Assembly (NCBI RefSeq): GCF_014237455.1
Contig: NZ_JABZFL010000089.1
Coordinates: 1 to 53,132 of the forward strand
Source of the DNA: Desulfobacula sp.
GTDB taxonomy: Bacteria; Desulfobacterota; Desulfobacteria; Desulfobacterales; Desulfobacteraceae
DNA: 53,132 nt
Direction of reading: 5' to 3'
A program made the translations under genes and the position numbers. How positions within the stretch are numbered: position 1 is the first letter of the stretch; each line of letters opens with the position of its first letter. Below the pieces are notes generated by a model. The model was not told the origin of the DNA. It saw nothing but the letters and a program-made list of their open reading frames with translations, and ran no database searches. Shown one piece after another: positions 1 through 53,132 of the stretch.

Positions 1-59
1 GTGGCCTCCTGAATTTGGTTGTTTTTTTGTCTCATAAACTTATTATAACCTTTATTCAT
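1..59 (-). CDS. Possible start of a gene running off the left edge
   Basis: An ATG on the minus strand at 59 opens a frame that stays open to the window edge, about 19 codons starting MNKGYNKFMRQ. A GAGG-type ribosome binding site lies 6 bases upstream of it. It follows the LytS-like kinase gene in the same direction with a gap of 24 bases. The product cannot be recognised from so few residues, and it may be a chance frame. Confidence 0.35.
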   Translation of the reverse strand, partial: MNKGYNKFMRQKNNQIQEA

Positions 60-83
60 GGGGTTCCTCAAGCTTTTTCTTTA

Positions 84-1700
84 CTAATTTACTACTTTTT
101 TTATGCAACGACAGGGTAAACCAACCCCCCCTTTTTGGGAATCCATATCATTTATGTGATAGATGGATTCTATTTGTTCCGGGGTCATTCCAGCACCATC
201 ATCTGAAATACAAACCTCAAGCACATCCATATTTTTTACAATTTTGATTTCAATCTTACCGCCGTTTTCATTGCTTAAGATGCCGTGCTTTATTGAATTT
301 TCCACCAGGGGCTGGATAATCAGGGGAGGAACAGGCCATTGCTCACATTCTTTTTTAACATCAATTTTGACATTGATCCTATCGCCAAAACGCGCTTTTT
401 CAATGGTTAAATATGATTTAATCTGTTTTAATTCATCTGACAGCTTAACAAAGCCCCGGCTGGAATTCAGGTTTTTTCTCATATAAGAAGACAGGTCAAG
501 TATCAGTTCACGCGATTTTTTGGGATCTGTCCGGCAGAATGATGCAATTGTGTTTAATGAATTAAAAAGAAAATGCGGGTTTATCTGGGCCTGCAAATGT
601 TTTATTTTTGTGTGGGCCAGGAGTTGTTCTTTTGTCTGTATATCTTCAAGTTCAAACTGGGTTGAAAAAAGTTCGCTCAACCCCTGGGCAATTTTAAATT
701 TTATTTTATCTAAAGAGATATCGTTTGATCCATACAGTTTTAAGGTACCAATCATGTGGTTCTTTTTTTTAAGGGGAACAATAATTGCCGAGTTGAACGG
801 GCAGGTTGAAACACTGCATCCAATATATTTAGAGCTTCTGTGAAAAATAGATTTTTCTTTTTTAAGGACATCACGTGTCGCTGTTGTGCGGACCTTTTCC
901 CCGGCAAGATGATGATCGTCACCTGCACCGATATGGGCAAGTATGGTGGTGTTATCTGTTATGGCAACGGCTGCAACTGCCATACGGTTGAAAATAATTT
1001 CCGCGGTTTTTTTAGCAGATGCCATATTGAGTCCGGCACGAAGATATCCTACGGTCTCGTTTGCAATTGCCAGTACATGCTGGGCCTGAATAGATTCCCT
1101 TTCTTCCCTTTTCGCAAACAAGACTTTTATCAGGTGGATAAAAAGTGCCGTACCAATAGGATTTGAAAGCATCATGGGGAATGCAATTATTTTTACCAGC
1201 GCAACTGCTTCAAAATAGGGGCGACACATGGCAAGGACCATGAGCATATGTATTCCCTCGCCAATGAAACAGATGAAAGCCGCGACTCTCCAGTCCCGGC
1301 TGTATTTGCCGAGGCGTCTTGATAAAAATCCTGCACACATGCCTTCAAAAAGTGTTGCAAGCGCACACGGTATGGCACTGAACCCCCACGGGTCAATTAG
1401 AATGCGATGCATCCCTGCAATAAAGCCGGCTCCCGTACCCACAAGGGGGCCGGCATAAAGGCCGGCGGTGATGATCGACATGGCACGAAGATTTGCAAAT
1501 GAATCAAAAATCTGATTGCCGCTATAGGTGCCCAGAATTCCAAAAAAACCGAAGAAAAGAATGAGAAAGATCCTGTTCAGATAGGATTTTTTTTTTATTC
1601 CAAATTCCTGAATCGGGGAAATCGCAAGAAGAATAAGGGCCGCAGCAACTATAAAACCGGCATGTTTGGCAAGATTTAATATGAGCGTCGTATCAGGCAT
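84..1700 (-). CDS. LytS-type membrane sensor histidine kinase
   Basis: This 538-residue protein begins with a hydrophobic region of about 190 residues with six or so membrane spans, containing the GxYAGPLVGxGAGxIAGxHR pattern typical of the 5TM-5TMR_LYT sensor domain. A GAF-like segment (about 205-350) follows, with a Cys pair near GCSVSTCPF. Then come the LytS-family kinase core (HFLFNSLNTI with the phosphoacceptor His near residue 378) and the ATPase N box QPLVENSIKHG. It would phosphorylate the LytTR regulator encoded just upstream; the two genes are 2 bases apart and likely cotranscribed. Oddity: the protein stops about 13 residues after the GGVGL glycine box, earlier than usual in this family, where an ERL-containing tail normally follows. 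The ligand is unknown. Confidence 0.9.
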   Translation of the reverse strand: MPDTTLILNLAKHAGFIVAAALILLAISPIQEFGIKKKSYLNRIFLILFFGFFGILGTYSGNQIFDSFANLRAMSIITAGLYAGPLVGTGAGFIAGMHRILIDPWGFSAIPCALATLFEGMCAGFLSRRLGKYSRDWRVAAFICFIGEGIHMLMVLAMCRPYFEAVALVKIIAFPMMLSNPIGTALFIHLIKVLFAKREERESIQAQHVLAIANETVGYLRAGLNMASAKKTAEIIFNRMAVAAVAITDNTTILAHIGAGDDHHLAGEKVRTTATRDVLKKEKSIFHRSSKYIGCSVSTCPFNSAIIVPLKKKNHMIGTLKLYGSNDISLDKIKFKIAQGLSELFSTQFELEDIQTKEQLLAHTKIKHLQAQINPHFLFNSLNTIASFCRTDPKKSRELILDLSSYMRKNLNSSRGFVKLSDELKQIKSYLTIEKARFGDRINVKIDVKKECEQWPVPPLIIQPLVENSIKHGILSNENGGKIEIKIVKNMDVLEVCISDDGAGMTPEQIESIYHINDMDSQKGGVGLPCRCIKKVVN

Positions 1701-1702
1701 TA

Positions 1703-2476
1703 TCAGATCCCTAAGTGCTGTTTAAACAGTTTTACCCTGTCCCGTGTTACAATCAGTTCGGTTTTATTCCCATCGTTCATGGTTAAATGGTATTTTCCGT
1801 GGAACCATGGACTGAACTCTTTAATATGGTTAAAGCTGACAATGGTATTGCGATGGCTTCTAAAAAATAAATTGGACGCAAGATGCAGTTCAAGATGGTT
1901 AAGTGTGTTGATACCGTAAAGAGTATAGGGATTTTTTTTTGTATGAATCGATATTTTCTTATCCTTATACCTGCAGAAAACGATATCATCGGGATTTAAA
2001 AGAAGAAGCCTTCCTTTATGTTCAACGGAGATCTTTTTGATTTTTTTTATAGTTATGGTTTTTTCAATTAATTTTTTAAGCTCTTTTTGAATCAGGTTCT
2101 CATTTTTTAAGTTTAATATCTCTTTTACCCGGTTTATACTTTTTTCAAGCCGGTCTTGAGAAAAAGGTTTCATGATGTAATCAATGGCATTTTTTTCAAA
2201 TGCTTTAACCGCATACTGGTCATATGCGGTTGTAAATACGACAAGTGGGGGTTTTTTCATGTTTTTAATTTCAGAAATAACATCAAAACCGCTTTTTCCC
2301 GGCATCTGTATATCAAGAAAAATAAAGTCGGGCCTGTTTTTTTGTATTGATGTAACAGCCTTTGATGCAGAATCTGCCTGATCCATTATTTTTATTTCAT
2401 CATATTCTGAAAGCAGATAGACAAGTTCCTCTCTTGCCGGGTGTTCATCATCTATAATAATGCAGTTAATTTTCAT
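1703..2476 (-). CDS. LytTR-family response regulator
   Basis: A 257-residue two-domain regulator. Residues 1-120 are a receiver with acidic pair D9/D10, phosphoacceptor D55 in FLDIQMPG, a TTAYD switch and the lysine in MKPF. Residues about 150-257 form a LytTR DNA-binding domain, shown by the terminal pattern FFRSHRNTIVSFNHI and LIVTRDRVK. It is the first gene of the pair with the LytS-like kinase. The ATG is preceded by AAGGTGG. The radical SAM and permease genes are divergently placed just upstream and are natural candidates for its regulon, by analogy with LytST-type systems that control transport of small metabolites. That link is inferred from position only. Confidence 0.92.
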   Translation of the reverse strand: MKINCIIIDDEHPAREELVYLLSEYDEIKIMDQADSASKAVTSIQKNRPDFIFLDIQMPGKSGFDVISEIKNMKKPPLVVFTTAYDQYAVKAFEKNAIDYIMKPFSQDRLEKSINRVKEILNLKNENLIQKELKKLIEKTITIKKIKKISVEHKGRLLLLNPDDIVFCRYKDKKISIHTKKNPYTLYGINTLNHLELHLASNLFFRSHRNTIVSFNHIKEFSPWFHGKYHLTMNDGNKTELIVTRDRVKLFKQHLGI

Positions 2477-2482
2477 GCCACC

Positions 2483-2505
2483 TTAATTTTATCAAGTAAA
2501 ATTAA
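2483..2505. repeat. AT-rich inverted repeat upstream of the LytTR gene
   Basis: Arms TTAATTTTA (2483-2491) and TAAAATTAA (2497-2505) are perfectly complementary around a 5-base spacer. The repeat ends six bases before the LytTR start codon and touches its ribosome binding site on the minus strand. It could be an autoregulatory operator or an mRNA hairpin. Confidence 0.5.
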
Positions 2506-2613
2506 TCCATATATTTTTATGGCAGTATTTTTTAAAAATTTCAAGATTACCTTTTTATTTCCATGACTGATGCTAATCAAGATAAAATCTTTCATAAGGA
2601 TTTAAGTTGGTTT

Positions 2614-2653
2614 ATACTGCATGTTCCAAAATAAATTTTGGAACATGCAGTAT
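2614..2653. repeat. 40-bp perfect inverted repeat in the LytT/radical SAM intergenic region
   Basis: The left arm is ATACTGCATGTTCCAAAAT (2614-2632) and the right arm is its exact complement (2635-2653), with only two bases between them. No T-tract follows, so it is unlikely to be an intrinsic terminator. It sits 44 bases before the chosen start of the radical SAM gene, between divergent genes, so an operator or a strong leader hairpin is possible. Confidence 0.85.
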
Positions 2654-2696
2654 GCTGTTTAATAAAAGGGCGCTTTTTAATTTTAAAGTTATAAAT

Positions 2697-4115
2697 ATGA
2701 AAGAAAAAACAAAGAAACTGGTCATTATCACAGGTTATTTTACAGGGGAATCTTATGGGCTTTTAGGTCCCCAGATGGCAGCCACCATTATTAATGATTA
2801 TACTGATTATGCCGCCATCGTTGTGGGAGTTACCAATGAGGATGATAAAAAAGATTTAAAAATCGCCTTAAACCATTATTTTAAAGACCGTCAAAAAGTT
2901 GTGGGATTTTCAACTCTTGGGGGAAGACCGGATCTATTTGATTTTGCCGGAGAATTAAAAGATGAGGGTGCAATTACTATTCTTGCCGGTCCCCAGGCAG
3001 GACCTGATTATAAAGGGGAAATTGATTGGCAGACACATCCCCACCGGTTTAAAGGATTATCTGATCATTTTTCCTTTGCCCTTCACGGCCCGGCCCAACA
3101 GATAATACCGGTTTTAGCATCAGGCCCGGATTTTGATGTATCAAAACTTGAAGGGGTTTTATGCAAGGGTGAACAGGGTCAAATTATTGAAAATCCATCC
3201 ATACCCTGGGATGATGCCTTCCTTTCAAAAGTGGACTGGCAAACACTCCATGTCCTGAAGGATGCAGTTTTTGAGCCGATAACCATTACAACTGCACAGG
3301 TATTGCAACAGATCGGGTGCCAGCATGCAGCGAAAGAAAGAAAAATCTCCATTGACTATCCTGCGGGGCTTACAAAAAAAGGCTTTCAACCGTCGTTTGT
3401 TACTATTTGCCAGAAAGGATGCAGTTTTTGCGATGTGGCAGCGGATAAAGGATATATGGGAGCAGTGAATGAAACGGCAATAAAAGAACAATTATTATGT
3501 TTACCAACAAGCCCAGACGGCAGGAAAATACCGTTTGAGCTGATTAATGAAAGTCCGTTGTTTAAGCTTGCAAGAATCTTTGAACTGATGGATGAACAGT
3601 CTGCTGAATTGTCCCAGATCAATCTAACCCTTCGAGCGGATTATTTCTTAAACGGATTGGAGTCTTTGGAAAAAGTACTAAAAATTGCTGTAAAAAAGAA
3701 TGTTCGAATTTTATTGTCTTCCATTGGATTTGAGTCTTTTGATGATACTATTTTAAAGAATCTTAACAAAGGCCTTGATAAACAGACAAATCTTGATGCC
3801 GTTCAGGCGATAAGACAATTAAAATCCAGATATCCTGCTCATTTCGGTTACCTGAAAGAAGAAGGGGCCAATCACGGGTTTATCCATCCCACCCCCTGGG
3901 ACAACCCGGATATCTCTTATGGGATCAATAAAACTATCAGCATGTATCAACTCTCCCTGGATATTTTACCCAACCACAGCACACCGTTGATCATTCATCA
4001 TGCTTCAGGCCTTGCAGACTGGATACGGCAGATTGAATTAAAAGAGCATATTGAATTCCAGAGACTTGGCACGACTATTGGGTGGTGGCAGACAAAGGAT
4101 CGATCTTTCATATGA
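2697..4115 (+). CDS. Radical SAM protein of unknown substrate
   Basis: About 472 residues from the ATG at 2697. An in-frame start at 2607 exists but would run through the 40-bp inverted repeat, and the conserved-looking sequence begins at MKEKTKK. Residues about 1-150 look like a Rossmann/B12-binding-type domain (TGYFTG, VVGFSTLGGRPD, ILAGPQ). The radical SAM cluster motif is CQKGCSFC, that is CxxxCxxC, near residues 238-245, followed by a TIM-barrel-like part with LTLRADYF and SSIGFESF. It overlaps the permease gene by ATGA, so the two are probably translationally coupled. It is likely a cytoplasmic SAM-dependent enzyme with cobalamin a possible cofactor. No specific reaction can be assigned. 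Confidence 0.82.
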   Translation: MKEKTKKLVIITGYFTGESYGLLGPQMAATIINDYTDYAAIVVGVTNEDDKKDLKIALNHYFKDRQKVVGFSTLGGRPDLFDFAGELKDEGAITILAGPQAGPDYKGEIDWQTHPHRFKGLSDHFSFALHGPAQQIIPVLASGPDFDVSKLEGVLCKGEQGQIIENPSIPWDDAFLSKVDWQTLHVLKDAVFEPITITTAQVLQQIGCQHAAKERKISIDYPAGLTKKGFQPSFVTICQKGCSFCDVAADKGYMGAVNETAIKEQLLCLPTSPDGRKIPFELINESPLFKLARIFELMDEQSAELSQINLTLRADYFLNGLESLEKVLKIAVKKNVRILLSSIGFESFDDTILKNLNKGLDKQTNLDAVQAIRQLKSRYPAHFGYLKEEGANHGFIHPTPWDNPDISYGINKTISMYQLSLDILPNHSTPLIIHHASGLADWIRQIELKEHIEFQRLGTTIGWWQTKDRSFI

Positions 4116-5029
4116 ATATTTTTTCAACCATTATTCCAATATTTATTATTATCTTTTTAGGATTATTTGCAAAACAAAAAAGATTTATCACACCGGATTT
4201 TTTAAATCAGGCCAATCGCCTGGTATATTATATTGCCATTCCGGCCATGATTTTCAGCTCCATTTCAAAAGCCAGCTTAAACACCCAGATGAATCTTGAA
4301 GTGATCCTCATCACACTGGTTTCGCTGGTGGCAATTACTGCCATTGCCTTTGGGGCAGCCTGTTTTTTAAAAATGGCAAAACCATCAAAAGGAACGTTTA
4401 TTCAATGCGCGTTTCATGGCAATCTTGGTTATATTGGCCTTGCAGTTGCATTCTATTATCTGGGGAATAGCGGATTTGTAAAAGCTGCGATCATAGCAGG
4501 GTTTGTGATGATACTTCAGAATATCCTTGCCGTCATTGTCTTGCAATATCACAGCAGGAACAACAAAGATCGCCCAGGGATGTTTGATACCATGAAAAAA
4601 ACCATGGCCAACCCTGTGATATTGTCAGCCCTGGCAGGCATTTTATTCTCTCTGTTCAATATAGCAATGCCCTTGATTATTGACAGGGCTCTGGATATTT
4701 TAAAGGGTATGGCGTTGCCCCTGGCCCTGCTGATTATTGGTGCGTCCCTTTCTTTTGAAAAATTAAAACCACAGTTTTTGAATGTTCTGATATCCTGCTT
4801 TTTAAAGGTGATGGTTGCACCTGCTATCGGATTTATATTGTTTAAGCTTTTATCTGTTCATCCAGACGATTATCTTCCGGGATTGATTATCCTTTCTTCT
4901 CCCAGCGCAACGCTTACTTATATTATGGCAAAGGAGATCGGGGGTGATCCTGATTTTGCAGTGGCAGCCATATCCATTTGTACCATTATGTCAGGTCTGA
5001 CCTATGGGTTGTGGCTCACTATCGGCTAG
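4112..5029 (+). CDS. AEC-family (auxin efflux carrier type) permease
   Basis: A roughly 305-residue integral membrane protein with about ten hydrophobic segments in the 5+5 arrangement of the AEC/Mem_trans family. Supporting pieces are NQANRLVYYIAIPAMIF near residue 40, FHGNLGYIGLAV near 105, and the C-terminal LSSPSATLTYIMAKEIGGD. The start at 4112 overlaps the stop of the radical SAM gene (ATGA); a longer frame from 4082 is possible but would overlap it by 34 bases. Family members carry malonate, malate or other carboxylates or act in efflux; the substrate here is unknown. LytST-type regulation is suggested only by adjacency. Confidence 0.88.
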   Translation: MNIFSTIIPIFIIIFLGLFAKQKRFITPDFLNQANRLVYYIAIPAMIFSSISKASLNTQMNLEVILITLVSLVAITAIAFGAACFLKMAKPSKGTFIQCAFHGNLGYIGLAVAFYYLGNSGFVKAAIIAGFVMILQNILAVIVLQYHSRNNKDRPGMFDTMKKTMANPVILSALAGILFSLFNIAMPLIIDRALDILKGMALPLALLIIGASLSFEKLKPQFLNVLISCFLKVMVAPAIGFILFKLLSVHPDDYLPGLIILSSPSATLTYIMAKEIGGDPDFAVAAISICTIMSGLTYGLWLTIG

Positions 5030-5131
5030 GTTAGCCAGAGGCGTTTAAATATTTTTAGCTAAAACACCATCTATATGGTATGGTTAATCTGTTGATAGAA
5101 TTAGGGTAATAAAATAGAAAGGAGAAATAAA

Positions 5132-6052
5132 GTGAAATACGGATGGGTGCTTTTGCTTTGCTTTTTATTATTTCCCGGATGTGGAGAAAATGAATCTGCC
5201 ACTAAAGTGGACTTGAGTAAAAAGGAGCAGGTTGCACTTAAAGAGGAGGCAGACGTTGTCACTTATGCCTATCTTCCCCAATATTCCCATACGGTATCTC
5301 ACACCCGTCACCATGCTCTCATTCAATATTTACGAAAAGTGACCAGCCTGAATATCAAACAGATATTTCCGGATACATTTGACGAGCACATGAAAATGGT
5401 GGGCCAGAAAAAAATTGATATTTCCTTTTCCAATCCGGTTGTTTATGTAAAAATTGCCCATCAATATGGAGCAGAGGCCTTTGCCAGGATTGTGGAAATG
5501 GACGGCAAAGATAGCTTCAGGGGGCAGATTATTTGCAGGACAGATAATTCATTCATCCAAACCATATCCGATTGTCGTCATAAAAGATGGATTGCCGTGG
5601 ACTCAACATCAGCAGGAGGCTATCTATTCCCATTGGGTCATTTCATGGACCATGGCATTACAAAACTGGATTTTAAGGAGATTGCCTTTGCACCGGGTCC
5701 CGGAGGAAAGCAGGAAAAGGTTGTTCTTTCTGTTTATGCCGGGAAATATGATATCGGAACCATCAGGGAAGGCACTTTGGAAGTGGTGTCAGGTAGAATA
5801 AATGTCAATAAAATAAAGATTGTTTCAATGACAGACCCCTACCCGGGGTGGGTGTATGCTGCCAGGAAAAACCTGGATAAAAAGATCGTGGAAAAATTAA
5901 AACAGGCTTTGGGGAAACTGGATTTTAATATTAAGAGTCATCGTGAAATATTAGAGGCCGCCGATTTTATTAAGGTAATAAGCTCTTCCGATTCGGATTT
6001 TGACTCTGTGAGGCAATTGGCTGCCAGGGTGGACATAAGTCTTGATGAATAA
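5132..6052 (+). CDS. PhnD-like periplasmic binding lipoprotein
   Basis: A 306-residue protein with a lipoprotein signal (MKYGWVLLLCFLLFPGC, lipobox Cys 17) and a GTG start behind AAAGGAG. The mature part has the phosphonate-binding (PhnD/SsuA-like) pattern: YLPQYSH, FSNPVVYVKIAHQYGAEAFA, WIAVDSTSAGGYLFPLG and YDIGTIREGTLE. No ABC permease or ATPase is nearby. Instead a membrane histidine kinase follows 16 bases later, an arrangement seen where such proteins serve as ligand receptors for the kinase. An imperfect ACCAT-ATGGT dyad lies in the upstream region. The ligand is unknown. Confidence 0.87.
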   Translation: MKYGWVLLLCFLLFPGCGENESATKVDLSKKEQVALKEEADVVTYAYLPQYSHTVSHTRHHALIQYLRKVTSLNIKQIFPDTFDEHMKMVGQKKIDISFSNPVVYVKIAHQYGAEAFARIVEMDGKDSFRGQIICRTDNSFIQTISDCRHKRWIAVDSTSAGGYLFPLGHFMDHGITKLDFKEIAFAPGPGGKQEKVVLSVYAGKYDIGTIREGTLEVVSGRINVNKIKIVSMTDPYPGWVYAARKNLDKKIVEKLKQALGKLDFNIKSHREILEAADFIKVISSSDSDFDSVRQLAARVDISLDE

Positions 6053-6068
6053 AGGATGACATAAATAA

Positions 6069-8105
6069 ATGAAGCTGGGATTTCGTGGTAAAATATATCT
6101 GGGTTTTTTTTCTCTGCTTCTGATCCAGGGCCTTGTTATTTTTTTCTGGGTCAGCCATGTCGTAAAAGAATCCATGCTGGAAGAATTAAAAAATCGGGGA
6201 ATTTCAATAGGAATAAGCCTTTCAGCCCGGATGGTGGAACCCATATTGGTTATGGATTTTTTGAGAATGAAAGTCCTGGTGGATGAAACCGTACAACTGG
6301 GCGATGATATCTTTTATACCTTTGTTCTGGATGAGGAAGACAACCCTCTTACCCATACGTTTAAACATGGGTTTCCAGTAGGGCTCAAAAGGTCAAACAC
6401 TGTTCTGGACAACCAGAAAGGATCTATACAGCTTCTGGATATCGGCGAACACTTGATTTATGATTATGCAATTCCTGTTATTATTAATGATAATCGATTG
6501 GGAACACTGAGGCTGGGTCTTTTTCGAACACGGGCTGAAAAAGCAGTCAATAAAATCATCATTTCTGTGGTGGTAACTATAATGTTGACAATTCTCATTG
6601 CAGGTTTCATCGGATCCCTGCTGCTCAATCCTGTGACAAAAAGCATACAAAAGCTTCATGAATCCTCAGAACAGGCATTGCGGGGAAATCTTGATATCAG
6701 AACGGCTCCGATGTTGAAAAAAAATTGTTGGGATATTATGCAATGTCATCAAAAAGATTGCCCGGCATATAAAAATTTTCATCACCGGTGCTGGTATCTG
6801 GCAGGAACCCTTTGTCAAACTTGTGTTGAAGGTGAATACGCTAAAAAAATGGACTCCTGCCAGCAATGTTCTGTTTACAAACAATGTTCAGGAGATGAAA
6901 TTCAGTGCCTGGCAGAAAGCTTTGATGCCATGACCTTGTCTTTGAGAGGCAACCTGTCTGATCTGAAAAGTGCCGAAAGTATTTTGAATGAACAAAAAGC
7001 CTTGCTCCAGATGATTTTGGATGCCATACCGGATTTCATATCCCTGCAGGATCATGAAGGCCGGTATGTCTCGGTCAACAGGGCCTTTTGTGAAATGTTG
7101 AATAAAAACAAAGAAGACATTGTCGGCAGGGGAAACGATGATTTGTTTTCCGGAAACCAGGCGGAACTATATAACCAAGAGGACAAAAGCATTCTTGAAA
7201 CAGGAATTCCCCTTGTTAAAGAAAACAGACTGTCTGGATCAAAAGGACCAAAGTGGCTGCATGTGGTAAAAATTCCTGTTTCGGAAGTAAAAGACCGGGT
7301 AAAGGGTCTTGTCTGCAGCGGCAGGGATATTACACAGCTTAAAGCCGTTCAGGAACAGCTTACCCAGGCCCAGAAGATGGAATCTGTCGGGCGGCTGGCC
7401 GCCGGAGTCGCCCATGAGATCAACACACCCCTTGGGATTATCCTTGGATATGCCCAGCTTTTACTGGAAGATGTTGAAAAGGAAGGACAGATTTATGATG
7501 ATGTGGCAACCATTGTTAAGCAGACAAAAATTTGTTCCAAAATTGTCGCAGATCTTTTAAATTTTTCCCGCTCCGGTAAAAGTATTATAACGGAGTTTAA
7601 TATTAATGAAGCCATTGAAGAAGTTTTAGGTGTGGTGGAACATACATTCAGCTTGAATCATGTTATGGTGAAATATGAATACCATAAAGAGCCTTTGTTG
7701 ATGAAAGGAGATAAGGAAAAAATAAAGCAGGTCTTTATCAATCTTTTGAACAATGCATTTGATGCCATTGAAGAAAATGGCAGCATCTTTGTTAACACCG
7801 GGATCGGGGAGATTCAAAATGAGATCCAAGTATCCATATCAGATACAGGTATAGGAATTGCTAAAGAAAATATAAGTAAGATATTTGAACCATTTTACAC
7901 CACCAAGAGCCCGGATAAAGGAACAGGCCTCGGATTGTCAGTCACATTTGGTATTATAAAAGAGCATAACGGAAGGATTAAAGTCTTCTCTCCTCCGCTA
8001 TCAGGAAAGAAAGAAGATGGGGGAACACAATTTATTGTTGTACTGCCCTCTGGCTTAAATATGAAAAAGGGAGAATTAAATGGCGAATATTCTCGCACTG
8101 GATGA
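6069..8105 (+). CDS. Membrane sensor histidine kinase with Cys-rich linker and PAS domain
   Basis: A 678-residue kinase. A first membrane span lies at about 10-32, then a sensory segment of about 130 residues, a second span near 165-190, and a HAMP-like linker. Residues about 218-275 form a striking cysteine-rich insert (NCWDIMQCHQKDCPAY, RCWYLAGTLCQTC, SCQQCSVYKQC) resembling the two-CW type segments of deltaproteobacterial sensors. A PAS domain (about 312-435) follows, then HisKA with His449 in AHEINTPLG and an HATPase with NLLNNAFDA and GTGLGL. It is the likely partner of the PhnD-like lipoprotein before it and the receiver after it, whose gene it overlaps by 26 bases. The Cys-rich part could bind metal or sense redox state; this is inference. 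Confidence 0.93.
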   Translation: MKLGFRGKIYLGFFSLLLIQGLVIFFWVSHVVKESMLEELKNRGISIGISLSARMVEPILVMDFLRMKVLVDETVQLGDDIFYTFVLDEEDNPLTHTFKHGFPVGLKRSNTVLDNQKGSIQLLDIGEHLIYDYAIPVIINDNRLGTLRLGLFRTRAEKAVNKIIISVVVTIMLTILIAGFIGSLLLNPVTKSIQKLHESSEQALRGNLDIRTAPMLKKNCWDIMQCHQKDCPAYKNFHHRCWYLAGTLCQTCVEGEYAKKMDSCQQCSVYKQCSGDEIQCLAESFDAMTLSLRGNLSDLKSAESILNEQKALLQMILDAIPDFISLQDHEGRYVSVNRAFCEMLNKNKEDIVGRGNDDLFSGNQAELYNQEDKSILETGIPLVKENRLSGSKGPKWLHVVKIPVSEVKDRVKGLVCSGRDITQLKAVQEQLTQAQKMESVGRLAAGVAHEINTPLGIILGYAQLLLEDVEKEGQIYDDVATIVKQTKICSKIVADLLNFSRSGKSIITEFNINEAIEEVLGVVEHTFSLNHVMVKYEYHKEPLLMKGDKEKIKQVFINLLNNAFDAIEENGSIFVNTGIGEIQNEIQVSISDTGIGIAKENISKIFEPFYTTKSPDKGTGLGLSVTFGIIKEHNGRIKVFSPPLSGKKEDGGTQFIVVLPSGLNMKKGELNGEYSRTG

Positions 8106-8442
8106 TGTTCTGGATGCAGCTAACCTGATTAAACGGATTCTTGAAAGAAAAGGGCATTCGGTTATTCCTTTTACGGAAGAAGAAGATGCCATCCAATTTG
8201 TGGGATCCAATAAGGTTGATCTGGCGATTCTGGATATCAAGTTAAAAAAAATGAGCGGGGTTGAGGTTCTGGAAGAATTGAAAAAAAGGTCACCGTCTAT
8301 TCGGGTGATCATGCTGACAGGCTATCCCACCATTGAGACCGCCAGGGAGTGTTTAAAGCTGGGTGCCAGCGAATACTGTGTAAAACCCATTGATAAAGAT
8401 GAATTGGAAGACAAGGTGGAAGAAGTTCTAAAAAATTTATAA
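8080..8442 (+). CDS. Single-domain response regulator
   Basis: A 120-residue stand-alone receiver with acidic pair D8/D9, phosphoacceptor D52 (LAILDIKL), the LTGYPT switch and lysine in VKPID. It has no output domain, so it must act by protein contact or in a phosphorelay. It starts inside the 3' end of the kinase gene behind AAGGGAG, which supports coupled translation. Its stop lies only 3 bases from the stop of the convergent phosphatase gene. Confidence 0.93.
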   Translation: MANILALDDVLDAANLIKRILERKGHSVIPFTEEEDAIQFVGSNKVDLAILDIKLKKMSGVEVLEELKKRSPSIRVIMLTGYPTIETARECLKLGASEYCVKPIDKDELEDKVEEVLKNL

Positions 8443-8445
8443 AGA

Positions 8446-9441
8446 TCAGTCTTTTTTTTCAAGGCCGGACATATAATGGAAGTATTTTTGAACAAATTTT
8501 CCTGAAATTGTATCCGCTACGGAAAACGTAAAATCAGTATCTGGCAGGAATTTTCCTGAAAAGGCTAAGAATACGGTTTGGGAGAGTTCAAAAAGCATAT
8601 CCTGGATCTCATATTTGTCTTTTGAAAACTCAAATATTCCGTAAATTCGGCATCTTGCCGGCCTTAATTCGTAAATCTGACAACCTGAGCCGTCATTGAG
8701 CGGGCATAACATGTCTCCGTTTTTAGATGTCTCAGCAGCCTTTTTTATTAACGTTTTTCTTTGAGCTGATGTAAAATGTTTGTTTATTTTTGAGTGGAGG
8801 TAAATGACTTCTATCAGTTGAAGATTAAAATTTTCAAAACAGCATTTATGCGCTGTCCTGCCACATTGGATATGGTCTCTTTTGGGTCGATTTTTAACTT
8901 CTTTATCAATATTTTCAATCAAAGATTCATAATCAGAAAAAAAAAGACTTAGATCTACCCTGTTTTTAATCTCTAAGGAGGGCTCCCTGATCTTGAGGAT
9001 GCCTGATTTTTTACCATACTTTTTTAATAGTTTCCACTGACCATAATTGGAGGGATTTGCGTTTGAGGACTTTAATTTTTTTGAAGCCGCTTTGAGAGTA
9101 AGACCTCTGCGAATCATGTAGGAGGTGATAAAGGTGCCTGTTCTGCCAATCCCGTGCCGGCAATGGACCAACACTTTTTTTTCAAGATAAAGGGCCTCAT
9201 CAAGCCAGGCCAGGGCCTTTTCCATATCTGTCATTTTGGGAATATCCTCATCCCATATGGGAAGGTAATATACCTCAAATCCTGAAGATTCTTCAAGGTC
9301 ATGAAGATCACTGAATTCAGCGCAAAGATTTACAATGGCATTAATCCCCTTAGTTTTTATGGTCTCAAGCTCAGCATATGACATGGGGGCATATCCGACA
9401 GCAAGGCTGTCTGTGATCCATGTGATGGGGTATGGGAACAT
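8446..9441 (-). CDS. Dual-specificity/tyrosine phosphatase fused to YkgJ-like Cys cluster domain
   Basis: About 331 residues from the ATG at 9441; a TTG start five codons upstream is possible. Residues 1-155 form a cysteine-dependent phosphatase with the P-loop HCRHGIGRTG (Cys94, Arg100) and a candidate general acid in WDEDIP. Residues about 190-310 contain CGRTAHKCC, then GDMLCPL, GCQIYELRPARCRIYG, the pattern of YkgJ-type zinc/iron-chelating proteins. The fusion is unusual. The gene follows the PEP-synthase-like gene by 37 bases in the same direction, so the two may be coexpressed. The phosphatase could act on a phosphoprotein or a phosphorylated small molecule; which one is not visible. 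Confidence 0.85.
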   Translation of the reverse strand: MFPYPITWITDSLAVGYAPMSYAELETIKTKGINAIVNLCAEFSDLHDLEESSGFEVYYLPIWDEDIPKMTDMEKALAWLDEALYLEKKVLVHCRHGIGRTGTFITSYMIRRGLTLKAASKKLKSSNANPSNYGQWKLLKKYGKKSGILKIREPSLEIKNRVDLSLFFSDYESLIENIDKEVKNRPKRDHIQCGRTAHKCCFENFNLQLIEVIYLHSKINKHFTSAQRKTLIKKAAETSKNGDMLCPLNDGSGCQIYELRPARCRIYGIFEFSKDKYEIQDMLFELSQTVFLAFSGKFLPDTDFTFSVADTISGKFVQKYFHYMSGLEKKD

Positions 9442-9478
9442 TGAGTCTTCTTTCAAATTTTATGGCCGTTCATGTTTA

Positions 9479-12058
9479 TCATCCTTTATCAACAGCCGAC
9501 CTGAAATCATATTGGCCGTTCATAAAATCATCTATTAAAAATTCTAATTCCGTGTTTTCTTTAAGATACATATCCATGAGTTTCGTCGCCCCCAAAAGAC
9601 GCCCTGTCATATCCAGTGTTTCTTTCATGGTTTTTAATGAACCGTTCTTGAACTCTGCATCAATAAGATCTGATGTGATCTCCACCATAAACCCGAGCCG
9701 TGTTAAAATTTCTTTAATAAAATTGGCCCTGAGAAACCTTCCGGCAGGACTGCCACCGCCACCGGAAAATCTGAAAAGAATATAATTATCTTTTTTTGAA
9801 GAAGAGCAGATGGTATCCAGAATAACAAAATGATATCCAAACCTGAAGTTGACGTTTAAATACTCTTTTGACAGAACCGCATAGCTTCCGAACATAGAGG
9901 AATCTGCACTGATGATGCCTCCGGCCATGACAATTCTGTCATATTCCTCCCAGTCAAAATGGGTGGTTTCAGACCAGCATATTCCCGGGTTTGACAGCCC
10001 TTCTAATACGGCTTTCATAGGAATGCTGGCAATATCTTTTGGCCTCAATATTTTTTCATTCATCTGTCCCGCTTTGATTCCCTGGCCCACATCAAGGACA
10101 TAAAAGAGCATAGGGATATCGGAGATGAGTTTTTTTGCCCCTTTTTTCCTGCCGCCTTTTCTATCTCCGATTAAAAACATTTCTTTCACAGCAGTTTCAT
10201 GAACAAACCGGATAATATCATGAAGAGATCTGCATGCTTCCGGGACAAAAGAGTCGGACTCAGGATCAGTCAGTTTTAATTTGGCACAAAAATTAATCAC
10301 ATACTGCAGTTTGACCATAAAAGAGCTGTCTTTGAAAAAATTCTCTTTTGATGTGGTTCTTTCTAATAAAGATTTTACCGTTCCTTCGTATACAATACAT
10401 CTGTCTGCATCCACAGTCACATGACTTCCCTGGACAAGATCATCGAATCCATTGCCGACATTTACAATGGCTGGAACCCCATATTCCCTGGCAATGGATG
10501 AAAAATGGCTGGCGCGGCTTCCCGTGCCGATAATGATCGCAGTCATTTTATTTATTGCTATAACAAATTGAGGCAAAGCATGTCTGACCACAACCACTGA
10601 TCCATCGGGGATATGGAGTGCTTGCGATAAGTGTTCAAGTCTGTAGACAGGACCTGAACCGGTTCCCGGAGAGACCATCTCTCCCCCCGAACAAATAATT
10701 GTATTAATAATTTTATTTTCCGTGATCCGGACCTGTTTTTCGTTGTTTTGGATCGCACCTGGATGGAGATTCAACGGCCTGGACTGTAGGATAAAAAGCT
10801 TGCCGAATTTGTTCTGGCACCACTCAACATCCTGGGGTTGATTAAAATGAGCTTCAAGGGAAATGCCCCATCTGGCAAGGGTCAAAACAGATGGCTCATC
10901 AAGGGAAAGCAGATTTCTTTTGTCTTGGTCTGTATCAATGGTTTGGGTTTGAGTCTCCGGTTCTAAAACCATTTGTTTTAGTTTGGTTGCAATTTTTGTG
11001 CTGACAATAGTAACAGGATTTTTTTTTGATACCCTGATAACATCCGGTGATGCTTCCCCTTCCACGAGCAGTCCGCCCTGTCCCCAGACTGAATGGATTA
11101 ATAAATCGTCAGAAAGCGGGTCTTCAATATCCCGGGTATAGATCACACCGGATGTTTTTGAATCAATCATTTCAAGGACCAGGACAGCCATGGGGGTTTC
11201 ATCGTCCAGTATCCCGCGGCTGATCCTGTAAAAGAGTGCATGGGCGGAATATTTGCCGGCAATGACCTGTTTATATCCGTTTAAAACATCTTCTTTATTT
11301 ATATTTAACAGGGTTTGATACTGACCGGCAAAGGAAACTTTTCCATCCTCTTTAACAGCACTGCTTCGAAGTGCAACCCTGAAATTGACCTCCTTATTCT
11401 GCCCAAGGGAGTTTATGGCACCTGTTACAGCGGCATCAATATCTTCGGGTACCGTTGCATTTAATATTAATTGTTCAATTTTACGGGCTGTCCGTTCCAA
11501 AGATGAGGAGTCGCTGATATCAAGGTTGGCCAGTTGTTCATTAATGGGTTCCCGTAAATCATTGGTCTCCAAGAAATAATGAAAAGTATTGGTTGTGATG
11601 ACAAATCCATTGGGTGATGGCAGGTGGAGTTCATTATTCAGACAAGACAGAGAGAATGCCTTTCTGCCTGTAACTGCTTCATTAAATGATGAGATTTTAT
11701 CAAATTCGATGATAAATGGCGGTGAAAATTCAAACGCCTGTGGGGCAAGCATAAACCGGATATAAAAATCAAATTTCTTAAAATAATCTTTTAGGCTCCA
11801 ATAGTTTGACGGGCACATTTTTAAAAGTTCTTCAACCATTTTTAAAACTGAAGCTGCAAAGTGCTCATAGGTTTTTACGACGGTCTGAAAGTCACATTTT
11901 TTTTGAGTATAATAAATATCCTCCAGACTTGCCATAAACTCATGGGCTGCCTTGTCATATTCCAGCAAGGCCTTAAATGATTCGTATTTTTCTCTTAAAA
12001 TAGTTCCCGGAGAAAATACCTGGTATGTCCAGTATCTGAATAGGTTTTTAATCAACAT
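9479..12058 (-). CDS. PEP/pyruvate-binding, PEP-synthase-like protein
   Basis: An 859-residue cytoplasmic protein. The middle part (about 130-440) matches the PPDK/PpsA nucleotide-binding fold: VALRSSAVKEDG, SFAGQYQT, VLVLEMID, GVIYTRD, WGQGGLLVEG and QDVEWCQN. Residues about 480-570 are the swivelling phosphohistidine domain with the catalytic His in GSRASHFSSIAREYGVPA. The C-terminal 280 residues lack the PEP-binding TIM barrel of PpsA; they hold a less familiar domain with SGGGGSPAGRFLRANF. It may therefore be a phosphotransferase with a different acceptor, comparable with rifampin phosphotransferase-like or pyruvate-phosphate-dikinase-related proteins. No strong ribosome site precedes the ATG. 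It is the first gene of a two-gene unit with the phosphatase. Confidence 0.86.
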   Translation of the reverse strand: MLIKNLFRYWTYQVFSPGTILREKYESFKALLEYDKAAHEFMASLEDIYYTQKKCDFQTVVKTYEHFAASVLKMVEELLKMCPSNYWSLKDYFKKFDFYIRFMLAPQAFEFSPPFIIEFDKISSFNEAVTGRKAFSLSCLNNELHLPSPNGFVITTNTFHYFLETNDLREPINEQLANLDISDSSSLERTARKIEQLILNATVPEDIDAAVTGAINSLGQNKEVNFRVALRSSAVKEDGKVSFAGQYQTLLNINKEDVLNGYKQVIAGKYSAHALFYRISRGILDDETPMAVLVLEMIDSKTSGVIYTRDIEDPLSDDLLIHSVWGQGGLLVEGEASPDVIRVSKKNPVTIVSTKIATKLKQMVLEPETQTQTIDTDQDKRNLLSLDEPSVLTLARWGISLEAHFNQPQDVEWCQNKFGKLFILQSRPLNLHPGAIQNNEKQVRITENKIINTIICSGGEMVSPGTGSGPVYRLEHLSQALHIPDGSVVVVRHALPQFVIAINKMTAIIIGTGSRASHFSSIAREYGVPAIVNVGNGFDDLVQGSHVTVDADRCIVYEGTVKSLLERTTSKENFFKDSSFMVKLQYVINFCAKLKLTDPESDSFVPEACRSLHDIIRFVHETAVKEMFLIGDRKGGRKKGAKKLISDIPMLFYVLDVGQGIKAGQMNEKILRPKDIASIPMKAVLEGLSNPGICWSETTHFDWEEYDRIVMAGGIISADSSMFGSYAVLSKEYLNVNFRFGYHFVILDTICSSSKKDNYILFRFSGGGGSPAGRFLRANFIKEILTRLGFMVEITSDLIDAEFKNGSLKTMKETLDMTGRLLGATKLMDMYLKENTELEFLIDDFMNGQYDFRSAVDKG

Positions 12059-12162
12059 GATTTATAAACTGTTATGGTTCATTGGTTTAAATCTATCGCT
12101 TAAGGATATTTTAAAGGTAGCATTGAAAACAAAAGAATACAAACAGGATTTTGTATTCATCT

Positions 12163-12212
12163 GCGCAATAAAAAAAATGCAGCGCCATATTTTTATTGCG
12201 CCATATTTTTAT
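12163..12212. repeat. Nested inverted and direct repeat
   Basis: GCGCAATAAAAA (12163-12174) is the exact complement of TTTTTATTGCGC (12190-12201). The 15-base unit GCGCCATATTTTTAT occurs twice in tandem at 12182-12196 and 12198-12212. The cluster lies about 210 bases upstream of the -24/-12 promoter candidate, a distance at which enhancer-type sites can work, but it could also be a transcript-end hairpin. Confidence 0.65.
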
Positions 12213-12422
12213 GACATTTTTATCTTTAAATTAGGAAAACCCTTGTTGAGAAAGGGCTTTCAGGTATTTTGAAAAAATTTGGCTAAAAAATGAAAAATAT
12301 TCAATGTACACTCCAAATACGCGTACTTCATAATTTTTTAATCATTACGAACAACAATATTTTATTAAATTTCAAATAGTTGGCTTTTTGATTGAGCTCT
12401 TGTTTTGCAGGATGAAAAAAAA

Positions 12423-12437
12423 TGGCACGCTTATGGC
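12423..12437 (+). promoter_or_regulatory. Sigma-54 (-24/-12) promoter candidate
   Basis: TGGCAC, five bases, then TGGC: the GG and GC doublets have the required 10-base spacing, with one mismatch to the TTGC consensus. It lies 54 bases before the molybdoenzyme start. The NtrC-type activator at 23587-24978, at the far end of the same cluster, would be the natural partner. Confidence 0.6.
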
Positions 12438-12491
12438 TATAAAGGAATAAGAGGTTGCAAAATAAAAGTTTGCTAAAGGAGGCAATAAATT

Positions 12492-14573
12492 ATGGATAAA
12501 GATGTTTTCAGTTTGTGTTTCATGTGTTCTGTCAGGTGTCCTATTAAGGTTAAGGTAAAAGACGGACATGTAGACTGGATAGAAGGAAATCAACATGTAG
12601 CCGGTATAGACGGCAGCCTGTGTCCCAGAGGATCAGCAGGTAAATCCCTGCTCTATGATGATCAGAGGCTACAATCCCCGCTCATCAGGGTCGGTGAACG
12701 CGGGTCCGGGAATTGGAGAAAGGCTTCCTGGGAGGAAGCAATTGATTATGTCGCAACCCGGCTTAAGGAGATCATTGATAAAAATGGAGGGCACAGCATT
12801 GCCCTGTGTGAAAGGGCTCAGCTTTCAACCCATGTAAGCAAAACCTTTTTAAAGGCACTGAAATCCCCAAATCATTTTACCCATGATGCCCTGTGCAAGG
12901 GGTCTGTCAACACAGCCTGCCGTTCTTTATTCGGCTATACAGACGGCCAGATGGGAATCAATTATGGGAACACAAAACATATTGTTCTTTACGGCAGGAA
13001 TCTCTTTGAATCCCTGGCAGTAAAAGAAGTCAACACCCTGATGAATGCAATGGAAAAGGGTGCAAAGCTGACCTATATCGATCCCAGGGTAAATGTCACG
13101 GCTTCCAAGGCTCACCGGTACTGGATGATCCGGCCGGGAACCGATCTGGCCTTAAATTATGCCCTCATGCATGTCATTTTAAAGGAAAGGCTTTATGATG
13201 CGGAATTTGTTTCAAAATGGGTTCATGGTCTGAACGAACTTCAGGATTTTGTTGAAACCTATACACCCGAATGGGCACAAAAAGAGACGGGGATTTCGGC
13301 AGAAGAGATTATCAGTCTTGCAAGGGAAGTCAGCCAGGTCAAACCCGCCGTGATTTTTCATTATGGATATCGAGGGGCCAGCCAGACCAATGAAATTTAT
13401 ATGCGCCGGTCTATTCTGATGCTCAATGCCTTAATGGGCAGCGTGGAAGCAAAAGGCGGAATTTTCTTTAAAAAGGGTCCGGGAGAGGTCGGTGGAAAGG
13501 CTGCCAGAAAACTTGTCAGCCAGGATTTTCCAAAGATTGATGTGCCCAGATTTGATAAAGTCGGTACCAAGGATTTTCCACTTCCTGATCCCAGCCACGG
13601 GGTTGGACAAATTCTGCCCTATGCGATCTTGAATGAAGATCCTTATCCTTTGAAGGCATTGATTGCCTATCGTCTTGATCCGCTTATGTCCATTGCCGAT
13701 ACAAACCAGACCAAAAAAGCGCTGGAGAAGCTGGACCTAATTGTCGCCATTGACATTAACTATTCTGATATTGCCTGGTATTCAGATGTGATTTTGCCGG
13801 AATCCACTTATCTTGAGAGGACTGACTGTATCCAGCAGATGAACGGGCTCAAACCCCAGATGTTTTTGAGAAAAAAAGCGGTTGAACCCAGATATGATAC
13901 CATGGATGGCGCCGTGATTTTGAAGAAAATCGGTGAAAAGCTGGGAATAGGTGATTATTTTCCATACGAAACCATGGAAGACCTGGTCGACTGGCAGCTT
14001 GAAGGCACTGGTTTTACCAAGGAAGATTTTGAGAAAAAGGGATTTGTGGCCTATGGATCTGATCAGATTTTCTGGGACAGGGATAATCTTCCTTTTAAAA
14101 CCCCCTCCGGTAAAATAGAATTTAAATCCTCCCTGCTTGAAGATGCCGGGTTTAAATCTTTTCCCGAATATGAAGCGATTCCACAGCCCGAGGACGGTAA
14201 ATTTCGTCTGGTGGTGGGACGTTCGGCTATCCACACCCATGTGTCTACCCAGAATGTTCCCTATCTGAACGAACTGGAGAGTGAAAATACTTTGTGGATC
14301 AATACAGCCAAGGCAGATGAACTGGGGATTAAAAATAATGCTGTTGTTGAAGTGTCTTCACCAGTTGGTAAGGGCCAGATAAAAGCCTTTGTTACAGATC
14401 TGATCCATCCTGAAGCAGTTTTTATGCTCCATGGATATGGACATGAAGCCGCCAGGGCAAAAAGATCATTTAATAAAGGGCTTTCCGATGCAGTGCTTCA
14501 GGAAAATGTATATGACAAGGTCGGAGGAAGTCCTGCATTTCATGAGACCTTTGTAACGGTCAAACCCCTTTGA
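12492..14573 (+). CDS. Cytoplasmic molybdopterin oxidoreductase, PhsA/PsrA-like
   Basis: A 693-residue Mo/W-bisMGD enzyme. The N-terminal 4Fe-4S motif is CFMCSVRC with a fourth Cys in GSLCPRGSAG near residue 43. A likely metal-ligand Cys lies in HDALCKGS near 138. Cofactor-contact segments include YIDPRVN, DVILPESTYLERTD and the C-terminal MLHGYG molydop-binding domain. Thiosulfate and polysulfide reductases of this family normally carry a Tat signal; none is present here, so the enzyme should be cytoplasmic. The following genes supply a four-cluster ferredoxin and a GltD-like flavoprotein, pointing to NAD(P)H- or ferredoxin-linked turnover. The substrate is not identifiable, but a sulfur oxyanion or polysulfide is plausible given the TauE/SafE gene downstream. 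Start supported by AAGGAGG. Confidence 0.88.
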   Translation: MDKDVFSLCFMCSVRCPIKVKVKDGHVDWIEGNQHVAGIDGSLCPRGSAGKSLLYDDQRLQSPLIRVGERGSGNWRKASWEEAIDYVATRLKEIIDKNGGHSIALCERAQLSTHVSKTFLKALKSPNHFTHDALCKGSVNTACRSLFGYTDGQMGINYGNTKHIVLYGRNLFESLAVKEVNTLMNAMEKGAKLTYIDPRVNVTASKAHRYWMIRPGTDLALNYALMHVILKERLYDAEFVSKWVHGLNELQDFVETYTPEWAQKETGISAEEIISLAREVSQVKPAVIFHYGYRGASQTNEIYMRRSILMLNALMGSVEAKGGIFFKKGPGEVGGKAARKLVSQDFPKIDVPRFDKVGTKDFPLPDPSHGVGQILPYAILNEDPYPLKALIAYRLDPLMSIADTNQTKKALEKLDLIVAIDINYSDIAWYSDVILPESTYLERTDCIQQMNGLKPQMFLRKKAVEPRYDTMDGAVILKKIGEKLGIGDYFPYETMEDLVDWQLEGTGFTKEDFEKKGFVAYGSDQIFWDRDNLPFKTPSGKIEFKSSLLEDAGFKSFPEYEAIPQPEDGKFRLVVGRSAIHTHVSTQNVPYLNELESENTLWINTAKADELGIKNNAVVEVSSPVGKGQIKAFVTDLIHPEAVFMLHGYGHEAARAKRSFNKGLSDAVLQENVYDKVGGSPAFHETFVTVKPL

Positions 14574-14659
14574 TTAAAGGAAAATCAGGACAATGAGTCT
14601 GATAGCAACAAAAAGGTATAAATCAGATACTAAATTATATATAAGGTCGGAGGCTTTGA

Positions 14660-15175
14660 ATGAGTAAATATTATCTATTCCAGGACATTAAAAAATGTAT
14701 TGGATGTCATGCCTGTGAAATCCAGTGCAAGTCCAACAAGAATCTCCCCATAGGGCCGAAACTCTGCCAGATCATCCAGGTGGGTCCAAAATTTATTAAC
14801 GGGTTGCCGAAAACTTCATTTATTTTCATGCCCTGCTTTCATTGTGAAAACCCATGGTGTGTTTCTGCCTGTCCCACAGGGGCTATGCAGAAAAGAAGCA
14901 AGGATGGTATTGTTTTTGTTGATAAAGATCTGTGTGTGGGTTGTAAAACCTGTGTTTCTGCCTGCCCCTGGGGAGCTCCCCAGTGGAATCAGGATACAGG
15001 GAAGGTGGAAAAGTGCGACTATTGCATGGATAGAATAGACGAGGGGTTAGATCCTGCCTGCGTGACCACCTGTACAACTGGTTGCCTGCAGTTTGGTAAT
15101 GTTGAAGAAACAACTCAGATTCGGCGTGAGCGGCATGCATCAGCAGTTGCATCCCTTGAAAAAAGCAGTTTCTAG
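14660..15175 (+). CDS. Four-cluster 4Fe-4S electron-transfer subunit
   Basis: A 171-residue protein of the DmsB/PhsB type with four cysteine sets: CIGCHACEIQC, CFHCENPWCVSACP, CVGCKTCVSACPWG and CDYCMDRIDEGLDPACVTTC. It would carry electrons between the molybdoenzyme encoded upstream and the flavoprotein encoded downstream. It has no signal peptide, which matches a cytoplasmic complex. GGAGG precedes the ATG, and the next gene follows after 16 bases. Confidence 0.93.
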   Translation: MSKYYLFQDIKKCIGCHACEIQCKSNKNLPIGPKLCQIIQVGPKFINGLPKTSFIFMPCFHCENPWCVSACPTGAMQKRSKDGIVFVDKDLCVGCKTCVSACPWGAPQWNQDTGKVEKCDYCMDRIDEGLDPACVTTCTTGCLQFGNVEETTQIRRERHASAVASLEKSSF

Positions 15176-15191
15176 TCGTTAAGGAGAAAAA

Positions 15192-17357
15192 ATGGCAGAA
15201 AAAACCTGTCCGGTTAGAAAAACAGTTATTTATCTTTCTGAACAGATCAGTTCGGGATATTTAACTGATCCTAAAGGGAGGAGAATCTCTGAACAGATTT
15301 TGCATTTGACAGAAGAGATTGCAGAGGGCGCCGGCGGTTCTGATCATCTTTTGGCCATTGATTCTCTTATTGAAGAATATTTTTATGACACAAGTCTGGT
15401 GCAGAACATCGAAATCGGTAATTTCCTGAAAACAAAAATAGCGAAACACAGGGAAGTATTTCAAAGCCATATTGAAACAAAGAATTGCCCTTCCCACGAT
15501 TGTGGGAAGCTGGCGCCCTCACCCTGCCAGATGGCATGCCCTGCCGGAATTGACATCCCGACTTACCTGAGCCTGATTGCCGAAGGAAAGGATGCCCAGG
15601 CAATTGAAGTGATCCGCCGTGACAATCCATTGCCCTGGGTTTGCGGGCTGATCTGCACAAGACCCTGTGAAATGATGTGTGTCCGTGCCAGAATTGATAC
15701 GCCGGTTTCCATCAAGTTCTTAAAAGCCTTTGCAGCCGAAAGGGCAATGTCGGACAGGGCCTATAAAAATCCTGAGAAAGAGGATTTTAACGGGAGAAAA
15801 ATTTGTGTTGTCGGTGCCGGTCCGGGCGGACTTTCTGCTGCATACTATCTTGCGTTGATGGGCTATGGAGTAAGGGTAATTGAGGATCTGCCCGTTCCAG
15901 GTGGTATGATTATGGTGGGAATCCCAAGATATCGCCTGCCAAGGGAAGTAATTGACAGGGAAGTGGCTATGATTGAAGATCTTGGTGTTGAATTTTCTTA
16001 TAATACTCGGTTTGGAAAAGATGTTTCATTTGAGCAATTGAAAAAGGAGGGTTATGAAGCCTTTTTTATTGCCATTGGTGCCCATAAATCCTGGGATCTG
16101 GGAATAAAAGGGGAAAAAGATTTTCCAAAGGTTTTTGATGCCGTTGAATTTTTAAAAGATGTGGCCTTAGGGGAACACCATGTACCCGGCAAACATGTGG
16201 TTGTTATCGGTGGTGGAAATGTTGCCATAGATGCAGCAAGGACCAGTCTAAGGCTTGGAGCTGAGAGGGTATCCATTGCCTACAGGCGCTCCAGAACCCA
16301 GATGCCGGCGGATATAGAGGAAGTTGAGCAGGCAGAGGAAGAAGGCATTGAATTTGCTTTTTTAACCATTCCCAAAGAAGTTGTTGGTGAAAACGGTATC
16401 ATTACCGGGCTTGAGTGTATTAAAGCCGAGTTGATCAAGAAAAAAGGATCTGACAGACTGGCACCCGTTCCCATACTGGGCAAGGATTTTACTATCAAAG
16501 CAGATGCTGTCATCAGTGCCATTGGTCAATATGTGGATGATGATGGCATGGAAGCCTTTGATCAAATGAACTGGACACGCAGAGGTACCATAGAAGTGAA
16601 TCATGCCAGTATGGAAACCACCATGCCGGGTGTGTTTGCAGCAGGGGATGCTGTGTCCGGTCCTGCAACCGTGATTGAGGCCATTGGCGGAGGAAAAAGG
16701 GCGGCAGAGGCAATAGATCGGTATCTGAACCATATCCCCCAGCCCAGGATGCCTAAACTTCCCATCAGGCATAATATTGAACATCCCATTGAAATGTCAG
16801 CCAGCCGGAAAATGACCCTTAAACATCCTGAAATGCCCATGCTGAATGTAGACAGGCGGCGAACCATGTTTCAGCAGGTAGAACTTGGGTATGATGAAGA
16901 AAGTGTCCGCCGGGAGGCTGCCAGGTGTCTTAGGTGCGATATCTGCCGAAGATGCGGAAAATGTGTGGAAATCTGCAGGGATAAGATGGGGATTGATGCG
17001 CTTAAATTCGGATATATGGATTTTGATAATCCTTCTGAAACAGATTTCAGGGCAACAAGTGAAAAATGCATTACCTGTGGAGCATGTGCGGCTAATTGTG
17101 AAAATAAAGCTATTGTCATCGAAGAAGAGAATGGGCAAAGGATGCTGAAACTTTGTGGCACGATTTTGAACAAACAGGAGATCCAATATTGTGAAGAATG
17201 TAATGCTGTTCTCCCCTCTATTGAGTATCTACAGTTTATTTCTCAGAAAACAGGGAATGTCACAAAAGTGACTGAGAGCAGGCTCTTGTGCAATAATTGC
17301 CAGCGGAAGCTAAGTGCAAAAATTAATGTTGAAACACGACCTGTTAACCTAAAATAA
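15192..17357 (+). CDS. GltD-like NAD(P)H/FAD oxidoreductase with extra FeS domains
   Basis: A 721-residue flavoprotein. Residues 1-100 are a helical region without clear family. Residues about 105-190 hold the Cys-rich GltD N-terminal FeS domain (CQMACPAGIDIPTY, CGLICTRPCEMMC). Two dinucleotide folds follow: FAD site VVGAGPGGLSAAYYLA near 206 and NAD(P) site VVIGGGNVAIDAAR near 337, with AIGQ and the FAD-closing AAGDAVSGPATVIEAIG. Residues about 575-640 add two ferredoxin sets (CLRCDICRRCGKCVEIC and CITCGACAANC), and the tail has CEEC and CNNC pairs like a zinc ribbon. It likely links the NAD(P)H pool to the molybdoenzyme through the ferredoxin subunit. Electron bifurcation is conceivable but not shown. 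Confidence 0.92.
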   Translation: MAEKTCPVRKTVIYLSEQISSGYLTDPKGRRISEQILHLTEEIAEGAGGSDHLLAIDSLIEEYFYDTSLVQNIEIGNFLKTKIAKHREVFQSHIETKNCPSHDCGKLAPSPCQMACPAGIDIPTYLSLIAEGKDAQAIEVIRRDNPLPWVCGLICTRPCEMMCVRARIDTPVSIKFLKAFAAERAMSDRAYKNPEKEDFNGRKICVVGAGPGGLSAAYYLALMGYGVRVIEDLPVPGGMIMVGIPRYRLPREVIDREVAMIEDLGVEFSYNTRFGKDVSFEQLKKEGYEAFFIAIGAHKSWDLGIKGEKDFPKVFDAVEFLKDVALGEHHVPGKHVVVIGGGNVAIDAARTSLRLGAERVSIAYRRSRTQMPADIEEVEQAEEEGIEFAFLTIPKEVVGENGIITGLECIKAELIKKKGSDRLAPVPILGKDFTIKADAVISAIGQYVDDDGMEAFDQMNWTRRGTIEVNHASMETTMPGVFAAGDAVSGPATVIEAIGGGKRAAEAIDRYLNHIPQPRMPKLPIRHNIEHPIEMSASRKMTLKHPEMPMLNVDRRRTMFQQVELGYDEESVRREAARCLRCDICRRCGKCVEICRDKMGIDALKFGYMDFDNPSETDFRATSEKCITCGACAANCENKAIVIEEENGQRMLKLCGTILNKQEIQYCEECNAVLPSIEYLQFISQKTGNVTKVTESRLLCNNCQRKLSAKINVETRPVNLK

Positions 17358-17369
17358 AAGGAAATAATC

Positions 17370-17585
17370 ATGCAATTCCAGAGAGGGGATAAAATCGAGG
17401 TGTATAGAAAATCACAGGATGAAGCATGGGAGCCTTATATGGATGACTTTATCGGGCTTCACGGATTTATAACAGACCCGGATACCACCATCAATGATCC
17501 GGATTCATTGATCAGGGTCAGCCTGCAGGGCAAAGGCACCCATCGGCTTCCCCAGGATTCTTTAAGACTTATTGGTAAACCTTAA
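17370..17585 (+). CDS. Small hypothetical protein of the redox cluster
   Basis: A 71-residue soluble protein with AAGGAAA in front of the ATG, 12 bases after the flavoprotein gene. It reads MQFQRGDKIEVYRK at the start and has many acidic residues; the short beta-rich pattern would fit an SH3-like fold. No family is recognised. Tight spacing to both neighbours argues that it is expressed with the operon. Confidence 0.75.
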   Translation: MQFQRGDKIEVYRKSQDEAWEPYMDDFIGLHGFITDPDTTINDPDSLIRVSLQGKGTHRLPQDSLRLIGKP

Positions 17586-17603
17586 CAAAGGAATGAAGAT
17601 ATA

Positions 17604-18053
17604 ATGAAGGTAAAAGATTGTTTGGAAGAGTGTGCCGGTCATTTTCATACTATAGAGCAGGACCAGACAGTGGAACAGGCCCTTAAACTGATGTCAGGCT
17701 ATAATGTATCAGCCCTTGTGGTGATGAAAAAAGAAACATCCCAGGGTATTTTTACGGAACGGGATCTTCTGCGGTGTCATATTATTTTTTCAAATAAAGA
17801 TATTAAAAATATTCTGGTCAAGGAAGTGATGACATCAAAACTCATTGTGGCTGAGCCTGGCGACACAATTGAAGATGCCATGGGAATGATGATCAAGGCA
17901 AAGATCCGCCACCTGCCAGTGGTTTTGGATGGACAAATCAAAGGGATGCTCAGCCTTGAAGATCTTGTTAAAAAACATGTCAGTGTTTTAAACAAGGAAC
18001 TTCATTATCTTAAAGATTATATTTCAGACCTTCAGGATGCAGCCTATGATTAA
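17604..18053 (+). CDS. CBS-pair protein
   Basis: A 149-residue stand-alone CBS pair. The first motif runs over about 8-60 (TVEQALKLMSGYNVSALVVM, GIFTERDLL) and the second over about 75-130 (VKEVMTSKLIVAEPGDTIEDA, HLPVV, GMLSLEDLV). Such modules bind adenine nucleotides or NAD(P) and report energy state, so it may tune the redox complex. The gene overlaps the start of the NuoG-like gene. Confidence 0.92.
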   Translation: MKVKDCLEECAGHFHTIEQDQTVEQALKLMSGYNVSALVVMKKETSQGIFTERDLLRCHIIFSNKDIKNILVKEVMTSKLIVAEPGDTIEDAMGMMIKAKIRHLPVVLDGQIKGMLSLEDLVKKHVSVLNKELHYLKDYISDLQDAAYD

Positions 18054-18804
18054 TATTACCATTGATGATAAGGAAATTTCAGCCAGAGAAAATCAGACCA
18101 TTCTCCAGGTTGCAAAGGAAAACGGGATTAAAATACCCCATTTATGTTTTCATCCCGCACTGAAACCATCAGGAGCCTGTAAACTTTGCGGTGTTGAAGT
18201 GGTATCCCCCACAGGTAAACAAGTGGTGATGCTGTCCTGTATTATTAAAGTTAAAGAAGATCTTAAGGTAAAAACCAATTCAGAACTGGTGAAAGCCAGG
18301 CGGGAACAAGCGTTTAACAAGTTGTTGCAGATGGCACCTGACTCGTTAAGAATCCGGAATCTTGCAAAGGAATTTAATGTTGCCATAACACCGCCGCCCA
18401 ACGGCTGTATTCGCTGCCGGCTTTGTATCAGGGTCTGTAGTGAAATCGTAAAAGCCAAAGCATTGAAAATGGAGAAAACGCCTAATGGAAGCAGGGTGGT
18501 ACCAAACCCGGGTTGCTGCATCGGGTGCGGAACCTGTGCTAACCTCTGCCCCACCAATATTATCAAGGTGGTTGACCAGGACAGTGTCAGAACGGTTTCC
18601 ATAAAAGAAGAGATTATCGGGCAACTGCCCCTGGAACGGTGTGAGGGCTGCACAAAAATGTATGCAACCTCTAATTTTCTCAAGCATGTGGGAGAGACGA
18701 CCCTTGCCCATCCCGATACCAAGGAGCATCACAACCTATGTCCCTCCTGCATAAAACTTATGTCAAACAGGGCCATAACTGAAAGGGAAAGGATACACAA
18801 ATGA
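18046..18804 (+). CDS. NuoG/HydA-N-terminal-like 2Fe-2S and 4Fe-4S ferredoxin protein
   Basis: About 252 residues from the ATG at 18046; a start three codons upstream is possible. Residues 1-75 form a plant-type 2Fe-2S domain (CFHPALKPSGACKLCGVEVV, later SC). Residues about 125-180 carry two 4Fe-4S sets (CIRCRLCIRVC and CCIGCGTCANLCP). The C-terminal part has CEGC and CPSC pairs. This is the layout of the soluble electron-entry part of NuoG and NADP-reducing hydrogenases, without a catalytic domain. It probably forms part of the electron-input module with the GltD-like flavoprotein. It overlaps the CBS gene by eight bases and the next gene by ATGA. Confidence 0.88.
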   Translation: MINITIDDKEISARENQTILQVAKENGIKIPHLCFHPALKPSGACKLCGVEVVSPTGKQVVMLSCIIKVKEDLKVKTNSELVKARREQAFNKLLQMAPDSLRIRNLAKEFNVAITPPPNGCIRCRLCIRVCSEIVKAKALKMEKTPNGSRVVPNPGCCIGCGTCANLCPTNIIKVVDQDSVRTVSIKEEIIGQLPLERCEGCTKMYATSNFLKHVGETTLAHPDTKEHHNLCPSCIKLMSNRAITERERIHK

Positions 18805-19184
18805 CCATCGCAGCCATAAAATCACTTTTCATTGGTGTAGGCGGATCATTGATCCTTGCTGTTTTCTGTTCAACATTTATTGCCACAGATAAAGTTTTGT
18901 TCATCCTGCCGCTGTTTATTGCATTCAACGGGGCAATGACAGGGTACAGACTGGTGGAAGCACTTAAAACCGGGATTATGAATATTCCTCTTTTTTCATT
19001 TGTGCTGGGAGTCGGCACAGGGGCACTTACCTTTGTTGCCGTGAATTTTGCTATAAATTTTGCCGGGCCGTTTATGGGGGACATAGTTTTACTGAATATT
19101 TATGATTTGTTTATTTATATGATTGTATCAGGAATCACAAGTTATCTGGGGGCAAAACTGGCTGTCAGATATTTTAATTTATAA
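18801..19184 (+). CDS. Small membrane protein, unknown function
   Basis: A 127-residue protein made up almost wholly of about four hydrophobic spans (FIGVGGSLILAVFC, VLFILPLFIAFNG, FSFVLGVGTGALTFVAVNF, FIYMIVSGITSYLGA). No family is recognised. ATGA overlap with the ferredoxin gene and 32 bases to the exporter gene place it in the operon. It might assist the exporter or anchor the redox proteins at the membrane. Confidence 0.8.
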   Translation: MTIAAIKSLFIGVGGSLILAVFCSTFIATDKVLFILPLFIAFNGAMTGYRLVEALKTGIMNIPLFSFVLGVGTGALTFVAVNFAINFAGPFMGDIVLLNIYDLFIYMIVSGITSYLGAKLAVRYFNL

Positions 19185-19216
19185 TTATCATGTATGTTTT
19201 TAAAAAGGAGAGTCAA

Positions 19217-20911
19217 ATGAAGAAAATTTTTTACCATTTTATTTTGATGACGCTTGTGTTGCTATTTACAGCGTCAGGATCTTTTGCCGGGGATGGTATC
19301 TCAGCATCCTCCTATAAAGCCGGGGATGTGGTTGAAATCACCGGAAAGATCGCGCCGGGCCAGGATTTGTACCTTGCCATTGCACAATCTGAAATGTTTG
19401 CACCCAAAGACACGGATGGTGCATTTGAGACTAAAAGATTTAAAAAGGATAGTAAAAAAGCAGGATTTGCCCTGGATACAGAGATTCCACCTCTTTATTA
19501 CATGATTACCAATGTACCGGAAAAATTCGGTAAAGTTGATAAGAAAAGGTTTGGCGGCCCGTCCGTTCTTCTGAAAAAAGGACAGGGGATTTACTCCACC
19601 ACCATGTTCTATCTGAAAAAGAAATTCAATGATGTAGATGCTGTGGCTCGCACAATGATGGGCCCCATCAAATCAGACGAGCAGTGGAATTTTTTAAGGT
19701 ATGCCAATGAGAGTAGTTATGGTATTAATACCATTGTTAAAGAAAGTAACAGAACAGGTAAAGTAGTTATTTTTTCAAAAACTGTCATCGGTGACCAGTC
19801 AAGCGGTAATTACTGGGACAAGGGCACCTACGTAAAGCTTGATAAAGCAACCGGTGAGTTTACAGTCTCCTTTAAATCCTTCAGGCATACCCCTCCCAAC
19901 ACCAAATTTGATGTGTATGTGAACAATGCAAAAATAGGCGACTATAAACTGGAGAAAAACGGATTCTGGCTTTCCAAGGCTTATCGGTATATGAATCCTT
20001 TATGGATTGTTATTGGTGCCATTCTCGTGGGAACCTATTTTTCAATGATCGGTGCAGCCGGTGGTATGCTCATGGCAGCCTTCCAGGTGTTGGTTGTCAA
20101 CACCATGGGGCCTGTGGGTATCAATGCAGCCAATGTATTAAAACCCTCCAATATAGCCCTGACCCTGTTTAGCCCCTTAGGATCTTTCTGGCGGTATGCC
20201 AAGATTGAAAAGCGGGTTGCATGGCCCGTGGGACTCTCCTTTGGAGCAGGTATTTTTATCGGCTCCATCTGGCTTGGTAAATATGTATCCGCGATTCTTC
20301 CCATGAAAGCCTATAAAGAATGGCTGGCCATCCTGGTTGTTCTCATGGGAATCAAGACCCTTATGGAAATGACTCCAAAGGCCATGAATAAAAGAAAAAA
20401 CATCAAGGCCATGACCCAGAAATTTAATAAAGAGGTTGCGGCAGCCAAAGCTGAAGGCCGTTCAGCAGAAATGGGCAGTATTGAGCCTGTAAAAACAGGC
20501 CTGATGGATTATCGGTTTAAATTCTGGGGTGAAGAATTTAGAATCAACCCATTACTTTTTGCATTCCTGGGTATTTTTATTGGTATCGTATCCCGATCCT
20601 TTGGTATTGGCGGCGGATTCCTTCTGGTACCTGCCATGACCACTTTGGCCGGGCTTCCCATGTATGTGGCAGTTCCCATATCCTTGATCGGAACCTGTTT
20701 TTCCAGTATCGGGTCCTTTATTGGATATCTCATGGCCGGATACCTGCCTGACATGACCCTGGCCATTGCCATTATTATTGGTGGATTTGCCGGTGGTATG
20801 CTTGGCAGTCGTGCCCAGAAAATGTTTTCTGAAATGACCTTGAAGATTGTTCTTGCAGTTACATTGTTCTTCTTGTTCTTTAGATTTTTTAAGATTGAAA
20901 TCTGGATATAA
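19217..20911 (+). CDS. TauE/SafE-family exporter with large periplasmic N-terminal domain
   Basis: About 564 residues from the ATG at 19217, chosen because AAGGAG lies just before it and a signal peptide (MKKIFYHFILMTLVLLF, cut near SFAG) starts there. Residues about 25-250 form an extracytoplasmic, beta-rich domain. From about 255 on there are roughly eight membrane spans with the repeated family pattern GAAGGMLMAAFQV and GIGGGFLLVPAMT. The family moves sulfite, sulfonates and related anions. The long soluble head is uncommon and may bind the substrate or protein partners. A hairpin terminator follows, so the gene probably closes the first transcription unit. Confidence 0.88.
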   Translation: MKKIFYHFILMTLVLLFTASGSFAGDGISASSYKAGDVVEITGKIAPGQDLYLAIAQSEMFAPKDTDGAFETKRFKKDSKKAGFALDTEIPPLYYMITNVPEKFGKVDKKRFGGPSVLLKKGQGIYSTTMFYLKKKFNDVDAVARTMMGPIKSDEQWNFLRYANESSYGINTIVKESNRTGKVVIFSKTVIGDQSSGNYWDKGTYVKLDKATGEFTVSFKSFRHTPPNTKFDVYVNNAKIGDYKLEKNGFWLSKAYRYMNPLWIVIGAILVGTYFSMIGAAGGMLMAAFQVLVVNTMGPVGINAANVLKPSNIALTLFSPLGSFWRYAKIEKRVAWPVGLSFGAGIFIGSIWLGKYVSAILPMKAYKEWLAILVVLMGIKTLMEMTPKAMNKRKNIKAMTQKFNKEVAAAKAEGRSAEMGSIEPVKTGLMDYRFKFWGEEFRINPLLFAFLGIFIGIVSRSFGIGGGFLLVPAMTTLAGLPMYVAVPISLIGTCFSSIGSFIGYLMAGYLPDMTLAIAIIIGGFAGGMLGSRAQKMFSEMTLKIVLAVTLFFLFFRFFKIEIWI

Positions 20912-20937
20912 CCCTTATAAAGGGTAAATGAACCTTG

Positions 20938-20990
20938 AAACCCGTGTGCTGAATCTCTATAATGATTGAATCAGCCACGGGTTTTATTTT
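20938..20990 (+). terminator. Probable intrinsic terminator after the TauE/SafE gene
   Basis: AAACCCGTG (20938-20946) pairs with CACGGGTTT (20976-20984), extended inward by GCTGA (20948-20952) with TCAGC (20971-20975), leaving an 18-base loop. The run TTTTATTTT follows on the plus strand. It separates the exporter gene from the membrane-protein/kinase genes downstream and may be only partly efficient. Confidence 0.7.
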
Positions 20991-21002
20991 AAGGGAAAGT
21001 TT

Positions 21003-21590
21003 ATGGATGATTTTCTGGACAGGGTGTGGGACCTGATTTATGGTTTTTTGCAAAGCACGGTGGTGTTTCTGGATGCTTTGTTTTCTCCCCTAGAGATTTT
21101 AGGCCCCGGGGTTGTGATATTTCTCCTTGCCTTTATAGTTGTCATTATAACAAGAATCATAGCACGATTTTATGTGACCAAAAGATATGTACGCCTGGAA
21201 AAGGAATACCTGCATTGGCAGGGTGTGAGAAAAGAGGCAATGAAGCATCCTGACAGGGAAAAAGGCAAAGCCCTGGCAAAAAATATCGACCAGGCCCAGT
21301 TAAACAGGGCCTACTATGATTATTTCTTTGAAGGAATATTAAAGCATTTTATCGGCAATGTCCTTCCCATATTGTTGATGGTTGCCTATGTGGCAAAGGT
21401 GTATACACCCCAAACCCTTTTAAGTCGGTTTGGAGAAGAATGGGTATTTTCCTTTTCTTTTGGGTCTTCATCTCAGACGAATGTCGGTTCCATGCTCTGG
21501 TTTGTTGTTTGTCTTATTTTGTCATTTATACTCTTTGCAGTATTAAAAATGGTCTTTAAAAAACGATATGCCAAAAAAGAATCCGTATAA
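21003..21590 (+). CDS. Membrane protein of unknown function
   Basis: A 195-residue protein with spans near residues 32-55 (VVIFLLAFIVVIITRIIA), 113-130 and 165-190, and a charged middle (YLHWQGVRKEAMKHPDREKGKALAK). The arrangement recalls DUF106/YidC-like small insertase relatives, but this is only a resemblance. AAGGGAAAG precedes the ATG. The gene overlaps the following one by 23 bases and so heads the unit that carries the kinase and activator. Confidence 0.75.
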   Translation: MDDFLDRVWDLIYGFLQSTVVFLDALFSPLEILGPGVVIFLLAFIVVIITRIIARFYVTKRYVRLEKEYLHWQGVRKEAMKHPDREKGKALAKNIDQAQLNRAYYDYFFEGILKHFIGNVLPILLMVAYVAKVYTPQTLLSRFGEEWVFSFSFGSSSQTNVGSMLWFVVCLILSFILFAVLKMVFKKRYAKKESV

Positions 21591-22074
21591 TATAAAGCGG
21601 TTTTTAAAATTCCTCCCGGCAATGACTATTGCAGGTTTGATCTTACTGCCCATAGATGTATCTGCCACTCAGCTTCACTCGAATTCGGAAGGGATTATCA
21701 CCCACCAGGTGGGACATCTTTTTTTTCTTTTTTCCATGGTGGCCCTTATTTTTACCATCACGGGCAAGGGATTGGATAAACAAAAAGGCTGGCGCCTGAT
21801 TCAATACTCGGCCTTCTTTTTTATCCTCTGGAATCTGGATGCCGTTGCAGCCCATTTTTTTGATAACCAGATCAATGCCGTAAAAATTGAGAATATATCC
21901 TTTGGGAAAATGAGGATCATCACCAACAATGATTCATCCCTGCTCGCCTGGTTTTATTATATTTTAAAACTGGATCACCTTTTATGTGTGCCTGCCATGC
22001 TGCTTCTTTACAGGGGACTTTCACATCTTGTTGATGACCAAAGGCAGATGATGGTGAAAAAGGACACCCCATGA
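21568..22074 (+). CDS. Membrane protein of unknown function
   Basis: A 168-residue protein with an N-terminal hydrophobic segment that could be a signal or anchor (FLPAMTIAGLILLPIDVSA), then spans near 47-62, 75-92 and 130-150. Conserved-looking histidines (HQVGHLFF, AAHFFD, LDHLL) might bind a metal or heme, which would suit a redox sensor; this is speculation. It overlaps the previous gene and the kinase gene (ATGA), so it may form a membrane sensing unit with the kinase. Confidence 0.75.
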   Translation: MPKKNPYNIKRFLKFLPAMTIAGLILLPIDVSATQLHSNSEGIITHQVGHLFFLFSMVALIFTITGKGLDKQKGWRLIQYSAFFFILWNLDAVAAHFFDNQINAVKIENISFGKMRIITNNDSSLLAWFYYILKLDHLLCVPAMLLLYRGLSHLVDDQRQMMVKKDTP

Positions 22075-23567
22075 TTGCTTCGTTTATTCCCATACTGGCA
22101 GTCGATGTTTTAGGCTCTGTAGCCATGGTGGTGATTTCGCTTCTATCGCTTTACAAGGCAAAAATATTACGGGAGATGGACCCGGATAATGCAGTCTTTC
22201 ATTATCTGCTATGGATCAGTATGGGACTCACAATTTTTTCCGTATCAAGATCCTTCGGTCATATATTAAAACAGTTTTTAGTTCTCACTTCAAATGCAGG
22301 CACCTGGCATTCCATCAGTGCCTTTTCAGGAAGTGTGAACACTGTTTCTTTTATGCTGGTAGGCCTGATCACCCTTTTTTTCAACCAGAGCTGGAAGATT
22401 AACGAGAAAATTCTTACGGGCAGGAAAAAGCTTGAAGACATCCATATTGAACTCATGGATCTGAATCAGACCCTTGAGAATAAAGTGGTTGAGAGAACAG
22501 AAAGGCTCACAAGCAGTGAGCATAAATGCCGCAGAATATTTGAACAATCCCTGGATACCATTATTGTTACAGACAGTGAATTTAAGATCATGGAGATTAA
22601 CCCGGCCGGGATCGCATTGACCGGGTATGCTCGCGACGAAATGATCATGAAAAAAATGACGGCAGGCAAGTTTTTTGCCGATCCTTCCGAATGGGAAAGA
22701 ATCAGTAACAAGATCGGTTCAAAAGAATATATTTTAAATGAGGAAATCGAATTTTTAAAACCGGACAATGAATCCCTACTGGTTCTGATGACCGGCGGCA
22801 TTGATTACGGAGCGTTCGGATGTGCAAAAACCTATCATTTCATCATCAAGAATATAAATGAAAAAAGGCAGATGGAACGGCAAATCGCTCAGGCAGACAA
22901 GTTTGCCGCATTGGGAGAATTGTCTGCTGGTGTGGCCCATGAAATAAACAATCCTTTGGGAATTATCCTTGGATATACACAGCTTTTGTTAAAACTGGAG
23001 CCCAAACATAAAGATGATTTAAAAATTATAGAAAAACACGTACAGAATTGCAAAACAGTTGTATCTGATCTTCTTTCTTTTTCGCGAAAAGGCTCTTCCG
23101 AATTGAGTATTATTGACATCAACAAGGTGGTTGATGGTGTGGCCAAATTTTTATCCAACCATTCTGATTTCAGGAATGTTGAAATGTCGCTGAATCCTTA
23201 TACGGGAGACAGGCTTAATATCCTTGGAAATGAACAGGAGCTTGGACAGGTGATTGTAAATCTTTTAATCAATGCCTGTCACGCAGTTGATGGAAAAGGA
23301 AATATTGATATTACCACTCAGAAAACAGGACAGGACAATATCCTGATTATGGTGAAGGATAATGGAAAAGGGATTGGGAAAAAGAATTTATCCAGGATTT
23401 TTGATCCATTTTTCACTACAAAACCGGTTGGTCAGGGTACGGGGCTTGGACTTTCTGTCGGATATGGTATTATTAAACGGCACCAGGGAGATATCCGTGT
23501 AAAAAGCAGCGAAGGAAAGGGAACGTTATTCACAATCAGCCTTCCTGCTGATAGAACTATGGCTTAA
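22071..23567 (+). CDS. Membrane histidine kinase with PAS domain
   Basis: A 498-residue kinase. The N-terminal 120 residues contain three spans (VDVLGSVAMVVISLLSLY, YLLWISMGLTIFS, VSFMLVGLITLFF), then a coiled coil (LEDIHIELMDLNQTLENKVVERTERL), a PAS domain at about 155-265, HisKA with His290 in AHEINNPLG, and an HATPase with NLLINACHAV and GTGLGLS. It is 19 bases from the sigma-54 activator gene and surely its partner. The phosphoacceptor region is closely similar to that of the kinase at 6069, which suggests a shared lineage. Confidence 0.94.
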   Translation: MIASFIPILAVDVLGSVAMVVISLLSLYKAKILREMDPDNAVFHYLLWISMGLTIFSVSRSFGHILKQFLVLTSNAGTWHSISAFSGSVNTVSFMLVGLITLFFNQSWKINEKILTGRKKLEDIHIELMDLNQTLENKVVERTERLTSSEHKCRRIFEQSLDTIIVTDSEFKIMEINPAGIALTGYARDEMIMKKMTAGKFFADPSEWERISNKIGSKEYILNEEIEFLKPDNESLLVLMTGGIDYGAFGCAKTYHFIIKNINEKRQMERQIAQADKFAALGELSAGVAHEINNPLGIILGYTQLLLKLEPKHKDDLKIIEKHVQNCKTVVSDLLSFSRKGSSELSIIDINKVVDGVAKFLSNHSDFRNVEMSLNPYTGDRLNILGNEQELGQVIVNLLINACHAVDGKGNIDITTQKTGQDNILIMVKDNGKGIGKKNLSRIFDPFFTTKPVGQGTGLGLSVGYGIIKRHQGDIRVKSSEGKGTLFTISLPADRTMA

Positions 23568-23586
23568 GTACGACCGGGGGATAAAA

Positions 23587-24978
23587 ATGAAAGCAAGCAT
23601 TCTTGCAGTTGACGATGAAAAAGACATGACAAGGCTTTTGCAGAGAACCCTTGAACCTGAAATTAACTGCAGGGTTTTCATGGCGTTTTCAGCAAAAATG
23701 GCCATGTCGATTCTTGAGCAGGAGGAGTTTGACCTGGTCATTTGTGATATCAGGATGCCGGGTATGGACGGGTTTGAACTGCTTGAGCATATACGGTCAA
23801 ATTATCCCGATTTGACAGTGGTCATGCTGACCGCTTTCGGCAATATTGAATCTGCTGTAAAGGCCATTAAAAAGGGGGCCTATGATTTTATCCCCAAACC
23901 TTTTGAACAGGATGAGATCATTTTTAAAATCCAAAAAGCCCTTGAAAGAAGTTTATTGTTAAAGGAAAATAAACGGCTTTTAAAGGAAAAAGAGATCAGG
24001 CCCTCACATTTGATTGGGAAAAGTGAACCCATGCAAAAGGTGTTTGATCAAATCAGCCTGGTTGCATCAAGTGATGTTACCGTGTTGCTCACAGGAGAAT
24101 CAGGAACGGGAAAAGATCTGGCCGCAAGATCCATACACGCCTTAAGCCCGCGAAAAGATAAAAGGTTTATCCCTGTCAACTGCCCGACCATTCCGGAGCT
24201 CATCCTGGAAAGTGAATTGTTCGGTTATAAACAGGGCGCATTTACCAATGCCACCCGGGACAAGAATGGGCTTTTCCAGGAGGCGGACAAGGGAACGATT
24301 TTTCTGGACGAAATCGGGGATATAGGGTCTTCCATCCAGACAAAATTATTAAGAGTCCTCCAGGAAAAGGAAATAAAACCCCTTGGGGACACAAAAGTAA
24401 AAAAAGTGGATGTGCGGATCATTGCATCCACCAACAGAAATCTTAAACAGAAGATTGCCGACCATGAATTCCGCGAGGATTTTTTTTACCGGTTGAATGT
24501 CCTTCCCATTGAACTGCCGCCGTTAAGAGACAGAATAACCGATATTCCGATCCTTGCCGAACACCTTGTGGCAAAGCATTGCAAAAAGTTGAAAAAAGAA
24601 TTGAAAACGATTTCCGAAGAGGCAATGGATCTTTTGATGAAGCAGCCATGGCCCGGAAATGTAAGGGAGCTTGAAAATGTTCTTGTCCAGGGAATTCTCT
24701 ATTCAAAAGAGAATATAATTGTCCTGTCTGATATACCCTTAAGGGATGCAGACCCCAAAAAATATGATTCTAAAGAGCCTGACAGCAGCATTTCATCGCT
24801 GCCATATAAAGAAGCAAAAGAAAAAGTACTCCATGAGTTTAACCACGATTATATCGGTGCCAAGCTCTCCATGACCACCGGCAATATCACCCGGGCGGCA
24901 AAGCGCTGTCATATGGATCGGCAGGCCCTGCAGCAGATCATGAAACGATTCTCCATTGATCCGGAACTTTTTCGCTAA
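23587..24978 (+). CDS. NtrC-family sigma-54-dependent response regulator
   Basis: A 463-residue activator. The receiver (1-120) has D54 in ICDIRMPGMDG, LTAFG and KPF. The AAA+ domain (about 140-370) has Walker A GESGTGKD, the sigma-54 contact loop seen here as GAFTNA, Walker B FLDEIGD and the arginine-finger region FREDFFYRL. The C-terminal Fis-type helix-turn-helix (about 425-463) includes ITRAAKRCHMDRQALQQ. The likely target is the -24/-12 site at 12423-12437 in front of the molybdoenzyme gene. Confidence 0.95.
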   Translation: MKASILAVDDEKDMTRLLQRTLEPEINCRVFMAFSAKMAMSILEQEEFDLVICDIRMPGMDGFELLEHIRSNYPDLTVVMLTAFGNIESAVKAIKKGAYDFIPKPFEQDEIIFKIQKALERSLLLKENKRLLKEKEIRPSHLIGKSEPMQKVFDQISLVASSDVTVLLTGESGTGKDLAARSIHALSPRKDKRFIPVNCPTIPELILESELFGYKQGAFTNATRDKNGLFQEADKGTIFLDEIGDIGSSIQTKLLRVLQEKEIKPLGDTKVKKVDVRIIASTNRNLKQKIADHEFREDFFYRLNVLPIELPPLRDRITDIPILAEHLVAKHCKKLKKELKTISEEAMDLLMKQPWPGNVRELENVLVQGILYSKENIIVLSDIPLRDADPKKYDSKEPDSSISSLPYKEAKEKVLHEFNHDYIGAKLSMTTGNITRAAKRCHMDRQALQQIMKRFSIDPELFR

Positions 24979-25063
24979 CCAAATCTTTAAAGCACTCATA
25001 AATTATGATAATTATGCACGTTATTTTAAAATTATGGAGTAATTTTTTTAGTAATAAAATATT

Positions 25064-25089
25064 ATATTTCGATAATTCTAAAAATATAG
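25064..25089. promoter_or_regulatory. ArsR-type operator candidate, copy 1
   Basis: The 26 bases starting ATATTTCGATAATTCT and ending AATATAG match 21 of 26 positions of a second copy at 25440-25465. It directly abuts the -35 element of the arsR-like promoter, so a bound repressor would block RNA polymerase. Confidence 0.7.
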
Positions 25090-25118
25090 TTGACAAATCG
25101 TTTTTTTAAATTTATATT
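25090..25118 (+). promoter_or_regulatory. Sigma-70-type promoter of the arsR-like gene
   Basis: TTGACA (25090-25095), 17 bases, TATATT (25113-25118), close to consensus. The start codon lies at 25125, only seven bases past the -10 element. Transcription would therefore begin at or next to the ATG and give a leaderless message. Confidence 0.75.
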
Positions 25119-25124
25119 TGGATC

Positions 25125-25424
25125 ATGGAAGATAAAATTGCAGCAAAAAAATTGGCAGAACTTGGACATATTACTCGACTTTCTATCTTTAGATATCTTG
25201 TAAAGGTCGGAGATGAAGGTGCGCCTGTCGGCCAAATTCAAGAAAAACTGAATATCCCCGGGTCTACCCTGTCACACCATATCAGCCGATTGATTTCAGT
25301 AGGCTTGATCAGACAGGTAAGAGAGAGTCGGACATTATACTGTATCCCACAGTTTGAGGTTCTTAACGAGCTTGTAGACTTTCTTCAGTCTGAGTGTTGT
25401 ACCGAAGGAAAATGTAACCCGTAA
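25125..25424 (+). CDS. arsR: ArsR/SmtB-family repressor
   Basis: A 99-residue winged-helix repressor: LGHITRLSIFRYLV, recognition helix region GSTLSHHISRLISVGLIRQVRESRTLYC. The C-terminus has Cys91, Cys92 and Cys97 (CCTEGKC), resembling the C-terminal arsenite-binding thiol site known in some ArsR proteins such as that of Acidithiobacillus ferrooxidans. It precedes an ArsP-like permease gene by 68 bases, and both genes have a copy of the same operator-like sequence. No Shine-Dalgarno sequence precedes the ATG, in line with the leaderless promoter. The inducer is probably a trivalent arsenical; antimony or another metalloid is possible. Confidence 0.92.
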   Translation: MEDKIAAKKLAELGHITRLSIFRYLVKVGDEGAPVGQIQEKLNIPGSTLSHHISRLISVGLIRQVRESRTLYCIPQFEVLNELVDFLQSECCTEGKCNP

Positions 25425-25439
25425 AATTTTTTTGCTGAT

Positions 25440-25465
25440 ATATTTCGAAATATTTAGAAATATAG
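25440..25465. promoter_or_regulatory. ArsR-type operator candidate, copy 2
   Basis: This copy contains the perfect 14-base palindrome ATATTTCGAAATAT (25440-25453) and ends AAATATAG. It sits between the arsR-like stop codon and the permease ribosome site AAGGAG, suggesting separate control of the permease. Confidence 0.7.
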
Positions 25466-25492
25466 AATCACTATCATAAAAAGGAGAGTAAC

Positions 25493-26599
25493 ATGACAAA
25501 TGAAATTATAAAAATAGCAAATTTTATGATGGATGCTTTTTTTCACATCTGGCCTTACCTTGTGATCACCATTCCGATTGCAGTAGCAGTAAATATGTCA
25601 GGCGCTTCAAAATACATCAAACGTGCTTTTGATGCAGGTCCAATCACGGCCATATTTCTGGCAACCATTGTCGGTGCATTCAGTCCATTTTGTTCCTGCG
25701 GTGTTATACCTGTTATTGCTGCCTTATTAATAGGTGGAGTACCGCTACCTCCAGTCATGGCTTTTTGGATAGCATCTCCGTCCATGGACCCTGAAATTTT
25801 CTTTTTAAGTGTGGGAACGATTGGATGGAATTTAGCTGTCTGGCGTCTGCTTGGGACTCTTATCCTGAGCCTGTCCGCAGGATTCATAACGCATTTCCTT
25901 GTGCAGAAACAATGGATCAGCACTGATGTCCTTAAACGTAAAGGTAGTTTCCGTTCTCAAAACAGACCATCCATGGTTCGAACTATTTGGTCCGGATTTT
26001 CAACAAGAGTTAAGAATTTGTTCTCTTGGAAACCTGAAAAATTGATTCCGGCAACAGTCTGTTGTGCTGGTAATGCAAACATAGTCACAGAAATCCAACC
26101 TTCGGTTAATTTCAGTTCAAGTCCAACAGCACAAATTGATTGTAATAATTTAGAGGAAGAATCAACTAATTGCGGTTGTGACGGGAAGAAAGATTTCTGG
26201 AGGCGTTTATCCAGGGAATCATGGGATGCAACGCTATTGGTAATTAAATTTATGGCCTTGGCTTTTTTTCTTGAAGCGTTAATTATACTTTACGTTCCAG
26301 AAGAATGGATAACAACTATTATGGGCCAAGAAAATTCATGGGCTATTTTAACGGCTGCTTTTCTTGGAATTCCTGTCTATACCAGCAATTTAAGTGCTTT
26401 GCCAATGGTCAGCGGCCTTCTAACCCAGGGAATGAGCCCAGCTGCTGCCCTATCTTTTCTTATAGCGGGCCCAACTACCACTTTGCCTGCAATGGCTGCC
26501 GTTTGGACGCTGGTTAAGTATCGGGTATTCATCCTATATGTTTCACTTTCACTTTTTGGTGCTATTATATTAGGATATCTAAAATTAATTTCGGGATAG
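25493..26599 (+). CDS. arsP: ArsP-like permease (DUF318 family)
   Basis: A 368-residue membrane protein with two bundles of about four spans. The first bundle carries the family signature GAFSPFCSCGVIPV (about 61-74) and ASPSMDPEIF; the second has PVYTSNLSALPMVSGLL and IAGPTTTLPA. A central cytoplasmic loop (about 150-245) is Cys-rich (TVCCAGNAN, DCNN, STNCGCDG). ArsP proteins expel trivalent organoarsenicals, and related members act on other metal(loid)s. The gene is behind its own operator copy and AAGGAGAG. The Cys-rich loop may collect the thiol-reactive substrate. Confidence 0.85.
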   Translation: MTNEIIKIANFMMDAFFHIWPYLVITIPIAVAVNMSGASKYIKRAFDAGPITAIFLATIVGAFSPFCSCGVIPVIAALLIGGVPLPPVMAFWIASPSMDPEIFFLSVGTIGWNLAVWRLLGTLILSLSAGFITHFLVQKQWISTDVLKRKGSFRSQNRPSMVRTIWSGFSTRVKNLFSWKPEKLIPATVCCAGNANIVTEIQPSVNFSSSPTAQIDCNNLEEESTNCGCDGKKDFWRRLSRESWDATLLVIKFMALAFFLEALIILYVPEEWITTIMGQENSWAILTAAFLGIPVYTSNLSALPMVSGLLTQGMSPAAALSFLIAGPTTTLPAMAAVWTLVKYRVFILYVSLSLFGAIILGYLKLISG

Positions 26600-26650
26600 T
26601 TCTAATATCTGAAACCACTGCCCAGCCTGGAAGGCGTACAAAAATCCTTA

Positions 26651-27427
26651 TTAATCAAGTATCAGTCTTTGGGGATCACATTCCTCCCGCAGGATGGTAA
26701 GTTCTGTTTTTGTGGGAGGATCAGCCAGGGTTGCCTTTGAAACATCCATGTTAAATTCCGTATTTTCAAGGATTTTTTCAGGTGTAATACCGGGATAGAA
26801 TTTATCCAGATACATTTTGCCGGTGTCTTTATCAAATCTCATCACACCCAGATTGGTTACCACGACACTGACACCGCCGGGTCTTAACCCTGCTTTTTGT
26901 CGGCTGTTATTTCCTTCAAGTTGCCCGGGGCTTGTGAGATAATCAAGTTTTTTAACAAATTTACGTTTTTCGTGCTGCATAAATGCAATGCACCGGGGGA
27001 CAAAACTTGCCACATCACACCCGCCACCGCTGCCTGAAAATCGGATTTCAGGAGAATGATAGTCCCCGATGCAGGTGGTGTTCAGGTTTCCGTAACGATC
27101 TATCTGGGCGGCACCTAATATAGCGATGACTTTTTTTCCTGTTATCGGGTTCTGCATGGTGGCAAAGGCATCTGTCAGCCTGGAATTTGCAGCAGCCCAG
27201 TACATGATTCGAGGGTCTGCAACTGCAAAGGGCAGTTCTTCCAAAAGGGAATCTATGGCTCCGGTTTCAAAAAAAATCACACTGTCGGGCGCATTGATGT
27301 TCTTGGCTGCCATAGCTGCCAGCATTGAAATACCGGTGCCGCTGAAAACAATATCCCCGTTTTTTATTTCTCTTGCCGCCATAATGGTCATGATTTCCCT
27401 GGGGGTATAAGGTTGAATTGTTTTCAT
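26651..27427 (-). CDS. CoA-transferase subunit B, glutaconate CoA-transferase type
   Basis: A 258-residue beta subunit of a family I CoA-transferase. Glu54 in IFFETGAID is at the same number as the catalytic glutamate of the Acidaminococcus glutaconate CoA-transferase B subunit. Other family pieces are FSGTGISMLAAMAAK, QIDRYGNLN, SGGGCDVAS and VVVTNLGVMRFD. It pairs with the A subunit encoded one base upstream. Together they would move CoA from an acyl-CoA to a carboxylic acid. The genes sit at the end of a TAXI-TRAP operon, so the imported acid is the expected acceptor. Its identity is open. Confidence 0.9.
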   Translation of the reverse strand: MKTIQPYTPREIMTIMAAREIKNGDIVFSGTGISMLAAMAAKNINAPDSVIFFETGAIDSLLEELPFAVADPRIMYWAAANSRLTDAFATMQNPITGKKVIAILGAAQIDRYGNLNTTCIGDYHSPEIRFSGSGGGCDVASFVPRCIAFMQHEKRKFVKKLDYLTSPGQLEGNNSRQKAGLRPGGVSVVVTNLGVMRFDKDTGKMYLDKFYPGITPEKILENTEFNMDVSKATLADPPTKTELTILREECDPQRLILD

Positions 27428-27428
27428 G

Positions 27429-28406
27429 TTAATCCCTTTTCATATTAACCGAGTAACCGGTTCTTGGATCTGCCGTGATCGTATCAATTCTTTTTTGGCC
27501 GATGATCTCTAAAAATGCCTCATGGTCTTTAGCGCCATAAATATATTTGTTTTGATAGTTTTTGAATTTATCCGAATTTTTTGCTGCAATTGCAAATTTG
27601 CGCAAATATTGAGAATCATAGTCATAGTGGCCAAATACTGCAGTGGGGTAGGCACCCAGAGGAACATGGCAGACCGCTGACACATGGATAAAGGGGATCT
27701 GATTCAAGTCAGGGTTCTGTCTTAATTCTTCCTTAGTGACAAGTTGTTCACAAGTAACAATAACATGTTTGGATGCCTTTACCTGTTCGATGTCAGCAAA
27801 TGCAAGTCCTTGCATACTACAGGTTCCCGTGGCATCAGCTTTTTGAACATGAATGATGGTGATATCCGGATTGATGGCCGGTACCAGGACCACTTTGGAT
27901 GCGCCTGTCCAGTTTCCAAAAGGATTGTCTATAACTGTCAGTTTATCATCCACAATTTTAGGATCAGATCTTCTCATGGATTTGGAAAATCCCCATTTTG
28001 TCAGTATATCCGATCCAAATCCTGAAAGCGTGGGCAAAAAAGGCACCCCCATGGCACCTGCTGTAAATCTCAGGCTCATCATGTAATTTGAATAGTCTTC
28101 AAACAATATTTCATTATTCTGGATGGCCCTGGCAAATCGAATACAGGTGGGTGCAGCTTTCCCATTTCCGGCGTAGGCTATTTCCAGCTTTGAAATACAG
28201 CCTGCTCCAATGAGTTCATCCAGACCTGTGCCATTGGAGTGGGCATATAAATGCAGGTCAGAAATTTTCTGCCTGATAATTTCATAAACTGCTGCCATGG
28301 GATTTCGGTTTATGGTAAATCCCCCAATGGATATATGGGAGCCGTTTTTTACATATTGTTCAATGGCCTGTTTAAGGGGTATTACCTTGTTTAAGCTATT
28401 TGTCAT
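27429..28406 (-). CDS. CoA-transferase subunit A, glutaconate CoA-transferase type
   Basis: A 325-residue alpha subunit of a family I CoA-transferase. Evidence is the glycine-rich N-terminal GSHISIGGFTINRNPMA, then LHLYAHSNGTGLDELIGAG, LRFTAGAMGVPFLPT and the CEQLV/HVSAVCHVPLGAYPTAVFG stretch. Subunits of this kind bind CoA while the B subunit holds the catalytic glutamate. The start overlaps the TRAP permease gene by 11 bases, which shows that uptake and activation are coexpressed. Confidence 0.9.
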   Translation of the reverse strand: MTNSLNKVIPLKQAIEQYVKNGSHISIGGFTINRNPMAAVYEIIRQKISDLHLYAHSNGTGLDELIGAGCISKLEIAYAGNGKAAPTCIRFARAIQNNEILFEDYSNYMMSLRFTAGAMGVPFLPTLSGFGSDILTKWGFSKSMRRSDPKIVDDKLTVIDNPFGNWTGASKVVLVPAINPDITIIHVQKADATGTCSMQGLAFADIEQVKASKHVIVTCEQLVTKEELRQNPDLNQIPFIHVSAVCHVPLGAYPTAVFGHYDYDSQYLRKFAIAAKNSDKFKNYQNKYIYGAKDHEAFLEIIGQKRIDTITADPRTGYSVNMKRD

Positions 28407-30411
28407 TGGTCATACCTGTGTTGGTGGTTGGTGTAACGGAATAAAATTTCTGGAGCGCGCAAGCCAGGATCAAAGCAATTAAACCTGCAACATCGGCCCA
28501 GTATGCCGGCCAGAAAAGACCGATGGCCGCCAGCCAGAAAAGAAGAGTTTCAATAAGAGTGGCTTTTCGTAAGAAAAATCTTTCCAGGGCAGATGCAAAG
28601 GCAAACAGACCAAGGGTTGTGGTTATCATGGTTAGAATTACCTCCCAGTGGAACAGCTCGTAATTATCCCCCATGCCTAAAAGTGGTCTGTATGCCATGA
28701 CAATGGGGATGATGTAAAGTCCTTTTGCCAGTTTCCAGGAGGTAAAGGCGGTTTTCATGGGATTGGCCCCAGCAATTCCTGCTCCGGCAAAACTGGCAAG
28801 GCTGACAGGCGGCGTAACATTGGCATCCTGGGAATACCAGAACACGATCATATGGGCGACCATGATGGGAACCCCCATATCAAGCAGAGCCGGTCCTGCC
28901 AGTGTGGCCAGAACAATATAACTGGCAGTGACAGGAAGCCCCATGCCAAGCACCAGGGAGGCACCGCCAATCAGGAGAATGGCCAGAACCTTTATCCCGT
29001 AACTCAGTTCAAGGACAAGGCTTGAGAACTTAAGCCCCATACCGGTGAGGCTTACCATGCCCACGATGATGCCGGCGGCTGCGCATGCCACAGAGACCAT
29101 AACAGCATTTTTGGCACCATTTTCAAGTGCTTTAACAATTGATTTGAACTGGCCCGTGCTGAATTGGATCAGGCTTGGTTTATTGTTGCCGTTCACTATC
29201 CAGCGGATAGAATTTGCCATGACACTGATGGCAAGCGTGCTGATTACCGCAATAAATCCGGCCATCATAGGGGAATAATTTGACACGAGGACATAAATCA
29301 ATATCAGGACCGGAATAATAAAATGCAACCCTTCTTTAAGCACTTTCATGATTTTTGGAAGGTTTTCTTTTGATTCGCCTTTTAAACCGTATTTCTGGGC
29401 TTCATAATGAACAAATATCAACACGGTAAGATAATACATGATGGCCGGTGCCAAGGCTACTTTGATGATGGTCAGATAGCTTGTGTTGGTAAACTCGGCC
29501 ATTAAAAAAGCGCCTGCTCCCATAATGGGCGGCATCATCTGTCCCCCGGTTGAGGCAGCGGCCTCAATAGCCCCTGCCACGTGGGGACGGTACCCTACTT
29601 TTTTCATCATGGGTATGGTAAAAGAGCCTGTGGCAGCAACATTGCCAACTGCAGACCCGGAGACCGACCCCATAAATCCTGAAGCAACCACTGATGCCTT
29701 TGCAGGGCCCCCTGAGAAACGACCGGTAAGGGCATAGGCCATATCAATGAAAAACGCTCCACCTCCCGTGGTTTCCAGGATGGCACCGAAAAGAACGAAA
29801 ACAAAAACAAAAGTGGCTGCCACACCAATGGGAAGACCAAAAATTCCTTCAGTGGTCAGCCAGAGCGTGGTGGTAATCCGTTCAATGCTGTACCCTTTGT
29901 GGATGATCAGGTCGGGCATATAGGGCCCGAACATGGCATAAGCAATGCCGAGAGCACAAATCCCCGTCATAATATTCCCAATGACCCTGCGGCAGGCTTC
30001 CAGCACCAGAAGCGTTCCGATAATACTGACGATTCGATCACTTAGAAGCCAGTCTCCCTGGCGTTCAAAAATGGCAGTAAGATCGTTGATAATATAAAAA
30101 GTACAGTATATGGATAACCCGACCAGAATCCAGTCCAGAAAGAGCCAGAAAGAAAATTTATCTTTTCTGATTTTTAAAAAAGCGGGTTTAAGTAAAAACG
30201 TCAGGCTGAGAATGGCCCCCAGATGGATGGATCGCTGAACCAGGGCTGTCAGTGCGGCCACACCCGCCGTATAGAGCTGGTAAAGGCTCAGGCTCACAGC
30301 AATGACCATGATAATCCATGTGGTTATTTTTATCAGGGTTTGATTGGCATCTGCCGGATCAAAATTTTTTGTAGAATCTTTGCCTTGACCTGTTTTAATA
30401 TTTTCAACCAT
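28396..30411 (-). CDS. TRAP transporter fused permease (4TM-12TM)
   Basis: About 671 residues from the ATG at 30411, chosen because AAAGGA lies just upstream; a start five codons earlier is possible. The N-terminal 160 residues have four spans equivalent to DctQ, and the rest about twelve equivalent to DctM, with GFMGSVSGSAVGNVAATGSF, EAAASTGGQMMPPIMGAGAF and ASLVLGMGLPVTASYI. This fused form normally works with TAXI-type binding proteins, and one is encoded two genes upstream. It should import an organic acid by sodium or proton symport. Confidence 0.95.
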   Translation of the reverse strand: MVENIKTGQGKDSTKNFDPADANQTLIKITTWIIMVIAVSLSLYQLYTAGVAALTALVQRSIHLGAILSLTFLLKPAFLKIRKDKFSFWLFLDWILVGLSIYCTFYIINDLTAIFERQGDWLLSDRIVSIIGTLLVLEACRRVIGNIMTGICALGIAYAMFGPYMPDLIIHKGYSIERITTTLWLTTEGIFGLPIGVAATFVFVFVLFGAILETTGGGAFFIDMAYALTGRFSGGPAKASVVASGFMGSVSGSAVGNVAATGSFTIPMMKKVGYRPHVAGAIEAAASTGGQMMPPIMGAGAFLMAEFTNTSYLTIIKVALAPAIMYYLTVLIFVHYEAQKYGLKGESKENLPKIMKVLKEGLHFIIPVLILIYVLVSNYSPMMAGFIAVISTLAISVMANSIRWIVNGNNKPSLIQFSTGQFKSIVKALENGAKNAVMVSVACAAAGIIVGMVSLTGMGLKFSSLVLELSYGIKVLAILLIGGASLVLGMGLPVTASYIVLATLAGPALLDMGVPIMVAHMIVFWYSQDANVTPPVSLASFAGAGIAGANPMKTAFTSWKLAKGLYIIPIVMAYRPLLGMGDNYELFHWEVILTMITTTLGLFAFASALERFFLRKATLIETLLFWLAAIGLFWPAYWADVAGLIALILACALQKFYSVTPTTNTGMTNDK

Positions 30412-30445
30412 CGTGTTCCTTTGCATATATTTGTGTACACAACTT

Positions 30446-30979
30446 TTATTTGTATAATTGGGGACTGCCTTTAAGGGCTCGCCATATTAGATAAAGCATG
30501 CTTCTGGATTTCCCTGAAAACCTTACGGCCTTGTGGGCAATTGTGTCAGAAAGATTATAGCGTCTGTCCCGCAAGATAATGGTATGGTCTACTCCAGGGC
30601 TTCCCACCCTTAATATGAAATCACCGGTTGGCATGTGCATATCTGTAATCGCTTCATAAACACCTTTTTTTACCTTCCGTCCCACTCCGGGCATTTGACC
30701 CATACCTGCACCAAATTTTTCATAGCGTTCCTCTTCAATATAGATTTTGCCCGTCTCATCCATGCTGTGTTCTTCCCAGATAGGGGCATTCTCAACCGAG
30801 TGGTAATAATGGATGGTAAACCTTTCTCCTGGTTTAAGAGGCAGAACAAGCACGGGTTTTTTTTCTTTTACCAGGGTGACATGAAGTTCCAGGCCGCCAG
30901 GCGTCAGCCAGGCAGTCAGGATCAGTGATAAAACCAGGCCAAGCACACAGAAAATAATAATTGAACTCGACCTGGTCAT
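30446..30979 (-). CDS. DUF1850 protein of a TAXI-TRAP operon
   Basis: A 177-residue protein with one N-terminal membrane anchor (SSIIIFCVLGLVLSLILTAWL). It has the DUF1850 pattern FTIHYYHSVENAPIWEEHSM and KFGAGMGQMP. Genes of this family commonly stand between a TAXI binding protein and a fused TRAP permease, exactly as here, but their role is unknown. It may be an accessory on the outer face of the membrane. AAGGAG precedes the ATG. Confidence 0.88.
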   Translation of the reverse strand: MTRSSSIIIFCVLGLVLSLILTAWLTPGGLELHVTLVKEKKPVLVLPLKPGERFTIHYYHSVENAPIWEEHSMDETGKIYIEEERYEKFGAGMGQMPGVGRKVKKGVYEAITDMHMPTGDFILRVGSPGVDHTIILRDRRYNLSDTIAHKAVRFSGKSRSMLYLIWRALKGSPQLYK

Positions 30980-30991
30980 TTTTTATTCTCC

Positions 30992-31960
30992 TTAAGGAAT
31001 CAGCCGTGCAGGTACGGCAATATTCTTTTCTTTTAAATACTTGATTGTGCCGGGATGTAATGGAATAGGCGCATACTTAACTGCATTTTCAGGTGTGGTA
31101 AAAGCAGCCAAAGGATGAATCTTAACCAGATAGTCATTATGTTCATACAGCGCCTTAACCAGGTTGTAGACCAAATCCGTATCCAGAGATTTCTGAGCGA
31201 TTATTACATTCATTACCCCGATTGTAGGTACGGCTTTGTCAACACCTCTATATGCGCCGGCGAACAGATCTACTGACGTGTAAGCCTTGTTGTACGCAAC
31301 GATCTTTTTTGTTTGCTCCGGTGTGAATTCTATAACGCTGATATCATGGGTGGTTGACAAATCCAGAATAGAGCTGGTAGGTGGTCCTACACACCAGAAA
31401 CCTACTTCAATTGTACCGTCTCTCAAAGCGTTAGCGCTTTCAGTAAAGGAGAGTCGGCTGTCTTTAAATGAGTCCAGAGGAATTCCTAATGCCTTGAATA
31501 CAGCTTCAGCCATAAAATTGGTACCGCTGCCCGGACTTCCGGTGCTGATGTTCCTCCCTTTGAGCTGCTCGATGTTGGTGATACCGCTCTTTTTCAGAGT
31601 TACCACCTGTAGCACGTTTGGATACATAATGGCCATTGAAAGAATGTTGTGTTTTTTGCCTTTAAATTTTGACAGCCCTTCATATCCGGCTATGACGGTG
31701 TCAGCCATAACCTCACCAATCACGGTTTCTCCTTTATGGGCCAGTTTTACATTCTCAACACTGGCACCGGTTACTTCGGCAACTGCCCTCACCCCTTTTA
31801 CATACTTTGACCAGATTTCAGCTACACCGCCGCCGTATGGATAATAAACGCCACCGGTCCCACCGGTTCCGATACTGATAAAGGTTGTTTTTGCAACTAC
31901 CGCCCCTGTAAAAACAAGGGTTAAGAATAAAATGGACAAGATGATATGTGTTCGTTTCAT
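30992..31960 (-). CDS. TAXI-family TRAP solute-binding protein
   Basis: A 322-residue exported protein with a signal peptide ending near VVAK. Mature sequence shows IGTGGTGGVYYPYGG, VTGASVENV, ADTVIAGYEGL, GRNISTGSPGSGTNFMAEAVF and GFWCVGPPTSS, which mark the TAXI (TRAP-associated extracytoplasmic) family. It would capture the substrate for the fused permease. Ligand unknown; the CoA-transferase genes in the same unit point to a carboxylic acid. Confidence 0.95.
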   Translation of the reverse strand: MKRTHIILSILFLTLVFTGAVVAKTTFISIGTGGTGGVYYPYGGGVAEIWSKYVKGVRAVAEVTGASVENVKLAHKGETVIGEVMADTVIAGYEGLSKFKGKKHNILSMAIMYPNVLQVVTLKKSGITNIEQLKGRNISTGSPGSGTNFMAEAVFKALGIPLDSFKDSRLSFTESANALRDGTIEVGFWCVGPPTSSILDLSTTHDISVIEFTPEQTKKIVAYNKAYTSVDLFAGAYRGVDKAVPTIGVMNVIIAQKSLDTDLVYNLVKALYEHNDYLVKIHPLAAFTTPENAVKYAPIPLHPGTIKYLKEKNIAVPARLIP

Positions 31961-31990
31961 TGGGCAAATCTCCTTATTTAAATTTAGATA

Positions 31991-32425
31991 TTACTTGCTC
32001 ATGGTTTTGATGATCAGATCAATTTTTCCGGCTGCTCCGGCAACTCCCTTGACAGGATAGGTGAATTTTGCAGTATCACCTGGTTTTATAAGGCCTTTTT
32101 TGATTTTTCGGGGAAGAAGCCCGCCAACAGCCTTGCCATTTTCAAGAAAGATATTGACCTTGAACCGCTGGTCTTCATTACTGATGTTTTTGACGGCTAC
32201 ATTAAAATGAAGCGTATTTGCACCAGCCCATTTTTTAATAACACATGAAAAATTTTCCAAAGAGGCTTCAGGCGCAATTATCTTGTTTAAATCTGAATCT
32301 TTGGCACAGGAAAAGACTTCTCCGGGTTTGGGAGTGGGAGTTACCGTCATACATCCGGTCAGGGCAAGCACCCCTGCTGCGAAAATTAGCAATAACCATG
32401 AAAATTTAATTTTACTTTGATTCAT
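31991..32425 (-). CDS. Putative lipoprotein at the head of the TAXI-TRAP operon
   Basis: About 144 residues from the ATG at 32425, which has AAGGAG in front; a longer open frame to 32500 would cover the -12 promoter element and is rejected. The signal MNQSKIKFSWLLLIFAAGV ends in lipobox LTGC. The mature part is a beta-rich domain (LHFNVAVKNISNEDQRFKVNIFLENG, KPGDTAKFTYPV) like DUF1425/YcfL-type or FxLYD folds. No specific function is known. As first gene behind the sigma-54 promoter it is coregulated with the transporter. Confidence 0.82.
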   Translation of the reverse strand: MNQSKIKFSWLLLIFAAGVLALTGCMTVTPTPKPGEVFSCAKDSDLNKIIAPEASLENFSCVIKKWAGANTLHFNVAVKNISNEDQRFKVNIFLENGKAVGGLLPRKIKKGLIKPGDTAKFTYPVKGVAGAAGKIDLIIKTMSK

Positions 32426-32496
32426 AAGATTCTCCTTATTTAATAATTGATAGATTTTAGTGCACCCCGTTTTAGGCAATAACTTTATAAATAATT

Positions 32497-32511
32497 GCAA
32501 TCATGGTGCCA
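32497..32511 (-). promoter_or_regulatory. Sigma-54 promoter, perfect consensus
   Basis: On the minus strand TGGCAC, five bases (CATGA), TTGC: an exact -24/-12 match ending 71 bases before the lipoprotein start codon. It should drive the operon lipoprotein-TAXI-DUF1850-TRAP-CoA-transferase. An ACACC/GGTGT dyad at 32558-32571, about 50 bases upstream, could be part of an activator site. Confidence 0.82.
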
Positions 32512-32590
32512 GAGGGTATTTATTTTTTTTATGTCGTTATTTTAACAGGTTATACAGACACCGGGAGGTGTTAACCATGGCCCGGATAAG

Positions 32591-32634
32591 AAAAGTGTGC
32601 GGTTTTGCCTCAGGTTTTCGGGCGAAAACCGCAC
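32591..32634 (-). terminator. Probable intrinsic terminator of the kinase-activator-binding protein unit
   Basis: Read on the minus strand, a stem of GTGCGGTTTT with AAAACCGCAC, continued by GCC/GGC around one bulged base, is followed by ACTTTTCTT. It lies 36 bases after the stop of the binding-protein gene and separates this unit from the sigma-54 operon. Confidence 0.7.
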
Positions 32635-32669
32635 AGTCATTCAAGTCCTGTTCACCTTTAAAAGCATCA

Positions 32670-33650
32670 TCATCTGACAATCTGGTTAGCCATGACAAGG
32701 ACGGACATGGGAATCTGGATATTGATTTTTCTGGCAGTCTTCATATTCACTGAAACATGATAATGATCAAGGACAGAAGAGGGAATATCCGAAGGATTCT
32801 TTCCGTTTAAAATAAGTATGGCTTTTCTGGCTGCAATTCTTCCCAGTTCATAATATTTGGGGACAAAGCCCATCAGAACGCCGTCTTCAGGAACCATGCT
32901 CCCGACTGAGGACAGGGATGGGATCTTGTATGTGTTTACCGTTTCCATGATTTTCTCTCCCAAAAACTTGATCATGGAATCTGCCGGGAGAAAAACAGCG
33001 TCAACCTTGTTTTTCATTTGGGGCAGAATTTTTAAAATGTCCTTTTCCTGAGAGATCCTGTATTCTTTGAGGGAAAAGTTAAGCCTGTTTTCCAGCCGTT
33101 TTACATTGTTTCGCTGAATAATGGAGTTCTGCTCTTTAGGGTTATAAATAATTCCCAGCTTTTTGTAAGTGATGACTTTTTTCAAGGTCTTTAACTGGTG
33201 TATCACTGATACTTTGTTGCTGGCACCGGTGGCATTGTTTTTGGAGCTCTCCCAGGAGGCTATGATTCCTGATCCAACCGGCCGGCTGACAATATTAAAA
33301 ACAACAGGCGTATCCTTGATCCTTAATAAAACAGCTTTGGTAGCTGTCGTGCCGAAAACATAAATGATATCAACCGGAGTGTTTTGAATCTGCGTTATTA
33401 TTTTTTGGAGTCGAAAATTATCCTGATCAGCATAGTATTTGGTCAATGCTATATCATAGGTGCTTTTATCCAGTTCATCAATAAACCCTTTTTCTGCAAT
33501 GGTTTCACCGCGCCATGTAATCATTGCAATACGGTATTCCTTCGCAATGACAGGGCCAGGAAAAATAATAAAAAAAATCAGAACCCAGATACCTGGAATA
33601 AAACCAAAGAAAAAAGGCAGTAAACGTCTGTGGGGAAATAGTTGGATCAT
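32670..33650 (-). CDS. ABC-type substrate-binding protein (TrpX/PF04392-like)
   Basis: A 326-residue exported protein with an N-terminal hydrophobic signal (FFFGFIPGIWVLIFFIIF) ending near VIAKEY. The fold is a two-lobed periplasmic binding protein: IAMITWRGETIAEKGF, DIIYVFGTTATKAV, KLGIIYNPKEQNSI, DAVFLPADSM. No ABC permease or ATPase is present nearby. It overlaps the activator gene by ATGA and is the third gene of the kinase-activator unit, so it probably presents a ligand to the kinase rather than to a transporter. Confidence 0.87.
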   Translation of the reverse strand: MIQLFPHRRLLPFFFGFIPGIWVLIFFIIFPGPVIAKEYRIAMITWRGETIAEKGFIDELDKSTYDIALTKYYADQDNFRLQKIITQIQNTPVDIIYVFGTTATKAVLLRIKDTPVVFNIVSRPVGSGIIASWESSKNNATGASNKVSVIHQLKTLKKVITYKKLGIIYNPKEQNSIIQRNNVKRLENRLNFSLKEYRISQEKDILKILPQMKNKVDAVFLPADSMIKFLGEKIMETVNTYKIPSLSSVGSMVPEDGVLMGFVPKYYELGRIAARKAILILNGKNPSDIPSSVLDHYHVSVNMKTARKINIQIPMSVLVMANQIVR

Positions 33651-35062
33651 TTGTTCTGTCTTTTGTTTTCCTTTTCTAATTTGTTTATCCTGCGTGTCAG
33701 GGAATACCGGCTGATGTCAAGCAGGCGGGCGGCATTGGTCTTATTCCCTTTTGTCTGTCTTAAGGCATCATCAATGATTTGTTTTTCAACTTTTAACAAG
33801 ACCGCATCAATGGGAGTATGGGTTTTTTCCCGGCCATGATTTTCCTGATCCCCAAATTTTAACTTAGGAGCTCCTGGATTTTTATAATCCAGCATTTCCC
33901 GGGGCAGAAGGTCTTTATCAACTGTTTGACCCGTGCAGAATATAACTGCCCGCTCAATGACGTTTCTTAACTCCCTGACATTTCCATGCCAGGGATAGGC
34001 ATTAAAAATGTCTTCAACTTCAGGCAGCAGGGTTTTGGGTCTCTTTCCCATATCCCTGGAGAATTCCTCCAGAAAATAATTGCTTAACGCCAGGATGTCG
34101 TCTGTGCGTTCCCTTAAAGGGGGGGCGTGAATGGAAACAACATTTAAACGATAATAAAGGTCTTTTCTGAACTTTTTCTTTTCAATTGCCTTTACAAGAT
34201 CCTGGTTTGTGGCGGTAATAATTCTGACATCCACTTTGATATCCTTGCCGCTCCCGAGCCGTTTAAACTGCTTTTTTTCCAGAAATGTAAGCAGTTTGGC
34301 CTGGATAGACAATGGCATTTCTGCGATCTCGTCCAGAAAGACCGTCCCATTGTTGGCAATCTCCAACAATCCTTTTTTCTGCTGTTTTGCATCGGTGAAA
34401 GCCCCTTTTTCATACCCGAAAAGTTCGCTTTCAATTAAATTTTCCGGCAAAGATGCGCAATTGATTTCCATAAAAGGGGCTTTGTTTCTTTTGCTCTTAA
34501 AGTGGATCGCACTTGCAACAAGTTCCTTGCCCGTGCCGCTTTCTCCCAGGATAAGCACAGTGGTATGATCTGTTTTGGAAAGGACTTCAATCTGTTTGTA
34601 TATCTTCATCATTTTATCGCTTTTTCCCACCAGGTCGCAGAATCGGTATATTTTGCGCTGTTGATACCTGAGATATTCCACCTCCCTTTTTAATACCTGG
34701 CTCTTAATGGCCTGGCCCACCAGTTTTTTTAATTCTTCCAGCTCAAAGGGTTTGTTGATAAAGTGAAAAGCCCCGCATTTTACCGCTTCAACAGTGATTT
34801 TTGTGTCACCAAATGCCGTCATGATGATCACGGCAATATCCGGGTCATATGAGGTGATTTTTTTTAAAACCTCAATCCCATTTATTCCCGGCAGCCTTAA
34901 GTCCAGAAGTACAACAACAGGATAAAAAGCTGATATTAATTCAAGGGCCTGTTCTCCACTGTTAGAAATCTTAACCAGGTAGCCGTCTTCTTCAAAATCC
35001 ATTTTTAATGACCGGCAAAGGACTTCTTCATCATCGACAATAAGAATTCTTTCTTGTGCCAT
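33647..35062 (-). CDS. NtrC-family sigma-54-dependent response regulator
   Basis: A 471-residue activator. Receiver 1-120 with D10/D11, D54 in LLDLRLPGING and KPF. AAA+ domain with GESGTGKE, the intact sigma-54 loop GAFTDA, FLDEIAEMP and FRKDLYYRL. C-terminal Fis helix-turn-helix in NKTNAARLLDISRYSLTRRI. It follows the kinase gene by four bases. The perfect -24/-12 promoter at 32497-32511 lies just beyond this unit, which makes the TAXI-TRAP/CoA-transferase operon its likely target. Confidence 0.95.
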   Translation of the reverse strand: MAQERILIVDDEEVLCRSLKMDFEEDGYLVKISNSGEQALELISAFYPVVVLLDLRLPGINGIEVLKKITSYDPDIAVIIMTAFGDTKITVEAVKCGAFHFINKPFELEELKKLVGQAIKSQVLKREVEYLRYQQRKIYRFCDLVGKSDKMMKIYKQIEVLSKTDHTTVLILGESGTGKELVASAIHFKSKRNKAPFMEINCASLPENLIESELFGYEKGAFTDAKQQKKGLLEIANNGTVFLDEIAEMPLSIQAKLLTFLEKKQFKRLGSGKDIKVDVRIITATNQDLVKAIEKKKFRKDLYYRLNVVSIHAPPLRERTDDILALSNYFLEEFSRDMGKRPKTLLPEVEDIFNAYPWHGNVRELRNVIERAVIFCTGQTVDKDLLPREMLDYKNPGAPKLKFGDQENHGREKTHTPIDAVLLKVEKQIIDDALRQTKGNKTNAARLLDISRYSLTRRINKLEKENKRQNK

Positions 35063-35066
35063 GTTT

Positions 35067-37358
35067 TTACTTCCTTTTCTCTTGTCTTTCCCAAATCGTT
35101 TCAGACAGAATATTTTGGGAATTATCAGCTATGGGGATAATAAGGGTGACGTGACACCCCTTGCCTTCTTTGCTGTCAATGTAAATAAAAGCGTTGTTTT
35201 TTTCCAAAAGTTTATGGACAATGGAAAGCCCTAAGCCCGTACCATTGGGATCGGTTGTAAAGAAGGGATTAAATACCCGGGAGAGGTTTCCCTCTTTTAT
35301 TCCAGAACCGGTATCCTTGAAAGAGACAGCCATAAATTGATTTTCCATTGAAAAACCCGGATCAAAGGACTGGGTGATTTTTTCCTTAATTCTGTCCTGG
35401 TCCCTTACCATTTTCATGGAAATAGTAAGGGTGCCACCCTTTGGCATGGCCTTAACAGCATTCAGCATCAGGTTTAAAAATACCTGTTGAATCTGTTCCT
35501 TGTCAAGAAAGGCACTTGGGACATTATGATCATATTTTTGAATAATTTTGATATTCAGTTTTTTTATTTTTTCCATCAATAGGTCAAGGGTTCTTTTAAG
35601 TACAATTTTTAGATCCACAGGCCCGGGAAAGGTGGGGGAAGGGCCTGAGAATTTTAAAAGATCCGTAACAATTGCGTTGAGCCGGTTTATTTCACTTAAA
35701 ACGCCTTCAATAAGAACCTGTTGTGAAGGGCTGGTCAGTTTTTTTGCCAATACCTGGATACTTGTTTTCATCCCTGCAAGGGGATTTCTGATCTCATGGG
35801 CAATTCCGGCAGACAATTCTCCTAAAGAGGCCAGTTTATCAACCCTTACCATTAATTCTTCCATTCGTTTTCTAAGGGTAATATCCCTGATATCGGCAAT
35901 GGCCCCGATGATGTTGCCCCCACTGTCATTGAGCAAAGAGGTGTTGATTTCAATGAAAACAGGCTCGCCTTGTTGATTTAAATAATCTATGACCTGATGT
36001 TCTATTTTTTCTTTTTTCCCAAGAGTCAGCATTAACAAAGCCAGGGATTTTTTTATTCTTGCAGGGGTGTTCCCTGGAGCCTTATTATCAATTAATTCCT
36101 TTGATAAGGAAAAGATTTTTTTTGCACTTTTGTTAATCGAGGTTAACTTTCCCTCTCGGTTCACGGTAATAATACCGCTGGATACGCTTCTGAAGATATC
36201 ATCACTAAAGGTTTGGAGTTCAACAATTTTCTGCATGCTTGTTTTTAACCTTGCAGCCATCTTGTTGAATTCTCTTGCCAGGCCCTGGAGTTCATCCGAT
36301 GACTCCACTCGAATTGCCTGATCCAGATCCCCTGCTCCAATAGCCCTGGCCCCGGTGATCAACTGGCTGATGGGCTGAGTAAGGCTTTTGACAAACAGGA
36401 GTGAAACAAAAATGATCAGGGCAATGATCAAGGCGGAGAATGTCATCATGCTCTGCCGAAGTTTAATAATATCAGCCATGACCTCTGACCGCTGCAATGT
36501 AATTCCCACGCTCCAGTTTTTTATTCTGCACGGGGAGAACACTATATATTTTTTGTTTTTTTTAAACAGGTATTCCCCAAACCCGCGTTCTCCCGACTCC
36601 ATTTTTTTTATAATGTCTGCAAGCTTTGCATCCCCGTCTTCAAGAAAGGTGTTTTTTAAATTCAGACTCTGGTCCGGGTGGTATATGAGATACCCTTTGT
36701 CATTGAGCAGAAAAGAATACCCCTGGGTGCCGATCTTTAAACTTGAAACAAACAGGGTAAAGGAGGACAGCCTGATTTCAAAGACAAGGATTCCTACAGG
36801 TTTTGTTCTATCCTCAAAATCATATACCTTTTTTGAAAGGATCAAAAAGGAATTGGTAAAGGATTCATCCATGATGATGTCTGATAAAAATATGTCTTTT
36901 TCAAGCGCGGTTTTGAACCAGTCAGGGGTATTAAACAAGCTGGATTTTTTATCGCTGTCCCGCGGGATGGTCAATATGGACCTGCCTTGAAGATCGATCA
37001 GGTAAATTCGCTTATAATATCGATTTTTTTTTTCATATTCTTCAACCAGCCTTTTGGCAGTGTCCAGTTTTTGGCCAAATTCAAACTGGAGAAAAGAAAG
37101 CTGGATAAAGGGAAAATTTGATAACAGATCGATATCTTTTTCAACCACATCGAAAAATGTATCAATCTGCTGGGCAGTCTTGTCTGCCAGATTTCCCAAT
37201 TGTTCGCTGGTCTGTAATAAAAGTGCGTTTGATGTACTTTTATAAGCAAAGTACCCCACAACAATCAGCGGCATCACGCCTAAAATGACAAAGATGGCAA
37301 TGAACTTTGAGCGGATGCTGGAAAATAGATGATCCAGCGAAAAAAAATTGCTTTTCAA
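35067..37358 (-). CDS. Membrane histidine kinase with dCache sensor, HAMP and PAS
   Basis: A 763-residue kinase with a TTG start behind GGGGGTG. Span one lies at about 16-36 (FIAIFVILGVMPLIVVGYFAY), followed by a periplasmic dCache-type domain of about 265 residues with YKRIYLIDLQGRSI and GYSFLLNDKGYLIYHPD. Then come span two near 305-325, HAMP (about 327-380), PAS (about 390-510), HisKA with AHEIRNPLAGMK, and HATPase with NLMLNAVKAMP and GTGLGLS. The dCache domain suggests direct sensing of a small organic acid. The gene lies 81 bases after dctM and is likely read with the TRAP operon or from a weak local promoter. Confidence 0.94.
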   Translation of the reverse strand: MKSNFFSLDHLFSSIRSKFIAIFVILGVMPLIVVGYFAYKSTSNALLLQTSEQLGNLADKTAQQIDTFFDVVEKDIDLLSNFPFIQLSFLQFEFGQKLDTAKRLVEEYEKKNRYYKRIYLIDLQGRSILTIPRDSDKKSSLFNTPDWFKTALEKDIFLSDIIMDESFTNSFLILSKKVYDFEDRTKPVGILVFEIRLSSFTLFVSSLKIGTQGYSFLLNDKGYLIYHPDQSLNLKNTFLEDGDAKLADIIKKMESGERGFGEYLFKKNKKYIVFSPCRIKNWSVGITLQRSEVMADIIKLRQSMMTFSALIIALIIFVSLLFVKSLTQPISQLITGARAIGAGDLDQAIRVESSDELQGLAREFNKMAARLKTSMQKIVELQTFSDDIFRSVSSGIITVNREGKLTSINKSAKKIFSLSKELIDNKAPGNTPARIKKSLALLMLTLGKKEKIEHQVIDYLNQQGEPVFIEINTSLLNDSGGNIIGAIADIRDITLRKRMEELMVRVDKLASLGELSAGIAHEIRNPLAGMKTSIQVLAKKLTSPSQQVLIEGVLSEINRLNAIVTDLLKFSGPSPTFPGPVDLKIVLKRTLDLLMEKIKKLNIKIIQKYDHNVPSAFLDKEQIQQVFLNLMLNAVKAMPKGGTLTISMKMVRDQDRIKEKITQSFDPGFSMENQFMAVSFKDTGSGIKEGNLSRVFNPFFTTDPNGTGLGLSIVHKLLEKNNAFIYIDSKEGKGCHVTLIIPIADNSQNILSETIWERQEKRK

Positions 37359-37439
37359 GTAACACCCCCATGGTATTTTAAGCCTGCCAAGTGTGTTTCT
37401 ATATAGTTTGGTTACTACCTGTCCATGGGATAGTCAAGA

Positions 37440-38756
37440 TCAATACATGAGTTGGGGTAAAAACAGTATAATTTTTGGAAAGATGATCAGGATGATCACT
37501 CCGACAATAACAGCGATCAGGAAGGGGAAGATTCCCTTGAATATTTTTTCCAGAGGAATTTCCTGTCCCAGTACGTTCTTTGCAACTCCGTAAACCACAT
37601 AGACGTTGATGCCGACGGGAGGCGTGATAACCCCCATTTCTGTTACCATAACGATGATGATGCCAAACCAGATGGGATCATATCCAAGTTCCATGACAAC
37701 GGGAAAGAAAATAGGAACGGTTAAGGTTACAAAAGCCAGGGCATCCATGAAACATCCGCCGATGAAATAGATCATAATGACTACCGCCATGACCAGGAAC
37801 GGCGCCAGTTGAAGCTCACTGACCCAGCCGGCAATTTCAAAGGGAATTCTTGTGACGGCTAAGAATTTTCCAAAAATAACTGCACCGGCGATGAGCATCA
37901 TAACCATGCATGAGGTTCTTAAAGTTTCCATCATGGATTTGACAAAACCTGCCCAGGAGATCTGTTTTCTTATTATTGCAATGACAAGTATACCGAAAGC
38001 ACCGATTGCAGCCGCCTCTGTCGGTGTAAAAAGACCGATGAAAATGCCGCCGATAACAAGGGTAAATACAGCCAGGGTTTCACCAAGGCCCAGCAGCGCC
38101 TTGAATTTTTCCGTCCAGGTAAATTTTTTTCCGGGAGGACCTTGTTCAGGATTAATACGGCATTTGATGTAAATGGCAATAATGAAAAGAATGGTGACAA
38201 GAATGGCCGGAAAAATTCCGGCAACAAATAATTGACCAATGGACTGCTCTGTCAGGATACCGTAAATGATCAGGACAACACTGGGCGGCATGATCATGCC
38301 AATCCCACCGCCTGATGCAACAGATCCTGTTGCCAGCTCATCATCATAATTATATCGTTTCATTTCAGGAAGACCCACCGTTGCCATGGTTGCTGCTGTT
38401 GCAGGACTGGAACCGCAGACCGCACCAAAGGCTGTACAGGCAGAAACAGTAGCCATGGCAAGACCGCCCCTGGTACTTCCCATGAATTTGTAGCCGACAT
38501 CATAAAGACGTTTGCTGATTCCCGAGTTAAACCCGAGCTGTCCCATGAGGATGAATAAAGGAATGGTTGTTAAATCGTATGATCCAAAGACGTCATACAC
38601 ATTTCTGGACAAAAGAGCTAGACCGGCATTGTGTGTAATCATGGTGCTGAATCCCACAAAGCCGACGATGGCCATAACAAAGGCAACGGGCATTCTTGTC
38701 AGAAACATGAGGATCATGATGGTAATACCGATGATGCCAATAATTGTTGGACTCAT
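37440..38756 (-). CDS. dctM: TRAP transporter large permease subunit DctM
   Basis: A 438-residue protein with about twelve spans. Family pieces: PLFILMGQLGFNSGISKRLYD, ACTAFGAVCGSSPATAATM, SVASGGGIGMIMPPSVVLIIYG, LFTPTEAAAIGAFG and the C-terminal VITPPVGINVYVVYG. It forms the substrate channel of the dctPQM system. Its start overlaps the dctQ stop by ATGA. Confidence 0.95.
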   Translation of the reverse strand: MSPTIIGIIGITIMILMFLTRMPVAFVMAIVGFVGFSTMITHNAGLALLSRNVYDVFGSYDLTTIPLFILMGQLGFNSGISKRLYDVGYKFMGSTRGGLAMATVSACTAFGAVCGSSPATAATMATVGLPEMKRYNYDDELATGSVASGGGIGMIMPPSVVLIIYGILTEQSIGQLFVAGIFPAILVTILFIIAIYIKCRINPEQGPPGKKFTWTEKFKALLGLGETLAVFTLVIGGIFIGLFTPTEAAAIGAFGILVIAIIRKQISWAGFVKSMMETLRTSCMVMMLIAGAVIFGKFLAVTRIPFEIAGWVSELQLAPFLVMAVVIMIYFIGGCFMDALAFVTLTVPIFFPVVMELGYDPIWFGIIIVMVTEMGVITPPVGINVYVVYGVAKNVLGQEIPLEKIFKGIFPFLIAVIVGVIILIIFPKIILFLPQLMY

Positions 38757-39247
38757 TTTGTTTTTAATTCTCTCAATTGCTTAATATTTTTAAAAATAGC
38801 CTCTATTATGGTAATAACGAAGATCAATAAACCGAAAGCGAGCAGGTATATAATGTAGTAAATGGGAAATTCCAGGTTCATGGAGACTTCACCTGTCTCA
38901 TGTATATCCTTAGCATAAAGAAACATCTGCCAGCTCACAAGGCAGAACAGAAAAAGGGTTAAGGTGCGGGTAAAAAGGTCAATGATCAGTTGAGTTTTTT
39001 TAGACAGCAGGCGTACCAGTATTTCTACACCCACATGCCCCTCAACCTTATAGGTGTATGGCAAGGCCGCAGCAACCACGAGAGTGGCCAGAAAACCGAC
39101 AAGCTCAACAGAACCAAATATGGGATGCTTGAAAAAACGACCGATCACATCAACAACAGTTAACAGCATCATGCCGGTCAGGGCTACTGCACCAATGATT
39201 TTTAAAAATCCGGAAAATTTGTCCAGCGCCTTGAAGATAATACTCAT
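38753..39247 (-). CDS. dctQ: TRAP transporter small permease subunit DctQ
   Basis: About 164 residues from the ATG at 39247, which has AGGA in front; a frame reaching 39301 would run into the dctP-dctQ hairpin. Four spans and the DctQ pattern FFKHPIFGSVELVGFLATLVV, LPYTYKVEGHVGVEI. It forms the membrane core with DctM. Confidence 0.92.
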   Translation of the reverse strand: MSIIFKALDKFSGFLKIIGAVALTGMMLLTVVDVIGRFFKHPIFGSVELVGFLATLVVAAALPYTYKVEGHVGVEILVRLLSKKTQLIIDLFTRTLTLFLFCLVSWQMFLYAKDIHETGEVSMNLEFPIYYIIYLLAFGLLIFVITIIEAIFKNIKQLRELKTK

Positions 39248-39277
39248 AAAATATCCTGCAAAAAAATTAGCCACTTT

Positions 39278-39319
39278 AATAAATGACCGGCTTTGATACA
39301 AAAAGGCCGGTCATTTATT
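39278..39319 (-). terminator. Intercistronic hairpin between dctP and dctQ
   Basis: AATAAATGACCGGC (39278-39291) and GCCGGTCATTTATT (39306-39319) are perfect 14-base complements around a 14-base loop. No long T-tract follows on the minus strand. Such a hairpin typically slows 3' decay or partly stops transcription, giving more binding protein than permease. Confidence 0.75.
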
Positions 39320-39330
39320 GTGAATTAATA

Positions 39331-40326
39331 TTACATATTCGCTTTGATGAAATCCACAACTGCTTTTCCATCAACACCTTTTTCATTTGCTTTTTTGATA
39401 TATCCATCGATTACCGGTGCAACAGCAGCTTCCCATTTTTTGGATTCTGCATCGGAAAGACCAACTACTTTTCCACCTTTAGATATAAAGAACGCAAGAC
39501 CTAATTTGTCTGCTTCATCCCAGGCTTCGCCGTGTTTTATAGACCATTCAGCGTTTATATCTTGAATCGCCTTTTGTGTAGCAGGAGATAGCTTGTTCCA
39601 TTTGCCTTTGTTCATGAAGACAGCAAAAGTAGTCGTGTAGGCAGTGGAGTAATTTTCAGTCAGATAATGAACAACTTCACCTAATTTCCAGCCTTTGTTA
39701 GCTTCAACAGGATGGGAAGAACCGTCAACTACACCTTTTTGAAGCATTTGGTAGCATTCTCTCATGGATTTGCCAACCGGAGATGCACCGAGAGCAGCCT
39801 GAACAAGGCCACTGGTTCCGGTCCCTCTGAGTTTAAGGCCCTTCAGTTCTGCCAGGGAAGAAACGGCTTTGTCGCGGGTATGGATAAGCCCTGGTCCATG
39901 AGCATGGAGAAACATAACCTTTGTATCGTTAAATTCTTTGGGCTGAAATTTGTTTAAAACAGCATTGGCAACGGCTGTTGCCTGGACACCGCTTTTATAG
40001 CCCAAGGGCAGGTCAATGGCAGATGCTACAGTAAAACGGCCCCTTGAATATGCAAGAACCGTCATGCCGATGTCTGCGATACCCTTAACAACACCATCAT
40101 AAGTTTGCGGGGCTTTTGTAAGGGTTCCTGCAGGAAAATATTTAATAATGACTTCGCCATTGGTTCTTTTTTCTACTTCTTTACACCAGCTGTCTGCAAG
40201 TATGCTTTGAATGTGTGTGGGGGGGAAAAAATTAGCATAGGTGAATTCAGTTTTAGCTGTTGCATTGAAAGCAAAAATTGTACTAAAACAAAAAATTAAA
40301 AAAGATAAAATCGTAATTCTCTTCAT
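39331..40326 (-). CDS. dctP: TRAP transporter solute-binding protein DctP
   Basis: A 331-residue exported protein with a signal peptide (MKRITILSFLIFCFSTIFAF, cut near ATAK). Mature part: FTYANFFPPTHIQSILADSW, YFPAGTLTKAPQTYDGVVKGIADIG, LKLRGTGTSGLVQAALGASPV, the DctP ligand-binding pattern with the conserved arginine. AGGAGGT stands before the ATG. It is transcribed away from the benzoyl-CoA pathway genes and shares promoter motifs with them, so an aromatic or alicyclic carboxylate is a reasonable ligand guess. Confidence 0.94.
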   Translation of the reverse strand: MKRITILSFLIFCFSTIFAFNATAKTEFTYANFFPPTHIQSILADSWCKEVEKRTNGEVIIKYFPAGTLTKAPQTYDGVVKGIADIGMTVLAYSRGRFTVASAIDLPLGYKSGVQATAVANAVLNKFQPKEFNDTKVMFLHAHGPGLIHTRDKAVSSLAELKGLKLRGTGTSGLVQAALGASPVGKSMRECYQMLQKGVVDGSSHPVEANKGWKLGEVVHYLTENYSTAYTTTFAVFMNKGKWNKLSPATQKAIQDINAEWSIKHGEAWDEADKLGLAFFISKGGKVVGLSDAESKKWEAAVAPVIDGYIKKANEKGVDGKAVVDFIKANM

Positions 40327-40486
40327 TTTGTTGACCTCCTAAAAAAGTTCATACTGGAGCCAAAAACTAACTTGGGATTCTATAATTTGAATAATACCGC
40401 CATGTATTTTGCCCGGGAGATTTCACCTCCTTTCATTGAATTATTAATAGTATTACAATGTAACTATAAATCAGCTATGTTAAGTA

Positions 40487-40516
40487 ACTATATTTAAAAT
40501 AAAGAAACCATGTCAA
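40487..40516 (-). promoter_or_regulatory. Sigma-70-type promoter candidate for dctP
   Basis: On the minus strand TTGACA (40516-40511), 18 bases, TATAGT (40492-40487). The -10 element lies inside one GTAACTATA copy. The resulting leader would be about 150 bases long. Confidence 0.55.
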
Positions 40517-40557
40517 GAAAAAAGTTTGTTTCGGAAAATAAAAAAGAAGCTCATATT

Positions 40558-40571
40558 GTTGACATGTCAAC
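40558..40571. promoter_or_regulatory. Perfect 14-base palindrome, operator candidate
   Basis: GTTGACATGTCAAC is self-complementary and lies between the two divergent promoters. The TTGAC-GTCAA dyad is of the size bound by dimeric regulators. No regulator gene for it is recognised in the window. Confidence 0.6.
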
Positions 40572-40572
40572 C

Positions 40573-40598
40573 AATTATAAAAATAAATTATAAAAATA
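40573..40598. repeat. AT-rich tandem repeat upstream of the -35 element
   Basis: AATTATAAAAATA is repeated exactly twice (40573-40585 and 40586-40598) and ends six bases before the -35 element. The position and A-tracts fit an UP element that raises promoter strength. Confidence 0.65.
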
Positions 40599-40603
40599 AA
40601 TTC

Positions 40604-40632
40604 TTGACGTGTAGCTGTAATGTATCTATAAA
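40604..40632 (+). promoter_or_regulatory. Sigma-70-type promoter for the DUF2080-had-SDR-oah unit
   Basis: TTGACG (40604-40609), 17 bases, TATAAA (40627-40632). The spacer contains TAGCTGTAATGTATCTA, similar to the sequence in the bamB promoter. Expected start of transcription is about 60 bases before the DUF2080 gene. Confidence 0.72.
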
Positions 40633-40698
40633 GCATCTAAGTAATAGCTAAAATATACTATTGTTGTATGGTTACTTTGCAAACAGGGGTTTAACATC

Positions 40699-40878
40699 AT
40701 GGCGATTGACGATGAAAAAAGTGACAGATTTGAAGAAAATTACTTTCGCACCAAGGTGAAATTTGAAATCTATGGCGAAGAAATTATCGAAAAAACTGTT
40801 AATTCAAGCGGTAATAGTGGAAGGGTTTATTTGCCGCCTGAATGGATCGGCACAAAAGTCAAAGTGGTGAAATGTTAA
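40699..40878 (+). CDS. DUF2080-type small protein
   Basis: A 59-residue frame, MAIDDEKSDRF at the start, with AGGGG in front of the ATG. The C-terminal half (VKFEIYGEEIIEKTVNSSG and SGRVYLPPEWIGTKVKVV) matches the DUF2080 putative transposon-encoded family well. That fold resembles AbrB/MazE-like swapped hairpins, so DNA binding is conceivable. No transposase is nearby. It is the first gene after the promoter and lies 28 bases before had, so it should be cotranscribed with the aromatic genes. Confidence 0.8.
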   Translation: MAIDDEKSDRFEENYFRTKVKFEIYGEEIIEKTVNSSGNSGRVYLPPEWIGTKVKVVKC

Positions 40879-40906
40879 TATAATTTAATATAATAAGGAG
40901 TATGAG

Positions 40907-42019
40907 ATGGCGAATATACCGGACAAAATTCAGACCTGGCAAATGGTGACCCCATTTAGAAAAGACAGGGAAACAGGTGAAGTCACCCCTGGTAAACTTG
41001 AAAAGACACAGATCGATGTACCGGAACTGAAACCGGGAGAGGTTCTGGTTGAAGTGGCAGGCTGCGGTGTCTGCCATACAGACCTTGGATATTATTATTA
41101 TGGCGTTCCCACAGTAAACAAACCTCCTTTAACATTGGGACATGAAATTTCCGGAACTGTTGTGGCTGCCGCAGATGATGCAGGTTCCTGGAACGGGAAA
41201 GAAGTGATCATTCCTGCTGTTATGCCATGTCGCCAGTGCTACCTTTGCAAGACAGGCAGGGGAAACCGATGTCTTGCCCAGAAGATGCCGGGCAACAGCA
41301 TGGGGATTTATGGAGGAAACTCAAGCCATATTCCTGTTCCTGCCATTGATCTTTGCGAAGTTAAAGATCGTGGAAATATTCCTCTTGAAAAACTGGCTGT
41401 TGTGGCAGATGCAGCAACAACTCCTTTTCAGGCGGCAAAGCGTGCGGATATCCAGGTGGGAGATAATACCATTGTTATCGGGGTTGGCGGTGTAGGACAA
41501 TACATGGTTCAGATACTTAAAGCCCTGGGTGCGGCAACTGTCGTTGCTATTGATATCGACCAGGAACGCCTTGATACTATGCTGAAAAACGGAGCTGATT
41601 TTGCTGTCAATTCCATGGGTAAAACCACCAGAGAAGTTTCAGGGGAAGTTAAAGCCTTTAGAAAAGAAAATGGACTTGTTTCCACCGGATGGAAGATATT
41701 TGAAGTCTCAGGTTCAAAGCCCGGCCAGGAACTGGGACTTGCCCTTTTAAGCTTTACAGGCAAAATGATAGTCGTGGGTTATGGCCCGCACAAGGTCGAA
41801 TATTCCATTTCAAGACTTATGGCATTTGATGCAGAACTCATTGGAACCTGGGGATGCCTGCCTGAATACTATCCATCCGTACTGAGCATGATCACCAGCG
41901 GAAAAATTAATTTTGAAGAATTTGTCCAGACAAGACCCATGAGCACCATTGCCCAAAGTTATGATGAAGCCCATAAAAAATCACCAGATCAGAGAATTGT
42001 ACTTATCCCTGATTTTTAA
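40907..42019 (+). CDS. had: 6-hydroxycyclohex-1-ene-1-carbonyl-CoA dehydrogenase
   Basis: A 370-residue zinc-dependent alcohol dehydrogenase. The start IPDKIQTWQMVTP and the GKLEKTQIDVPEL region are characteristic of Had. Catalytic zinc ligands lie in GCGVCHTDLGYYYYG and GHE, structural zinc cysteines in CRQCYLCKTGRGNRC, and the NAD site in GVGGVGQYMVQ. It oxidises 6-hydroxycyclohex-1-ene-1-carbonyl-CoA to the 6-oxo compound in the cytoplasm during benzoyl-CoA breakdown. It is followed by an SDR and by oah, which uses its product. AAGGAG precedes the ATG. Confidence 0.92.
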   Translation: MANIPDKIQTWQMVTPFRKDRETGEVTPGKLEKTQIDVPELKPGEVLVEVAGCGVCHTDLGYYYYGVPTVNKPPLTLGHEISGTVVAAADDAGSWNGKEVIIPAVMPCRQCYLCKTGRGNRCLAQKMPGNSMGIYGGNSSHIPVPAIDLCEVKDRGNIPLEKLAVVADAATTPFQAAKRADIQVGDNTIVIGVGGVGQYMVQILKALGAATVVAIDIDQERLDTMLKNGADFAVNSMGKTTREVSGEVKAFRKENGLVSTGWKIFEVSGSKPGQELGLALLSFTGKMIVVGYGPHKVEYSISRLMAFDAELIGTWGCLPEYYPSVLSMITSGKINFEEFVQTRPMSTIAQSYDEAHKKSPDQRIVLIPDF

Positions 42020-42041
42020 TAATTTTTAAAGGATGATAAAG

Positions 42042-42791
42042 ATGAAATTAGAAGGACGAAAAGCCATCGTTACCGGTGGAAGCCGCGGAATCGGAAGAGC
42101 CATTGCCCTGATGTATGCAAAGGAAGGTGCAGACATTCTGGTAAACTACCATTCCAATGATGCTGCTGCTAAAGAGACTGTGGGGGAAATTGAAAAATTG
42201 GGCCGTAAAGCTGTTGCTGTGGCGGCGGATGTTGCCAGTTATGAAAGTGCACAGAATATGGTTGAAGAATGCGTGAAACAGCTGGGCGGAGTTGATATTG
42301 TTGTCAATAATGCCGGGGTTTCCAAACCCTCCATGCTGCTTAAAATGAAGGAAGAAGACTGGGATGCCATCATTGATATCCATTTAAAAGCAGCCTTTAA
42401 TACAACACAGGCGGCAGGCCGCCATATGAAAGAACAAAAATCCGGCAAAATTATTAATGTTATCTCCACAGCGGGTATTTTCGGAACCGTCGGTCAGATT
42501 AACTATGCGTCTGCAAAAGCCGGTATCATAGGATTTACAAAATCAGCCTCCCGTGAACTTGGCAGATATGGAATCAATGTAAATGTAATTTGCCCGGGGA
42601 TTACCAAAACAGAAATGACCGGAAAACTTCAGACGGATGAGAAACTCAAAAAAATCTATGAAGGCAGAATTCAGCTGGGCAGATTTGCAGAACCTGAAGA
42701 GATTGCCCCTGCATTTGTATTCCTTGCTTCTGATGATGCAAGTTATATCACAGGACAGGTGCTGGGTGTTGACGGCGGATACATTGGATAA
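42042..42791 (+). CDS. Short-chain dehydrogenase, FabG-like
   Basis: A 249-residue SDR from the ATG at 42042, placed eight bases after AAAGG; an ATG three codons earlier would sit on the ribosome site. NAD(P) motif TGGSRGIGR, NNAGVS and catalytic Ser-Tyr-Lys in NVISTAGIFGTVGQINYASAKAG, with GQVLGVDGGYIG at the end. Standing between had and oah, it may oxidise 3-hydroxypimeloyl-CoA, the product of ring opening, to 3-oxopimeloyl-CoA. That assignment rests on position; a FabG-type 3-oxoacyl reductase is the alternative. Confidence 0.88.
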   Translation: MKLEGRKAIVTGGSRGIGRAIALMYAKEGADILVNYHSNDAAAKETVGEIEKLGRKAVAVAADVASYESAQNMVEECVKQLGGVDIVVNNAGVSKPSMLLKMKEEDWDAIIDIHLKAAFNTTQAAGRHMKEQKSGKIINVISTAGIFGTVGQINYASAKAGIIGFTKSASRELGRYGINVNVICPGITKTEMTGKLQTDEKLKKIYEGRIQLGRFAEPEEIAPAFVFLASDDASYITGQVLGVDGGYIG

Positions 42792-42818
42792 ATAAATATA
42801 TTATATGAGGAGGTAAAT

Positions 42819-43955
42819 ATGGCTCTAGAGTGGATGCCAAGAGAAAACGAAGTTAAGGATCATTCCTTGCACAGAAATCCCCATTGGGGAACGGAAGCAC
42901 CATGCGCTATGTATGAGAAAAAACCATTAACAGATCCAAAAGGAAATATTACAGAAAAATTGTTTGTTGCATGGATTACCTTAAATAACCCAAGACAGTT
43001 TAATTCTTATACCACAGATATGGTAAAGGGTGTAATTGCAGGTTTTGAAAATGCTTCTCTTGACAGAAGTGTTGTTGCCGTAGTTTTTACCGGCACAGGC
43101 CCCTATGCATTCTGCACGGGTGGAAATACAAAAGAATATTCAGAATTTTATTCAAAAAGATGTGATGAATATGGTCAGTACATGGAGCTGTTCAACCACA
43201 TGGTTGATTCCATTCTGGCCTGCAAAAAACCAGTTGTCTGCCGGGTGAACGGCATGAGAGTTGCCGGCGGCCAGGAAATCGGTCTGGCATGTGATATTGC
43301 CATATCTTCCGACCTTGCCATTTTCGGCCAGGCAGGCCCAAGACACGGTTCAGCACCTGCCGGCGGATCTTCGGATTTCCTCCCCTGGTTCCTGACTGCT
43401 GAAGATGCCATGTGGAACTGCGTATCCTGCGAGATGTGGTCTTCATATAAAATGAAACAAAAAGGGATGCTTTCCAAGGTTGTTCCTGTTCTTAAAATAG
43501 ACGGTGAATGGGTGAGAAATCCCACCATTATCACTGACAAATATCTTGAAGACGGTGAGATCGTTTACGGCGAATATAAATCCGGACAGGACTTTAAAGA
43601 CGGCCGGGCCATTCTCAAACAACATCAGGCCAATGCTGATTTTGAACTTCTTGATAAAGAAGTCAACAATGTGATCTGGAAGTTTGCCAACCTGTTCCCG
43701 GGATGCCTGATTAAATCCATTGACGGTATCCGTCAGAAAAAGAAATTTTTCTGGGATACCATGAAAAATGATCACAGACATTGGCTTGCCGCCAATATGT
43801 CCGGGGAAGCATTCCTTGGATTTGGTGCATTCAATACCAAGAAAATTACGGGTCAGGATACAATCGATTTTATAAAATTTCGCCAGAACGTTGCCGATTC
43901 CAAGCTGTGGGATGATGAAATGTTCGCCAGTGTAATGGGCAAACCCCAGGAATAA
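42819..43955 (+). CDS. oah: 6-oxocyclohex-1-ene-1-carbonyl-CoA hydrolase
   Basis: A 378-residue crotonase-family enzyme, longer than ordinary enoyl-CoA hydratases and of the length usual for Oah/BamA. Diagnostic stretches include MPRENEVKDHSLHRNPHWGT, NPRQFNSYTTDMVKG, AFCTGGNTKEYSEFY and VAGGQEIGLACDIAIS. It adds two waters to 6-oxocyclohex-1-ene-1-carbonyl-CoA and opens the ring to 3-hydroxypimeloyl-CoA. This gene is a standard marker of anaerobic aromatic degradation. AGGAGGT stands before the ATG and a terminator follows, so it ends the had-SDR-oah unit. Confidence 0.96.
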   Translation: MALEWMPRENEVKDHSLHRNPHWGTEAPCAMYEKKPLTDPKGNITEKLFVAWITLNNPRQFNSYTTDMVKGVIAGFENASLDRSVVAVVFTGTGPYAFCTGGNTKEYSEFYSKRCDEYGQYMELFNHMVDSILACKKPVVCRVNGMRVAGGQEIGLACDIAISSDLAIFGQAGPRHGSAPAGGSSDFLPWFLTAEDAMWNCVSCEMWSSYKMKQKGMLSKVVPVLKIDGEWVRNPTIITDKYLEDGEIVYGEYKSGQDFKDGRAILKQHQANADFELLDKEVNNVIWKFANLFPGCLIKSIDGIRQKKKFFWDTMKNDHRHWLAANMSGEAFLGFGAFNTKKITGQDTIDFIKFRQNVADSKLWDDEMFASVMGKPQE

Positions 43956-43974
43956 CGTTGAGATAAAAAACATA

Positions 43975-43994
43975 GTATCAATAATAATTGATAC
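43975..43994. repeat. Short inverted repeat after oah
   Basis: GTATCAAT and ATTGATAC are perfect complements around AATA. It lies 20 bases past the oah stop codon and upstream of the true terminator, where it might protect the mRNA 3' end. Confidence 0.5.
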
Positions 43995-44023
43995 ATAAGC
44001 TGGCGTGAGTATTTATATCTTCT

Positions 44024-44050
44024 ATGGGGGTTTTTAAAACCCCCATTTTT
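44024..44050 (+). terminator. Intrinsic terminator after oah
   Basis: ATGGGGGTTTT (44024-44034) pairs perfectly with AAAACCCCCAT (44036-44046) and is followed by TTTT. The effective loop takes in the central T and neighbouring A/T pairs. It ends the oah transcript just before the bamB promoter. Confidence 0.85.
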
Positions 44051-44054
44051 CTTC

Positions 44055-44083
44055 TTGACACATAGTTATTATGTAGCTTATAT
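44055..44083 (+). promoter_or_regulatory. Sigma-70-type promoter of the bamB operon
   Basis: TTGACA (44055-44060), 17 bases, TTATAT (44078-44083). The spacer has TAGTTATTATGTAGCTTA, alike in place and sequence to the spacer of the promoter at 40604-40632. A shared regulator probably acts on both. The leader to bamB would be about 150 bases. Confidence 0.72.
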
Positions 44084-44097
44084 ATAATCACATTGTA

Positions 44098-44238
44098 TTG
44101 GACGGCGCAGGTAATTTTTGTATCACCAAGAGTGATTTTGTATCCGGTATTAAAGGCTTAACAGGCTTTGAACGGATGGTATATATTGTTGAAACAATAA
44201 TTTATATCACTGGTTCAGGTAATATAGAAGGGGAATAA
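44098..44238 (+). CDS. Possible 46-residue leader reading frame before bamB
   Basis: A TTG at 44098, close to the expected transcription start, opens a frame ending at 44238, three bases before bamB. The product (DGAGNFCITKSDFVSG, GLTGFERMVYIVETI) has a protein-like composition. No ribosome binding site is present. It may be a nearly leaderless small gene, the relic of a larger gene, or chance. Confidence 0.3.
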   Translation: MDGAGNFCITKSDFVSGIKGLTGFERMVYIVETIIYITGSGNIEGE

Positions 44239-44241
44239 AAA

Positions 44242-46224
44242 ATGAGGTATGCAGAGACGGGATTTAATTTGGAAATTGATTTAACCCGAGGAAACATTGA
44301 GAAGGTCGCAACCGACCCAAGAGATACCGAGCTTTATCTGGGGGGTCTAGGGACTAATGCCAAGATATTATGGGACAGGGTTGGACCTGAAGTTGAAGCC
44401 TTTGATCCCGAGAATCTTTTAATTTTTGGTGCCGGTCTTTTGTGTGGTACTCCTGCTACTGGTTGTAATCGTACCATTGTCACTACCATTTCTCCCCAGA
44501 CCAAGTTAATGGCATTTTCAATGATGGGGGGATTTTGGGCACCGGAATTGAAATATGCCGGTTATGACAAAGTGATCCTTCGCGGTAAGTCATCTGATCT
44601 GGTTTATTTGTATATAAATAATGACACAGTAGAAATACGATCTGCTTCTCATTTGAGGGGTAAAGGTGCTCTTGAAACTGCGGAACTTCTTCGCAAGGAG
44701 TTGAATGAGCCCAAAGCCCAGGTGGCTGCTATCGGTATGGCGGGTGAAAACAGAGTATTTTATGCTTCTGTTGAGCAGGGCAGGTCCAGTGCCAGCCGGG
44801 GCGGTATCGGTGCTGTTATGGGAGATAAAGGGGTAAAAGCTATTGTAGTCCGCGGAACAAAAGATATTAATGTTGCTGATCCTGAAAAATATATAGAACT
44901 TTGCAATGAAGTTCTGGAATATATAAAATTTAGAGAAGAGAACCCAATTCCAGGGGTTATGGCCATTTTGTCCAGATTAGGGTCACCCCAGGAGATGGCT
45001 GTCCATGATGAAAAATGGCACACTGAAAATTTTTCATGGGGAAATTCTCGTACCCGTAGAAAAGGTTTTTGGACAGAGGAGGTTGCAAAGGAGTGGGAAG
45101 AGACGCTGGAAAGCGCCCGTACACGCCTGATCTCTTGTTATAATTGCCCCATGAAATGCGGGGCAACACTTTCTTTGCCCGGACTACCCACATACATGAT
45201 GAAATGCTTTACAAAACTTACCTATACAATGGGAGCCTTCTCAAACCTGGATTTTGGTTTAAGAATTGCTCAGAAAGCTACGGAATATGGCTTGGATGGG
45301 TACTCAACTCCCCAGGTTATGGCCTTTGCTCTTGAGCTTTTAGAAGATGGGATTTTGACGGATAAAGATTTCCCGGATATGCCGGAAGACACCGAGGGAA
45401 GATTTTACTATCTGCTTGACAAAATTGTCCGGCGGGAAGGAATAGGGGATGTTCTGGCAAATGGTACCCATTGGGCAGCCGAAGAGATAGGTAACGGTGC
45501 TGAGGAATACGCCCATAATAATATTAAGAAGGTTGAGCAGTTACCTCTTAAATTGTTTATGATGAATCCGATTTATTATCTGATGTATTGTACGGGCGAG
45601 AAAATGAATATTACACAGATTGAAGGACAATTTCCCCAGGCGCCTTTCCCAAAAAGAGAGCATAGAGAAAAGTTTGTAAAGGACTGGTTCCAGGTTCCGG
45701 ATGAAAAATTCAAGCAATATTTTCTGGATTGGGAAATGAGGGGAGAAGAAAATGTAACTCCTTTTTATCCAACTATTGAAATGACTTGTGAGATTGTTGA
45801 CTGGCAGGAAAAAATGCACTACATTGATGACGCTCTCGGCATGTGTGCCGGTCTTTCTTCATTTCACCTTAAACCTCCCTATCATATGCACAATTTCCCA
45901 AAATTTATCACCGCAGGTGCAGGCATAGAAATGGATCAGGACAAACTGACTAAAGCTGCCAAGCGTTATCGAAACTTAGTTAGAGCCAACAATATAAGAA
46001 GAGGTATGAGAAGAAAAGATGAAGTACCACCTACTGATCATTGGAAGAGAAGATTTCCTGAGCTTGAAAAGGAACTCTTAGATACGTATTACCAATATAA
46101 AGGGTGGAACAATGATGGTATTCCGACTAAAGAGTCCTTACATGACTTAGGTTTGGATTACGTGGCCGAAGATTTTATAAAAAGAGGAATCTTGACGGAC
46201 GGCGAAGATGCTTCTTCTAAATAG
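44242..46224 (+). CDS. bamB: Class II benzoyl-CoA reductase catalytic subunit BamB
   Basis: A 660-residue member of the tungsten aldehyde:ferredoxin oxidoreductase family, close to the usual length of BamB. The pterin-binding N-terminal part has EIDLTRGNIEKVATD, GGLGTNAKILWD and ASRGGIGAVMGDKGVKAIVVRG. Cluster ligands are Cys299, Cys302 and Cys306 (CYNCPMKC), with a further Cys downstream. BamB reduces benzoyl-CoA to cyclohexa-1,5-diene-1-carbonyl-CoA at a tungsten-bis-metallopterin without ATP hydrolysis. GAAGGGG precedes the ATG, and bamC to bamF follow in order. Confidence 0.95.
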   Translation: MRYAETGFNLEIDLTRGNIEKVATDPRDTELYLGGLGTNAKILWDRVGPEVEAFDPENLLIFGAGLLCGTPATGCNRTIVTTISPQTKLMAFSMMGGFWAPELKYAGYDKVILRGKSSDLVYLYINNDTVEIRSASHLRGKGALETAELLRKELNEPKAQVAAIGMAGENRVFYASVEQGRSSASRGGIGAVMGDKGVKAIVVRGTKDINVADPEKYIELCNEVLEYIKFREENPIPGVMAILSRLGSPQEMAVHDEKWHTENFSWGNSRTRRKGFWTEEVAKEWEETLESARTRLISCYNCPMKCGATLSLPGLPTYMMKCFTKLTYTMGAFSNLDFGLRIAQKATEYGLDGYSTPQVMAFALELLEDGILTDKDFPDMPEDTEGRFYYLLDKIVRREGIGDVLANGTHWAAEEIGNGAEEYAHNNIKKVEQLPLKLFMMNPIYYLMYCTGEKMNITQIEGQFPQAPFPKREHREKFVKDWFQVPDEKFKQYFLDWEMRGEENVTPFYPTIEMTCEIVDWQEKMHYIDDALGMCAGLSSFHLKPPYHMHNFPKFITAGAGIEMDQDKLTKAAKRYRNLVRANNIRRGMRRKDEVPPTDHWKRRFPELEKELLDTYYQYKGWNNDGIPTKESLHDLGLDYVAEDFIKRGILTDGEDASSK

Positions 46225-46267
46225 GCAATGGCTGAAAAAGAAAAAAATAGAGTGGAGGGCATGAATC

Positions 46268-46819
46268 TTGACTGTTGATAAAATTGATAAAGAAAAGAAA
46301 ATAATTAAGACAATAAGAATTGATGTTGATAAATGCAATGGCTGCCGGGCATGTGAAGTCATCTGCTCCGCCTTTCACGCTACACCCAAATATAGCAGCA
46401 ATAATCCGGCAAGGTCTCGTATTCGGATTATTCGTGATCCTTTAAGAGATATATATATTCCTGTATATGCGGGTGAGTATACTGTAGCTGAATGTGCCGG
46501 CAGAGACAAGTACACGATTGACGGAAAAGAATACGATGAGTGTGCATTTTGCAGGGCTTCCTGTCCATCCAGGGACGAGTTCAAAGAACCTGATTCCGGC
46601 TTGCCTCTAAAATGTGATATGTGTGAGGGCGAAGATGAGCCCTTGTGTGTTAAGTGGTGCCATGCTGAGGCCCTGATTTATGAAGAAAGGGAAGAGGAAA
46701 CCATCCCGGAAGATTCCGAAGAGCAGGAGGACATGGAGATCGGCTTGGAATCATTGGCAGACAAATATGGATTACAGACGATAATGGATGCTCTATCCCG
46801 AATGTCTGAGAAGGACTGA
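46268..46819 (+). CDS. bamC: BamC, FeS electron-transfer subunit of benzoyl-CoA reductase
   Basis: A 183-residue ferredoxin-like protein with a TTG start nine bases after GGAGGG; the ATG at 46261 is out of frame. Cysteine sets are CNGCRACEVIC, CAFCRASCP and CDMCEGEDEPLCVKWC, enough for three 4Fe-4S clusters. The tail is very acidic (EEREEETIPEDSEEQED). In the known complex BamC passes electrons to the BamB active site. Confidence 0.93.
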   Translation: MTVDKIDKEKKIIKTIRIDVDKCNGCRACEVICSAFHATPKYSSNNPARSRIRIIRDPLRDIYIPVYAGEYTVAECAGRDKYTIDGKEYDECAFCRASCPSRDEFKEPDSGLPLKCDMCEGEDEPLCVKWCHAEALIYEEREEETIPEDSEEQEDMEIGLESLADKYGLQTIMDALSRMSEKD

Positions 46820-46823
46820 ATCA

Positions 46824-47975
46824 ATGGAAACTATAGCCCCCTTCATAGAAGTAATAGATGAGATAAAAGAGGCCGGCGGAGATATCTTTAAATTATGTTT
46901 CCAGTGCGGACTCTGCGATTCGGTTTGCCCGTGGAACAAGGTTCGACCCTTTAGTATGCGCAAGCTGATCCGGGAGGCGGCCTTTGGTTTAACCGAGATA
47001 GAAGGTGAAGACTTATGGCGTTGCACCACCTGCGGGACCTGCCCTGATCAGTGTCCTAGAGGTGTCAAGCAGATAGATATCAGCGTGGCTCTCAGAAGAG
47101 TGGCCACGGAATATGAAATTTTTCCGGCATCTGTCAAGCCTGTCCGTACGGCAAGAGCCAGCCTGATTTCTGAAGGTAATCCCCTGCAGGGGGATCGAAA
47201 AAAGCGCTCTGACTGGGCAAAAGATTTGTCTGTAAAAACATATACTGAAGGAATGGAAGTCTTATATTTTGTTGGCTGCTATCTTTCCTATGACCCGAGA
47301 ATGAAAAGGGTCGCCACAGCCACAGCCAATATTCTGAACAAAGCAGGAGTGGATTTTGGGATCTTGGGTTCCCAGGAAAACTGCTGCGGTGAAAGCATCC
47401 GAAAAACAGGCAGTGAAGAAGTATTCAAAAATCTGGCTAAAGAAAACATCAAAACCTTTATCGATAATGGCGTAAAAAAGGTCATTGTTTCTTCTCCCCA
47501 TTGCTTTCACACGTTTAAAAACGAATATCCCGAATTTATGGTAAACTTTGAGGTTGTTCATATGTCCCAATACCTGCTTGAGCTGATAAATGAGGGACGG
47601 CTTGAACTGACAGGAGAATTCCCGAAAAAAATAACCTACCATGATCCTTGTTACCTGGGCCGTCATAATAATGTATATGATGAACCCCGAGATCTTTTAA
47701 AAAAGGTGGCAGGGCTTAAATTGGTTGAAATGGAGGCTTCCCGCAAAAACAGTCTGTGCTGCGGTGGCGGCGGTGGCAGGATATGGATGGATACGCCCCA
47801 GGAAGAAAGGTTTTCAGATTTAAGGTTGAAACAGGCCAAAGAGACCGGTGCCCAAGTCCTGGCAACAGCCTGTCCATATTGTATTACTAACTTTGAAGAA
47901 AGTCGCCTGAATCTTGAGTATGAAGATGTTCTGGAGGTCAAAGACATTACGGAAATTATCAGTGAAATGATATGA
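46824..47975 (+). CDS. bamD: BamD, HdrD-like FeS subunit
   Basis: About 383 residues from the ATG at 46824 (AAGGA in front); a longer frame from 46788 overlaps bamC and is not needed. The N-terminal HdrC-like part has CFQCGLCDSVCPW and CTTCGTCPDQCPRG. The HdrB-like part carries two CCG motifs (NCCGES near 203 and LCCGGGGGR near 312) that in this family hold a noncubane 4Fe-4S centre. BamD links the HdrA-like BamE to the BamBC unit. Confidence 0.93.
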   Translation: METIAPFIEVIDEIKEAGGDIFKLCFQCGLCDSVCPWNKVRPFSMRKLIREAAFGLTEIEGEDLWRCTTCGTCPDQCPRGVKQIDISVALRRVATEYEIFPASVKPVRTARASLISEGNPLQGDRKKRSDWAKDLSVKTYTEGMEVLYFVGCYLSYDPRMKRVATATANILNKAGVDFGILGSQENCCGESIRKTGSEEVFKNLAKENIKTFIDNGVKKVIVSSPHCFHTFKNEYPEFMVNFEVVHMSQYLLELINEGRLELTGEFPKKITYHDPCYLGRHNNVYDEPRDLLKKVAGLKLVEMEASRKNSLCCGGGGGRIWMDTPQEERFSDLRLKQAKETGAQVLATACPYCITNFEESRLNLEYEDVLEVKDITEIISEMI

Positions 47976-47989
47976 TGAGGAGATAGAAA

Positions 47990-50900
47990 GTGGGAAACGA
48001 CGTATTGCCGATAGAAAAAGTACAGGAATTTTCTGAAAGTCTTGTTTCTAAAAATATGGGAGATAAAAATTTTGGAGACGTAATGGTTGTTGGCGGAGGA
48101 GTCAGCGGTATTCAGGCCTCTCTTGATCTTGCCACTGCCGGTTTCAAGGTTTACCTGGTAGAGAAAGGACCAAGCATTGGCGGCCATATGGCCCAGCTTG
48201 ACAAGACCTTTCCCACCAACGACTGCTCGATGTGAATTCTCTCTCCTAAACTGGTCGAGGTCGGCCGGCATCCAAACATAGAGGTTTTGACATTTACTGA
48301 AGTAGAGCGTTTAGAAGGGGAAAAAGGTGACTTTCAGGTCACATTGAAAACAAGGCCCCGATATATTATTGAGGAATTATGCACGGGATGTACCACCTGT
48401 GTAGAATACTGCCCGGTTCACTATCCTGATCCATTTAACCAGGAGATATCCATGAACAAAGCAGTTCATGTATACTTCTCCCAGGCTATTCCCCTTGTTT
48501 CATATATTGATGACAGCTGCCTTAGACTAAAAGAGGACAAATGTGATATTTGTTCAAGTGTATGTCAGACAGGTGCCATAGATTTCAGACAAGTGCCTAA
48601 GAAAACAGATATCAATGTCGGCGCGATTATTCTGTCTTCCGGTATTACTCCGTTTGATCCTTCTGCCAGGGAAGAATACGGGTATACCAAATATCAGAAC
48701 GTGGTCACCAGTATGGACTATGAACGGCTCTTATCCTCCACCGGTCCGTATGAAGGTGAGGTAAAAAGGACGTCTGACAAGGAACATCCCAAAAAAATAG
48801 CCTGGATTCAATGCGTTGGTTCAAGAAGGGTGACCGAAGGGGATAACAGCTATTGTTCAGGCGTTTGCTGTACCTATACCCAGAAACAGGTGATTTTGAC
48901 AAAACACCATTATGAAGATGCCGAGTGCACCATATTTCATAATGATATTCGTTCTTTTGGTAAGGATTTTGAACGCTTTTTTCAAAGAGCGGAACAATTG
49001 CCCGGTGTTGAATTCATTAGAAGCTACGCATCCATCGAAAAAGAGATCCCTGAAAGCCAAAATGTTGTTGTCAGATATGCGACGGCAGACGATGGCGTCA
49101 AATCGGAGGAATTCGATATGGTGGTTCTCTCTGTTGGATTGAATCCGCCAAAGGCGTATAAGGAAATATCAGAAAAATTTGGAATCGATCTTAATTCACA
49201 CGGATTTGCCAAATCAGATTCTTCCAATCCCATCAAAACCAACAGGCCCGGGATCTTTGTCAGTGGTGCTTTCCAGGGCCCGACTGATATTCCTGAATCC
49301 GTCTTTACCGCCAGCGGGGCCGGCGCACAGACGGGTGAACTCCTTAACTACAGACGGGGGAAGCTGGCCAAAGAAAGAATATACCCGGAAGAAAGGAATG
49401 TCTCCAACGAAGAACCAAAGATAGGCGTTTTTGTCTGTCATTGCGGGGCAAATATTTCAAGTGTCGTCAATGTTCCTTCCACAGTTGAGTATGCTTTAAC
49501 CTTACCCAATGTTGTGTATGCTACGGAGCAGATCTTTTCATGTGCGACCAATTCTGCCCAGGAAATAACAGAACTGGCATTGGAAAAAGGGTTCAATCGT
49601 GTGGTGATTGCCGCCTGTTCCCCCAGAACCCTTGAACCCTTGTTCCATGACACCTTAAGAGAGGCCGGGTTGAATCAATATTACCTTGATATGGCCAATA
49701 TCCGGGAACATTGTTCCTGGGTTCATGCCAAGCAAAAGGATGAGGCCACCCAAAAGGCACATGATATCGTCAGGATGTCAGTTGCAAGGGCGGCCCGACT
49801 GGAATCCTTACAGGAATTTGATCTGCCGGTAAACAAGGCGGCTCTGGTGGTTGGCGGCGGAATTGGCGGTATGACTACCGCTCTCTCCATTGCCAAACAG
49901 GGCCATGAAGTACACCTTGTGGAAAAGAATAAAGACCTGGGCGGCATGGCCAGAAGACTTCACACCACCCTGGAAGGTCTGGATGTTCAGACCTATCTTG
50001 ACAATTTGATTCGTGAGGTCTATCTAAATCCCCTGATCCATGTGTCCCATGAGGCGGTTATCAAGGAAGTTGACGGTTATCTCGGAAACTTCACTACAAC
50101 TATTGAAACCGAAGGGCGGATAAAAGAGATTAAACACGGGGCATCGGTTCTGGCCATTGGTGCTGAGGAATATAAACCCACCGAATACCTGTACGGGCAG
50201 AATAAAAACGTGTTCACCCATATGGAGCTGGGAGAAGAGATTGCCAAAAGCAATGAAACCGTCCTCAATGCCGAAACCCTGGTTATGATTCAGTGTGTGG
50301 GCAGCCGGAATGAGGAAAGAAATTATTGTTCAAGGGTATGCTGTAGTCATGCGGTCAAAAATGCCCTTCATCTGAAAAAACTCAATCCGGAAATGAGAAT
50401 ATATGTCTTGTTCCGCGATGTTAGAACCTATGGATTCAGAGAGGATTCGTACAGGGAAGCCATGGAGCAGGGGGTTCAATTTATACGGTATACCCCGGAA
50501 GACGCTCCCCAGGTTGAAGAAGCCAAAGAAGGCGGCAAAGATGTGATAAGGGTTACCGTGCCCGATCCGATTTTGGGCCAGAGGCTGGAATTGGATGCTG
50601 ATGTCCTTTCTCTTGCTGCGGCCGTTATCCCGGCAGACTCTACTGCTGAAATGGCCGGTATGTTCAAAGCAGCGCTAAGTGAGGACCAGTATTTCAAGGA
50701 AGCCCATGTCAAGCTTAAGCCCGTTGAATTTGCAACGGACGGTGTATTTCTTTGCGGAACAGCCCATTATCCCAAGCATATTCCGGAAACCATCAACCAG
50801 GCTTATGGTGCTGCCGGAAGGGCATTGACTCTTCTGGCGAAAGATACGGTGACCACTTCAGGGACCGTCGCCAGAATCAATTATAAAACATGCGTAGGCT

Positions 50901-51085
50901 GCCAGACGTGTATGCCCCTATGTCCTTACGAGGCGATATCGTACAATAGTGAAAAACGGGTCTGCGTGGTGAATCAGATTTTGTGCAAGGGATGCGGGAC
51001 CTGTGCTTCTGCCTGTCCGTGTCATAGTGCAAATCTTCTGGGATATAAACCTGAGCAGATATTGGCCCAGGTAGGGGCGGCGTGA
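47990..51085 (+). CDS. bamE: BamE, tandem HdrA-like flavoprotein with selenocysteine
   Basis: A single 1031-residue gene when the in-frame TGA at 48233-48235 is read as selenocysteine 82. The context [15 protein letters not shown] matches HdrA, where a cysteine stands at this place. GTG start behind GAGGAG. Two HdrA units are fused: the first has FAD motif [14 protein letters not shown] and ferredoxin set [11 protein letters not shown], the second begins [10 protein letters not shown] and has [14 protein letters not shown]. The end has [11 protein letters not shown] and [11 protein letters not shown]. HdrA proteins can bifurcate electrons at FAD, and BamE is thought to serve this role in benzoyl-CoA reductase. 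A hairpin suited to selenocysteine insertion follows the TGA. Confidence 0.94.
48251..48268 (+). promoter_or_regulatory. SECIS-like hairpin of bamE
   Basis: CTGGTCG (48251-48257) pairs with CGGCCGG (48262-48268), with two G-U pairs, around loop AGGT. It begins 15 bases after the TGA. The GGU in the apical loop agrees with bacterial SECIS elements recognised by SelB. Confidence 0.75.
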
Positions 51086-51126
51086 TTTAGGATTAATGAA
51101 GAACATTTATATAAGGAAAGAAGCCA

Positions 51127-51564
51127 ATGAGCGACACTAATTTTGAACCCTATATCATCTCATTTCTTTGCAATTGGTGAGCGTATGCCGCTGCTGACCT
51201 GGCTGGGGTTAGTCGTATGCAGTATCCGCCAAATATGCGGGTTATCCGGGTCACGTGTTCCGGGAGCGTGTCTCCCCATCATGTGCTGAAGGCGTTTCAA
51301 CAGGGAGTGGACGGTGTTTTTGTGGGTGGTTGACACAAGGGCGAATGCAATTACCTGTATGGTAATTATTCTGCTGAGAAACGGGTGACCATTCTGTCCC
51401 AGATGCTTGATTTCTGCGGCATAGAAAAACAGAGACTTCGGGCAAGGTGGGTATCCTCTGTCGAAGCACCGGAGTATATTGAAGAGATCAACGATTTTGT
51501 TGGTGTCTTGAAAAAACTGGGGCCCTCACCATTGAAAAACGAACAAGCCAAGGTGCTTGCTTAG
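51127..51564 (+). CDS. bamF: BamF, MvhD-like subunit with two selenocysteines
   Basis: 145 residues when TGA codons at 51178-51180 (residue 18) and 51331-51333 (residue 69) are read as selenocysteine. The motifs become [13 protein letters not shown] and [15 protein letters not shown], in which MvhD proteins have cysteines ligating a 2Fe-2S cluster. Without readthrough only 17 residues would be made, but the frame is open and family-like right to the TAG at 51562. AAGGAAAG stands before the ATG. BamF would pass electrons to or from the flavin of BamE. Confidence 0.93.
51194..51212 (+). promoter_or_regulatory. SECIS-like hairpin after the first bamF TGA
   Basis: CTGACCT (51194-51200) pairs with GGGTTAG (51206-51212), using two G-U pairs, around loop GGCTG. 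It starts 13 bases after the TGA. It is the weakest of the four hairpins. Confidence 0.55.
51349..51367 (+). promoter_or_regulatory. SECIS-like hairpin after the second bamF TGA
   Basis: AATTACC (51349-51355) pairs perfectly with GGTAATT (51361-51367) around loop TGTAT. It starts 15 bases after the TGA, the same spacing as in bamE. Confidence 0.65.
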
Positions 51565-51578
51565 AATAAGGTGTGTTT

Positions 51579-52382
51579 ATGATTGATCAAGTGAAACAAA
51601 AAATCAATGAGCTTTTTTCTGAAGGGTCTGTAAAAGGCGTTGTGGCCCTTGCCCATGTCAGTGGTCATGTGACCCCTTGTCTGTTCCAGAAGGGGGATGA
51701 CCTTCAAGGGCTTAGCCTTGGTGACCTGCAAACATCCGGGGATGCAAGATATCCTTTGAACAAAGTTCTGATCACCATTGCAAGACAATACCCGGATGAT
51801 GTGTTCGGAATCCTGGTCCGGGGCTGTGATGAAAGAGGGCTTTATGCCCTTTACCGGCTGAAACAGCTTGAACCGGATAAGGTTGTTCCCATCGGAATTT
51901 GTTGCCCTCAATCCCTTGCCCTTCAGTGTGAATGCAAAAAACCCTATCCTGATGAAATAATAGCTGGAGAAAAATTAGAAGGCGTTTTGCAAAAGCATGT
52001 ACAGGATGTTGAAGATATGGATCGTTCAGAACGATTTTCCTTCTGGAAGGGTCAGTTTTTAAAATGTGTCAAGTGCTACGGATGCAGGGATATCTGTCCC
52101 ATGTGTTTTTGCAGGGAATGCAGCCTTGAATGCGAGGATCTGGTATCAAAAGGCAGTCTCCCGGTTGATATCCCGGTATTCCACCTGACACGGGCCATGC
52201 ATATGGCAGACCGATGTATTGACTGCGGGCTGTGTGATGAAGCCTGTCCTTCGGATATTCCCTTACGGCTTTTATACAAAAAAATAGCTGGGATTATGAA
52301 TACTGAATTCGGATATACATCCGGGATCAATAAAAATGAAAAATCACCTTTGAGCTTAATGGGTCCTGAGCCTGAAAAGTAA
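51579..52382 (+). CDS. FrhB/FdhB-like FeS protein next to formate dehydrogenase
   Basis: About 267 residues from the ATG at 51579, seven bases after AAGG; a GTG two codons earlier is also open. The N-terminal part recalls the F420-hydrogenase/dehydrogenase beta subunit family (GVVALAHVSGHVTPCLFQ, ARQYPDDVFGILVRGCDERG). The C-terminal part has CVKCYGCRDICPMCFC and CIDCGLCDEACPSDI for two 4Fe-4S clusters. It probably joins the formate dehydrogenase encoded next to the Hdr-like Bam proteins. It takes the place where bamG to bamI stand in Geobacter. Confidence 0.82.
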   Translation: MIDQVKQKINELFSEGSVKGVVALAHVSGHVTPCLFQKGDDLQGLSLGDLQTSGDARYPLNKVLITIARQYPDDVFGILVRGCDERGLYALYRLKQLEPDKVVPIGICCPQSLALQCECKKPYPDEIIAGEKLEGVLQKHVQDVEDMDRSERFSFWKGQFLKCVKCYGCRDICPMCFCRECSLECEDLVSKGSLPVDIPVFHLTRAMHMADRCIDCGLCDEACPSDIPLRLLYKKIAGIMNTEFGYTSGINKNEKSPLSLMGPEPEK

Positions 52383-52408
52383 AAAGGTTTTAATAAAGAG
52401 GAAAGAGA

Positions 52409-53132
52409 ATGGAATACAGGAATACGCTTACAACCTGCACCTATTGCGGATGTGGATGCAACCTTTTTCTTGAGTCCCTTGACGGCAGGCTGACGGGCAC
52501 AATCCCCTGCAAGACCTTTCCGGTAAATGAAGGCAGGCTCTGTATCAAAGGATGGAACGGCCATCAGTTTGTTCAATCCGAAAAAAGGTTGAAAAAACCG
52601 TTGATGAGAAAAAACGGGGAACTCACAGAGGTTTCCTGGGATGAAGCCCTTGATTTTGCCGCATCAAAACTCAAAGAGATAAAACAAGCCAGTGGTCCGG
52701 ATTCAGTGGGGATTTTTACCTCTGCCAAAGTGACCAATGAAGAAAATTATCTCATGCAGAAATTTGCAAGAGCAGCCATCGGGACAAATAATATTGACCA
52801 TTGCGCAAGGCTGTGACATTCCTCCACTGTGGCAGGTCTTGCCGCATCTTTTGGCAGTGGTTCAATGACAAACGCAATATCTGAACTTGAAGAGTCAGAT
52901 GCAATTTTTATTATCGGGTCCAACACAGCAACTTCCCATCCTTTGGTGGCCACACGGATTTTCAGAGCCATTGAAAAAGGGGCAAAAGTGCTTGTGGCAG
53001 ATCCCAGGAAGAATCAGATTGCCGATCTTGCCGATCTCTATGTCCGTCATAAGCCTGGAACGGATGTAGCCCTGCTCAATGGGATAATGAAAGTGATTCT
53101 TGATCAAGAACTTGAAGACAAGGACTTTATTG
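52409..53132 (+). CDS. fdhA: Selenocysteine formate dehydrogenase alpha subunit, 5' part
   Basis: The gene runs off the right edge after 241 codons. The N-terminal FeS motif is CTYCGCGC with Cys in GRLCIKGW. The TGA at 52814-52816 is codon 136; the context DHCARL-U-HSSTVAGLA is the molybdenum/tungsten-ligand site of formate dehydrogenases, where selenocysteine is common. The frame continues with FIIGSNTATSHPLVATRI and ADPRKNQIADLAD, typical of the family. No signal peptide, so the enzyme is cytoplasmic. RBS GAGGAAAG. Its place behind bamF and the FrhB-like gene suggests that formate oxidation or formation is tied to the Bam electron path. Confidence 0.92.
52828..52846 (+). promoter_or_regulatory. 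SECIS-like hairpin of fdhA
   Basis: TGTGGCA (52828-52834) pairs with TGCCGCA (52840-52846), one G-U pair, around loop GGTCT. It starts 11 bases after the TGA, and the loop resembles the AGGUCU loop of Escherichia coli fdhF. Confidence 0.8.

Follow-up and report, generated by a model that had tools for sequence, protein, structure and literature searches.

The described systems closest to the gene set analyzed here are PhsABC of enteric bacteria, for which the operon on an E. coli plasmid (L159) includes a cytochrome b subunit, and PsrABC of Thermus thermophilus (PDB 2vpw), a membrane-anchored periplasmic complex. Related arrangements are also in print: a PhsAB pair without the C subunit in Desulfolithobacter, for which the authors state that no functional analysis was made (PMC9751629), and a PsrAB pair beside a complex I lacking NuoEFG in Thermodesulfovibrio N1 (PMC5165239). 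We compared these with a locus in a 53,132-nucleotide stretch of DNA from Desulfobacula sp. (contig NZ_JABZFL010000089.1), referred to in its entirety as the window. In our estimate there is an even chance that this locus equips a sulfate reducer with a thiosulfate reductase that is cytoplasmic and NAD(P)H-linked, together with a sulfur-anion transporter, thiosulfate being the inferred substrate.

The locus is a single tightly packed gene set (12492-24978) with the order A, B, C, D, E, F, G, H, I, HK, RR, all on the + strand, and overlapping gene ends at D/E, E/F, H/I, and I/HK. Every gene that the initial annotation had named, from the molybdoenzyme to the NtrC-type activator, was recovered in place on that strand. 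Gene A (12492-14573) encodes a PhsA-like molybdopterin oxidoreductase without a signal peptide, recognized by PF00384, PF01568, PF04879, and the NCBIfam PhsA model and, through alignment to PsrA, assigned Cys135 as the Mo ligand. It is followed by B (14660-15175), a DmsB-like ferredoxin of the four-cluster type with 18 cysteines counted by eye, and by C (15192-17357), a FAD-NAD(P)H flavoprotein of the GltD/NfnB type carrying Fe-S parts at both termini (PF07992, PF14691, and PF13187). D (17604-18053) carries two CBS domains (PF00571, two stretches), and its role as an energy sensor is a guess; E (18037-18804) is a HoxU/NuoG-like ferredoxin with 2Fe-2S and 4Fe-4S parts (PF13510 and Fer4 models; HoxU, 93 bits). 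F (18801-19184), a small membrane protein of 127 amino acids (aa) belonging to no family, is kept in relatives beside G (19190-20911), a TauE/SafE (TSUP) transporter with an N-terminal extension of ~270 residues. H (21003-21590; 195 aa, no family) and I (21568-22074; 168 aa) are membrane proteins, the latter a proposed sensor part, and the set ends with HK (22071-23567), a PAS sensor histidine kinase with a hydrophobic N-terminal part, and RR (23587-24978), an NtrC-type sigma-54-dependent response regulator (PF00158 and PF00072). The grouping holds up in other genomes: seven relatives (L039, L040, L042-L045, and L050) share the synteny of the whole set A to RR, with F partial in L045 and D partial in L050. 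In GC-rich loci, antisense frames sometimes mask the open reading frame picks.

Upstream of A lie a PhnD-like periplasmic binding protein that may belong to a second sensor module (5132-6052, + strand; PF12974, 178 bits; weak TtrS match, 29 bits), a second histidine kinase (6069-8105, +), and a single receiver domain (8080-8442, +), the last two with homologs near A in other loci. They are followed on the - strand by a DSP phosphatase/CxxCxxCC protein (8446-9456) and a PPDK_N/PEP-utilizer protein (9479-12058), both recurrent neighbors in relatives. The ArsR/ArsP genes at 25125-26599 were considered as members of the system and rejected, as 40 relative loci yielded two weak matches to arsP (22 and 25% identity) and none to arsR.

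Among the NCBIfam models, PhsA was the best match of A (619.5 bits, under the model's cutoff of 694 bits), followed by Fdh-alpha (277), DmsA (232), ArrA (186), and TtrA (85). In the PDB, Thermus PsrA, a structure deposited as a thiosulfate reductase, matched best (502 bits) and aligned along almost all of A; acetylene hydratase and ArrA scored 274 and 244 bits. The sequence of A is that of an intact molybdoenzyme of the PhsA type lacking an export signal. In genome G000, the strongest match other than A itself is a TGA-containing, formate dehydrogenase-like frame (156 bits), so that by this search A is the only PhsA-like enzyme there. In a phylogeny made with FastTree only, from which copies with an identical A protein and matches shorter than 1.9 kb were omitted, A belongs to a separate clade of 118 proteins (here called A-type), with E. 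coli PhsA and Thermus PsrA outside it; the long branches of the references were flagged, and their exact positions are not trusted. The comparison with PhsA, PsrA, and ArrA envisaged at the outset yielded a clade apart from the first two, ArrA having been compared by profile and PDB score only. The Mo-ligand cysteine is kept in 118/118 A-type proteins, Cys135 of A aligning with Cys173 of PsrA. A Tat-like motif occurs in 0/118 of them, in agreement with the signal-less cytoplasmic enzyme first proposed, compared with 7/7 in a class of 33% identity from related genomes. PsrA H145 is replaced by R in 118/118, and PsrA R332 is replaced by Y, W, or H.

Some related genes may carry the label of formate dehydrogenase or of CO2 reductase, and these alignments also bear on whether A could be such an enzyme. 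Formate dehydrogenases use similar kinds of electron partners, and the His that follows their Cys/Sec has a catalytic role. That Cys/Sec-His pair is absent from all 118 A-type proteins, in which the residue after Cys135 is K, G, A, S, R, or D (His, 0/118); Fdh-alpha scored 277 bits against 619 for PhsA, and the linkage to TauE described below would be left unexplained. Although such labels are attached to Seep-SRB1g fdhF2 beside nfnB (PMC10553843) and to Thermosulfurimonas TDIS_1010 (PMC4911364), genes that may be related to A, we consider a formate enzyme extremely improbable.

Gene B directly follows A in 72/72 informative loci, namely those with at least 1.2 kb downstream (8 of the 80 named loci were dropped). 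In the window there is no membrane C subunit beside AB, and the gene after B encodes the GltD-like flavoprotein. This protein combines a GltD-like FAD/NAD(P)H part with an N-terminal Fe-S region (PF14691, PF07992, and PDB matches); NfnA and the 8oh5 complex, taken here to be Stn, are among the PDB entries nearest to it, and it is closest to the GltD-like chains of 8oh5, 9n5u, and 9bov. Pfam and NCBIfam profiles detected no NuoE/NuoF-like or NfnA-like partner among genes A to RR, NuoF-GltD or NuoEF was found in some relative loci, and in L117 NuoF and GltD are fused in a single chain of 1130 aa. The electron partner has been exchanged repeatedly among relatives, being GltD, NuoF-GltD, NuoEFG-like proteins, Rnf, or complex I without NuoEFG (22 of the 80 named loci, with less than 5 kb downstream, were dropped, and 21 of the 118 A-types, lacking a visible partner, were left out when changes were counted on the tree). 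The complex I label denotes Nuo genes within 6-8 kb of A; those of L188 and L189 lie beside A on the opposite strand, have low identity, and may be ordinary, and the gene behind the NuoEF label of L194 lies in the other orientation. The NAD(P)H-type electron modules of the initial annotation are supported; where seen, the partners belong to module types working with NAD(P)H, ferredoxin, or an ion gradient. This swapping suggests a low-potential reaction that needs the help of NAD(P)H, ferredoxin, or an ion gradient.

Complex I and Rnf would suit electron input as well as output, and A might run in reverse in the cytoplasm, oxidizing sulfite (or sulfite plus sulfide) as a dehydrogenase that passes low-potential electrons to NAD(P)+, ferredoxin, Rnf, or complex I. 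The low potential of the sulfite/sulfate couple counts for such a direction, as does TauE, a sulfite-linked family by name. It has further been suggested that the partner of complex I without NuoEFG may be an electron-donating oxidoreductase as yet unknown (PMC12142623). However, the best matches of A, PhsA and PsrA, are reductases, and sulfite oxidation would, by our reasoning, oppose the main pathway of a sulfate reducer, so that we regard it as distinctly unlikely.

The transporter bears on the thiosulfate reductase reading as well. G matches PF01925 with 111 bits over residues 274-564 (cutoff, 32.6), and its N-terminal ~270 residues match no Pfam family above the cutoff; "TauE/SafE exporter," as G was first called, is a family name and not a direction of transport, and the export of sulfite or a sulfonate first suggested for it is putative. 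An AlphaFold2 model of G from a 9-row alignment had a mean pLDDT of 46 and was set aside. TSUP transporter functions in sulfate reducers have been called not feasible to predict (PMC5840216). The linkage of TauE to the molybdoenzyme seen in the window extends to relatives, with TauE within 9 kb of A in 33/48 named loci compared with 3/20 control molybdoenzymes (32 of the 80 named loci, with a flank of less than 5 kb, were dropped), and at least two unlike TauE types are found near A. TauE was not near A in 15/48 loci (L099, L101-L104, Rnf-type loci among them), and L047, L048, and L078 lack F, G, and H. The linkage would favor a soluble sulfur oxyanion over polysulfide, and the TtrA score of A is low (85 bits); both argue against the proposal that the same wiring serves the reduction of a different sulfur substrate by A, such as polysulfide, tetrathionate, sulfur, or an organic sulfur oxyanion. 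This proposal, which we consider unlikely, would nevertheless fit the similarity to PsrA, the altered pocket residues, and the cytoplasmic NAD(P)H-dependent polysulfide reductase reported from Thermotoga, to which thiosulfate reductase activity is ascribed as well (PMC9431562).

A sigma-54 -24/-12 promoter-like site, TGGCACGCTTATGGCT (12423-12438, + strand), has one mismatch and is kept in 14 aligned upstream regions, the window included. The pattern is loose, with 38 matches in the window at ≤2 mismatches against 30 expected. Such sites lie upstream of A in 18/118 cases at ≤1 mismatch and in 44/118 at ≤2, and in 31/41 with gene I nearby; the 118 upstream regions were obtained from 125 rows by keeping one from each of 7 same-contig pairs. 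A 35-bp palindrome, GCAATAAA...TTATTGC (12165-12199, +), is a candidate binding site of the NtrC-type regulator and has a single match in the window, with 0 expected. At ≤3 mismatches there are 25 such sites in 22/58 genomes, each adjoining the present system. The palindrome precedes A, split B-C operons, and a TorD-fused replacement molybdoenzyme; A-type and TorD-fused enzymes occur in 31 and 6 genomes, respectively, and together in 0/58 (A-type genomes were counted by hand, fragments included). Gene I, in which H46, H50, D91, and H96 are invariant in 7 aligned sequences, is present in 22/22 palindrome-holding genomes and also in 14 genomes without the palindrome. The sigma-54 control predicted in the initial annotation is supported by the conserved -24/-12 site, the NtrC-type activator gene, and the conserved upstream palindrome.

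The neighborhood might also be a loose sulfur-gene cluster, with TauE and the regulator belonging to a different pathway and lying near A without a link to it. Consistent with this are the loci without TauE or without F, G, and H mentioned above, the rearranged gene order of L051 and L053, and the genomes with gene I and no palindrome. We hold it to be very unlikely, however, as the palindrome that stands before A is also found before the split operons and the TorD-fused enzyme and, at ≤3 mismatches, nowhere else in the 58 genomes.

Under the preferred reading as a cytoplasmic thiosulfate reductase, the locus unites A with B, C, and E, TauE, and a two-component system in one set behind a conserved sigma-54-type promoter and palindrome. 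Relatives keep the enzyme and often a transporter while their electron supply changes, a pattern that suggests intracellular handling of thiosulfate. An outside sulfur signal would be sensed by I and the kinase, the NtrC-type regulator would bind the palindrome and open the sigma-54 promoter, TauE would move thiosulfate in or sulfite out, and electrons from NAD(P)H would pass from C to E and B and on to A. On sequence grounds, this reading is favored by PhsA as the best NCBIfam model, PsrA as the best PDB match, the universal Mo-ligand cysteine and missing Tat motif of A-type proteins, the lack of a second PhsA-like enzyme in G000, the kinds of electron partner, the TauE linkage, the palindrome common to A, the split operons, and the TorD-fused replacement, the mutual exclusion of A-type and TorD-fused enzymes, and an association with dsrA. 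Among 395 genomes of the phylum, dsrA was present in 98/102 with an A-type enzyme (≥776 bits, a threshold set after the scores had been seen) and 92/293 without one, an association that is confounded by shared ancestry; 10 further genomes had weaker A matches only, 4 with dsrA and 6 without.

Against a thiosulfate reductase stand the pocket residues unlike those of PsrA (H145 and R332), the PhsA score below the cutoff, and the loci in which TauE or F, G, and H are absent. A, B, TauE, I-HK-RR, and complex I genes are also present in genome G258, which we take to be that of Thermodesulfatator indicus, an organism not known to use thiosulfate, and this counts against the reading too. The same applies to two metagenome-assembled genomes labeled Desulfatirhabdium butyrativorans that carry A (L091 and L092), a species reported to be unable to disproportionate thiosulfate (PMC9751629). 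The literature offers arguments on both sides. For the reading, a putative PhsAB of D. alaskensis had fitness values of -0.79/-0.30 on thiosulfate (PMC4215793), and in Desulfolithobacter Nuo proteins numbered beside PhsAB-1 were detected only in thiosulfate disproportionation (PMC9751629). Against it, D. alaskensis Dde_1076 is only possibly A-type, and DsrAB was named by the same authors as probably the other thiosulfate reductase (PMC4215793). In Desulfolithobacter, moreover, both PhsA proteins occur during sulfate reduction too; PhsA content under thiosulfate disproportionation was low, with a small rise for PhsA-1, whereas PhsA-2 was higher in sulfate reduction, and the most abundant protein specific to thiosulfate disproportionation was of the tetrathionate reductase type (PMC9751629).

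In a wider reading, to which we give somewhat less than an even chance, cytoplasmic PhsA and B would be a plug docked on at least five kinds of electron or energy converter (GltD, Stn-like NuoF-GltD, NuoEFG-like proteins, Rnf, and complex I, where it would replace the NADH module). The resulting family of thiosulfate reductases (or sulfite dehydrogenases) would be energy-coupled and possibly electron-confurcating, and in many sulfate reducers and disproportionators it would provide the partner that NuoEFG-less complex I lacks. This bears on how sulfate reducers split thiosulfate intracellularly (PMC9751629) and on what feeds NuoEFG-less complex I (PMC12142623). The gene set gives TSUP transporters a context, and its enzyme, transporter, regulator, electron path, and DNA site are defined well enough to be tested.

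Compared with known systems, A and B are homologous to their counterparts in PhsABC, at ~34% identity and with the Mo-ligand cysteine in common, whereas A-type enzymes lack the Tat motif and have partners that, where seen, are soluble, Rnf, or complex I. Thermus PsrA differs in lying outside the A-type clade and in the two pocket residues that A-type proteins do not retain. The PhsAB of Desulfolithobacter and the PsrAB of Thermodesulfovibrio N1 probably represent the complex I branch of the A-type family, an assignment made by gene numbering only. "TauE" has 0 mentions in the two papers, and their passages mention no GltD, NuoEF, or Rnf variants, two-component system, or palindrome (PMC9751629, PMC5165239). 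The initial claim of an undescribed system is thus just partly true, since PhsAB without C and PsrAB with NuoEFG-less complex I are in print; it stands for the form with GltD, TauE, and a two-component system, of which searches of the open-licence PubMed Central literature showed no description. C resembles the GltD-like chains of Nfn/Stn-type transhydrogenases (8oh5, 9n5u, and 9bov) but adjoins a PhsA-type enzyme in a set without NuoEF, and bifurcation is only putative here. The "fdhF2-nfnB" pair of Seep-SRB1g likewise places a molybdoenzyme, labeled formate dehydrogenase, beside an NfnB-like gene and is predicted to bifurcate (PMC10553843).

The genes A to RR (12492-24978, + strand) follow one another on a single strand, with short gaps or overlaps between them. 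Family matches describe A as a PhsA-like molybdoenzyme, B as a DmsB-like ferredoxin, C as a GltD-like flavoprotein, D as a protein with two CBS domains, E as a HoxU/NuoG-like ferredoxin, G as TauE, HK as a kinase and RR as an NtrC-type regulator; family searches of the window proteins gave no match for F, H and I. In the small membrane protein I (21568-22074), H46, H50, D91 and H96 are invariant across 7 aligned sequences, and to judge by the alignment these residues look as if they were haem or metal ligands. The order from A to RR was found again in seven relatives (loci L039, L040, L042-L045 and L050), the conserved synteny for which the initial annotation had suggested a search. Other loci (L047, L048 and L078) retain A to C, E and I-HK-RR and are missing F, G and H, and in L051 and L053, C and G (with F in part) are relocated ahead of A and NuoE/NuoF genes stand behind B. 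The named-genome scan took the best 80 of 532 relatives, and more exist; among these 80 are Desulfobacula, Desulfotignum, Desulfofundulus, Desulfacinum, Desulfobacca, Caldimicrobium, Nitrospirota and others, and B follows A in 72/72 of those loci whose downstream flank reaches 1.2 kb or more.

Upstream, 5132-12058 encodes a PhnD-like binding protein, a histidine kinase, a lone receiver, a DSP/CxxCxxCC phosphatase and a PPDK_N/PEP-utiliser protein, parts of which turn up again close to A or to the TorD-fused enzyme described below (e.g., at L117, L164, L197, L201 and L229). Immediately behind the operon lie an ArsR-type regulator and an ArsP_1 permease (25125-26599), for which conservation with the operon was not found in the relative loci. 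By eye, 26651-53132 holds genes for a CoA transferase, TRAP transporters and cyclohexadienoyl/benzoyl-CoA-type degradation, the last including AOR-like and HdrA-like proteins. The sole perfect -24/-12 consensus within the window (32496-32511, - strand) is ~540 bp upstream of a gene named by eye as a TAXI-type binding protein (30992-31960).

A -24/-12 site and a 35-bp palindrome (12165..12199), a candidate regulator site, are kept upstream of A in 14 aligned sequences (the window and 13 relatives), which supports the sigma-54 control predicted earlier. Allowing up to 2 mismatches, with GG and GC both present, within 300 bp of the gene, the -24/-12 site occurred at 48/125 A genes versus 58/850 other long ORFs, and at 33/43 A genes with gene I nearby; with double-fetched contigs removed, the values were 44/118 and 31/41. 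The palindrome search covered 58 genomes, both without mismatch and with a fixed 35-mer that could differ at up to 3 positions. The resulting 25 sites, spread over 22 genomes, precede clade-1 A (13), clade-2 A (4), split B-C operons (3), operons whose first gene is C (2) and the TorD-fused enzyme (3). Because the pattern was derived from A upstream regions, most clade-1 matches arise by construction; the other 12 sites do not, and a reversed control pattern gave no matches. At one site (G034:2120168), C is the first labelled gene reached, at a distance of 0.9 kb; B was masked in the ORF pick and probably lies between. Gene I is present in all 22 palindrome genomes and in 14 others. The common palindrome is the strongest sign that A and B-C operons, where separated, would work together.

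Of the named loci flanked by 5 kb to either side, 33/48 have TauE near A, compared with 3/20 loci of control molybdoenzymes from the relatives (Fisher p 6e-5). TauE is not universal, as some loci carry A, B, C (and E) without it. At least two dissimilar TauE types occur near A (the G type and "type 2," 24-31% alike where compared), and the small membrane proteins differ between them. All three TauE-linked controls are of one kind, a 930-amino-acid molybdoenzyme that carries a fused TorD-like chaperone domain at its front end. Enzymes with this fusion, at L164:8281-11067, L166:8281-11067 and L181, have TauE of these same kinds next to them. The fused enzyme sits where A-E would be in L166, and in genome G001 it occupies their place ahead of F and G; the palindrome stands upstream of it in G001, G020 and G025. 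It was present in 6/58 genomes and A-type enzymes in 31/58 (a hand count, some as fragments only), and by that count no genome of the 58 had both.

A phylogeny of the catalytic subunit placed the A-type enzymes in a single clade of 118 with support of 100 (FastTree, 134 rows). On this tree, the 97 rows with a partner seen require no fewer than 13 changes of partner. Among the best 80 of 532 relatives, 58 loci had at least 5 kb downstream, and their partners were GltD (32/58), complex I (9/58), NuoF with GltD (8/58), NuoEF (3/58), Rnf (3/58) and GltD with NuoEF (2/58), with none seen in 1/58. A and B stand immediately ahead of nuo genes in, among others, L147, L148, L151, L153, L154 and L158, in whose fetched stretches no nuoEFG was seen. 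A and B also stand ahead of nuo genes in L183, L184, L190, L191 and L199; in L198, B was masked in the ORF pick. L190 (G258; 2,322,224 bases) lines up I-HK-RR, TauE, a TM200 protein, A, B and the nuo genes one after another. Locus L145 carries two A-type enzymes, one before complex I genes and the other near gene I and a kinase.

A Tat-like motif was found in 0/118 A-type enzymes versus 7/7 of the 33%-identity class from related genomes; A is therefore predicted to be cytoplasmic, in line with the signal-less enzyme first described. The Mo ligand is conserved in A, the pocket residues are unlike those of PsrA, and the Cys-His pair of FDH was absent in a sequence check. The window's genome (3.48 Mb) contains dsrA, and the organism is thus most likely a sulfate reducer, assigned to Desulfobacula by its near relatives with names; dsrA was present in 98/102 genomes with an A-type enzyme versus 92/293 without, an association which may reflect ancestry. 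From the family, TauE, the dsrA linkage and two papers (PMC4215793, PMC9751629), we infer that the substrate is thiosulfate. Against this stand the loci without TauE and the modest expression data for the C-less PhsA of Desulfolithobacter (PMC9751629); Dde_1076, a gene with fitness data (PMC4215793), may or may not belong to the A clade. The choice of partners would be explained by the potential of the reaction, since reduction of thiosulfate to sulfite and sulfide lies near -0.4 V. The same electron partners suit the reverse direction, sulfite oxidation, so that A may run either way.

The description of the system as new may hold for the form with GltD, TauE and the two-component genes, which, like the partner exchange and the palindrome, was not found in the open-licence literature of PubMed Central; it does not hold for PhsAB without C (PMC9751629) or the complex I form (PMC5165239), both already in print. 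The nearest solved relatives of C are Nfn/Stn-type chains. In PMC9751629, PhsA-1/PhsB-1 (GF1_30490/30500) are numbered adjacent to Nuo genes GF1_30510/30520, whose proteins were detected solely during thiosulfate disproportionation. In Thermodesulfovibrio N1, PsrAB stands beside a NuoEFG-less complex I, and a coupling to sulfur chemistry has been suggested (PMC5165239).
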